Shown one piece after another: positions 1 to 37,832 of a stretch of DNA of 37,832 nucleotides (positions are counted from its first letter, which is position 1; each line of letters opens with the position of its first letter). The DNA is from a virus. The notes below the pieces were generated by a model. It saw only the letters and a program-made list of their open reading frames with translations, made no database searches and was not told the origin of the DNA. The stretch spans positions 1-37,832 of IMG/VR virus record IMGVR_UViG_3300017989_000228; one strand, 5' to 3'. The position numbers and the translations under genes were made by a program.

Positions 1-123
1 ACATGTTTATCTTTATTTTCTGATTTCTTTAGCAAAATATTTTACCGCCCTTTTTAATAGTTTCAATAGTTTTCTTTTTTCTCTTTTGTTCTTTATTGAT
101 TTATCATATTTAAGTGAGTTCCT
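1..123. repeat. terminal direct repeat, left copy
   Basis: These 123 bases are identical to 37710-37832. Genes run through the joint when the ends are overlapped: the ORF starting at 37744 begins inside the repeat and the ORF ending at 13 finishes inside it. An exact overlap of roughly k-mer length in a contig that is otherwise a full phage genome is best read as an assembly overlap of a circular or circularly permuted molecule, not a physical terminal repeat. Confidence 0.9.
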
Positions 124-231
124 GAGATTTACAAGGAATTTATGGTGATTGATTGTATCCTGAAGGCTTCTTTCCTGTGTATAATATTCTTGTGCCCTGG
201 AAGTCATCATGTATATATAATATTCAATCAT
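13..231 (-). CDS. small basic protein, unknown function
   Basis: A 72-residue ORF, very rich in Lys and Arg in its C-terminal half (around residues 45-72) and Tyr-rich at the N-terminus; no membrane segment or motif is recognised. The start at 231 has a GGAG about 10 bases upstream; a second Met pair at residues 8-9 is possible. It sits 16 bases after the zinc-finger gene 248-496 and, on the circle, overlaps the following gene (start 37744, equal to base 35) by 23 bases, so it belongs to the leftward early operon. A nucleic-acid-binding role is only a guess from charge. Confidence 0.6.
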   Translation of the reverse strand: MIEYYIYMMTSRAQEYYTQERSLQDTINHHKFLVNLRNSLKYDKSIKNKREKRKLLKLLKRAVKYFAKEIRK

Positions 232-247
232 TTTCTATTATCTCCAT

Positions 248-496
248 TTAAAAATCCTCATTTATCATATTGTACTTGCCAAATAATTTTCTTGCACACT
301 CAAAACAATAATACCGTCGTTTTTTACTATGTTTATATCTGCGTCTGTATATTGTCTCATCTATATGACAAAGTTTTCTACATTTAGTGCATAATCTCAC
401 GCTGCTTTCCTTTCGCTTAATTGCTTCAACACGTTCTCTGTTCAATCTCATGTCAATATGACTCTGGTTAATAATATCACGCAGTTCTTCAACCAT
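248..496 (-). CDS. small zinc-finger-like protein
   Basis: An 82-residue basic protein with two cysteine pairs: LCTKCRKLC near residues 35-43 and CFEC near residues 64-67, a spacing typical of a treble-clef or zinc-ribbon fold. The start at 496 is chosen because AGGGGG lies five bases upstream; an in-frame ATG at 520 would overlap the preceding gene and lacks a site. It lies in the leftward early operon between the coiled-coil gene and the small basic protein. Function is not known; metal binding is inferred from the cysteines. Confidence 0.7.
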   Translation of the reverse strand: MVEELRDIINQSHIDMRLNRERVEAIKRKESSVRLCTKCRKLCHIDETIYRRRYKHSKKRRYYCFECARKLFGKYNMINEDF

Positions 497-506
497 GAAA
501 GCCCCC

Positions 507-890
507 TTATTTAAATTCAATTAAATTTTTGCTTATATGATCTAATTCGTCTTTGATTGAATCCATGTGGACATAATATTTAGATACCTGTTCGTGCAAT
601 TCCTTGCTTTTGTCGTAAATACTTGATATGACCGCCCGGTTTTTGTGCGTTAATGTTTTTGCTTGTATATTTTTTGAATCGGCCTGTTTAATATATTTAT
701 TTTTCTCATCAATAAGATTTTCCAGTCTTTTGATTTCCTGATCTTTTAATAATATTTTTTGATCATATTCTCCTTTTATACGATCTTCATTCATTTGTAG
801 TCTTTTCTGCCAATCTTTTTCAATTACCCTTTTTTCTCTCTCTCTCTCATTATATATCAATTGCTTTAATCGACTTTTCAATACCAACAT
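507..890 (-). CDS. coiled-coil protein, unknown function
   Basis: A 127-residue highly charged protein predicted by eye to be almost entirely helical with heptad-like spacing from about residue 15 to 75 and again near 90-120. AGGAGG directly precedes the ATG and overlaps the TAG of the upstream membrane-protein gene, so the two are probably translationally coupled. No catalytic motif is visible. Its neighbour being a single-pass membrane protein with a helical tail suggests a two-part complex, which is inference only. Confidence 0.7.
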   Translation of the reverse strand: MLVLKSRLKQLIYNEREREKRVIEKDWQKRLQMNEDRIKGEYDQKILLKDQEIKRLENLIDEKNKYIKQADSKNIQAKTLTHKNRAVISSIYDKSKELHEQVSKYYVHMDSIKDELDHISKNLIEFK

Positions 891-898
891 AAAACCTC

Positions 899-1111
899 CT
901 AATATTGACGCTTGATACTCCTGAGAATTATACCATGATCATGCTCGTAATTTTCTAAAAATTCCTTAATCGTAGTATCATGCATTTTTATTATTTTGTC
1001 TAGTTTTTGTTCGATTTTCCAACTTGCAATAATTATACAAAATATCGCAGTGAATATCAACAAAATAATTACGACCTGGTATCGGTTAGGCTGTACTTTG
1101 TAACTATCCAT
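899..1111 (-). CDS. single-pass membrane protein
   Basis: A 70-residue protein with one clear membrane helix (about residues 12-30, VVIILLIFTAIFCIIIA) followed by a charged helical tail. It starts inside the end of the HNH gene (ATGGATAG overlap: start at 1111, upstream stop TAG at 1104-1106). The layout, N-terminal helix then soluble tail, resembles small phage inner-membrane proteins of many kinds; it is not near the lysis genes, so a holin or spanin role is not favoured. Confidence 0.65.
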   Translation of the reverse strand: MDSYKVQPNRYQVVIILLIFTAIFCIIIASWKIEQKLDKIIKMHDTTIKEFLENYEHDHGIILRSIKRQY

Positions 1112-1361
1112 TTATCCTCCTGACTTTTATTCCTGATTTCGATCGTGGTTCTATTCCCAATATTTCACAAAATTCTTTTTCTGTTAATTTAGGTATTGAT
1201 TTATTTAAATGACAATCATTGCAAAGATACATAATATTCATTGATAAATCCAGCAACATCCCATACAGTTTTCTATTGCGCTTAGTTTGACTGAGCAAAT
1301 GATGTTTATCTGTCGCTGGTTTACCGCATATCTCACAGGGCCGCAATATATTCACTGACAT
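1104..1361 (-). CDS. HNH-type endonuclease-like protein
   Basis: An 85-residue protein with CEICGK at residues 9-14, DKHHL at 18-22, and N-x-M-x-x-L-C-N-D-C-H near 42-52. This CxxC / HH / N / CxxCH arrangement is that of small HNH nucleases with a zinc-bound beta-beta-alpha fold. It overlaps the VRR-NUC gene upstream by 29 bases, so two nuclease genes are adjacent and coupled. The second strand of the motif is short, so the fold call is good but catalytic activity and role (packaging, recombination, homing) are not established. Confidence 0.7.
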   Translation of the reverse strand: MSVNILRPCEICGKPATDKHHLLSQTKRNRKLYGMLLDLSMNIMYLCNDCHLNKSIPKLTEKEFCEILGIEPRSKSGIKVRRING

Positions 1362-1614
1362 CCTCCCATTTTCTTGCTATAAAATAATGCCCAGCATGCT
1401 CTTTAATTTCACGTTCAAAAAGCTTTTGATTTTTGCTTTGCTTACCATTCTCAGTTTTTATTTCTATCCATAATACAATACCATTTTTAATAGCAGTCAA
1501 GTCAGACACTCCTTTATGAGATAAAGCTGACTGGTGATTTTTCCAGACATACCATCCCATCCATTGGAGATAGTCTTTGATTGTTCTCTGGATGTCTGAT
1601 TCTTTCTCTTTCAT
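1333..1614 (-). CDS. VRR-NUC domain nuclease
   Basis: A 93-residue protein covering a whole VRR-NUC (PD-(D/E)XK superfamily) domain: an N-terminal helix with Glu in KEKESDIQ, GVSDL near residues 34-38, the catalytic IEIKT near 49-53, then GKQSKNQ and a final strand-helix. Stand-alone VRR-NUC proteins of this size are common in phages and are associated with structure-specific DNA cleavage in replication or recombination. The start at 1614 overlaps an upstream stop as TAATG, suggesting coupling to a small reading frame at 1614-1729. Confidence 0.85.
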   Translation of the reverse strand: MKEKESDIQRTIKDYLQWMGWYVWKNHQSALSHKGVSDLTAIKNGIVLWIEIKTENGKQSKNQKLFEREIKEHAGHYFIARKWEDVSEYIAAL

Positions 1615-1729
1615 TACAACTCATTCCATTTTTTGTTATTACCTCTTGATTTTTCAAATTGCTTTATCCAAAAAGTAATTTTTCATTGATTGACGGTATT
1701 TCTATGTTTTCAATATCAATTATTTTCAT
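1614..1729 (-). pseudogene. possible small gene split by a frameshift
   Basis: From ATG at 1729 one frame encodes 21 residues ending ...NEKLLFG then TAA at 1664. One frame back, a continuous frame runs from about 1690 (reading ...IKQFEKSRGNNKKWNEL) to a TAA at 1614-1616 that overlaps the VRR-NUC start codon. A -1 shift at CTTTTTGGA would join them into a protein of about 38 residues. The coupled stop supports the second half being translated, but no classical slippery heptamer is present, so a recent indel is as likely as programmed shifting. Confidence 0.35.
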
Positions 1730-1850
1730 AATAAATAATCTCACCTTTTTCTATCAATTCATAGAATTTCTTGCACCCCGGGCAATAGTAATATGTGTGT
1801 TCTCCCTGGTTTATTTCACACATGTTTTTGTTGCAACACGGACTCTTCAT
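1716..1850 (-). CDS. 44-residue zinc-ribbon-like protein
   Basis: A short ORF encoding MKSPCCNKNMC... with a second pair CPGCKKFYE near residues 23-31, so C5/C6/C11 and C23/C26 can form a zinc site. Its ATG overlaps the TGA of the DUF1367-like gene (ATGA), the usual sign of translational coupling. It is one of about ten tiny cysteine-pair proteins in this genome. Function unknown. Confidence 0.6.
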   Translation of the reverse strand: MKSPCCNKNMCEINQGEHTYYYCPGCKKFYELIEKGEIIYYENN

Positions 1851-2257
1851 AAATATTCTCCATGATTGTCTTCTAATTCCTGAACACTCACTCCCAATTC
1901 ATCAGCCAATAATTTTACGCTTGCCTCATAAAATTTATTAAATTGATCCTGGTCCATAACTTCAAATCGTATTGAACCTGCTTGTAAAACCTCAGAGCCA
2001 TCAAACATGGTGACTATATTTGTATAACCCAAATGTATTTTTAGAGCCGTCAATAACGCTTCTGTATTATTCCACTTTTCACTATTTTCAACCACCACTT
2101 TTAGTATTGCAAAGAATTTTCTATGGTGTAATAGATTTCTGGCTTTTTTAATTTCGCATGTATAGATATTATTATCTGGCAATTTGCGCAAATTCTGCAA
2201 ATCTTGATCATGCAGAGGAGTGAATTTATTTCGCTCTTTGTAGAATGCTATTTTCAT
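1847..2257 (-). CDS. DUF1367-like phage protein
   Basis: A 136-residue protein with the features I recall for DUF1367 phage proteins: an N-terminal strand, KKARNLLHHRKFFA near residues 37-50 where the family has a conserved R-N-x-x-H-x-K-F-F block, a central domain, and SIRFEVMDQDQFNKFYE near 96-112 followed by a C-terminal helix. The biochemical role of the family is unknown; members sit near recombination or replication genes, as here. It overlaps the Gly-X repeat gene by about 32 bases. Confidence 0.75.
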   Translation of the reverse strand: MKIAFYKERNKFTPLHDQDLQNLRKLPDNNIYTCEIKKARNLLHHRKFFAILKVVVENSEKWNNTEALLTALKIHLGYTNIVTMFDGSEVLQAGSIRFEVMDQDQFNKFYEASVKLLADELGVSVQELEDNHGEYL

Positions 2258-2984
2258 CTCTTATTTCTTCCAAAATCATCCGGTTTGTCGCAACTAACTT
2301 GTCCTTATCAAAAATTATTTTCCCCCAAACAGACACTTTAGTCAATACTGAATTTTCAGGAGCAAATCTTTTTGAATCAGAAATTTTCATGCTGGCATGC
2401 AAACCAGCTACACACAGTTTTAGTTTTCCATCAAATTCAATTTCTTGTCCAATGGAAACCTCAATACCATCACGCATTATATATTTATCTCCATTTTTTT
2501 TAATGAAATGATACGCAGTAAAAGCATTTTTTTTATCAAACTCAAAACTGTAGCCGGAGCCGGAGCCGGAGCCGTCGCCGGAGCCAGAGCCACAACCATA
2601 GCCGTAGCCGTAGCCGGAGCCGAAGCCGTCGCCGGAGCCGTCGTCGTAGCCGTCGCCGGAGCCGTCGTCGTAGCCATCGCCGTAGCCGGAGCCGTCGCCG
2701 TAGCCGGAGTCACAACCATAGCCGTAGCCGTAGCCGTAGCCGTCACCGTAGCCGAAGCCGTCGTCGTAGCCGTAGCCGTCGCCGGAGCCGTCGCCACAAC
2801 CATAGCCGTAGCCGTAGCCGTAGCCGTCACCGTAGCCGAAGCCGTCGCCGTAGCCGTCGCCGGAGCCGAAGCCGTCGCCGGAGCCAGAGCCGTCGCCGGA
2901 GCCAGAGCCGTAGTCAGAGCCGGAGCCAAATCTGGAGCCTTTAATTATTATTTTGTCCAATTTTCTTTTGCCTGATTTGTACAT
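2226..2984 (-). CDS. Gly-X hexanucleotide-repeat protein with C-terminal 'GLHAS' domain
   Basis: About 252 residues if started at the ATG at 2984. Residues about 20-143 are almost pure Gly-X dipeptides with X = Tyr, Asp, Ser, Phe or Cys. The C-terminal ~100 residues form a compact domain with IEFDGKLKLCVAGLHAS and KVSVWGKIIFDKDKLVAT, resembling a small phage domain of unknown function (DUF7666 as I recall it). The 885-base maximal ORF would extend into the upstream DUF6948-like gene in another frame, so the later ATG is preferred although its ribosome site is poor. The repeat is a GC-rich island in an AT-rich genome. Confidence 0.7.
   Translation of the reverse strand: MYKSGKRKLDKIIIKGSRFGSGSDYGSGSGDGSGSGDGFGSGDGYGDGFGYGDGYGYGYGYGCGDGSGDGYGYDDGFGYGDGYGYGYGYGCDSGYGDGSGYGDGYDDGSGDGYDDGSGDGFGSGYGYGYGCGSGSGDGSGSGSGYSFEFDKKNAFTAYHFIKKNGDKYIMRDGIEVSIGQEIEFDGKLKLCVAGLHASMKISDSKRFAPENSVLTKVSVWGKIIFDKDKLVATNRMILEEIRDENSILQRAK
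2549..2935 (-). repeat. GGC-NNC hexanucleotide array
   Basis: On the coding strand the unit is GGC followed by a codon NNC (TAC, GAC, TCC, TTC), with occasional GGT-TGT. A segment of about 53 bases starting at 2711 recurs at 2795, an 84-bp offset or 14 units, showing expansion by multiples of six that preserve the frame. Because the period is divisible by three and lacks stops, all six frames are open across it. Confidence 0.9.
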
Positions 2985-3223
2985 TTCATTACAGCCGTCA
3001 AACCATTTAGGTAAATCTCTGGACATTTGGGCGTAATAATTGAATCGCTTATCGGACCAGTGTTGGCGAGACCAATAACACCGCCAACATCTTTGGGCCA
3101 ATAAATACACATTTTAGCATTTTTTAAAATGCATGTTTCATTTTTTTTGTCGTGCTCGACTAATTCGCCAAAAAAAACGCCTTTTTTGTCTGTCGTAACA
3201 ACAACATAATTTTTTTTCATCAT
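2948..3223 (-). CDS. DUF6948-like phage protein
   Basis: A 91-residue protein whose core NYVVVTTDKKGVFFGEL, NAKMCIYWP and the closing EIYLNGLTAVMKC match the pattern I recall for DUF6948 (short beta-rich phage protein with 'GVHFGxL', 'NARRIWYW' and 'EAIEIIPC' blocks). The start at 3223 follows AAAGGAG with five-base spacing; an ATG at 3280 would add 19 residues but has no site. Function unknown. It is followed, with overlap, by the Gly-X repeat gene. Confidence 0.7.
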   Translation of the reverse strand: MMKKNYVVVTTDKKGVFFGELVEHDKKNETCILKNAKMCIYWPKDVGGVIGLANTGPISDSIITPKCPEIYLNGLTAVMKCTNQAKENWTK

Positions 3224-3286
3224 TTTTTCTCCTTTAATTTTCATTAACACTGCTTGTTCTACCGTGCTGATTTCATCCATTTTATA

Positions 3287-3493
3287 TCACAACTCATCAA
3301 TTATTTTATATAATGCATTTATCATTTTATTTTTTAATCTACTTTCATGAACATAATCACTGGAATCACGAACATTCTTTTTTATAGAAAGAACGTTTCT
3401 AAAACACTTAATTGCATTTATTAAACATTCAATATCATCATCCCTTATATCTTTCTCCAAAACAACAACTAGGGCATTTATTCTATCAGTCAT
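3287..3493 (-). CDS. conserved small phage protein, unknown function
   Basis: A 68-residue helical protein (DRINALVVVLEKDIRDDDIECLINAIKCFRNVLSI...) of a type seen in many phage early operons, with no assigned function. The upstream 51-residue ORF ends at 3486, overlapping this start by eight bases, which supports both being translated. Confidence 0.7.
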   Translation of the reverse strand: MTDRINALVVVLEKDIRDDDIECLINAIKCFRNVLSIKKNVRDSSDYVHESRLKNKMINALYKIIDEL

Positions 3494-3641
3494 TTAATAC
3501 CTCTTTTACGGTTTCAATTTCTTTCTTCAAATATTTAACAAAATATAACGCTGTCTCGCATTTTTCACAATCCTTTTTGCAAACCAAATCACATATCTCT
3601 TCACCATAGAATTTAATCTGTTTTTTTTCCCACTCTGTCAT
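3486..3641 (-). CDS. 51-residue cysteine-containing protein
   Basis: A short ORF, MTEWEKKQIKFYGEEICDL..., with four cysteines (C17, C21, C25, C28) arranged CxxxC-xxx-CxxC and a helical C-terminus. Its ATG overlaps the TGA of the preceding ORF and its own TGA overlaps the next start, the tight packing expected of real genes in this operon. Metal binding is possible; function unknown. Confidence 0.6.
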   Translation of the reverse strand: MTEWEKKQIKFYGEEICDLVCKKDCEKCETALYFVKYLKKEIETVKEVLND

Positions 3642-3805
3642 TGTTTTGGCTTCACAGTTATATTTATTTTGAAATTTTTAATAAAAACATCAACTATTTC
3701 ATATTTAAAATTTTCATTATTATGATTCATAACTATAATATGATTTCTTTCCGCAGCTAATTTCAGCACAATTGCTTTTTCTAAGTTTGTCATTTCTTCA
3801 ATCAT
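3638..3805 (-). CDS. 55-residue hypothetical protein
   Basis: A short ORF (MIEEMTNLEKAIVLKLAAERN...) with AGGA seven bases before the ATG. Its stop overlaps the next start codon as CAATGA. Predicted helix then two strands; no motif recognised. Confidence 0.6.
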   Translation of the reverse strand: MIEEMTNLEKAIVLKLAAERNHIIVMNHNNENFKYEIVDVFIKNFKINITVKPKQ

Positions 3806-3846
3806 TTTTCAATCCTAATTTATTATTTTTGCCGTTCTGAATTTAA

Positions 3847-4503
3847 TCATAATTCAATATATAATTTATGATCATCGTTAAACAGAAATTTAATGCTATC
3901 TTGTTTACCAAATTCTCTGTTTTTCTGTACAAATAATTCAGCATCAAAATCTTCTTTCCCGTCCTCTGGCCGCCATAAGGCCAAAACATTATCTGTCAAA
4001 TTTGGAATATTGCTCGAACCATAAATGTCCATCTTATTTGGTTTATAATTCCGTCCATCGCCCTTTCTGGGATGAGTAATAATAAAAACATGACAATCAA
4101 ATTCCGTTGAAAAATCTTTACAATCACCAATAAAATCTTTCTGTTCGTTCAGTTCATACCTATGATTAAATTTAATTCTCATCAAAGAATCTATCACAAA
4201 AAACTTAATGCCATATTTTCGTGCTGCAAATTTAAAAACATCAAATAATAATTCTTTATCAATCTCACCTGTTTTATTTATTACATATAAATTATTACCA
4301 AAAAAATTGAACGTCTTATCAATCATATCATCATCAATATGACTTGATCGATTGTTCTGTATGACCATCCAGTTTAAATATCTTTTCGGTGATAATTCAA
4401 GCGAGAGAATACAACATTTTTTCATGTTTGTTAATTGAAATAATATTTCTTGAGATATAATCGTCGACTTTCCACTTCCGTTTTCACCTTGAATTATTGT
4501 AAC
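3847..4503 (-). CDS. DnaB/T7 gp4-type helicase module, downstream of an in-frame amber codon
   Basis: The frame continues directly from the primase gene past TAG 4504-4506. It begins VTIIQGENGSGKST (Walker A), then has Walker B KFFVIDSLMRI, the HVFIITHPRK motif, and a distal DIYGSSNIPNLTDNVLALWR block, as in ring helicases of the RecA/DnaB fold. The first ATG (4425) lies after Walker A, so independent initiation there would give a dead ATPase. Only rare ATA/ATT codons follow a weak AGAGAGG. I infer one primase-helicase polypeptide of about 542 residues, close in size to T7 gp4, made by amber readthrough or suppression, or else a recent nonsense mutation. Confidence 0.8.
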   Translation of the reverse strand, partial: VTIIQGENGSGKSTIISQEILFQLTNMKKCCILSLELSPKRYLNWMVIQNNRSSHIDDDMIDKTFNFFGNNLYVINKTGEIDKELLFDVFKFAARKYGIKFFVIDSLMRIKFNHRYELNEQKDFIGDCKDFSTEFDCHVFIITHPRKGDGRNYKPNKMDIYGSSNIPNLTDNVLALWRPEDGKEDFDAELFVQKNREFGKQDSIKFLFNDDHKLYIEL

Positions 4504-4506
4504 CTA
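4504..4506 (-). other. in-frame amber codon inside primase-helicase
   Basis: The context is GAG-GAA-TAG-GTT-ACA. Related helicases carry Glu or a similar polar residue here, before the first core strand, so Gln or Glu insertion would fit. TAG also ends at least eight other genes here (stops at 899, 1104, 5465, 7627, 22496, 29460, 32990, 36615), several overlapping the next start codon, so genome-wide reassignment of TAG is unlikely. Confidence 0.85.
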
Positions 4507-5475
4507 TTCCTCTCTCAAACCCTTTAAAATATAATTCAATCCTCTGAATCCAATATCATAACCATATCTTTTCTCATAATTTTTATTATGGTTTTTGACA
4601 TCTTCACGAAAATCATTTGCTTTTTTTAATATATAATGATCAAACTCTTTAGCATTTTTTTCCGCCTCATAAATTTTTTCTGATTTAATACTCTTAACAA
4701 GACAATCGTTTATATCTTTTTCCGGTAATAGAACATTATAACATCTCCATGACCCCAGCCTATTAACAATCGATTTAACAGCTGCCTGTCCAGCATTATC
4801 ATTATCAAAAAATAAATATATGTATTTAAAATTATCAATAAAATCCCAACAATTCTCTATCCATGATAAATCAGACACGCCATTTGGAACACTCACACCA
4901 GCAAGATCATATTCATGCGCTGCCATCACATCAAATTGCCCCTCGAATATTCTTAACGTATTTTCGTTTATGCAGTTATCCATATTAAACAAAATTGGTT
5001 TACAACCTTCCTCATTCCAAAACTTTTTATCTTCAAGCGATCTATATTTGACAAAAATTAATTCTTTATCAAAAAAATGTGGTATTGCAATTGCCTGATT
5101 TTTAATTCCAATTTTAAAATAATTTACAGTATCCTTTTTTATTTTTCTTTTATTGAAAAATTCATATAATTTATCATTCCTGGGATCACTTTTTATTTGC
5201 GGTTTTTTATATTTTTTCTCTTTACGTATAAAATTACGGTCTGAATCAAGAGGCAATGGCTTGTCATTATATAATTTTTGGAAATCCCACCAGCTCCCGG
5301 AAATACCACACTCATTTTTTCTAAAACATTGATATGCCCCCGAATCTAAATTTATAGCAAATTTTTGCTTGTTATCATCACAACGTGGGCAATTAAATAT
5401 TGCCTGTGTCCCGGAGGGCCTTGATACCTCTTTCCAGTTTATGCCCTTATTTCTAAGATATTCTCTAATATCCAT
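4504..5475 (-). CDS. T7 gp4/Twinkle-type primase (N-terminal part of primase-helicase)
   Basis: A 323-residue reading frame with a zinc-binding domain (CPRC at 29-32, Cys 50 and 56), then a TOPRIM domain with EGQFD and the metal-binding DNDNAG motif in the second half, followed by a linker and the start of the helicase domain (YGYDIGFRGLNYILKGL). It makes RNA primers and, when joined to the helicase module, would unwind the fork. It ends in TAG exactly where the helicase strand leading to Walker A should continue. The start ATG overlaps the TAG of the replisome organiser gene. Confidence 0.85.
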   Translation of the reverse strand: MDIREYLRNKGINWKEVSRPSGTQAIFNCPRCDDNKQKFAINLDSGAYQCFRKNECGISGSWWDFQKLYNDKPLPLDSDRNFIRKEKKYKKPQIKSDPRNDKLYEFFNKRKIKKDTVNYFKIGIKNQAIAIPHFFDKELIFVKYRSLEDKKFWNEEGCKPILFNMDNCINENTLRIFEGQFDVMAAHEYDLAGVSVPNGVSDLSWIENCWDFIDNFKYIYLFFDNDNAGQAAVKSIVNRLGSWRCYNVLLPEKDINDCLVKSIKSEKIYEAEKNAKEFDHYILKKANDFREDVKNHNKNYEKRYGYDIGFRGLNYILKGLREE

Positions 5476-6322
5476 TTACCGCCGCCTTTTCAAAGGCAAT
5501 TTTTCTTTTCTTGTCTTTAATTCTTTCAAACTCTTTAATTTCTTCTTTTGTTAAATCCTTAATATTCCTATCTTTATAATTCTGAAAAGGCTGCATATCT
5601 TCCATGAATTTATAAGCATGTTGAATAAAATCCCAGAACGCCCACCTGTGATTAAAATAATATTCATTTGAGTTTATTATCTTTTCGTATGTTTCCACGG
5701 CCCCCTTGATCTTATTATAGCCGTATTGATTTACAATATCACTATGTTTTTTCTTAACATTCTTTTTTATTACCGATTCTTTATGTGTTGGTAATCCATC
5801 ACAACTATTCCAAAAAATAGTTAAATCCTTTATGATAGTCTCTGTAGTAGTCTCTGTAGTAGTCTCTGTATAAAAGATTGGCTCTTTTTGGGCCTTGTGA
5901 TTGGCTCTTTTTGGGCCTTGTGATTGGCTCAATTTGGGTTCATCGGTCGCACCAATTGTGATATTTTTCTTTATGTTTTGTTCAATATTATATAATTCAT
6001 CGTAATTTATTGTATAAAACTTTGTATGATCCCATTTGTGTTTATTGAATTTTTCAACTAAAATTAAGTTCATTTCTTTTAGTTTGTTAAAAGTTCTCTT
6101 TATTGTGTTTTTACTCCAAAAAGAAAATTGCTCTTCCCACTCTTCAATTGTATTGTAAATCCAATATTGATTATCATAAAAACCCATTTTTGATTGTGTT
6201 TTTTCTTTTATTTTTATCCAATATTGTATTTGTTGTAATATAATAGCTTCATTCAATCCGATTTCCTTGGCCAAACTTGGAAGTATAACTAATGGGCTTT
6301 CATCAATTAAAAGCTTACTCAT
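5465..6322 (-). CDS. replication initiator / phage replisome organiser
   Basis: A 285-residue protein whose N-terminal ~110 residues form a winged-helix domain typical of phage replisome organisers: ILPSLAKEIGLNEAIILQQIQYWI, WIYNTIEEW and FWSKNTIKRTFNKLKEMNLI. A low-complexity linker (about 122-165, including TETTTETTTET) leads to a C-terminal helical domain that may load the helicase. The primase gene follows with an 11-base overlap. Direct repeats within the linker-coding part may be the replication origin, as in lambda O. Confidence 0.8.
   Translation of the reverse strand: MSKLLIDESPLVILPSLAKEIGLNEAIILQQIQYWIKIKEKTQSKMGFYDNQYWIYNTIEEWEEQFSFWSKNTIKRTFNKLKEMNLILVEKFNKHKWDHTKFYTINYDELYNIEQNIKKNITIGATDEPKLSQSQGPKRANHKAQKEPIFYTETTTETTTETIIKDLTIFWNSCDGLPTHKESVIKKNVKKKHSDIVNQYGYNKIKGAVETYEKIINSNEYYFNHRWAFWDFIQHAYKFMEDMQPFQNYKDRNIKDLTKEEIKEFERIKDKKRKIAFEKAAVNGY
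5836..5871. repeat. three tandem 12-bp repeats in replisome organiser gene
   Basis: The 12-mer TAGTCTCTGTAG occurs at 5836-5847 and 5848-5859, and with one change at 5860-5871. The period is a multiple of three and encodes Thr-Glu-Thr-Thr repeats. Together with the adjacent 23-bp repeats it forms a candidate iteron region. Confidence 0.75.
5876..5938. repeat. 2.6 tandem 23-bp repeats, candidate origin iterons
   Basis: The 23-bp unit beginning GATTGGCTCTTTTTGGGCC occurs at 5876-5898 and 5899-5921, with a diverged partial copy from 5922. Because 23 is not divisible by three, the two full copies are read in different frames (NHKAQKEP versus SQGPKRA), so conservation is at the DNA level rather than the protein level. 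This fits iterons for the organiser protein encoded around them. Confidence 0.6.
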
Positions 6323-6627
6323 TCTTTCTCCTCTTCTTTAGACATTTCTATTTTGCCAGTACCATTACACACGGGGCATTTCGGTTGTCTGTCTAATAAA
6401 TAATAATATAACCAGCCAGTACCATCACAATTTTCACATTCTTTAACCTCCGGTGGTTCTGGAATCATCCAATGTGTAGGATATGTTTCCCACCTGCCAG
6501 AATAATCACCGGTATAAAATTTTTTAGATGCATTACTATAATCCACTTTCTTCCAGTATTCTCCGAACCAGCCTATCACAGTACAATTTTTATTTGGTAA
6601 TTTATCTTTAACGCTAATCCATTTCAT
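6319..6627 (-). CDS. DUF551-like protein with DnaJ-type zinc motif
   Basis: A 102-residue protein. Its N-terminal part (MKWISVKDKLP ... THWMIPEPPE) matches DUF551 phage proteins; the C-terminal part has CENCDGTGW and CPVCNGTGK near residues 64-91, the CxxCxGxG repeats of the DnaJ zinc-finger type. It is the first gene after the structured leader and has no good Shine-Dalgarno site, so its translation may depend on the leader. Function unknown. Confidence 0.75.
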   Translation of the reverse strand: MKWISVKDKLPNKNCTVIGWFGEYWKKVDYSNASKKFYTGDYSGRWETYPTHWMIPEPPEVKECENCDGTGWLYYYLLDRQPKCPVCNGTGKIEMSKEEEKE

Positions 6628-6640
6628 AATTTATTTCATA

Positions 6641-6782
6641 AAAAAAGGGCTTTCTACTTTGCTCAGGTGATAGTCCGAAAATATCAACTTGCGAAACATC
6701 TCCGGGAACTGAACAAAGCAGAAAACCCTTTTCAAGTATTTTCCCATTACTGCAAGTTTTAAGTTGTTCCTATCACTGAACA
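6641..6782 (-). promoter_or_regulatory. structured 5' leader, candidate attenuator or small RNA
   Basis: Downstream of the 6789-6817 promoter the transcript can form a 24-bp helix (arms about 6709-6732 and 6643-6666) whose three imperfect pairs are all G-U on this strand, followed by a run of U. Inside is an 8-bp helix CCGGAGAU/AUUUUCGG. An alternative fold pairs the 5' end GUGAUAG with CUAUCAC, AACUUGC with GCAAGUU and GGGAA with UUCCC, and cannot coexist with the long helix. This is the layout of a terminator/antiterminator switch, or of a free-standing rod-shaped RNA of about 140 nt. No known riboswitch class is recognised. Confidence 0.6.
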
Positions 6783-6788
6783 TAATAT

Positions 6789-6817
6789 AATATAGTTTAC
6801 TCCTTGTTATTTGTCAA
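6789..6817 (-). promoter_or_regulatory. sigma-70-type promoter for replication operon
   Basis: TTGACA (6812-6817), 17-bp spacer, TATATT (6789-6794), leftward. The -35 box overlaps the stop region of the lipoprotein-like gene. Predicted start is near 6782. Confidence 0.7.
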
Positions 6818-7112
6818 ATATATTTTTAGTTAATTCCAAATAAAAATCATAAATAATTCCTTTCTTGTCCCACCAGCGAATTAAATATTTCTTTGGTGCC
6901 ACCTCTATAAAGATCACCCTGCCAGCCCGGTGAGAATCTTCAAAACGTAACCAGTATTTCATACATTCATATTTCTGCTCAAATATCCTGCGTGGTATTT
7001 CTGCAATCATCTTGCCCCTGTCGTAACACTGGACTTTTCTATTGACATAAAGATTCTCATGTGTACATGAGAATACTAATAATATTAAAATTGCGTATCG
7101 TCGATAACCCAT
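6807..7112 (-). CDS. putative lipoprotein or exported protein
   Basis: A 101-residue protein beginning MGYRRYAILILLVFSCTH: a basic n-region, hydrophobic core and VFSC, close to a lipobox with Cys16. The mature part is basic and aromatic-rich. It overlaps the preceding 52-residue ORF by 28 bases and is the last gene before the replication promoter. Small phage lipoproteins in early regions often block superinfection, which is a possible but unproven role here. Confidence 0.55.
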   Translation of the reverse strand: MGYRRYAILILLVFSCTHENLYVNRKVQCYDRGKMIAEIPRRIFEQKYECMKYWLRFEDSHRAGRVIFIEVAPKKYLIRWWDKKGIIYDFYLELTKNIFDK

Positions 7113-7243
7113 TTTAGTATCCCTATCATCGCTTTAATTCTTCTATATTCTTCAAAATTACCCGGACTTTTTGCAAAATCAATTGTCTCAATCATAGCTT
7201 CAAGCATTTCAAGTTTATGCTCAAGTTCTTTTTTAGTTTTCAT
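7085..7243 (-). CDS. 52-residue helical protein
   Basis: MKTKKELEHKLEMLEAMIE..., a charged mostly helical protein. AAAAGGTG lies eight bases before the ATG. It overlaps the lipoprotein-like gene and follows the Ser-X repeat gene. No function recognised. Confidence 0.6.
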   Translation of the reverse strand: MKTKKELEHKLEMLEAMIETIDFAKSPGNFEEYRRIKAMIGILKWVIDDTQF

Positions 7244-7262
7244 TTCTGTTCACCTTTTAAAA

Positions 7263-7430
7263 TTAAGACCAAGACCTAGACCTAGACCCAGACCTAGACC
7301 TAGACATAGACCAAGACCTAGACCTAGACCCAGACCTAGACCCAGACATAGACCTAGACATAGACCAAGACCCAGACCCAGACCAAGACCCAGACCTAGA
7401 CCCAGACTTAAATTTTACAAAATTATTCAT
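7263..7430 (-). CDS. 55-residue Ser-X dipeptide-repeat protein
   Basis: After MNNFVKF the protein is 24 X-Ser units to the stop, with X = Arg (9), Gly (7), Trp (4), Met (3) and Lys (1). Serine is always TCT and X is NGG or ATG (AAG once), so variation is confined to the first two bases of X. The ATG is preceded by AAGGTG seven bases upstream, and the array ends exactly at an in-frame TAA with the next gene 19 bases on. These points favour translation, but the gene could be mistaken for non-coding repeat. The composition would be disordered and basic. Confidence 0.6.
   Translation of the reverse strand: MNNFVKFKSGSRSGSWSGSGSWSMSRSMSGSRSGSRSRSWSMSRSRSGSRSRSWS
7266..7406. repeat. hexanucleotide repeat array (AGA-CNN on plus strand)
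   Basis: About 23.5 uninterrupted 6-bp units of the form AGACCT/AGACCC/AGACCA/AGACAT. No spacers and no dyad, so it is a microsatellite-type array rather than CRISPR. Its unit is unrelated to the GGC-NNC array at 2549-2935, although both have an invariant and a variable codon. Confidence 0.9.
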
Positions 7431-7458
7431 TTCTTTCACCTTATTTCTTTTTTTATTT

Positions 7459-7551
7459 TTATAATCTTATAAATAAAACTAAAATATCTGGATTTCTGGT
7501 TATATACCATTGCACAAGCAAATCTCGTTTTATTGTTTCTTTCGCATCCAT
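7459..7551 (-). CDS. 30-residue hypothetical peptide
   Basis: A very short ORF (MDAKETIKRDLLVQWYITR...) with AGAGGT five bases before the ATG. It lies in the leftward operon before the Ser-X repeat gene. Real translation is plausible from the ribosome site but the size makes it uncertain. Confidence 0.4.
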   Translation of the reverse strand: MDAKETIKRDLLVQWYITRNPDILVLFIRL

Positions 7552-7626
7552 ATAATACCTCTATTTTTAATACAAATGGCTATCTCGACGCCTACATGCA
7601 GTCTGAGGGCATCCTGATTATGTCTC

Positions 7627-7770
7627 CTAGCTTATATCTTTCCGCTCCATAACGGTTTTACATAGCAAACATTTTTCGGTTTCTGGATATTCTTTGCCGT
7701 CGTCAGTATAGCCCTTGAAAAGCCAATAAGAACAAACCGGACATTTATATGTTACTTTTTTAGCTTTCAT
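7627..7770 (-). CDS. 47-residue zinc-ribbon protein
   Basis: MKAKKVTYKCPVCSYWLF... with CPVC at residues 10-13 and CLLC at 34-37, a simple zinc ribbon. It ends in TAG at 7627. Function unknown; an adaptor or DNA-binding role is possible. Confidence 0.6.
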   Translation of the reverse strand: MKAKKVTYKCPVCSYWLFKGYTDDGKEYPETEKCLLCKTVMERKDIS

Positions 7771-7817
7771 ATTTATCTAATAATTTATAAAAATTTTTGT
7801 ATGTCACTTGTTTTACT

Positions 7818-8117
7818 TTAATACTCATAATCCAGCCCGCAATATTCGCATTTAAGTTGTCTTAACTGTGCCCCACATGAAGGGCAATATATTAAATTTT
7901 TATCTGACTTCAATAAATGAAATAATGTTGCAACCGCATTATTAAGAGTATTTATATCTGCAGAAAGAATCATGTCTTCCGGCGTTCTTTCTGGAAATGG
8001 TTGGTATTTTTTCATTTTTTCTGTTTTTTTTTCTACATACATTTTGCAATCTCTATGCCTATCTATAACACAATCAGAATAGTATTTGCATGTATTACAC
8101 ATGTTTTTAGCTTTCAT
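7818..8117 (-). CDS. two-zinc-site small protein
   Basis: A 99-residue protein with an N-terminal CNTCKYYSDC...C cluster (residues 7-24) and a C-terminal CPSC...CEYC ribbon (about 78-92) separated by a helical segment. The 8107-8316 gene overlaps its start by 11 bases. No known family assigned. Confidence 0.65.
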   Translation of the reverse strand: MKAKNMCNTCKYYSDCVIDRHRDCKMYVEKKTEKMKKYQPFPERTPEDMILSADINTLNNAVATLFHLLKSDKNLIYCPSCGAQLRQLKCEYCGLDYEY

Positions 8118-8316
8118 AATGTTCCAGCGTCTTATAATAATTATCGTTTATTATTTCATCGTGAATCCAGCTTTGCAAATCAGGATGCCTATACATATCA
8201 ACCGGAAATTTCACCTTGACTTTGCCCTCTGGCAAGTCAAAAACAAAATACAGTTCATATTCATCTATATCTTCATACTCAATAAGGACATCGAAGTCAA
8301 ATTTTGCTTCTATCAT
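8107..8316 (-). CDS. 69-residue acidic hypothetical protein
   Basis: MIEAKFDFDVLIEYEDIDEYELYF..., very acidic with alternating strands then a helix. It lies in the operon downstream of the Gp157-like gene. Size and charge would fit a DNA mimic, but there is no homology to support that. Confidence 0.6.
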   Translation of the reverse strand: MIEAKFDFDVLIEYEDIDEYELYFVFDLPEGKVKVKFPVDMYRHPDLQSWIHDEIINDNYYKTLEHYES

Positions 8317-8331
8317 TATTCACCTCGACAT

Positions 8332-8811
8332 TCATTTGATCTGTAAATTTTCTTTGCTCATCAGAGTAGCACCCTTAATCACAGTGCCACTTTTTAAAGC
8401 TTCCTTGATTCGTTTTTTGTCCGGCTTGATTTCAATTATTTCTTTGCAATATTCCTGGTCGTTAAAATTAGCGCTAAGTACAACGAATTCACTTTTACGC
8501 GTTGACAATTTAAAAGTACCAACATTAAACTTGCCCCGATTGGAAACATAAGGCTGCATATATTTTTTAACGTTATCAAGTCGCGTTTCTGCTTGCTTCT
8601 GTAGTGTGTTAATTCGTTCTTTTTCGTCTTTGCAAGTGGTAACGAATTGCTCCAAATGCCTGACATATCGACACATTTTTTCAATACTTTCCATAGACTT
8701 CATTTCTGCCTCAACCAATTCTTGCAATAATTCCTGCGGGATTTCTCCCTCATGTTCGCTGGCTACTCGTTCAATTTCTTGTTCGATTTTGGTAACATCG
8801 TATATTCCCAT
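8332..8811 (-). CDS. Gp157-like siphovirus protein
   Basis: A 159-residue protein with a long N-terminal coiled coil (about 1-88) and the C-terminal pattern of the Siphovirus Gp157 family: VGTFKLSTRKSEFVVL then KPDKKRIKEALKSGTVIKGATLMSKENLQIK, the typical K-K-x-I-K-x-x-L-K-x-G ... GA ending. The family occurs beside recombination genes and is thought to act with ssDNA-annealing systems; here it lies one gene from the RAD52-like protein. AAGGAG precedes the start. Confidence 0.8.
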   Translation of the reverse strand: MGIYDVTKIEQEIERVASEHEGEIPQELLQELVEAEMKSMESIEKMCRYVRHLEQFVTTCKDEKERINTLQKQAETRLDNVKKYMQPYVSNRGKFNVGTFKLSTRKSEFVVLSANFNDQEYCKEIIEIKPDKKRIKEALKSGTVIKGATLMSKENLQIK

Positions 8812-9019
8812 TTATTTTCTCCTTTTTCAGTCGGTCCATAAGATCAATCAATGTTGCTTTTTTCATTGTTGTCAATTCGACGTCACCAGCAATATCAAAA
8901 ACAAGTTTGTCATATGCTTTCTTTATTTCTTCCCTGGTGCTTGCTTCATTGATCTCCTGTCTCATGACTTCTTTCATCAATTCAATGTATTGCAGCATCT
9001 TTTCTTCTGATTTAATCAT
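8771..9019 (-). CDS. 82-residue helical protein between recombination genes
   Basis: Helical protein MIKSEEKMLQYIELMKEVMRQ.... The start at 9019 is used because AAGGAG lies seven bases upstream; an ATG at 9040 would overlap the RAD52-like stop without a site. It overlaps Gp157 by 41 bases. Function unknown, probably a recombination accessory by context. Confidence 0.6.
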   Translation of the reverse strand: MIKSEEKMLQYIELMKEVMRQEINEASTREEIKKAYDKLVFDIAGDVELTTMKKATLIDLMDRLKKEKINGNIRCYQNRTRN

Positions 9020-9029
9020 GATTTTCTCC

Positions 9030-9671
9030 TTAAAAATCAAACTCGCCCGCTGGCTCTATCTGCGAACCTAAATCTTTTTCACGGGCGGCAAAAATAGCTT
9101 TAAGTGCATCTATTTGGCTTTTTGAGAATTGATTATTTTTCCATAATACATTTTTATACTCAATCAAATCATTAAAACCTAATTGTGCGATATCTTTTTT
9201 AATCTCATCAAAATTGACTTTGCTGTATGCTTCTGGTCTATAATTCTCATGTACTGGCTTATTATCGTCGTCGATCTCTCCACGGTAAGCATCAGCACCC
9301 ACCCCATAAAACGCAGCCGTCTTTTTCAGGCTGTTTGTAATTGCTCCTTTTAGGGCATCCGCATAATTAGCGGCAGTATGACCACCCACACACGACCGTT
9401 TAATTTCTTTCTCTTCATAAAATACTATGATAGTTGTTTCTACTGTTATTTGATAATTTTTTTTCTGGCTTTTAGAATATTCTCCTTCTTCTTGATGTAC
9501 TATTCGCCAAGAATACATCCAATCGAATCCAAGAATTTCATTAAACCTATCTATTATATACTGATAACCATAACCTGTTGTATCGTAGTTTTTACCGGTT
9601 TCATTTCCCCTGGTTCTTTGTATTGCCTCATCAGGAAAAGGCGCTTGTAATTTTTCAAAGATTTCTTTCAT
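9030..9671 (-). CDS. RAD52/RAD22-family ssDNA-annealing protein
   Basis: A 213-residue protein with the RAD52-like core: LQAPFPDEAIQ at the start, YGYQYIIDRFNEILGFDWMYSW, and GGHTAANYADALKGAITNSLKKTAAFYGVGADAY near 97-130. Phage members promote annealing of complementary single strands in replication-coupled recombination. The C-terminal ~60 residues are less conserved and end in an acidic GEFDF tail, a form typical of SSB-interacting tips. It heads the recombination genes with the Gp157-like protein and VRR-NUC downstream. Confidence 0.85.
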   Translation of the reverse strand: MKEIFEKLQAPFPDEAIQRTRGNETGKNYDTTGYGYQYIIDRFNEILGFDWMYSWRIVHQEEGEYSKSQKKNYQITVETTIIVFYEEKEIKRSCVGGHTAANYADALKGAITNSLKKTAAFYGVGADAYRGEIDDDNKPVHENYRPEAYSKVNFDEIKKDIAQLGFNDLIEYKNVLWKNNQFSKSQIDALKAIFAAREKDLGSQIEPAGEFDF

Positions 9672-9672
9672 G

Positions 9673-9846
9673 TCAACATACCTCTAATGTTATTTGATAC
9701 TCATCATTACAATCCATTTCTATTTTGTCGCCTGCATGTTCCAACCCGATCTTTTCAAGTGTTTCCATATCTGATATACTTGAAGGAAATAGTTGGATTA
9801 TTATTCCCTCTGTGCTGACTATTAAGGTTGCTTTAATTATTTTCAT
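9673..9846 (-). CDS. 57-residue hypothetical protein
   Basis: MKIIKATLIVSTEGIIIQLF..., beta-rich with one helix. The ATG overlaps the end of the ribbon-helix-helix gene by 14 bases, so it is probably translated as part of the same operon. No family recognised. Confidence 0.6.
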   Translation of the reverse strand: MKIIKATLIVSTEGIIIQLFPSSISDMETLEKIGLEHAGDKIEMDCNDEYQITLEVC

Positions 9847-9985
9847 TGTTTAATACATCCGCAATTATTCTTCTCATTAAATTCGTAAGAGATAATTTTA
9901 TACCTTCCTTTTTACCTTCATTCTCTGCCATCTCTTTTAATTTTTCTTTGTACTCATCAGGTATGTCTATTGTAAGTATTGCCAT
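9833..9985 (-). CDS. ribbon-helix-helix protein 1, candidate regulator
   Basis: A 50-residue protein, MAILTIDIPDEYKEKLKEMAE... with a short strand then two helices, as in Arc/CopG proteins. The start at 9985 has GAGGTG five bases upstream; the longer ORF from 10042 would run through its own promoter. It is the first gene of the recombination operon and faces the plus-strand ORF at 10133 across back-to-back promoters, so it may control one or both. Confidence 0.7.
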   Translation of the reverse strand: MAILTIDIPDEYKEKLKEMAENEGKKEGIKLSLTNLMRRIIADVLNNENN

Positions 9986-10011
9986 TTTTACACCTCGTTC
10001 GTTTTGATTAT

Positions 10012-10039
10012 AATATACTATATTTATTTTATTTGTCAA
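10012..10039 (-). promoter_or_regulatory. leftward promoter for recombination operon
   Basis: TTGACA (10034-10039), 16-bp spacer, TATATT (10012-10017). The -35 lies 30 bp from that of the divergent rightward promoter at 10070. Confidence 0.65.
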
Positions 10040-10069
10040 CAATTATTTTATTTTTTTTTATTATTTTAC

Positions 10070-10098
10070 TTGACTAATTCACTAATGTTCTGTATTAT
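10070..10098 (+). promoter_or_regulatory. rightward promoter 1
   Basis: TTGACT (10070-10075), 17-bp spacer, TATTAT (10093-10098). The predicted leader AGAAGATAATTAATTAAAGG resembles that of the second rightward promoter. Confidence 0.65.
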
Positions 10099-10132
10099 AT
10101 ATATAGAAGATAATTAATTAAAGGAGATTAAC

Positions 10133-10288
10133 ATGTATAAAAAAAATTGGTTTGTAGCAAATTGTGAAGGTGACTTAATTGGACATGATTTGTCTGAAGA
10201 AAAAGCAAAAGAATTAGAAAGCATTGTGTTTTATTTCTTGTTCAGTTTTCATTTCGGCAACCTTATTAAGAGAAAAATTATTCTTTGA
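10133..10288 (+). CDS. 51-residue plus-strand small protein
   Basis: MYKKNWFVANCEGDLIGHDL... with AAAGGAG upstream of the ATG. The first ~30 residues look like a small globular start (strand, turn, helix), but the C-terminal ~20 are oddly hydrophobic (FYFLFSFHFG), so the gene may be truncated or run into unrelated sequence. Transcribed against the flow of the genome; function unknown. Confidence 0.55.
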   Translation: MYKKNWFVANCEGDLIGHDLSEEKAKELESIVFYFLFSFHFGNLIKRKIIL

Positions 10289-10306
10289 TCTCTTATTACT
10301 GAGTAT

Positions 10307-10477
10307 TTAAGAACCAATTTTTTCCCAATTCTTACTGCGGCCAATTTCATTTTTTTCGTCATTTTTAATCCTCTTTAATCGTCTTCCGCAATCATTACAA
10401 AATAACGATTGTATAACAATGTCAGTATGCATTGTTGTAATTTTTTTGCAATCAGGGCACATATCTTCTGTCTTCAT
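10307..10477 (-). CDS. 56-residue zinc-ribbon protein
   Basis: MKTEDMCPDCKKITT... with CPDC (7-10) and CNDC (27-30) and a basic tail. Its ATG overlaps the TGA of ribbon-helix-helix protein 2 (AAATGA), so the two are coupled. It may be a DNA-binding partner; unproven. Confidence 0.6.
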   Translation of the reverse strand: MKTEDMCPDCKKITTMHTDIVIQSLFCNDCGRRLKRIKNDEKNEIGRSKNWEKIGS

Positions 10478-10629
10478 TTCAGGTACTCCAATATATCACT
10501 TTCAAGAGCTTCTTTTATGGCCTTGTCAAAAAGCAACATGGTAAGCCCGGTGATTTTAATTTTTTTTTCATCTGCTTTTTTCTTTAATTTTTCATATAGA
10601 TCATCATTAACGTTTATTGATATTTTCAT
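10474..10629 (-). CDS. ribbon-helix-helix protein 2, candidate regulator
   Basis: A 51-residue protein, MKISINVNDDLYEKLKKKADE..., with the strand-helix-helix layout of Arc/CopG/MetJ proteins. AGAGG lies close to the start. It faces the plus-strand ORF 10786-10938 across divergent promoters, an arrangement parallel to that of the first ribbon-helix-helix gene. Autoregulation and repression of the divergent promoter are likely by analogy. Confidence 0.7.
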   Translation of the reverse strand: MKISINVNDDLYEKLKKKADEKKIKITGLTMLLFDKAIKEALESDILEYLK

Positions 10630-10658
10630 TATAACCTCTTTTTTCTTGTGATAAACAT

Positions 10659-10687
10659 AATGTACTAAAAAAATATATTTTTGTCAA
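10659..10687 (-). promoter_or_regulatory. leftward promoter for ribbon-helix-helix 2
   Basis: TTGACA (10682-10687), 17-bp spacer, TACATT (10659-10664). Between it and the rightward promoter the A-rich motif AAAAAATAT recurs with an ~11-bp spacing (10688-10716), a candidate operator. Confidence 0.55.
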
Positions 10688-10716
10688 GAAAAAATATAAA
10701 AAAATATAAAAAATAC

Positions 10717-10744
10717 TTGACTTTTTTTATATATTTAGTATATT
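10717..10744 (+). promoter_or_regulatory. rightward promoter 2
   Basis: TTGACT (10717-10722), 16-bp spacer, TATATT (10739-10744). Together with the opposing -35 box it forms the inverted repeat GTCAAG/CTTGAC spanning the A-rich operator-like stretch. Confidence 0.6.
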
Positions 10745-10785
10745 AGTATTAGAAGATAACTAAATCAATTAAAGGAGATTAACAA

Positions 10786-10938
10786 ATGACTACATCACAA
10801 CAAGCAGAACAAATCAAACAGGAAGCCATTTCTAACGGAGTGCCAGACTGGTATTTCGACGAAATCAATGACGAATGTTTGGTTCAATATTCGGCCAATG
10901 ATATTCTCAAATTATATGAAGAAAGCCAGATGGAATAA
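10786..10938 (+). CDS. 50-residue acidic plus-strand protein
   Basis: MTTSQQAEQIKQEAISNGVP... ending ESQME, acidic and helical, preceded by AAAGGAG. The leader matches that of the 10133 gene over roughly 25 bases. It is followed at once by a hairpin related to the one after the next gene. Small acidic early proteins of this kind often bind host factors; function unknown. Confidence 0.6.
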   Translation: MTTSQQAEQIKQEAISNGVPDWYFDEINDECLVQYSANDILKLYEESQME

Positions 10939-10939
10939 A

Positions 10940-10994
10940 GATTAAATCTTTACCCTTTCCCCTCCAGTGGGGGGGATTGGGCAAGGTTTTAATC
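10940..10994 (+). ncRNA. G-rich hairpin 1 after plus-strand gene
   Basis: Arms around TTTACCCTTTCCCC and GGGGGGATTGGGCAAGG, extended by a 7-bp outer helix GATTAAA/TTTAATC. A closely similar element follows the next gene at 11368-11411. It may be a terminator, processing site or antitermination RNA; the U-run is short (TTTT) and lies within the stem. Confidence 0.55.
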
Positions 10995-11024
10995 CTTGAA
11001 TATCTTTTAGAAGGAGATTAGCAA

Positions 11025-11369
11025 ATGAAATTAAAAAAGAATGAGATTGCAGTTTTTAGGATAAGGGATTTCGATAATTTTTATCATGGAAAAATACACT
11101 ACCTGTATTTCACAGATAATGACGATTGTTTAAAAACCCTGAGAAGCAATTCAAAATATCTTGATTTCTGGGATGGAAACAACTGGAAACAAATAGAAAT
11201 TGAATATGTTGAAAAGATCAATTTTGTCAATTATGAAAACACTACAGGAAAGCCAGCTTTTTCATTTTCAAGGAGTTATGAATTGAAAAATGGAAACGTT
11301 TTAAATTTAGTTACTTCAAATACTTCTGGAAGCATTACGCCATATTGGAAAGAAGAGTGCATGTTTTAA
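11025..11369 (+). CDS. 114-residue plus-strand protein, unknown function
   Basis: MKLKKNEIAVFRIRDFDNFYHG..., a beta-rich, aromatic-rich soluble protein with no family I recognise. The ATG follows AGAAGGAGATTAGCAA, a variant of the leader shared by the other two plus-strand genes. No promoter of its own is evident, so it is probably read through hairpin 1 from the promoter at 10717. Its TAA falls within the base of hairpin 2. Confidence 0.65.
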   Translation: MKLKKNEIAVFRIRDFDNFYHGKIHYLYFTDNDDCLKTLRSNSKYLDFWDGNNWKQIEIEYVEKINFVNYENTTGKPAFSFSRSYELKNGNVLNLVTSNTSGSITPYWKEECMF

Positions 11370-11411
11370 AGCTTTACCCTTTCCCCTTCCGGGGGGATTG
11401 GGCAAGGTTTT
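11368..11411 (+). ncRNA. G-rich hairpin 2, homologue of hairpin 1
   Basis: AAAGCTTTACCC and GGGCAAGGTTTT pair with two G-U pairs, enclosing CCCC/GGGG. Shares CTTTACCCTTTCCCC and GGGGGGATTGGGCAAGG with the element at 10940-10994, showing duplication of a gene-hairpin unit. Confidence 0.6.
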
Positions 11412-11416
11412 AAACG

Positions 11417-11577
11417 CCTTGTAAAAAGGTACTTCCGGCGAGGTACTAATTGTTAATCTTCTGGCTCTGTCCTCATTCAGGGGGGCAGGGTCAGAGGGTT
11501 AAAAACTCTCTCCGGACACAACGGCAAATGTGTTGACGGCAGGAAGATTAGAAGTGGTAGACCGCAACCAAAAGAAA
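11417..11577 (+). ncRNA. structured untranslated RNA region
   Basis: No ORF is present. Hairpins occur at 11417-11429 (CCTT/AAGG), 11428-11447 (GGUACUUC/GAGGUACU), a 20-bp perfect stem at 11453-11472 with 11483-11502 including five G-U pairs valid only on the plus strand, and 11516-11533. GAAGATTA at 11543-11550 is complementary to the 5' arm of the 20-bp stem (11454-11461), allowing an alternative fold. It ends at a terminator, so it may be a stable 3' RNA or antitermination element. Confidence 0.5.
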
Positions 11578-11578
11578 G

Positions 11579-11602
11579 CCCTCCATTTCTGGAGGGTTTT
11601 TT
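11579..11602 (+). terminator. rho-independent terminator, probably bidirectional
   Basis: CCCTCC, loop ATTTCT, GGAGGG, then TTTTTT. On the other strand the same stem is followed by CTTTCTTTT, so it can also stop the leftward late transcript that ends at 11637. Confidence 0.85.
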
Positions 11603-11636
11603 AAAAGGTATATAACTAAATAAAATTTAAAGGGTG

Positions 11637-11948
11637 CTATTTTTGATTCAAATATCTCCAACACTCATCCATTGACATTCCGCTTGGAGCATCGTACCGG
11701 CATTTATTGAATTTTAAAAAAGCCCGACATTCCATCATAAATGTTACACATGATGATTTATCATCATTTGCTTTATTTCTGTATAAACAATCTTGCGCAT
11801 AATAACAAGCGATTGGCAATTTTCTATCAAGCGTTTCATTTAAATCTGGTTTGGATTGATAATATTTACAGCCCATAGTTACCGATAGAAATATCATAGC
11901 AAAAACAGAAATTAAAATAAACAATATTATAGATATTAGTTTTTTCAT
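11637..11948 (-). CDS. exported cysteine-rich protein, last gene of late block
   Basis: A 103-residue protein with a lysine n-region and hydrophobic stretch (residues 5-24), then Cys27 in VTMGC, a weak lipobox, and seven cysteines in all, which suggests disulfides outside the cytoplasm. It starts inside the end of a tiny membrane ORF. As the last gene in the lysis cassette it could be an outer-membrane spanin-like lipoprotein, but the proline-rich spanin signature is missing. Confidence 0.55.
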   Translation of the reverse strand: MKKLISIILFILISVFAMIFLSVTMGCKYYQSKPDLNETLDRKLPIACYYAQDCLYRNKANDDKSSCVTFMMECRAFLKFNKCRYDAPSGMSMDECWRYLNQK

Positions 11949-12052
11949 TTTTTATCCCTCACAACAAAATATGTTAAAACGCATAAAATAACCGCGTATA
12001 TCAACCAGAACAAAACAATAAATTTATCAGCGTTTGCTATTCTTTCGATCAC
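11945..12052 (-). CDS. 35-residue membrane peptide, GTG start
   Basis: MIERIANADKFIVLFWLIYA... with one membrane helix (about 10-30) and a basic tail. GTG overlaps the CTGTGA end of the SGNH gene and the TGA overlaps the next ATG. A holin or spanin-like part is possible from its place in the lysis cassette. Confidence 0.5.
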   Translation of the reverse strand: MIERIANADKFIVLFWLIYAVILCVLTYFVVRDKK

Positions 12053-12774
12053 AGTCTATCCATGTCCTTTAATCTTTCAAGAATAAAATTAACTATTTTA
12101 ACATAAATATTTTGCGTAACATCAGAAAAATGAACCGTATCTTGAAGAGACCACCAGTAGCATTCTGTGTCCTGATAGGGATCACGAAGCAAATCTCTGA
12201 TATTGATAACAAACGGTTCCCAGACCATACGAATTATTGAATTGATCTGCTTGACTTGTTCATTCCAGATTTTCAAATTTCGATTATTAACCAGTCCGTC
12301 GTCAAGCTTGTCCAGGATTTTTGTTTTTATAAATGGCACGTTTTCACAGAAAGAGCCGGGTACTTCTAATTTTAATGTTGACATTCCGGAATATGCCATC
12401 GACATTAAATCTTTCAGTACATAATTCCCGCCCATAGAAAAAACAGTATTCCATTTATTCAAATATCGTTTCACTTTCTGCCCTTTTTTCGTTTTAAAAA
12501 ATATATTCCAATCATGGGCTATCGTTCCACCTATTGCAATATTGACAACTATGACATGTCTGAATTGTTTCATAATGTCATACGTTTTAAATACACCTTT
12601 ATTTGAATCACCACAAAGTATCAATTTTTTACCGGGAAATAGGGAAGCCAGGCGAAGGGCTGCAAGCATACGCCGTTCTTTTGATTTTATAGGGTTGCGT
12701 TCGTCGTACGGGGATTTTTTAATAACCGGTTTTAATATCTTAAACCAGATGAACTGATAAATTTGATTTAACAT
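12049..12774 (-). CDS. SGNH/GDSL-family hydrolase
   Basis: A 241-residue protein with the four SGNH blocks: LILCGDSN with the nucleophile Ser57, IAIGGT (block II Gly), SMGGN (block III Asn near 117) and DTVHFSD (Asp212/His215). This family removes acyl or acetyl groups from carbohydrates and lipids; in phages it can trim O-acetylated cell-surface polysaccharide or peptidoglycan. An N-terminal amphipathic/hydrophobic stretch (about 5-15) may associate with membrane. It lies between small membrane proteins and the amidase, favouring a role in lysis or envelope degradation. Confidence 0.75.
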   Translation of the reverse strand: MLNQIYQFIWFKILKPVIKKSPYDERNPIKSKERRMLAALRLASLFPGKKLILCGDSNKGVFKTYDIMKQFRHVIVVNIAIGGTIAHDWNIFFKTKKGQKVKRYLNKWNTVFSMGGNYVLKDLMSMAYSGMSTLKLEVPGSFCENVPFIKTKILDKLDDGLVNNRNLKIWNEQVKQINSIIRMVWEPFVINIRDLLRDPYQDTECYWWSLQDTVHFSDVTQNIYVKIVNFILERLKDMDRL

Positions 12775-12875
12775 TTTATGATCACCGCGATTATGATATA
12801 TCCCAGAGTGCCAAGAATAAAACCAAGTGCAAAACCTATCAATATTGTTTTCCAGTTATTTTTAATCCAATTCAT
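12768..12875 (-). CDS. 35-residue holin-like membrane peptide
   Basis: MNWIKNNWKTILIGFALGFILG... with a single long hydrophobic helix carrying small-residue G-x3-G packing motifs. Its stop overlaps the start of the SGNH gene and its start abuts the next membrane gene. Tiny one-helix proteins like this in lysis cassettes are often holins or antiholins. Confidence 0.55.
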   Translation of the reverse strand: MNWIKNNWKTILIGFALGFILGTLGYIIIAVIIKC

Positions 12876-13073
12876 TTAATCCCCCTTTTTTATCTCAATT
12901 TTAGCAGCTGGACCCCAATTAAAATAAAACCCGTCCGGGCCGATTCCGAAAGATATATTTTGAATCAAAATGATGCTGCATACAATTACAATTAATAATA
13001 TTATTATTCTTTTGTAGCGCGTCTTTGCGTTTTTGCCAAAAATGAACTCAGCTATCTGTATTATTTTTCTCAT
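12876..13073 (-). CDS. small membrane protein next to amidase
   Basis: A 65-residue protein with basic N-terminus, a strong membrane helix at about 23-38 (IIILLIVIVCSIILI), and a periplasm-like C-terminus. It overlaps the amidase end by 26 bases. Likely part of the lysis system (holin or spanin component), from position and topology only. Confidence 0.6.
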   Translation of the reverse strand: MRKIIQIAEFIFGKNAKTRYKRIIILLIVIVCSIILIQNISFGIGPDGFYFNWGPAAKIEIKKGD

Positions 13074-13623
13074 CGGACCTCTCTATCTCAAAAATATATT
13101 CTGATTCATATTTGAATTTATGTCCCTCCGAAATCAATTCATCAGTTATTATGTTCCAGTCAAATTTTCCCGGACAATTTTTGTAATTTAGCCCATACCT
13201 CTTTTTTCGTCTACCGTGGCCGCAAATAATATTGATAGTATCTATATTTTCGAGCAATGTATTTATCAATTGTAATAATGATCTATACTGTTGTATAGTT
13301 GGCTCGCTTTCATTACGAACATCTTTTTTCATTATCTCTATTCCGATTGTCGCACGGTCACGTTTTCCCGTGCTGGAATGGTATACCCATTTTTCTACCG
13401 GATCAATCAACTCATAAACATCACCATTATAATCTATACAATAATGAAACAATCCATCTGCCTTTTTTTTTCGTTGTCCGGGTGTTAATAGCCATGCTAT
13501 CAGAGCCCCTGCACTGGAACCACCACCGGTTGCATGGACAGTTATTTCTTTTGTATCAGACATTCCCCTGAAAAAACCCGGATGCCTTTGTGTCCTTATT
13601 GAATTATCAATAATTATATTCAT
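13048..13623 (-). CDS. N-acetylmuramoyl-L-alanine amidase (endolysin)
   Basis: A 191-residue Amidase_2/PGRP-type protein: TVHATGG with zinc ligand His30, DGLFHYCIDYNGDVYELI, WVYHSSTG with a conserved His, IGIEIMKKD, ICGHGRRKKR and NCPGKFDW with the Cys zinc ligand near 152. It cleaves the bond between MurNAc and L-Ala in peptidoglycan. No signal peptide, so release would depend on a holin; four small membrane ORFs are adjacent. The C-terminal ~30 residues are extra and acidic. Confidence 0.9.
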   Translation of the reverse strand: MNIIIDNSIRTQRHPGFFRGMSDTKEITVHATGGGSSAGALIAWLLTPGQRKKKADGLFHYCIDYNGDVYELIDPVEKWVYHSSTGKRDRATIGIEIMKKDVRNESEPTIQQYRSLLQLINTLLENIDTINIICGHGRRKKRYGLNYKNCPGKFDWNIITDELISEGHKFKYESEYIFEIERSDEKNNTDS

Positions 13624-13874
13624 GACCCATTTATTTTTTTCTCCAGATTTTTAATCCTTTCATCATGCCTGCCTATATCTTCGCATTTATCAAATAATTT
13701 GACTATATCTTTTCTAAATTTAGTATCAATATCCTTTAACGAATTTTTAATTTCTTTACTATCTCTTCTTAACGTTGCTATAATAAAACTAATAGCACCT
13801 GTAATAACAGCGATAAAGATGCTAACGAAAAGGCTAATATAGTTAAATAATGTACTACTTTGATTTTCTGGCAA
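13620..13874 (-). CDS. holin-like membrane protein with coiled-coil tail
   Basis: An 84-residue protein with one hydrophobic helix (about 11-32) followed by a charged helical coiled coil (38-80), the shape of XhlA-like phage membrane proteins. The start is TTG at 13874 with AGGGGG eight bases upstream; an ATG two codons earlier is in another frame and short. It overlaps the amidase start by four bases and is the best holin candidate by position. Confidence 0.6.
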   Translation of the reverse strand: MPENQSSTLFNYISLFVSIFIAVITGAISFIIATLRRDSKEIKNSLKDIDTKFRKDIVKLFDKCEDIGRHDERIKNLEKKINGS

Positions 13875-13889
13875 TTCATTGTCCCCCTC

Positions 13890-14306
13890 TCATAATCCTA
13901 ACCAGGTTATCGCGTTATTATATAGCGTATCTAAGCCAGACTTCGTTGTCTCACTGGCGGCTGTTGTTTTGAAGTCATTCCATTTTGTTCTGATTTCTGC
14001 CAACGTTCTGGATACCTCAATTATCTCATTATCAATAATAGATTTCAATTTACTTTTCAAATGCTGTTTATACCGTTTAATAAAATCTGGATCATTGTCA
14101 ATATCCAACTGGCTTCGCTCTGTGGGTGTGTCTCCTATCATCTCAAAAATAGGTGTGCCGAATTCATTTGATATCGATTTCCCATCAATTTTTAGTTTAT
14201 CACCATCAGATATTTCAATTTCTGCCCCATCAAATTTATTTTTCTGCCATTCAAAAAATAAATCTATTATTAAATTTTCTGCGTTTTTTTTAATATATCT
14301 TTTCAT
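13890..14306 (-). CDS. tail-associated hypothetical protein
   Basis: A 138-residue soluble protein immediately after the C1q-like tail protein (one base apart), in the position where tail-fibre assembly proteins or fibre accessory proteins often occur. It has a mixed alpha/beta first half (GAEIEISDGDKLKIDGKSIS) and a helical second half. No family recognised; a fibre chaperone is one possibility. Confidence 0.55.
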   Translation of the reverse strand: MKRYIKKNAENLIIDLFFEWQKNKFDGAEIEISDGDKLKIDGKSISNEFGTPIFEMIGDTPTERSQLDIDNDPDFIKRYKQHLKSKLKSIIDNEIIEVSRTLAEIRTKWNDFKTTAASETTKSGLDTLYNNAITWLGL

Positions 14307-14307
14307 T

Positions 14308-15204
14308 TTAATTACCTATGTATGTCGCGGTAAATCCCGCAATATTTCCAACCGGTGCGACTGCATTTGAATGAGCCCTGATTGTGTCACTCGCAGCAAG
14401 CCAGCCGGTCCATGAGCATGAGATATAATCCGCCGCCGTTGCATTTTTTTCAATTGCCAGGGCATCTGTTATATTTATTGACACAATTCCAGTAGTCAAT
14501 TGTGATGAATTCAATGATAATCCTATCGACATATTTGTGTCGACCTGTATCCAAAATGTGAATGAATATTTTCCCTGTCTGGCGACTACAATTTCCAATC
14601 CTTCAGCATTTGAAGCATATCCAGATGTGTGATTTTCTGCAAACATATTGCCGTATCCTTCACGCTTATTTGTAAATCTCATAATATCAGTGTCTGTTGA
14701 TCCATACCCGGCGTATGTATCTAACCGCAATTGACAAGAAATTCTTTCTTCTTGGATTGCCCATAAAGATGTACTACCAAGAATTTTTATCCTATCTGCT
14801 TGCTTTGGAAGGTCTATATCGCTGAGACCGTCAATTGACTCAGCTCCCTCCCCATCAACATTAACGACATTACCTCCGACGCTATGTATGATTTCAATAG
14901 CCCTCTTCTGATTGTCTGCCAACGTTGGAAGAGTGATATTTATATCACCACCGCTTGAATCACAAATATATGTCCCATATCCGTCACTATCTGTAATAGT
15001 AAAAGGATCGTCGGCACTGGTTAGATACTTAATATTTGTGTTCAGACTTGATACAAGCGACCATATAGATTCTATATCACTTGACGGTTGGCTTGTTCCA
15101 TTGCCCCCTAAAATCCTAACCGCCTGGCTCCATGCGTTCGCGTCTGTATTGCTGTAATTATCTGATGTTGTTCTATCTGGGATACTTGTCCATACATCTG
15201 CCAT
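14308..15204 (-). CDS. tail tip / receptor-binding protein with C1q-like C-terminus
   Basis: A 298-residue protein: an N-terminal virion-attachment segment, a strand-rich middle (ITDSDGYGTYICDSSGGDINITLP), and a C-terminal ~130 residues (AGYGSTDTDIMRF ... EGLEIVVARQGKYSFTFWIQVD ... YISCSWTGWLAASDTIRAHS) with the strand order of C1q/TNF-like jelly rolls, common in phage adhesins. It starts within the stop of the hub gene. It is the best candidate for host recognition, from fold pattern and position. Confidence 0.65.
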   Translation of the reverse strand: MADVWTSIPDRTTSDNYSNTDANAWSQAVRILGGNGTSQPSSDIESIWSLVSSLNTNIKYLTSADDPFTITDSDGYGTYICDSSGGDINITLPTLADNQKRAIEIIHSVGGNVVNVDGEGAESIDGLSDIDLPKQADRIKILGSTSLWAIQEERISCQLRLDTYAGYGSTDTDIMRFTNKREGYGNMFAENHTSGYASNAEGLEIVVARQGKYSFTFWIQVDTNMSIGLSLNSSQLTTGIVSINITDALAIEKNATAADYISCSWTGWLAASDTIRAHSNAVAPVGNIAGFTATYIGN

Positions 15205-17051
15205 TATTCGAGCTCCTTTAAATAGATTGAGTCAGTGTCACCCCAATTTGTTGACCTAAATATAAATCTATATTGAAAATATTTTACACTACTTAATGTA
15301 ACGTCTACATTTCCGATTGCATCAGCTTCAGCCGTCCACGCTGTATACGTTATGTCGTCATCACTTGTCCGATATTGATACGTTATATCACCCGGGTCAG
15401 CTTGCCCGCGAAAACTAAACAAAGTAAATCCATCCTCATCATAATATTGCCCTGACTCATAAAAAGCCGCCGGTTGATAGTCTTTTGATCCATAATCATC
15501 ACCATCCGAATACTTGTTAAATCCGTCTGGAACTGACCCGGACAATGTATTATTCAAATCAAGTGTTATCGCAGAATATATATTCCCCTGACACCTGTAC
15601 ATATTGAAATCAACCGTATCAAGAAATGGTATAGCTTTTTCTATGTTTGACGGCCCGCTTTCATTAAAACTGGTGTCATAGGACGCTACATAAAAACTGT
15701 ATTCAGTACCAATATTTAACTGATAAATTATTTCGTAAATATAACCGTCTGGTGTTTGTTGAGTTATTTTTCTGTCAATTCCGCTCCTGCCAAAATTACA
15801 AGATTCAACTTCCCATTCCCCTGGACTTGAAGAAAAATATACTTTATATCCTAGCCAGTCGGCCTCTTGACTCTCAGTCCATTTAAGTAATATCCCACCA
15901 TCCTCTAAAGGAATAGCGCTTACTAACTCAGGCGCGGCCGGCGGCTCTGAATCCCTGACATAATACACTTCAGGTGTATTCAGAAATAATGCTTTCACGG
16001 TTATTATGTCTTTGTCTTTGTCGTATTCTCTCTCAACTATCTGGACCGGCTCACCCACAAAAGGTGTAAACCTCAAATCAAGTTGGTCAGCAACCGGAAC
16101 AAATTCCATTTCTGACCCTATCACCATTTCACAAAATTTCTGTATGTTTTTATACCGTTCTATTGCAAGGTCCCCGGCCCACGCCGCACCGGCTTGATTT
16201 CTGAAATGAATTTTAAAATCTGTGGACGTGGTTGAATCAACTTTTTGATTTGGCACATCAAAACGCCTTTCTCCAAATCGTGCAATTGATTCAGCATCAG
16301 AATCGCTTTCCCACGCTATCGTGCCAGCGTTATCATAACCAATCCTATAATAATTGACAATATCTTTTTGACTATAAAAATGTTCGTATGATTTAGTAAT
16401 TACATTCTTTTTCTTTAAATCAGTGCCGAATTGTCCGCCCCATGGTTGCCATTGATACATATATATTAAATTCTGATAAGTGTAAACATGACACTGTGAA
16501 ATCCTGAGAAGTTCGTTCACTACTGCAATACAACTTTTTTTGGTATTAGCATCATAATCAATGTTTATATACGCTGTGTTTGCCGCCTGAATATTTATAG
16601 CATTTTGAAATCCTGCATAAACAATATTACTTGCAGGAATTCCCCCAACGTCTGTTAATATTTCGTATATAATCTCAGCTATTGTTTTGTTAATAGCATT
16701 GCTATAAATACATGTCCTTTTTGCTAAATCATCTATATAATTGGTTGCGACAAGCTTAATGGTCTGTTTTTGTTCTTTTATTGGGATGTCTTTGAGTTTG
16801 CCTTCAAAAGTATATCTGTTTATGTCGTTATCGAAAACAGACACAATATCTCCAAAAAATGAAGTCCCAAAAAACAAGCTACCAGAATAACGGTCATCGT
16901 AAATCGTAGGGTCTGAGTTTGTTAACAAAATTTCTATAGTATCCGGCAACATTTTATTATTTTCGAACGCAATCGATTCTTTTGATTTGGGATATTTTAG
17001 TATATCCTCATCAGGTATAAGTATGTCATTCACTGTCACTGTTAAACTCAT
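15204..17051 (-). CDS. baseplate hub / tail-associated protein with fibronectin-III domain
   Basis: A 615-residue protein. Residues 1 to about 365 have the repeated beta-barrel character of gp27-like hub proteins (LVATNYIDDLAKRT, ISQCHVYTYQNLIYMYQW, FTPFVGEPVQIVEREY). A fibronectin-III-like domain follows at about 372-475 (PPAAPELVSAIPLEDGGILLKW ... EYSFYVASYD), then a C-terminal beta domain (about 500-615). It would cap the tail tube and carry adsorption proteins. Lies directly after the propeller/beta-helix gene with a four-base overlap. Confidence 0.7.
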   Translation of the reverse strand: MSLTVTVNDILIPDEDILKYPKSKESIAFENNKMLPDTIEILLTNSDPTIYDDRYSGSLFFGTSFFGDIVSVFDNDINRYTFEGKLKDIPIKEQKQTIKLVATNYIDDLAKRTCIYSNAINKTIAEIIYEILTDVGGIPASNIVYAGFQNAINIQAANTAYINIDYDANTKKSCIAVVNELLRISQCHVYTYQNLIYMYQWQPWGGQFGTDLKKKNVITKSYEHFYSQKDIVNYYRIGYDNAGTIAWESDSDAESIARFGERRFDVPNQKVDSTTSTDFKIHFRNQAGAAWAGDLAIERYKNIQKFCEMVIGSEMEFVPVADQLDLRFTPFVGEPVQIVEREYDKDKDIITVKALFLNTPEVYYVRDSEPPAAPELVSAIPLEDGGILLKWTESQEADWLGYKVYFSSSPGEWEVESCNFGRSGIDRKITQQTPDGYIYEIIYQLNIGTEYSFYVASYDTSFNESGPSNIEKAIPFLDTVDFNMYRCQGNIYSAITLDLNNTLSGSVPDGFNKYSDGDDYGSKDYQPAAFYESGQYYDEDGFTLFSFRGQADPGDITYQYRTSDDDITYTAWTAEADAIGNVDVTLSSVKYFQYRFIFRSTNWGDTDSIYLKELE

Positions 17052-19783
17052 GGACTGTACGCCCTCGCAAATTTAATCCTTAGATTTTGCCGCCCGGTTT
17101 CAGTTAACTTGTAATGGTCAGCACTCGCATTAACATTATCATAAATTAAGAAATAAACATTAAAATTACTCGGGTTTGTTACTGAATCAGGGTAAAATCT
17201 TATTTCATCATTTCCACTATTGAGCATAAGCATGATATTATCATAATCGGCGTTTCTTATACCCTCACCAAAATTTATTGTGACTTCCTCTTGCCAAGCC
17301 TCGTACGTGCTTGCGATTGATCCGTCTTTTCTATCTGTTTTTGTTTTTCCGACTGCTTTGTGAACAACTTTAAAGCCGCCCCCTGGCTTCTCCACGGAAA
17401 AACTTGTCCAGCTTTCAACATCACCTATCGGGGTTGAATTGTGTGCCCCCCCGTCCCTATCTGGATTGGTGTCATTAGCTAATAAATATCCTGGAGAGTC
17501 CACTGGATACCCCAGCACTCTTTTCTTCAAATTTAAATCCGTATCCGCTTCGATGAGCGCCCCCTCATTCACAAAAAGAGGATTGGCAGCAACAACCGAG
17601 GTTCCAGCGGTCGCATTATTAAGAACGTCCGTATTTATTGAATATGAGAACGTGACGGCCACATCTGCATTGATTCCGTAAATTGAGTTGTCGTGAATAA
17701 TATTATTGATTATTGTCTCATTAGCGCCGTTATTATTTTCAAATCTCATTGCAGAATTATTGGCAAAAAATGTCACATGTTCAACCGTTATATCCCCACT
17801 ACCAGCCGCCGCACCTTTTATGTGTAAAGCATACCCCGTTTTATTGCATCTATAAAATAGACAATCTTCAAATATTGCAGCTGTGCTTTCGCAGTAAATG
17901 CCCTGGTCACTGTCATGTATCGTACAATTACTTGCATTAACTTCATGGTTAGAATAAACAGCATATGCATCATTTCCCCTATTTACGTTCTCAGCGTTTT
18001 TAAGCTCAGTCCAGAATAAATCAAGGTCGGTTCCATTTACATAAAGCATTCTATAACAAAAATTTTCATCATAACACTTTATTGATACACCGTTTATAAT
18101 TGCATCTGCGTCAATCTGAATACAATCATATCTATAAGAATCATATATTACAAACTTCCCTTTGTCTCCATCGTCGTCGTCCATATATGTAAAGACAAAA
18201 TCATTTGTGCTTTGCATACAGCTTGATAAATCCTGGATCGCTCCGGCTTCAAATTCTGTTGCCGTTACTATCTGATTATATAATTGATCTATGATTGTAA
18301 ATTTTCCTTTGTCGCCGTCGTCGGCATCACTATAAGATATAACAAAAGCACCGTTAGACATTGCATTTACTCTTATATCGTTCGGATCATTTGCGGTCCA
18401 TATATTCCCGGACGTTAAAATAGTTCCATCAGAATCCAAAACACGATAACGACCATCGGGAACAGCCGTCCGGCCTGCCATAATTATATTATCATTTGAA
18501 TCAATATCCATATCATAATGCTGGTTTTGATAACCAACGCTTGTAGCTGCTTTTACCTGTGTTCCAGTAGAATCAAATATTTGATACTCGTTTCCTCCGC
18601 TTCCGTTATACATTATAACAAAATTGTCGTTTGACATTGATTTAACCCTGATGTAACTCGCAACCCCTGAATCAAATTCTGTTTTTGCTTTTGTTACTGT
18701 TCCAGTAGAATCATATATTGTAAAATATGCTTTGTTGTCTCCGGTATCAACATATGCAATTACAAAACTTGAGTCAGATAAACCAATTACTGCAAAATAA
18801 GCTACTGACCCGCTATCAAACTCAGTCGACGATTTTACAATTGTTCCAGAAGAATCATATATTACGAATTCACCAGCGTTAGCATCTAAAGCGTCAGCAT
18901 AAATTATAACAAAATTCTGATTTTCAAGCACCGTACAACTATTAACTGTAACAGTCCCTTGCGTGTGGAATGAAGTCGGACCAGTGATAAGAGTTCCATC
19001 ACTATCATATATAGAAAAATAACTTTCAGTTGAGATACTGTCATAATAAGCAACAACAAAATTATCATCTGAAAAAACACCACATGACGCTCCAGTGATC
19101 GAATTACCTGTGAATTCAGAAATTGCTTTTTTTGTACTCATCGAATCAACAAAAGACGGATTGGCATGTAATTGAATATCCGGGGCAAATCCTATCCTTG
19201 CAACAAGCTTTTTAAAATTTCCTGTCATAGAAAAGCCTTCCTCTACATACGTCTGGGAGGCATTAACATCATTGATAACAACCGCCTGGTGTGTGACATC
19301 ACACTGAGAACCGGCGTGGCCTATTGTAAGATAAGGCAGTGATTCCGTACCATTGCCAGTAGTATCATTTCCTGTCTTTGCAACAAAGATTGAATTCGCA
19401 TCGGACGGGGTATAATCCAGCACCCTTTTTGTGTATTTGGCATTAGAAAACTTCCCATAAAACCCTGCAAAATTACTATTATCAATAGTGTCTAACTCTT
19501 CATTATATTCTTCATTAAAAAGAGCAACTACTTTTGTTTTTGTGCTTGTGCACGCATTCGCAGAGGCGAGTAATGTTTTTTTCGGTAGTGCCTGCGTTCC
19601 TGGGTTGGTATCACTACCCAATGAATCATTAACAAATATTGAATTATCATCTGTATACGTATAATCGACTAAATCAATCACTATCCATTCTTCAGGGCCT
19701 ATAACATTTTTTTCGAATGCAAATTTATTATTCTGTGGATCATAATCGAATTTCATGTATATGTCATTATAAAAGTCATGCAT
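17048..19783 (-). CDS. large tail protein: seven-bladed propeller within beta-helix, Dit-like end
   Basis: A 911-residue protein. Two N-terminal beta-helix entry motifs (IFVNDSLGSDTNPGT near 50, IFVAKTGNDTTGNGT near 130) are followed at about 220-565 by seven repeats of ~50 residues of the form NFVIAYxD...FxIYDSxGT, as expected for a seven-bladed propeller. A right-handed beta-helix follows (about 570-790), then a ~115-residue C-terminal domain reminiscent of distal tail proteins. It comes right after the tape measure, where Dit genes sit, so it is probably a distal tail protein carrying carbohydrate-binding modules. No catalytic motif is seen. Confidence 0.65.
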   Translation of the reverse strand: MHDFYNDIYMKFDYDPQNNKFAFEKNVIGPEEWIVIDLVDYTYTDDNSIFVNDSLGSDTNPGTQALPKKTLLASANACTSTKTKVVALFNEEYNEELDTIDNSNFAGFYGKFSNAKYTKRVLDYTPSDANSIFVAKTGNDTTGNGTESLPYLTIGHAGSQCDVTHQAVVINDVNASQTYVEEGFSMTGNFKKLVARIGFAPDIQLHANPSFVDSMSTKKAISEFTGNSITGASCGVFSDDNFVVAYYDSISTESYFSIYDSDGTLITGPTSFHTQGTVTVNSCTVLENQNFVIIYADALDANAGEFVIYDSSGTIVKSSTEFDSGSVAYFAVIGLSDSSFVIAYVDTGDNKAYFTIYDSTGTVTKAKTEFDSGVASYIRVKSMSNDNFVIMYNGSGGNEYQIFDSTGTQVKAATSVGYQNQHYDMDIDSNDNIIMAGRTAVPDGRYRVLDSDGTILTSGNIWTANDPNDIRVNAMSNGAFVISYSDADDGDKGKFTIIDQLYNQIVTATEFEAGAIQDLSSCMQSTNDFVFTYMDDDDGDKGKFVIYDSYRYDCIQIDADAIINGVSIKCYDENFCYRMLYVNGTDLDLFWTELKNAENVNRGNDAYAVYSNHEVNASNCTIHDSDQGIYCESTAAIFEDCLFYRCNKTGYALHIKGAAAGSGDITVEHVTFFANNSAMRFENNNGANETIINNIIHDNSIYGINADVAVTFSYSINTDVLNNATAGTSVVAANPLFVNEGALIEADTDLNLKKRVLGYPVDSPGYLLANDTNPDRDGGAHNSTPIGDVESWTSFSVEKPGGGFKVVHKAVGKTKTDRKDGSIASTYEAWQEEVTINFGEGIRNADYDNIMLMLNSGNDEIRFYPDSVTNPSNFNVYFLIYDNVNASADHYKLTETGRQNLRIKFARAYSP

Positions 19784-21774
19784 TAGTAAACACCCTCTTC
19801 ACCATAATTATTAACACCCATTGACCTGGCTTTCTCAGTTCTTGGTTCCTCTATTCCTTCAGCTAATACTTTAGAGTCAAGCAGCACTTGAACAATACGC
19901 GGGCTTTCATCCCCGCCCTCTGGACCTGATAAAGTAATTTCTGATTTCTTTAAATTCTCGGTTATCGGTTTTGTGAGAACTGTTTCACCTGCATGCAACA
20001 TGCCTAGCTTATTCTCTGGTAAATCAAAGACGCCTTTGGCAAACATCGACGGTTCGGGCGTTTGTGAAATTTGCTGTACAACGGCCATACCAGCGGCAAT
20101 TGTTAATCCCATAAAAATTAGTCCAAGAATAGGCCCGACGATCGGAATCGAACTCATGGCGGCAAGGGCCGAGACACCAGCGGCAAGGGCTGAAATAATC
20201 GCGCTTGCTATTCTTAATTTCTTTTCACGCTTTGCCTCGCGTCTTTTGATTAGCTTCTGATGTAATTCAAATAATTTATCTTGCTCAGTAAGTGCCTTCC
20301 TTTTTTCATCCTCATCCTTGACAGTAGCCTCAATCAATGCCTTTCTAAATTTATAACCGTTTTCAAGGTTAGCCATTGCCCTTTGTTGCTCTGCATCCCA
20401 GATGTCCCCAAGCTGACCGGATAAACTACTTGCCATTGAAATTAAAGAGCTTGAATAATTAGCAAATTTATCAAGTCTTTCCTGGAATGGGTCAACGCCT
20501 TTTTTTCCCTTATCTTCTTTTTCCCCTTTTCTTCCGGCTGTAGGATCAAGGGTCTTTGTTGCATCTGCCAATAATTTAGCCTGTTCCATTATTGCCACTC
20601 TTTGAGCATTTTCAAGCCCGACCAATTCCCGTCCTGACTTTACAAGATTATTTTTAATTTGTAATAATTGTTTTTCTGACTCTATCAATTCCTTTTTGGA
20701 TTTAACGTTTTCGTCTTCAGCTTCTTTAATCGTTTTTTCTAACTGTAATTGTTTTTCACCTGTAGCAGTTAATAATTTTCTTTTATTATTTAAAATTACT
20801 AATGAATTACCTGCCACTGTTATTTTGTTAATTAACCATGATATACCGGTAACAAGTCCAGCTATAGCAGAACCAATAATAGAAACAATATTTCCGACCT
20901 TGCCAAGAACTTTACCTAAAACACCACCCGATTTTGTAAGCAAACCAAAAGATTTAATTAGATCCTTTATACCCGGACCCATCTTTTTACCCATATCAAT
21001 TAAAACTAAAGTAAAGTTGTCTTTAAGAGTTGAAAACATACCTGACATGGTGCGGGATTGTTTTTCAAGCATGCCCGCAAATTTGCCGGTTCCAGTGGTA
21101 AGATTTTTGAGTGCCATATCAACATCAGCAAAACCTACTTTGCCCTGACTTACCATCTTAACAATAGCAGTTGTAGTCACCCCAAATTTATCGGCAAGCG
21201 CCTGGATAATTGGCACCCCAGCTTCAGCAAATTGACGAATCTCTTCCATACTTGCTTTGCCAATAGTTTTAACTTTACCGTAAGCAAGGCCTAACCGGGA
21301 AAGTATTTCTTGATTACCCTGGGCTGCGTTTCCAAGATTACGCATAGTTTCAACAATCTTTTCTTGTTCAACCCCGAACGCTAAAAGTTGCTTTGACGTC
21401 TCAACCAATCCCGGTAGTTGGAAAGGTGTTTCCGCAGAGAAATCTTTTATTTCTTTTAATAGGTTTTTTGCATTTTTTGCACTCCCCAACATAGTGGAAA
21501 ATGCAACCTCAAATTGCTCCATTTGTGCGGCTGCTTTAAATGCCTTTTTGCCAATATCGATAAAGAACCGAACAATTCCAAGAGCAAGAAAGGCTTTTAA
21601 TGCTTTTCCAAGCATACCAACGCCACCGGCCATTTTTTTCATGCCCTTTGAGCCTTTGTCACCGGCCTCTTGGGCAGCCTCTCCGGTATCCTCTAAAGCA
21701 GCCGCGCTTTTCTTTGTGGCTGCTATTAGTTGACCATTCTCTAATATTATCTCTAGTTCTATTCGCTCAGCCAT
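19783..21774 (-). CDS. tape measure protein
   Basis: A 663-residue protein with an N-terminal helical region (ATKKSAAALEDTGEAAQEAG), the conserved tape-measure domain (FEVAFSTMLGSAKNAKNLLKEIKDFSAETPF... through about 270), hydrophobic segments near 275-310 and about 540-590, and coiled coil around 330-400 and 480-530. It sets tail length and leaves the tail at DNA ejection. At about 1.5 angstrom per residue it predicts a tail near 100 nm. It follows the frameshifted chaperone pair, as in lambda G-T-H. Confidence 0.85.
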   Translation of the reverse strand: MAERIELEIILENGQLIAATKKSAAALEDTGEAAQEAGDKGSKGMKKMAGGVGMLGKALKAFLALGIVRFFIDIGKKAFKAAAQMEQFEVAFSTMLGSAKNAKNLLKEIKDFSAETPFQLPGLVETSKQLLAFGVEQEKIVETMRNLGNAAQGNQEILSRLGLAYGKVKTIGKASMEEIRQFAEAGVPIIQALADKFGVTTTAIVKMVSQGKVGFADVDMALKNLTTGTGKFAGMLEKQSRTMSGMFSTLKDNFTLVLIDMGKKMGPGIKDLIKSFGLLTKSGGVLGKVLGKVGNIVSIIGSAIAGLVTGISWLINKITVAGNSLVILNNKRKLLTATGEKQLQLEKTIKEAEDENVKSKKELIESEKQLLQIKNNLVKSGRELVGLENAQRVAIMEQAKLLADATKTLDPTAGRKGEKEDKGKKGVDPFQERLDKFANYSSSLISMASSLSGQLGDIWDAEQQRAMANLENGYKFRKALIEATVKDEDEKRKALTEQDKLFELHQKLIKRREAKREKKLRIASAIISALAAGVSALAAMSSIPIVGPILGLIFMGLTIAAGMAVVQQISQTPEPSMFAKGVFDLPENKLGMLHAGETVLTKPITENLKKSEITLSGPEGGDESPRIVQVLLDSKVLAEGIEEPRTEKARSMGVNNYGEEGVY

Positions 21775-22159
21775 TGCCCTGTGCCTTCAATTGCTTGCCT
21801 ATTATTTCATTCTTTATTTGCTCGTCAAAACCAATATCATGATTCTTCTTTTTGTTGAAATCTTGTAGCATCCTTTCATCTCTTTGATTGATCTTTTCAT
21901 TTAAGTAATCTTTATAAATATCAGTATCTAAGTCTTTTGTTGGCTCTATCCCATGAACTCTATATAATAAAATATTATCATTCATTATTTTCTCGTATTC
22001 TCTTTTCTCTTCCTCAATCAAATATAAAACCGCTTTTCTTATCTCAGTACTATAAATATCTTTTTTATTCCACCCCTTTGTCTGTAATATCATAATCTGA
22101 TTATCAATTATATCATCCAATTTTAATATATACTCGTCAAAACTTATACCGCTTTCAAG
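21767..22159 (-). CDS. tail assembly chaperone, frameshift extension (lambda T-like)
   Basis: This frame has no ATG start (a TTG occurs at 22120) but is open from the GGGAAAC heptamer at 22159-22165 in the upstream chaperone gene and continues ...LESGISFDEYILKLDD.... A -1 slip there yields a fusion of about 242 residues: 112 from the upstream gene and 130 from here. In lambda the gpG and gpGT products, made at GGGAAAG, guide tail assembly around the tape measure; position between tube and tape measure is the same. It overlaps the tape measure start by eight bases. Confidence 0.75.
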   Translation of the reverse strand, partial: LESGISFDEYILKLDDIIDNQIMILQTKGWNKKDIYSTEIRKAVLYLIEEEKREYEKIMNDNILLYRVHGIEPTKDLDTDIYKDYLNEKINQRDERMLQDFNKKKNHDIGFDEQIKNEIIGKQLKAQGNG

Positions 22160-22494
22160 TTTCCCTGCTCCCTATCCTCTTCTAATTCATTCACAGGATT
22201 TAAAACTCTATCATTAAAAAAATTGGTTACTACTTTATATTCGTTAACCCTGACTTCTTTAATCATTTTTCTTAATGACCGGAATGGCTTTTTGAAAGGC
22301 CAAAATCCTTTTTTTGGAATGCATTTCCATATACACCTGAAAACAAAATAATCAAAGTTGTATCTTTGCCCTTTCGCCTGCAGTTTTCTATCAACTTCTA
22401 TGAGCCTGTTATACACGCCCATGAATTTCATGTAATGCACATACCTGAAAATAATTTCAACTTCTTTTCCCCCGATTACCATTGTGTCTTTCAT
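22144..22494 (-). CDS. tail assembly chaperone (lambda G-like)
   Basis: A 116-residue basic helical protein ending REQGNLKAV. The heptamer GGGAAAC near its end lies in the correct phase (G-GGA-AAC) for -1 slippage into the frame of the next ORF. It lies between tail tube and tape measure, the standard place for these chaperones. Sequence identity to known families is not recognised; the call rests on position, size and the slippery site. Confidence 0.7.
   Translation of the reverse strand: MKDTMVIGGKEVEIIFRYVHYMKFMGVYNRLIEVDRKLQAKGQRYNFDYFVFRCIWKCIPKKGFWPFKKPFRSLRKMIKEVRVNEYKVVTNFFNDRVLNPVNELEEDREQGNLKAV
22159..22165 (-). promoter_or_regulatory. programmed -1 frameshift site GGGAAAC
   Basis: X-XXY-YYZ heptamer, zero frame G-GGA-AAC, seven codons before the TAA at 22144. 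Shifting gives GGG-AAA-CTT and enters an open frame of 131 codons. Confidence 0.75.
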
Positions 22495-22495
22495 A

Positions 22496-22759
22496 CTACC
22501 TCGTTATAAAATAAAATTCATTGCAAATCATACAAACCGCCACATATTTAAAAATCAAAAACTTCTCCCCCTCATGACAGGCCGGGCAATACCTGAGCTT
22601 AAAAGCGTTAAACAATGGCTCTGTAATTTCCAACGGCCGCCCGGCTCGCTTAACCATTGAAGAACCCTTGATAAGCCGCGGGATAATTTGCTTTCCCGCG
22701 GCCATGTGTTTTAAGCTTCTTTCTTCCTCAGTTATTAACGCTCTTATCTCATCCATCAT
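22496..22759 (-). CDS. zinc-ribbon protein between tail tube and chaperone genes
   Basis: An 87-residue protein with a helical N-terminus and YCPACHEGEKF ... CMICNEF near residues 57-81, a CxxC/CxxC zinc ribbon. It overlaps the tail tube stop by four bases and is separated from the chaperone gene by one base, so it is part of the tail operon. A tail accessory or completion role is possible; unknown. Confidence 0.6.
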   Translation of the reverse strand: MMDEIRALITEEERSLKHMAAGKQIIPRLIKGSSMVKRAGRPLEITEPLFNAFKLRYCPACHEGEKFLIFKYVAVCMICNEFYFITR

Positions 22760-23894
22760 TCAGGTGTCGTATTGCTGAAAATTCCTATTCTATTTTCTGT
22801 ACTATCGTACATAACCTGAACATTAACATTAAATTCACCATAATTTTTTTCGGGAAACGGAAAGCTCATTCCCGCTGGCTTGACTCTATACAGCAACATA
22901 TTGTAAAGAGTGCCCGCGTTAGTCTCCGAAAATATTGTCATTCCATACTCCTGAAAATCCATAGGTTGCTCGCCTATAATGGCGCTATAGCTACCACCAT
23001 GCGGCTTTTGTACATAAAATTTCGCCGTATCATCGGTGGTCATGGCTATTGCTGATGAACTGCCGCCGGTAAGGGTAAGTCCAAAATTATCTACATCAAC
23101 CGTTGCCCCCGAGGCCGGCACAGTAATCGGAGACGCCGTAATTTTGCCGTCATCATCCTCATACGCCTCATCTGTTCCCCTTGCGAAATTTGAACTGCTC
23201 ATAGCATAAATGTCTACTGTTGCTGCCGCTGTAGCCTTAATTACATACCACCCTTCTTTCAGTTCATCCTTTCCAGTGCTTGCCTTAACTGTAATGGTTG
23301 CTATCCCTTCAGCTGCATCAATTACAGACGTTCCATTTACGTTATCCTCATCTATAACATCCCCATCCGTGTCAGCTGCATATTCCGTAACATTACCAGC
23401 TACATTAGTAGCTATAATGTCACCTGTCATTTCTCTTGCTACTATTGATACCGTTGGCTCAAAAGAACTTATCGCTGAATCCCAGACAAAAAGGTTTGAC
23501 CCACCTTTAAGCTGAGCAAATTCTGCGGGCATTTCAATCATAACATCCCCGAGTACTCGGTAATATGCTTGACTGAGCCATGTAGTTCTACTAAAAACAT
23601 TTATATTCGCTATTGGTCGTCAATCAATAACCGCTTTCGCTGCTTGTAGTCCCCTACAAGATTAGACTATATCACCAACCTTTACAGGTTGCCCGGCGCT
23701 TCCACTACCGACTTGTAGTGTACTCCCTTTCGGGATAGTCGTTGCACCTTCCTCAATTGAGGCTTGGCTCAGGATTGTCTGGTCTAGAGTTCCCCTGAGT
23801 TCACCGGGTTTGCAACATGCGTTACCACATGAGGCGGCAATTTTTACCGTATATCATGTATCCCAAAAATGGATCGCTTTTGGCTTTCGCTCAT
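22756..23894 (-). CDS. major tail tube protein, gene interrupted by group I intron
   Basis: Exon 1 is 23894-23846 (MSESQKRSIFGIHDIR plus one base) and exon 2 is 23597-22756; joined they give 296 residues. The spliced N-terminus FGIHDIRFFSRTTW...AYYRVLGDV followed by ELKGGSN-like QLKGGSNLFVWDS matches the pattern I recall for phage tail tube proteins (GIHxITPYSRTTG...KVLG...LxGGSN). The C-terminal half looks Ig-like. Exon 1 has AAAGGAGG seven bases before the ATG. Without splicing, translation stops one codon past the splice site. Confidence 0.8.
23598..23845 (-). ncRNA. group I intron (ORF-less, about 248 nt) in tail tube gene
   Basis: Core elements: P1 CGGU|AA with UUGCCG giving the U-G at the 5' splice site; P3 CCCGG (23808-23804)/CCGGG (23696-23692); P4 CTCAGG/CCTGAG with the familiar AATCCTGAGCCAAGCC; P6 CCTCAATTGAGG; P7 GACTAT (23740-23735)/ATAGTC (23670-23665); extra P7.1 (CCC-GAAA-GGG) and P7.2 (CACTAC/GTAGTG) hairpins as in subgroup IA; P8 AACC/GGTT; P9 CTTGTAG/CTACAAG. 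The 3' end is the G at 23598, and exon 2 begins UUUUU, complementary to the AAAAA of the P1 loop (P10). Confidence 0.9.
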
Positions 23895-23907
23895 TTACTT
23901 GCCTCCT

Positions 23908-24378
23908 TTAACAAAAAAATACATCCTTATAAACCTCAAAAAATATCACCGCTCGCCCGATCCAGAATTCACCATTCGGATGCTTTGAAATATCCGTCGC
24001 GAAATCTGGCCTAAAGGGGTATTTATTAACGACCTCCCCGAAGGTCAAATCTTGATAAATCGCTGCTTTTATATCATCGTAAATATCAAAGAGTCCTTTA
24101 AATGATCCCTTTCCCTCTTTGACCTTTACTTTCTCTTTGTGCCAGTTTGAAAACATTATTATTACAGGGTAAATTCTGCGCTCTGCCTGATGTTCTGATA
24201 AAGTCCCGGCCCTTTCAACTCTGAAATCAGTTAAATCAAAATTAACATACGGAAAATTTGCCTTATCTTCAAGTGACAATTCATCCTCATACTCAGTCCA
24301 GGATTTAATATAGTTTAATGTACTATAATTCTGCAATTGTTCACTTATTGCCTGTATTATGTCATTGGCTTCACTCAT
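23908..24378 (-). CDS. tail terminator-like protein
   Basis: A 156-residue alpha/beta protein (FPYVNFDLTDFRVER ... RRIYPVIIMFSNWH ... RAVIFFEVYKDV) of the size and strand pattern of gpU-type tail terminators, located between the tail-completion gene and the tail tube. It would cap the tube at the head-proximal end. Four-base overlap with the upstream gene. Family match is by pattern and position. Confidence 0.65.
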   Translation of the reverse strand: MSEANDIIQAISEQLQNYSTLNYIKSWTEYEDELSLEDKANFPYVNFDLTDFRVERAGTLSEHQAERRIYPVIIMFSNWHKEKVKVKEGKGSFKGLFDIYDDIKAAIYQDLTFGEVVNKYPFRPDFATDISKHPNGEFWIGRAVIFFEVYKDVFFC

Positions 24379-24887
24379 GATTTCATTTCATCCGCTATAT
24401 ATTTTTCAACAAATTCTTTTATCTTTTTATTTAAAAACTCTTTAGCATATTCAAAAATAGGCCGCTTTCGATTAAAGTATTTAGCATATTCTCTTACTCG
24501 CACATTTCTTGATTTTGCCGTTCCTCTTTGCATGCCTGAGACAGCCGGATTAAGTTGATATAACATGCTTTTTTTCTTGTATTTAGTAATAGCTTTAGTT
24601 GATACGGCTGTTCTTAAAGCACCTGTCATAATACCGATTGTTACCGGGTATCCTTTTTTTGCTTTCCATGCTCTGTATTTGGTAGTCAATTTTGCCCACC
24701 CTGCTGGGTTGGCTTCACTAAATACGTGCCGCATAGTGTCCTTAATCCAGGGCGTGATAACCGAAAAAACGTCTTTCATATCAGAGGCGTCACGCGCACC
24801 TTTTTCTAATCGTGCGATTATATATTCAAATGTGGCCTTACCCCCGGGCTTTTTAGCCTGTATTTTTATAACATTTTCAACTGCCAT
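24375..24887 (-). CDS. tail completion / virion morphogenesis protein
   Basis: A 170-residue basic protein. The segment WAKLTTKYRAWKAKKGYPVTIGIMTGALRTAVSTKA (about 72-107) follows the pattern of the Mu gpG/P2 gpS-type virion morphogenesis family (W-x-x-L...Y...K...iL..TG.L). The start at 24887 has AAGGAGAG upstream; a longer frame from 24977 lacks one. It overlaps the connector gene by 11 bases. It probably joins the tail to the connector. Confidence 0.65.
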   Translation of the reverse strand: MAVENVIKIQAKKPGGKATFEYIIARLEKGARDASDMKDVFSVITPWIKDTMRHVFSEANPAGWAKLTTKYRAWKAKKGYPVTIGIMTGALRTAVSTKAITKYKKKSMLYQLNPAVSGMQRGTAKSRNVRVREYAKYFNRKRPIFEYAKEFLNKKIKEFVEKYIADEMKS

Positions 24888-25344
24888 GAATAGAGACTCT
24901 CCTTTGCAATCTCGCACCTTGCTGAAAATCATAACCACCCTCGGCCAGACTCCACTTTGCTTTCTCAATATAATCATTTGCGGCCATTTCTTTGCCTATG
25001 GTGCCAAGAGTGGAAAAAGTAACGTCTCCCTGCGTCCGGGATTCCCTTGCCGCTCTTCTTCGGTATTTATCGCGCCTACCGTGTAATAAATAAAACTCTG
25101 CTATCGAAAAATATACTTCCGCCCGATAAACATATAATTCAGTTGTACTTAATCCCGTTTTGTCCAGTGCTTCCAGTGCATCATAGGTGTCTTCACCTAT
25201 TACCGGTTCCATGCGCTCTAATTTGGCTATATCAATTGCATATTCAAGGTCTTCTTGAAATTTAGATTCATTGTCATAGCCATACGTCTGAAACGCCTCT
25301 AGTTCCTTTTTCATGTCTTCTATCTCATACGTTTCACTGAGCAT
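24877..25344 (-). CDS. head-tail connector (adaptor) protein
   Basis: A 155-residue mainly helical protein (SKFQEDLEYAIDIAKLERMEPVIG ... ELYVYRAEVYFSIAEFYLLHG) whose size and position directly after the minor head protein match HK97 gp6/SPP1 gp15-type adaptors that bind the portal. It starts at the stop of the minor head gene. Assigned by pattern and synteny. Confidence 0.6.
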   Translation of the reverse strand: MLSETYEIEDMKKELEAFQTYGYDNESKFQEDLEYAIDIAKLERMEPVIGEDTYDALEALDKTGLSTTELYVYRAEVYFSIAEFYLLHGRRDKYRRRAARESRTQGDVTFSTLGTIGKEMAANDYIEKAKWSLAEGGYDFQQGARLQRRVSIHGS

Positions 25345-26324
25345 TACACAGCCTCCTTTTCAGCAAGAAATAATAATGTTTCAATTCTGTTATAATCGGT
25401 TTTGGACAATGGCCGAATGCTATGTTTGCAATTTGGCCCGAATGCACCTCTTGCCCGTGCCTCACTAATAGTGAGTATTCTAAAAATAGCTGCTGCCCCT
25501 GGATCATGGGCAATTAAGCTTTTACCTTTAAATCTTTTTGAGAGTATTTCCGCGCACACTTGACGACGTATGCTGGTTTTATACGGTGTTTTATCCCGCC
25601 TAAAATACTCACTCACTCGCCTTTGTTTTATTATTTCCTGCATTTCCACGCCATTTCTTTCTACATTAAGCGCGGTTGTCCTGGTTGCCATCTCTGAATA
25701 ATCATCAAACCTGTGTTTGCTGCCATCTCTATAAATTATGAATTGGTCTTTATCAAGCATTTTCTCGAAATCTGGATTCGCTTTTAAAATATCTTTTTTT
25801 ACTCTCTCCATGAAAGCAGCTTTATTTTTTTGAAATGCTTCGCCTGTTTTTACAAGTGCATCAAATCTGGCACTTTCTGAAATCAATTTAGTTTGATATT
25901 TTCTAATATTTGATAATATCAAATTATTAGTTCTTGATAAAGCACCCTCAATATTTTCTTTGAAAAGTTGTATTGAATTGTTTATTATAGTTTTTTTTGC
26001 CAGTGGATTAGTAATTTTAAGCTTTTTGAAAACTGCCTCCGAATAAACAAACCTCATGAATTTTCTGTATAGCTTTTCCATTGCAGCACTCACCCCGGTT
26101 GACGCTCCTGATATTCTAATTGATAGAGCCCTTGTCTCTTTTGACGAAAGTAAATTCTCTCCTTTGCGAAGTGCTTTTTTCATAAGCGTCTGATATTGCT
26201 CCGCTAGCGAGACAATATATTTAGCAATAAATAAATCGATCGCCCTTTGCGGATTTCCTTTCCGCGCCACTTCTTCGTAACGCTTCAGGTCTTTCTTGCT
26301 TATTTTGTCTTTAAATATCGGCAT
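25344..26324 (-). CDS. minor head / minor capsid protein (phage_min_cap2-like)
   Basis: A 326-residue basic helical protein. The C-terminal half has DGSKHRFDDYSEMATRTTALNVERNGVEMQ and a final GAFGPNCKHSIRPL, the pattern of phage minor capsid proteins of the Mu gpF/SPP1 gp7 group (R-x-T-T ... GPNCRH). These sit inside the procapsid near the portal and may be ejected. Its unusual location well after the capsid gene is caused by the block of accessory virion genes between 26.5 and 32 kb. Confidence 0.75.
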   Translation of the reverse strand: MPIFKDKISKKDLKRYEEVARKGNPQRAIDLFIAKYIVSLAEQYQTLMKKALRKGENLLSSKETRALSIRISGASTGVSAAMEKLYRKFMRFVYSEAVFKKLKITNPLAKKTIINNSIQLFKENIEGALSRTNNLILSNIRKYQTKLISESARFDALVKTGEAFQKNKAAFMERVKKDILKANPDFEKMLDKDQFIIYRDGSKHRFDDYSEMATRTTALNVERNGVEMQEIIKQRRVSEYFRRDKTPYKTSIRRQVCAEILSKRFKGKSLIAHDPGAAAIFRILTISEARARGAFGPNCKHSIRPLSKTDYNRIETLLFLAEKEAV

Positions 26325-26526
26325 TTTCTATTTCTTTTTCTGCCTCAAAAAATGATTTCTTCTTTTTCTTATCAGTCTTTTTAATAAAATTATCAATCAC
26401 ACCCTTGCAATCGCAACTATAGTATTTCCCTTTCTTGACGAGATTATAATCTCTTACCATTTGCGATATTGAAGTACCTTCAAATCTTTTTTTACATCGA
26501 TAACATTTAATAACGTATTTTTTCAC
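26311..26526 (-). CDS. 71-residue zinc-ribbon protein
   Basis: MKKYVIKCYRCKKRFEG ... YSCDCKGV: CxxC at 8-11 and CxC at 38-40, with a lysine-rich tail. Overlaps neighbours on both sides by 4-14 bases. Similar small zinc ribbons recur near phage minor head genes; function unknown. Confidence 0.6.
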   Translation of the reverse strand: MKKYVIKCYRCKKRFEGTSISQMVRDYNLVKKGKYYSCDCKGVIDNFIKKTDKKKKKSFFEAEKEIENADI

Positions 26527-26879
26527 AATATACTCTCCTTTATTATTAATGGCGATTCATACCTAATTACGTCAGTATCTACGGTAATTATTGCCTGAAT
26601 TTCTGATATATATTTACCAGGAGGCAGCAACGTTGATGTATTCTCGCTCGCCGGTATGTTTACCAACACTACCCCATTCGCCCCACCTGTTTTATCAAAA
26701 TTTCCGTCGGTTTTCTCAATTAAATAAGTATCATCCGTCAATTTAGCTTTAGCCTTGAATGTAAATATTGCACTAGATACATCCAATAGCTCTAATTTGC
26801 CTGTAGTCTGATTGCGCCGCCTAAATGTCCATTGTATCCATCGGCCCTCACCGTTGCGCAATTCTATTTCATTTGACAT
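26523..26879 (-). CDS. Ig-like virion accessory protein
   Basis: A 118-residue all-beta protein (IELRNGEGRWIQWTFRRRNQ ... YESPLIIKES) with the alternating pattern of BppU-like or Ig-like beta sandwiches used in fibre bases. It belongs to the accessory virion gene block. Specific family not certain. Confidence 0.55.
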   Translation of the reverse strand: MSNEIELRNGEGRWIQWTFRRRNQTTGKLELLDVSSAIFTFKAKAKLTDDTYLIEKTDGNFDKTGGANGVVLVNIPASENTSTLLPPGKYISEIQAIITVDTDVIRYESPLIIKESIL

Positions 26880-27024
26880 AACACTTAACCTCTATAACAA
26901 TTTCTGTATCATCAATAATTACATCAGGTTCATTATCCTCAATCTCTATATCAGCACCGTACAATATGACATCACATGATCCATTCATACTAATTATGCC
27001 CTTTGTCGCTAATCCCAGGCTCAT
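26869..27024 (-). CDS. 51-residue acidic virion-block protein
   Basis: MSLGLATKGIISMNGSCDVILYG... followed by an acidic, Ile/Val-rich tail. It overlaps both neighbours (4 and 11 bases). Such short beta-rich proteins occur next to BppU-like genes; function unknown. Confidence 0.55.
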   Translation of the reverse strand: MSLGLATKGIISMNGSCDVILYGADIEIEDNEPDVIIDDTEIVIEVKCYVK

Positions 27025-27608
27025 TGTTTAACAACCTTGTATGTTTGCAATTCGTCATTATTCCATATCGCAGTAATTGTATATGTTGCCAGAACATCAT
27101 TAGCAGTCCCAACACTACCAGCCGCACTATATATTCTCAATCTTCCACTCGTTAATAATTTAGCACCGCTATATGTATCATAGCTGGTGTTATCCAAATA
27201 ATAATTTTCTTGCGCCAATCCCAACGATCTGGTTAACGTATTAACTATATCTGTTAGTGCGCCAGAATCAGGCAAATTATCTGTCACAATTTTAATCGCA
27301 GCCGTATCAGTTTTAATATCATCCAAATCATTAGTCTCACAAAATAACGTCTCACCCAAAACCCTGTCGTCAGGACATGTTATCTCTAAATCGTATGTGC
27401 CGAGCGATAGCGGCGTAAATGAGGCATAATAATATCCTGTTGATCCTATTTCTGCTATCGTTACGACCTCTGGCGCATTAGCATTATTTAACGTCAAATT
27501 ATATGTGCATGATCCAGCCTGACCAGTTAATGGAGTGATCCCGTCTGTACCAAATACCGTAAATGGTATATATACAAGCTCATTTTGTTTTGTTTTCCGG
27601 CTGCCCAT
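27021..27608 (-). CDS. BppU-like fibre-base protein
   Basis: About 195 residues: an N-terminal beta-sandwich (ELVYIPFTVFGTDGITPLTG ... LGTYDLEITCPDD), a short coiled-coil linker (DLDDIKTDTAAIKIVTDNLPDSG) and a C-terminal beta domain. The sandwich-plus-coil layout is common in proteins that hold fibres. ATG 27608 follows AGGTGAG; a GTG at 27617 would add three residues. Confidence 0.55.
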   Translation of the reverse strand: MGSRKTKQNELVYIPFTVFGTDGITPLTGQAGSCTYNLTLNNANAPEVVTIAEIGSTGYYYASFTPLSLGTYDLEITCPDDRVLGETLFCETNDLDDIKTDTAAIKIVTDNLPDSGALTDIVNTLTRSLGLAQENYYLDNTSYDTYSGAKLLTSGRLRIYSAAGSVGTANDVLATYTITAIWNNDELQTYKVVKQ

Positions 27609-27774
27609 CCATCTCACCTATTAACTCTAGTTGTCCCTGTATTCTCAATCCTTCGATATTTAGCAATTGCAACTGCTTGTCAATCTGATTTCTTTGTTGA
27701 GTCAACATATTGATTTCTTGCTCAATTTCTTTTATTCTATTTTCACGGGTTATTCTTTTTTCTTCAAAATCCAT
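27580..27774 (-). CDS. 64-residue coiled-coil protein
   Basis: Almost entirely heptad-patterned (IKEIEQEINMLTQQRNQIDKQL), so it probably forms a helical bundle. It overlaps the next gene by 29 bases and the previous by 11. May serve as a stalk in the accessory virion block. Confidence 0.6.
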   Translation of the reverse strand: MDFEEKRITRENRIKEIEQEINMLTQQRNQIDKQLQLLNIEGLRIQGQLELIGEMDGQPENKTK

Positions 27775-28078
27775 TTAAAACCTCAATCTGATTATTAAGT
27801 CTTACTATTTTGTCCTGGCTCTTTTTTATCTTTTTCTCTTCTTTATCAATTTGATCCATTACTATTTTAATCTTTTTTTCTGAGTTCTTTTCTATTTCTT
27901 CACCAATTAAATGGATTATGTGGTTTTCCCATATCCATTCATTTTTAAGCGGCTCATAATACCAGCCGTGCGGAGAGGCATTCAAAAGAATTTTCACAAA
28001 ATCTTCTGCCTCATCCAGTGAATCAAAAAAATCATTCTGAATGTCTTGTCCGCCTATTGTTAACTTGACTTCTATCAT
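27764..28078 (-). CDS. 104-residue protein with coiled-coil tail
   Basis: N-terminal alpha/beta part (IEVKLTIGGQDIQNDFFDSLDEAEDFVKI...WYYEP) and a C-terminal coiled coil (about 65-102). Overlaps both neighbours. Unknown; a part of the accessory virion block. Confidence 0.55.
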   Translation of the reverse strand: MIEVKLTIGGQDIQNDFFDSLDEAEDFVKILLNASPHGWYYEPLKNEWIWENHIIHLIGEEIEKNSEKKIKIVMDQIDKEEKKIKKSQDKIVRLNNQIEVLNGF

Positions 28079-28305
28079 GGTATAATCCCTAAAAATATTA
28101 CCCTCAATTCATCATCCGTCGGGTGGTCACCGTACCACGTACCCAGCCCAACATTAGGGTTGTACGTCCATATTATTGGAGAACCATAAAACTCTCCGTA
28201 TGCAATCAACCCTAGTGCGTAATCTCTTGCCGCCTGTTCTGTCGGAAAGGCCGGATTTGAAAACGGCCCACCATCGAGTGTTATTATTAAGTGATAATAA
28301 TTCAT
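28075..28305 (-). CDS. 76-residue hypothetical protein
   Basis: MNYYHLIITLDGGPFSNPAFPTEQAARDYALGLIA..., an alpha/beta protein whose segment 'PAFPTEQAARDYALGLIAYGE' resembles the helix in the preceding 104-residue protein ('DSLDEAEDFVKILL'), so the two may share a small fold. No function known. Confidence 0.5.
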   Translation of the reverse strand: MNYYHLIITLDGGPFSNPAFPTEQAARDYALGLIAYGEFYGSPIIWTYNPNVGLGTWYGDHPTDDELRVIFLGIIP

Positions 28306-28308
28306 TCA

Positions 28309-29442
28309 TCACGTCCATGCCGGTATGTAATAAACGGTACCTGTATTATCCTTAACAGTCAACCATCGCGATATAGTAGCTGTCCCAACTCCGGCAGGTG
28401 CCACATTGGTAATAGTCACAGTTTGCGCACCATTATTTGTCCAATTATTAGGACTTGTCAATTTAACCGTTCCAGAACCCTGAAGAGAGCTATTTACCAC
28501 CAAATCGGTCCCATCATAAGAGATACCTGCATCTTGACCAGTTCCCCAAATTACACTCTTATCATCAGTCGCCACTTGGATATCTGCTTTGTGATAGAGT
28601 ACAGCGTTTACAGAGTCACTCCAGATAGACCACACATTAGTACCATGATCAATATTTTCAAGTTTCAATCCGTATTCATTTACTATACTTGATCCACCAT
28701 GCAAAGTCAGTCCACCCGCGATATCAGAATTGGCGAGAAAATGCATATAATTAGTACATACCACGCCGCCCCTCAACTCCTCAGTGCCCAAAAAGACTTT
28801 AAGTGCAAAAATCCCATTGGTCTGAAATCCTATCATTCTGCCCATTGTTAGAGCTGACCCATTGTATTTGTCAGTTGATGTCCCTGCATTAAACGCCGAT
28901 ACTTCCGTGGGAGGCACCCCTACGCCTGAATGGTCAACACGGTACTTCGGACCACCAAGAAAAGAACTCAGTGAAAAATTAGCATGTGCCCCTGGTGCTG
29001 ATGTCTCAGCCCACGTTGACGCATCCTGAAATACGGCAGACCCTCCAAAAGTCTGAGCTGTATTATATTGAATTATATTAGTATAAGTAAACCCGCCAAA
29101 TAGTACAAAAGCCGATCCTGTACAATCTGATGTTTCGTTTGACTTCATAATTGCTCCCTGGGTAGCTGATGCGCCAGCCGACATGTCATCAAACCCGAGA
29201 AAAGTAATCCCTCCATAAACGAGACATCTACCATCAGTCGCGCCTGCCTGTACGGGTGGGGCTACTGTGTTTGGTCTAAGTTCCAGATTATCACTAATAG
29301 AATCGCCACCATAAATCACCGGGCAATTATTCAAGTTATTATCACCCATGTCTAAATCATTTGTTAAAGGATCATTTGTACAATCTAATTTCAGATAACG
29401 TCCATCGGCAATGGCCTGTGATATTGAATTGCGCACATCCAT
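28309..29442 (-). CDS. fibre-like virion protein
   Basis: A 377-residue protein. It opens with SISQAIADGRYLKLDCTNDPLTNDLDMGDNNLNN, the 'adgRYLkLdg..PLtgdLdMggn.i.n' head found in many phage fibre proteins, then a long Gly/Ser/Thr-rich beta region and a C-terminal segment (about 300-377). It should form an elongated trimer. Because it is encoded between capsid and connector genes rather than after the tape measure, it could be a head fibre. Confidence 0.65.
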   Translation of the reverse strand: MDVRNSISQAIADGRYLKLDCTNDPLTNDLDMGDNNLNNCPVIYGGDSISDNLELRPNTVAPPVQAGATDGRCLVYGGITFLGFDDMSAGASATQGAIMKSNETSDCTGSAFVLFGGFTYTNIIQYNTAQTFGGSAVFQDASTWAETSAPGAHANFSLSSFLGGPKYRVDHSGVGVPPTEVSAFNAGTSTDKYNGSALTMGRMIGFQTNGIFALKVFLGTEELRGGVVCTNYMHFLANSDIAGGLTLHGGSSIVNEYGLKLENIDHGTNVWSIWSDSVNAVLYHKADIQVATDDKSVIWGTGQDAGISYDGTDLVVNSSLQGSGTVKLTSPNNWTNNGAQTVTITNVAPAGVGTATISRWLTVKDNTGTVYYIPAWT

Positions 29443-29459
29443 TAGTATTCATTGCCCTC

Positions 29460-29996
29460 CTAGTATTCATAATAAAATAAACTTATGGTCACATTATTCC
29501 CGCCTGTGCTATCAGCTACTTTTGCACGCACTCTACTATTGGCGGGTATTTCGCATGATTGAATTGGGACATTCATGGTCCCGTCCTGAACTGCATTTTT
29601 AACAAATCTCACTCGACCGCATTCGATATCAGTAGCACCGTAATACAAAACTAATTCATAAACTGCGTTCGCGCTTATATTTTCGACACTAACATTATGA
29701 ATATCGAAAATATGTGTTATAGCGTTTGCTGCGACAATATCATTAGAAAAATTTCCCAGTGTCCACGCCGCTCCATCAGAGGTAACAGTTATACCTGTAG
29801 CCAATGAGGGAATAACTTTACTGGACGTGTTGTGATGTTCTTTTATTGTTACAACAAGAGAATATATACTATCTCCGTCGTGCGTATCCGTTTTATTTCC
29901 AATCACATCTGACATAATAACATTATCAGCACTATCAGCACTCGGCACATTATGATACGTCTCCATATTATTACGGCCTGGATTTATAATTGACAT
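29460..29996 (-). CDS. virion beta-sandwich protein
   Basis: A 178-residue all-beta protein (DSIYSLVVTIKEHHN ... YELVLYYGATDIECGRVRFVKN ... ANSRVRAKVADSTGGNNVTISLFYYEY) reminiscent of small structural proteins that decorate fibres or capsids. GGAGG after its TAG serves the next gene. Exact family unknown. Confidence 0.55.
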   Translation of the reverse strand: MSIINPGRNNMETYHNVPSADSADNVIMSDVIGNKTDTHDGDSIYSLVVTIKEHHNTSSKVIPSLATGITVTSDGAAWTLGNFSNDIVAANAITHIFDIHNVSVENISANAVYELVLYYGATDIECGRVRFVKNAVQDGTMNVPIQSCEIPANSRVRAKVADSTGGNNVTISLFYYEY

Positions 29997-30347
29997 TTAA
30001 TCCTCCAAGATGTCCAGTACTGCTATTACTGTGCTATTTGCCGCCGTTATGCCCTTAATAGCACCTTTCCATGTATCAAGAGTTATTGACGCCCCTAAAC
30101 CATCCCTTGCCGCTGTGCCATCGCTCAATACAAAATTATATGCGGCCGTACTGGGATCACCTCCCAATCGAATTATGCAAGGCTCTGTTCCACAATTTTG
30201 CAGTGTGATAGATTTCCTTGTAGCTGAAGCCGCTGCAATTTCAATACCCCCTACGGTTGTATTTACCGTAACCGGTGCGGCCGTTGGCGCCTTATCAGTA
30301 CCCCCGAACTGGTCCTCTAATATATCGGTTGTTCTTGCTTCGCTCAT
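29997..30347 (-). CDS. small virion decoration-like protein
   Basis: A 116-residue Ala/Thr-rich beta protein (VNTTVGGIEIAAASATRKSITLQNCGTEPCIIRLGGDPSTAAYNFVLSDG...TAANSTVIAVLDI), a pattern repeatedly seen in phage capsid-associated or fibre-cap proteins where a 'R..i.lqN.g..pv.i..g' motif is conserved. Directly abuts the next gene. Confidence 0.55.
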   Translation of the reverse strand: MSEARTTDILEDQFGGTDKAPTAAPVTVNTTVGGIEIAAASATRKSITLQNCGTEPCIIRLGGDPSTAAYNFVLSDGTAARDGLGASITLDTWKGAIKGITAANSTVIAVLDILED

Positions 30348-30625
30348 TTTTCCCCCTGATCAGCCTCAACCTGTGATTTCAGCGTTGGGCTTTTTGCTCT
30401 TTGTTCTTTGACTTTATCGCTGTCTGATTTCCTTAATTTTTCAATTGCCCTTTGAAAATCAGTTTCATATCCTAATTCTTTTAATAATTTGATTTCTTTC
30501 TCGTCGCTTGTCTCGTATGCTCCTGGAATAGTGTACCCATTACCATCAAAATTGGTACCACCAAACGAGCAGAGTATTTTTTTCATTTCCTTATTCCAGA
30601 CCTGGCCAATTCCATAAAATTTCAT
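30344..30625 (-). CDS. 93-residue virion-block protein
   Basis: MKFYGIGQVWNKEMKKILCSFGG... then a helical, charged C-terminus (ELGYETDFQRAIEKLRKS). The N-terminal half resembles small head-associated proteins seen after capsid genes (strand, G-rich turn, 'tsDekeiklLkelGye'). Function unknown. Confidence 0.55.
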   Translation of the reverse strand: MKFYGIGQVWNKEMKKILCSFGGTNFDGNGYTIPGAYETSDEKEIKLLKELGYETDFQRAIEKLRKSDSDKVKEQRAKSPTLKSQVEADQGEK

Positions 30626-30628
30626 AAA

Positions 30629-30733
30629 TCACCTCACTTTAAATATCTTGTCTCTGCATTTTTTACAAAAATATAAATCGTTATGCTTCAATAAATCATA
30701 AAATATGTTACATCTAATACACATCACTTTCAT
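30629..30733 (-). CDS. 34-residue zinc-ribbon peptide
   Basis: MKVMCIRCNIFYDLL...FCKKCRDKIFKVR: CxxC at 5-8 and CxxC near 23-26. Very short but its TGA is close to the next start and it fills an otherwise empty gap. Moderate support only. Confidence 0.45.
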   Translation of the reverse strand: MKVMCIRCNIFYDLLKHNDLYFCKKCRDKIFKVR

Positions 30734-30746
30734 AATAAAACATAAT

Positions 30747-30764
30747 GGGGGACAAGAGCCCCCC
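30747..30764 (-). terminator. GC hairpin, possible attenuating terminator
   Basis: GGGGG-CTCTTGT-CCCCC stem followed by ATTATGTTTTATT on the minus strand. It lies between the capsid-proximal genes and the rest of the virion block. The U-run is interrupted, so it may only partly reduce expression downstream. Confidence 0.5.
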
Positions 30765-30771
30765 AGCTAGT

Positions 30772-30885
30772 TTATTCTTTATTCTTCAATTGTTCCTGAA
30801 GCTCATCACGCTCCTTATAAAAGAGTGCCTCAGCTTCAGACATTTTTTTCTCTTCTTTTACTTCTTCTTTTTTCTCTTCTTTCAT
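30772..30885 (-). CDS. 37-residue charged peptide
   Basis: MKEEKKEEVKEEKKMSEAEALFY..., Lys/Glu repeats then a short helix. Its ATG overlaps the TGA of the upstream gene. Could be a small capsid-associated peptide; unknown. Confidence 0.45.
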   Translation of the reverse strand: MKEEKKEEVKEEKKMSEAEALFYKERDELQEQLKNKE

Positions 30886-31136
30886 TCTATCACCTCGTAA
30901 TGTTTCCAGCCTATTGCTGTATAACTGCCAATCTCTGAATATGAAATAGAATCTAATATAAATTCAAGTCTACCCTCTGTAACGTTATAACTAGGCTCTT
31001 CAAATTTATAAATCTCTCCATATTCATCATTGATATAAGACTTATCCGGGAGAACATACGGGATGTCAAAATCCCTATAAATATATTCCCCCGGTCTGTC
31101 TGATATTTCCCTTATATACCAAATCTTAGCAATCAT
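30882..31136 (-). CDS. 84-residue beta-rich protein
   Basis: MIAKIWYIREISDRPGEYIYRDFDIPY..., aromatic and strand-rich, one base overlap with the beta-helix gene upstream. No family recognised; belongs to the capsid-proximal accessory genes. Confidence 0.55.
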   Translation of the reverse strand: MIAKIWYIREISDRPGEYIYRDFDIPYVLPDKSYINDEYGEIYKFEEPSYNVTEGRLEFILDSISYSEIGSYTAIGWKHYEVIE

Positions 31137-32026
31137 TAGCTGGCCGTATGATTATCGGCTGCGCCAGTTCCATCGTCAGTAACTGCCGTACCCGCTTGTA
31201 TCCAGTTATCGGATATAAGCACATAAGCTCCAGCCGCATCCTGATGTATGCCTGTCGTACAAGTGCCGACAATTTTATTCTGATGTATAAAACTCCCAAG
31301 AGCAGCGGTGGCTACCGCATTAGCATGAACCATTATTCCGGTAGTACCATCACCTGAGACTTTACAATTTTTTATCTCTGATGTACAGAAATACGTATCA
31401 CCACCATCGCCCTGTCCAACATGAATACCAGCCGTCTGGAAGTCATGCACGTGGCAACTATCAATTACGGATTCTTTAACATTTGCTCCCCATATTCCAA
31501 TGGTTGCGTTTGTGCCGTCACCTTTGAGAGTGACATTTTTAAGCAGGCACCCATCGAAAACAGACAAATACAACGCCGGATAAGCGGTTGCCATATTGAT
31601 CTGGATATTCTGTATTGAGCAACCGGCGCCACTAAAAGCCATCGCCGCCGGTGATCCACTGGAACCATCGTAATTAACAACAACCCCATAATCAATATTT
31701 CCAATATCCTGGACGCCTATAAGGTGAACATTATAAGCACTCCATAATACTTGCTCGTTATACTGACCCGGAGCAACATAAACATAAACTTGCCTGTCTT
31801 TGTCAGTATTTATGTTAGTCGTTCCTGCCGTATATCTGGCCTTATTAAGACCTTCCTGAATTGTTTTAAATGCTTTTTCCCATGTACTACCATCACCGCT
31901 TGAATTAACAGAACCGTCTACGTAATAAACGTTCCCATAAGGTTCAATTAAAGCTCTCAGCTCCACTATTGCTTCTCTGGTAGCTGGGCGAACACCCGGA
32001 TAAAGCTCTCTCCATTCAAAAGCCAT
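31136..32026 (-). CDS. right-handed beta-helix virion protein
   Basis: A 296-residue protein with an N-terminal anchor (~1-30), the beta-helix entry motif NVYYVDGSVNSSGDGSTWEKAFKTI near 32-56, and about eight coils with C/N ladders (SIQNIQINMATAYPALYLSVFDGCLLKNVTL, SEIKNCKVSGDGTTGIMV). It is encoded right after the capsid gene, so it is more likely a head-surface or head-fibre protein than a tailspike. No active-site motif can be named. Confidence 0.65.
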   Translation of the reverse strand: MAFEWRELYPGVRPATREAIVELRALIEPYGNVYYVDGSVNSSGDGSTWEKAFKTIQEGLNKARYTAGTTNINTDKDRQVYVYVAPGQYNEQVLWSAYNVHLIGVQDIGNIDYGVVVNYDGSSGSPAAMAFSGAGCSIQNIQINMATAYPALYLSVFDGCLLKNVTLKGDGTNATIGIWGANVKESVIDSCHVHDFQTAGIHVGQGDGGDTYFCTSEIKNCKVSGDGTTGIMVHANAVATAALGSFIHQNKIVGTCTTGIHQDAAGAYVLISDNWIQAGTAVTDDGTGAADNHTAS

Positions 32027-32037
32027 ATTGTACCTCC

Positions 32038-32979
32038 TTAACTCGTTGCCAGACTATGAATTTTCCCGTGAAGGAATTCAACTCCATAATCCAGACCGAT
32101 TTTACCAAAAATTTGACCCTTTTCTGCAGCTCCGGCTTTCGCTAAATCCTCATAAAAGAAATTTCCTTTTCCTGGGACGGGTTGAAATACTGGCGCGCAT
32201 GAAGACACATCTGCTATCAATATGTCGTCAGTAGGCATGAATCTATCATACACCACACCAAGAGTCGCAAAATCAGTCAATATTTGTTTTATCGCCACTC
32301 CGCCAACGTTCCTGTCTTCAGGCGCATAGCCATAAATATCAGATATTTTCTGAATTTGAAAAGCATTTGCAAATAGAACCATATTCATGAACTGGGCCCC
32401 GCCACCGGCCATGGTCCTGAGTGCCTCATCAATCATGTCTTTAGTCAAAGTTGCCGCAGATGCATTGATTGACGTTGTGGTACACGCCGCAAGCATTCCC
32501 CGCGTCTGATTTGCTACACCTGCATTTATAGCAATTTGATACGTTCCATTTATAAATGAGTATTCAATATCGCGTGCAATTTTTTTGAGATTATAGGCGA
32601 TTTGAAAATTAACCTCATCAGTTACATTATTCACCTGTCCCTGTGTATTGATACCTGAAAGCCTGGCTTGATTAGCCAATTTTTCATAACTAATATCAAT
32701 AGCCTGGTGGTGAATCTCACATACATTTTTATTTTGTGTTCTGACTGCCTCATTCCCATTTGGAGCCGTTAAACTCGCAGTCTCAGTTATTCCCGGCTGT
32801 GCTGCGGCTGGATAGTCATATTGACTTGAAATTGGGAACTCAAAATTACTTGATTGCTTGCCGCCGTTCATACCACCTATCATAGAAAAAAAAGGTGTGT
32901 TTTCAGCATCGGCAGTTATAAGCAAACCAGAATAATTTGGAAGGTCCCATATTGTGGCATTACCTGTTATCTGTGCCAT
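32038..32979 (-). CDS. major capsid protein
   Basis: A 313-residue protein after the scaffold gene. Patterns: NTPFFSMIGG near 28, FEFPISSQYDYPAAAQPGITETASL, VCEIHHQAIDISYEKLANQARLSG, and EVNFQIAYNLKKIARDIEYSFING (spine-helix region), as in HK97-fold capsids of the SU10/DUF5309-like type. The C-terminal region KIGLDYGVEFLHGKIHSLAT ends the P/A domain. No protease gene is visible, in line with use of a separate scaffold. Confidence 0.8.
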   Translation of the reverse strand: MAQITGNATIWDLPNYSGLLITADAENTPFFSMIGGMNGGKQSSNFEFPISSQYDYPAAAQPGITETASLTAPNGNEAVRTQNKNVCEIHHQAIDISYEKLANQARLSGINTQGQVNNVTDEVNFQIAYNLKKIARDIEYSFINGTYQIAINAGVANQTRGMLAACTTTSINASAATLTKDMIDEALRTMAGGGAQFMNMVLFANAFQIQKISDIYGYAPEDRNVGGVAIKQILTDFATLGVVYDRFMPTDDILIADVSSCAPVFQPVPGKGNFFYEDLAKAGAAEKGQIFGKIGLDYGVEFLHGKIHSLATS

Positions 32980-32989
32980 TTATTTTCTC

Positions 32990-33772
32990 CTAGTTTGATT
33001 TTTGTTGAGCCTGCATAGCTGCTACCTGCCCAACTAAATCACCTGCTTTTGTCGCTTCTTCAAATTGTTTGTCAAATTTATTGCCGGATGTCATACCACC
33101 ACCTGGACTAGAACCACCGCCTGGTGAAAGCTTGTTTTTAAGATGAAAGTTGTTTTCGTCCAAACTCAAAAACTTTTCCACTGCTACCATTGCAGATAAT
33201 TCCATTGGTTTTACGACCCCGGATTCATCAGGGAAATTCAACGTCAATACTGTTGAATATGTTCCCTGTTTCTCGCCTGTACTCAAATCAATGTTTTCTT
33301 TTAGACGTGCTTGACCAATTGTGCGCATAATTGAAACTAATTGGTTTCTATTGTGTACGTCGTGTTTTGCAAGTGCCTCTTGAATATCGTTCATAATTTT
33401 CTCATCTTTATAACGATTTTCTGCCTGTTCTTTCTGGCTCTGTATTGCTTCTTTTTCTTTGTTCAACTGGTCCAGTACTGTCTGAAATTCCTGTTTAAGT
33501 TCTTCAACCTCCGAACTTTTCCCTTTGTCCTTCTTTTTATTTTCTTCATGCTCAGACAAAGACGCTTTCATTTGGTCAATTTGTGTCCTTAAATCGTTCA
33601 TCTCCGGGCTAATGTCTTCCTTGCCTTTGTTGCGATTAAAACTTATGATGTGTCCGATTAAATCCTGCAAATCTTCAGGAACCTGTCGTTCCTGATTGCT
33701 AATTGGATCGGTAACCGTAAAAGTTTTAATCGCTTCCTTCGGTTCCTTCGGTTCCTGGTTGTTCTGGTCCAT
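32990..33772 (-). CDS. capsid scaffolding protein
   Basis: About 260 residues, with a charged coiled coil (about 55-120) and a Gly/Ser/Pro-rich linker (PGGGSSPGGGM) before a short C-terminal helix that may bind the capsid protein. The start at 33772 follows GAGGA; a GTG at 33784 is also possible. It overlaps the portal end by 47 bases and precedes the capsid gene, the usual scaffold position. Confidence 0.75.
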   Translation of the reverse strand: MDQNNQEPKEPKEAIKTFTVTDPISNQERQVPEDLQDLIGHIISFNRNKGKEDISPEMNDLRTQIDQMKASLSEHEENKKKDKGKSSEVEELKQEFQTVLDQLNKEKEAIQSQKEQAENRYKDEKIMNDIQEALAKHDVHNRNQLVSIMRTIGQARLKENIDLSTGEKQGTYSTVLTLNFPDESGVVKPMELSAMVAVEKFLSLDENNFHLKNKLSPGGGSSPGGGMTSGNKFDKQFEEATKAGDLVGQVAAMQAQQKSN

Positions 33773-35276
33773 CTTGTTCCTCACTTTGTTGTTGTTGTGC
33801 CATATTGGCTATATTAAGACGCGCATTCTCACGCGTTTCTTCACTAAGTTCAATTTCTTCTTCTATTGATTCCCTGATTTCTTCCATTTCTTTTTCAGAA
33901 ACAGAATCATCAAAGCTAAGATCAACAATTCTTTTTACCGCATGCTCTTTAACTTTCGGATACGATGACAGAGCTGTCAGCATGTTATATAACCTTTCAA
34001 GCTCTTGTTGCATCTCTTCGCCAAGAAAATCTTTTTTATATTCTATTGTTGCGCTGGTATCATCTATCCCCATCCATAACCCGGACAACCTGAATATTTC
34101 TTTTTCCACCTCTTCCATTGAAGAGGCTCCGCTTGCCAGAAGAGCCCTTGTTTTTGTGAAATCAAAAAACTTAGCCGCACCACTCTGGACATAGTTCTTT
34201 GTAGCATCAGTATCAAGACCGAGCTTCTTCAATATCCCTGAGAGATAAAACTCCATAGCCTGCAAAAATGGGGTAGTGTCCGATAGTGTAGGCCCATCGA
34301 AAAACGGCTTATGCGGAGTAGCATCTGGAAATGGGATCACTGCGTAATTACTGAATGATTGAGCCTCCAATTCTTTAGGCACTGTACCCGGATAGAACAA
34401 ATATTTGAACGTTCCACCCACCAGCATTTCATCAAGCAGAGACATATAGTTGTAAACCGCCTGGTCAAATAACCCTATATCTTCAAATATAGTATCCTGG
34501 ACCTTCTCTGTCGTCCTATCATGCCAGTTTGCAAAAACAAAAGGGACCTCTCCAACCGGGTGAGGGACTTGCTCGCTTGCCTGAAAATTTTGGCCTGTGG
34601 TTATTGTCCTCAGAGTTTGATTGGCAGATAAATTTTCTATCTGGTCAATTTCATCAATTGATATAAAATCTTGAAAATAATCTTTAGTCCATAATCGGTA
34701 CGATATTACATATTTTGCTTTTTTGTATGGGTCAGCATTGTCATAATATGTGTTATCCAGAATAACCCACTGCAAGGAATCGTTTTCATCACAATAGTAA
34801 TTTCGTATCTGCCATGGTTGATACATAACCGCGTATGCATTGAGATTTAAGTTTTTTCGGTCCGCCTCAGTTCTCACAAATTCAGTGTCGAAAGATGGTG
34901 AATCAATCAATACACCCACTGTGTACATGAGACTATTGACAGCTATCATCTGCATAAAATTGTCAATATTTTGTGTTCTGGATGCTCTCTCAATCAATTC
35001 GTCCTGTTTATAATCTGTTCTTATCACATCATTGGTGAAGAGAAAGCCAGTTAGCATATCCGCAAGAGGTTGAACATTATTAAAAAATACCGCTCTCTTT
35101 TTCCGTTCTGTATATGATAAATCTGATTCTCTGAGCGTAAATTTATGCAGATAGTCGCCATCCATATATGTCTGGCCACCTGCATAACTATCACTAATCA
35201 ATTTCCAAATATCAAGTTTATCATCGTATGTGGGGTGCGTTTGGTTTGTTGCGTAATAAATATCTTGCTCGACCAT
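33726..35276 (-). CDS. portal protein
   Basis: A 516-residue protein. MVEQDIYYATNQTHPTYDDKLDIWKLISDSYAGGQTYM, ERKKRAVFFNNVQPLADMLTGFLF and PFVFANWHDRTTEKVQDTIFEDIG are typical of DUF4055/SPP1-like portal proteins. The C-terminal third has the helical stem/crown pattern (EEVEKEIFRLSGLWMG, then acidic helices 440-500) and ends in a Gln/Glu-rich tail. It forms the dodecameric DNA entry ring and follows its own promoter and leader. Confidence 0.8.
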   Translation of the reverse strand: MVEQDIYYATNQTHPTYDDKLDIWKLISDSYAGGQTYMDGDYLHKFTLRESDLSYTERKKRAVFFNNVQPLADMLTGFLFTNDVIRTDYKQDELIERASRTQNIDNFMQMIAVNSLMYTVGVLIDSPSFDTEFVRTEADRKNLNLNAYAVMYQPWQIRNYYCDENDSLQWVILDNTYYDNADPYKKAKYVISYRLWTKDYFQDFISIDEIDQIENLSANQTLRTITTGQNFQASEQVPHPVGEVPFVFANWHDRTTEKVQDTIFEDIGLFDQAVYNYMSLLDEMLVGGTFKYLFYPGTVPKELEAQSFSNYAVIPFPDATPHKPFFDGPTLSDTTPFLQAMEFYLSGILKKLGLDTDATKNYVQSGAAKFFDFTKTRALLASGASSMEEVEKEIFRLSGLWMGIDDTSATIEYKKDFLGEEMQQELERLYNMLTALSSYPKVKEHAVKRIVDLSFDDSVSEKEMEEIRESIEEEIELSEETRENARLNIANMAQQQQSEEQDGPEQPGTEGTEGSD

Positions 35277-35301
35277 AGTAACCTATTTATATTTTAAAAG
35301 T

Positions 35302-35346
35302 TGCCTCGTATCGTGAGGCAGCCGAGCTAATACGTGTCGTGTATTA
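35302..35346 (-). promoter_or_regulatory. two-hairpin leader before the portal gene
   Basis: On the transcript TAATAC-ACGACAC-GTATTA (35346-35328) is followed by TGCCTC-ACGATAC-GAGGCA (35320-35302) and AACTTTTAAAA. The second stem plus T-rich tail resembles a weak terminator. The hairpins lie in the 5' leader of the late structural operon. Confidence 0.55.
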
Positions 35347-35385
35347 AACGTGCTTAAACAACAAAGCGAGTGATTTATCATTTAT

Positions 35386-35414
35386 AAAATAAGACATATA
35401 CTGCCATTTGTCAA
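35386..35414 (-). promoter_or_regulatory. late structural promoter
   Basis: TTGACA (35409-35414), 17-bp spacer, TATTTT (35386-35391). The -35 box overlaps the terL stop codon (35411-35413). It drives portal and downstream virion genes. Confidence 0.65.
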
Positions 35415-36622
35415 GTATTTTTAATCAATCCATCCGGCCCTATTTGCTTAAATTTAAAAGACTTTTTAATATGTGTAAATATAGCATAGCGCATACTATC
35501 GACCAAATGGTCCTGAAATTTAACCGGTTCATCCATAGCCTTTCCATTCGCGTCTTCCGCCCACACATAAGACTGAATCTCTTTGATTAGATTCTCACTA
35601 CCTGCCAGTATATTCAAATCGCATGTCTTGACATAATCAATCTGTGTTTTGACAACCACTTTCTTGTCAGCTGGATAGGCCTGTAATCCAGCTTCTTTCA
35701 TTTCCTGTATTCTCTGTGGCTCTGCGCTATCGCAGTATATTCTATGGTTTACAATTACCGGTTTTAAAAATTCAATTAAATCGTTGTTAGTCATACGTGT
35801 ACGATATAGCACCTCTTCAATATATAACACCTGGTCAGATATGCATATCTTGACTACTGCTGTTTGATTATTGAACCCAAAATCACATCCATAAATGACC
35901 TCATCTATATTATCGGGTTTTTTATCCACAATCCGATAATTCTCGTATATAACACCCTGGAGCTGTCCCCACTCTCCCAGACAATACACTTTATGTAAAT
36001 TCTTGTTAGTGTATTTAAGCGCTTCTAATTGTTCAATGTATTCTTTCTCTATGAATGGGTTGTCATAGGCATTTGTCTGTATTTTGTGCGCTCCATTTCC
36101 ATTGGTGAAGAACTTCTGAAATATCCACGATGTCATACCCACCGGGTTGAAGCTCATTATTAGTTGCTTGAATGCCCCTTTGCCTCCCCTCAGTCTCATG
36201 TCAATAAGATCATAGGCAGGCTCTGATAGTTCATTGGCTTCCTCAATCCATATCATATCAATGTCAGTGATTGACTTGATCTTGTCATAATCGCCTTTAT
36301 TATTCATGGATAGATAGTATATGTGTGAATCTTTATTCACAGTTGCTGTGTACTCTGATTTATTGATTGAATAAGGAATTTTAAGCGTTTCAGCCCTAGA
36401 TTCTATTATTGGTATACATGTCCGTCTTAATGATGGGAAAGTCTTTCTAATAACCAGTATTCCTAATTTCTCTTGAATACAACACTGTATTAGTAGTTTA
36501 TCAGCTATTGAGTAGGTTTTTCCGGCTCCGGCTCCGCCGAAAAATATAACTGTTCGCTTTGTAGACTTAAAGAATTCTTTATGATTGATATTAAGGTGCT
36601 GATTTATGTTTACTCTATTCAT
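35411..36622 (-). CDS. terL: terminase large subunit
   Basis: A 403-residue PBSX-type terminase: Walker A GGAGAGKT at 29-36, Walker B IDMIWIEE at 121-128, a coupling motif with SFNP, and nuclease-domain acids in CDFGFNNQTA, YCDSAEP and HLVDSMRYA. It powers packaging and cuts the concatemer. It starts inside the terS end (ATGAATAG). Shorter than many TerL proteins but with all motifs. Confidence 0.9.
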   Translation of the reverse strand: MNRVNINQHLNINHKEFFKSTKRTVIFFGGAGAGKTYSIADKLLIQCCIQEKLGILVIRKTFPSLRRTCIPIIESRAETLKIPYSINKSEYTATVNKDSHIYYLSMNNKGDYDKIKSITDIDMIWIEEANELSEPAYDLIDMRLRGGKGAFKQLIMSFNPVGMTSWIFQKFFTNGNGAHKIQTNAYDNPFIEKEYIEQLEALKYTNKNLHKVYCLGEWGQLQGVIYENYRIVDKKPDNIDEVIYGCDFGFNNQTAVVKICISDQVLYIEEVLYRTRMTNNDLIEFLKPVIVNHRIYCDSAEPQRIQEMKEAGLQAYPADKKVVVKTQIDYVKTCDLNILAGSENLIKEIQSYVWAEDANGKAMDEPVKFQDHLVDSMRYAIFTHIKKSFKFKQIGPDGLIKNT

Positions 36623-37022
36623 CTGTAATGAAATCTTTTGATATTTCTATAGTTACCTTGCCGGATATTGTAGCGTCTATTTGTTTTTTGTCTATGAATA
36701 AACCGTGGAGTTTAGATATGTTTTCAAGTGCGCGGCTTTTTGTGTGCTCACTATACTTTGTATTATTATACATCTTCCAGAACTCGCCCTCAATTTGTTC
36801 TGCTTTATGCCTATTCAGTTCTCTGTTTTCGTTGACAAGTTCGTCAATACGGGCTTTTATCTTATCATTTCTTAACAATCTGGAAGACTCAGCACATGCT
36901 GAATCATATTTAACGTCCGTATAAATTAGTTGGTATGACTTAACACCGTTGTAATTAGTTTCTTGATTGTTAATGTAGGCCTGACAAAATGCTTCATGTT
37001 TTTTGTTTTCTAACTCTGCCAT
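36615..37022 (-). CDS. terS: terminase small subunit
   Basis: A 135-residue protein with the helix-turn-helix-like start ENKKHEAFCQAYINNQETNYNGVKSYQLIYTD and then SACAESSRLLRNDKIKARIDEL, the classical Terminase_2 pattern (AGYS...A...LL.n.kI...i). It binds pac/cos DNA and hands it to TerL. Overlaps terL by eight bases. Confidence 0.85.
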   Translation of the reverse strand: MAELENKKHEAFCQAYINNQETNYNGVKSYQLIYTDVKYDSACAESSRLLRNDKIKARIDELVNENRELNRHKAEQIEGEFWKMYNNTKYSEHTKSRALENISKLHGLFIDKKQIDATISGKVTIEISKDFITDE

Positions 37023-37210
37023 TATCTTTTTATTTCCTCACCTGTAACCATCTCATAAAACGAGCAAAGAACTTTGTCCATTTCTTCAATTGTTCTTTTC
37101 TCTCCTGTGGGTTTAAACGTTATGTGTGGAAAAGCTGGTAATTTGTCTTTGATTTGGTTGAATTGTTTCTCTGTTAATTTCATATTTTTAGGTAAGTGCC
37201 CGGCCTTCAT
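37022..37210 (-). CDS. 62-residue protein upstream of terS
   Basis: MKAGHLPKNMKLTEKQFNQIKDKLPAF..., helical then a short basic strand. No Shine-Dalgarno is seen; the ATG (37208-37210) lies in the loop of a 9-bp hairpin. An internal Met at residue 10 also lacks a site. One-base overlap with terS. May assist packaging or be a regulator; unknown. Confidence 0.55.
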   Translation of the reverse strand: MKAGHLPKNMKLTEKQFNQIKDKLPAFPHITFKPTGEKRTIEEMDKVLCSFYEMVTGEEIKR

Positions 37211-37226
37211 GGGAGCAAAGACCGGG
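37199..37226 (-). promoter_or_regulatory. hairpin presenting a start codon in its loop
   Basis: CCCGGUCUU pairs with AAGGCCGGG (9 bp, one G-U), with loop UGCUCCCAUG containing the AUG of the 37022-37210 gene. It could tune initiation for the terS operon. Confidence 0.5.
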
Positions 37227-37266
37227 ACTTTGGGATTTATCTCTATGGCTGTAAAAGATTATATAC

Positions 37267-37295
37267 AATATAATTATAATGTGCGATTATTTCAA
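37267..37295 (-). promoter_or_regulatory. promoter for terminase operon
   Basis: TTGAAA (37290-37295), 17-bp spacer, TATATT (37267-37272). A second candidate, TTGACT (37335-37340), 16-bp spacer, TACAAT (37313-37318), lies just upstream. The gene-free stretch 37211-37413 holds only these signals. Confidence 0.5.
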
Positions 37296-37413
37296 GTGTT
37301 TTTTATATTGCTATTGTATTTTGCCATAACTACCAGTCAATTCAATTATTGTTTGCTCAAATCTTGCTTGTAAAGTATTATTAAGCAATTTAAAAAAACA
37401 GATTATTTCGGGC

Positions 37414-37518
37414 TTACAATTCATTTATACTCAAGGCCCCCTTATCTGCAATAGTATAATCAATTATCGATAAACACCCTATTTCCTGATCTGTTAGCCT
37501 TTCTTTGCGCTCACTCAT
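37414..37518 (-). CDS. 34-residue hypothetical peptide
   Basis: MSERKERLTDQEIGCLSIID..., starting inside the end of the zinc-finger gene (8-base overlap). It is the last ORF of the early operon. Short and without motif; moderate support from coupling. Confidence 0.45.
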   Translation of the reverse strand: MSERKERLTDQEIGCLSIIDYTIADKGALSINEL

Positions 37519-37744
37519 CTTTCACAACCTTCTGATAATCAACCCGTGGATACCTATCAAATAAATATTCTTGATTTTTACACTCGCTACAAACATGGGT
37601 CCATTTATTCTTACTAAGCGGGCTTTCCTGTCCTATAAACACCATAACCCCCTTCATGCATTTTTCACATAATTTTTCAATTACAAATGTATTAACCCTG
37701 GTATGTATTACATGTTTATCTTTATTTTCTGATTTCTTTAGCAA
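37511..37744 (-). CDS. zinc-ribbon protein spanning the contig junction
   Basis: A 77-residue protein with CEKC (about 26-29) and CSEC (about 52-55), a zinc ribbon with basic N-terminus. Its first codons are in the end repeat, so on the circle it follows the 13-231 gene with a 23-base overlap. Function unknown. Confidence 0.65.
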   Translation of the reverse strand: MLKKSENKDKHVIHTRVNTFVIEKLCEKCMKGVMVFIGQESPLSKNKWTHVCSECKNQEYLFDRYPRVDYQKVVKDE

Positions 37745-37832
37745 AATATTTTACCGCCCTTTTTAATAGTTTCAATAGTTTTCTTTTTTCTCTTTTGTTC
37801 TTTATTGATTTATCATATTTAAGTGAGTTCCT
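37710..37832. repeat. terminal direct repeat, right copy
   Basis: Second copy of the 123-base end repeat. Removing it gives a 37,709-bp circle. The start codon of the 37511-37744 gene (base 37744) is inside this copy. Confidence 0.9.

Follow-up and report, generated by a model that had tools for sequence, protein, structure and literature searches.

In phage T7, one gene region (gp4A/gp4B) is able to yield both a primase-helicase and a shorter product, and the short form is a helicase made from an internal start. The 4A/4B annotation was seen in the analysis. Proteins of the T7 gp4/Twinkle type (PHROG 239; PDB 6n7i, 5ikn, and 8e2l) are built in the order zinc-binding region, TOPRIM, linker, and RecA-like helicase. 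In Pseudomonas phage vB_Pae_CF34a (MK510965; L042:1617-1619), a TAC to TAA change divides the primase-helicase into two annotated genes, and the gene is intact in CF3a. Phages known to recode TAG carry numerous interrupted genes together with suppressor tRNAs; in phAss-1, 41 ORFs and three tRNAs are concerned (PMC10607447).

The gene described here lies in an IMG/VR virus record (IMGVR_UViG_3300017989_000228), the whole of which, 37,832 bases, was analyzed and is called the window below. A direct repeat of 123 bases was found at its ends, and the genome is thus probably complete. The window encodes a terminase, a portal, a capsid, a tape measure, a DnaD-like loader, a Gam-like/Gp157 protein, a Rad52-like protein, and an amidase endolysin, a gene content from which it follows that the host is a bacterium; the phage is a siphovirus. 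Capsid relatives (55–59% identity) were found chiefly in Bacillota genomes, and the primase-helicase gene is mostly absent from them because the replication module has been swapped.

A frame of 543 codons extends on the minus strand from an ATG at 5475 to a TGA at 3847 (3847..5475), and its sole internal stop is a TAG at codon 324 (4504..4506, minus strand), seen as CTA on the plus strand. The upstream part (4507..5475, minus strand) contains the primase, with zinc-binding cysteines (CPRC..C..C) and a TOPRIM domain (Toprim_2, E 7e-11), followed by the linker, and its 323 amino acids match PHROG 239 positions 32–357 (E 7e-48). The 218 codons of the downstream part (3847..4503, minus strand) encode the RecA-like helicase core (DnaB_C, E 1.9e-9) and match positions 360–598 of the same family (E 9e-41). 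Since the two matches adjoin, the two pieces join without a gap, and the read-through product gives a single PHROG 239 match over 16–541 (E 4.5e-96). In the Pfam search, TOPRIM was placed upstream of the TAG and DnaB_C downstream, so that the TOPRIM primase and the DnaB_C/RecA helicase domains occur in one frame only when the TAG is read.

The earlier note, written from the letters of the window, had described a T7/Twinkle-like primase-helicase with continuous primase and helicase frames, split just before Walker A by a lone in-frame amber, with all motifs kept in both halves and no usable start ahead of Walker A. This description proved correct. The zinc cysteines and TOPRIM are recognizable in the upstream part, and Walker A (GENGSGKST, 4462-4488, minus strand), Walker B (FFVIDS), the H-motif, and the arginine-finger region (KNRE) are kept in the downstream part. 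No ATG, GTG, or TTG was found between the TAG and Walker A, and the first in-frame ATG 3′ of the amber (4423-4425, minus strand) lies beyond Walker A and is not preceded by a Shine-Dalgarno sequence. The order of domains is thus that of T7 gp4 and Twinkle, but, unlike in these proteins, an amber stands at a mostly Glu/Gln site preceding the strand that leads toward Walker A. As with gp4A/gp4B, one gene region could yield a primase-helicase and a shorter product; however, the short form here would be the primase.

The downstream frame is not a chance opening, since the probability of a random open frame of 218 codons at the same composition is about 2e-8. GC3 is 0.241 and 0.239 on the two sides of the TAG and codon usage is likewise equal, and the downstream part therefore bears no visible decay. 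From the intact motifs, the earlier note had concluded that the downstream part appears to be under selection. The intactness itself was confirmed, but it is expected both of a recent mutation and of a codon that is read, and does not separate the two.

The alignment with relatives that the same note had proposed was carried out on 91 homologues, most of them from IMG/VR, the others from phage records, and one from a bacterial genome, using a scan profile of four sequences, since one built from eight distant homologues proved too divergent for scanning. All 91 carry a sense codon at the aligned site (0/91 stops), and the stop is private to IMGVR_UViG_3300017989_000228. Glu (41 homologues), Phe (13), and Gln (12) lead the residues at the site; Phe is restricted to one divergent group, and the other residues derive in part from gapped alignments and are to be read loosely. 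In a curated alignment, eight of nine homologues have Glu, and both T7 gp4 (GGEV) and Twinkle (KGEL), alignment to which places the site, also carry Glu there. The commonest Glu codon (GAG, 29 genes) and the commonest Gln codon (CAG, 10 genes) are each one base away from TAG. Even the nearest homologue shares only about 32% identity, and there is thus no close relative on which conservation of the stop could be followed.

Because the stop is absent from 91/91 related genes, the TAG most likely goes back to an ordinary point mutation, or perhaps to an error in assembly, rather than to a decoding trick. We favor, with a probability of roughly 0.63, a nonsense substitution that is recent and private to this genome, the primase-helicase gene (T7 gp4/Twinkle type) being otherwise intact. 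Among the options listed in the earlier note, a fresh nonsense mutation fits best the 0/91 count, the prevalence of Glu and Gln codons one step from TAG, and the parallel with phage CF34a. The latter is the only one of the 91 homologues (1/91) whose match contains any internal stop, and no internal stop was found among 98 capsid homologues (0/98); such genes seldom carry a lone nonsense codon, yet it does arise as a private accident. Over 3 kb, CF34a and CF3a show 3 base differences, the nonsense change among them. The CF34a gene belongs to the same family, and its frame, annotated as two genes, is likewise continuous but for a single nonsense substitution; it differs from the present case in that the stop is TAA and lies just after Walker A, and that the database contains intact, near-identical copies.

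Under the nonsense reading, a GAG (Glu; G to T) or CAG (Gln; C to T) codon most likely became TAG in the sampled genome. Translation would then end past the primase and the linker, leaving the helicase core, including Walker A, without useful output, and the TAG allele would probably be mildly deleterious or transient. The phage might cope with it if the DnaD-like loader, putatively encoded by the helicase loader/replication initiation gene directly upstream (5465..6322, minus strand; phrog_6493, E 9e-43), recruits the replicative helicase of the host. Two observations count against a nonsense mutation. The gene probably matters for replication, and a true null should therefore be selected against; moreover, the phage population looks clonal across three metagenome assemblies, the site being covered in one. 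Since no nearer relative with the gene was found, the recency of the substitution is judged from the intactness of the two halves. If the TAG is a private nonsense allele, its significance is a matter of annotation, and one interrupted primase-helicase, not two genes, should be recorded.

Foremost among the alternatives, and still improbable, is an assembly or sequencing error, in which the contig has a wrong base and the true codon is a sense codon. The site is known from a single record, is not spanned by any second contig, and carries a codon that a single base separates from the consensus Glu/Gln codons, as would be expected of an error; a search of IMG/VR with a DNA pattern in which the codon was left open retrieved no other record covering it. 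The window agrees at 100% identity with the IMG/VR contig 3300017987_000419 over 21.2 kb and with 3300029258_001786 over 26.0 kb, and the same phage strain is thus present in three assemblies. These contigs span 18868-37832 plus 1-2281 and 11822-37763 plus 1-54, and neither reaches 4504. The absence of any difference in 47 kb speaks against an error, as it limits the error rate to about 6e-5 per base at most (95% bound), with the reservation that the two contigs may stem from related samples and are not fully independent. Assembly errors are therefore rare.

Next in order, and likewise doubtful, is a host that suppresses amber codons or terminates inefficiently at them, so that an amino acid would be inserted at some rate to give the primase alone plus the full primase-helicase. 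The intact downstream part with its normal codon usage, the variety of residues accepted at the site in homologues (among them Gln, which amber suppressors commonly insert), and the recovery of the population in three assemblies are all consistent with it. However, no credible tRNA gene was found in the window, where a relaxed ARAGORN search gave only poor tRNA-like folds, and the RNA 3′ of the TAG folds no better than shuffled sequences (z +0.79; pseudoknots left out). The lack of conservation of the stop also argues against suppression, as do eight other genes of the window, including that of the DnaD-like protein, that terminate with TAG. The earlier note had taken such TAG ends to count against simple recoding, as we do; its remark that each is followed by a backup stop was correct (the next TAA or TGA is 6–13 codons beyond), but this spacing is ordinary, being no different from that after TAA/TGA ends (Mann-Whitney rank test, p = 0.30). 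A post-hoc threshold gave p = 0.03 for closer backup stops at TAG ends, against the 0.30 of the rank test, and was not counted as evidence. Programmed readthrough, also raised in the earlier note, found no support: neither a stimulatory RNA structure, nor a phage suppressor tRNA, nor another conserved gene interrupted by an in-frame TAG was found in the window, and the stop is absent from the homologues, of which the nearest is about 32% identical. We consider it quite unlikely that the phage keeps the stop and that its natural host reads it in part, giving at a set ratio the primase alone and a smaller share of complete primase-helicase. Genuine reading of the amber would mean that a DNA phage adjusts its primase:helicase ratio via stop-codon readthrough, and would be evidence of natural amber suppression in the host.

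It is very improbable that the gene is truly split, with the helicase half made from a rare start (ATA/ATT, codons 327-328) coupled to the TAG. A purine-rich GAGAGAGGAA lies directly 5′ of the TAG, mycobacteriophages have helicases that consist of the RecA core only, and an N-terminally truncated DnaB-like protein retains helicase activity (PMC4523182). Yet the purine stretch corresponds merely to Arg-Glu-Glu codons, the start of the product would fall within the strand toward Walker A, and 0/91 homologues are divided at this point, so that an ATA or ATT start for a separate helicase product is unlikely. In addition, the N-C linker stabilizes the Twinkle hexamer (PMC9723800), and a core without the linker would therefore probably be weakened.

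Genome-wide recoding of TAG to sense (a code 15-like phage or a pyrrolysine-type code) is hardly credible: a TAA or TGA does follow every other TAG end within 13 codons, but at the spacing seen in other genes, only one recognized gene is interrupted by an in-frame TAG, and the peptidoglycan amidase and the capsid relatives in bacterial genomes, mostly of Bacillota, favor a bacterial host. As in phAss-1 (PMC10607447), an in-frame TAG stands within a conserved gene, but, unlike TAG-recoded phages, the window has a single such TAG, lacks a suppressor tRNA gene, and retains TAG as a terminator.

Three same-frame ORF pairs (3287-3493/2948-3280, 13890-14306/13620-13874, and 29997-30347/29460-29996) were weighed as possible additional split genes and rejected, as no family match joins them. 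The small ORFs 3287-3493 and 2948-3280 (minus strand) are separated by one TGA, the second has a poor Shine-Dalgarno sequence, and no family match was obtained for the two, whether taken singly or joined. Few minus-strand ORFs are present in 9672-11636, and the plus-strand ORFs 10409-10651 and 11025-11369 of this region gave no PHROG match. Finally, Rfam model RF00028 detected a group I intron at 23643-23856 (minus strand; 83.3 bits, gathering 50). It is flanked by a short start MSESQKRSIFGIHDI (~23894) and by an open frame running into 22756-23541. The surrounding exons, read only in three frames, had no PHROG match; the intron probably interrupts a virion protein gene, perhaps that of the tail tube.
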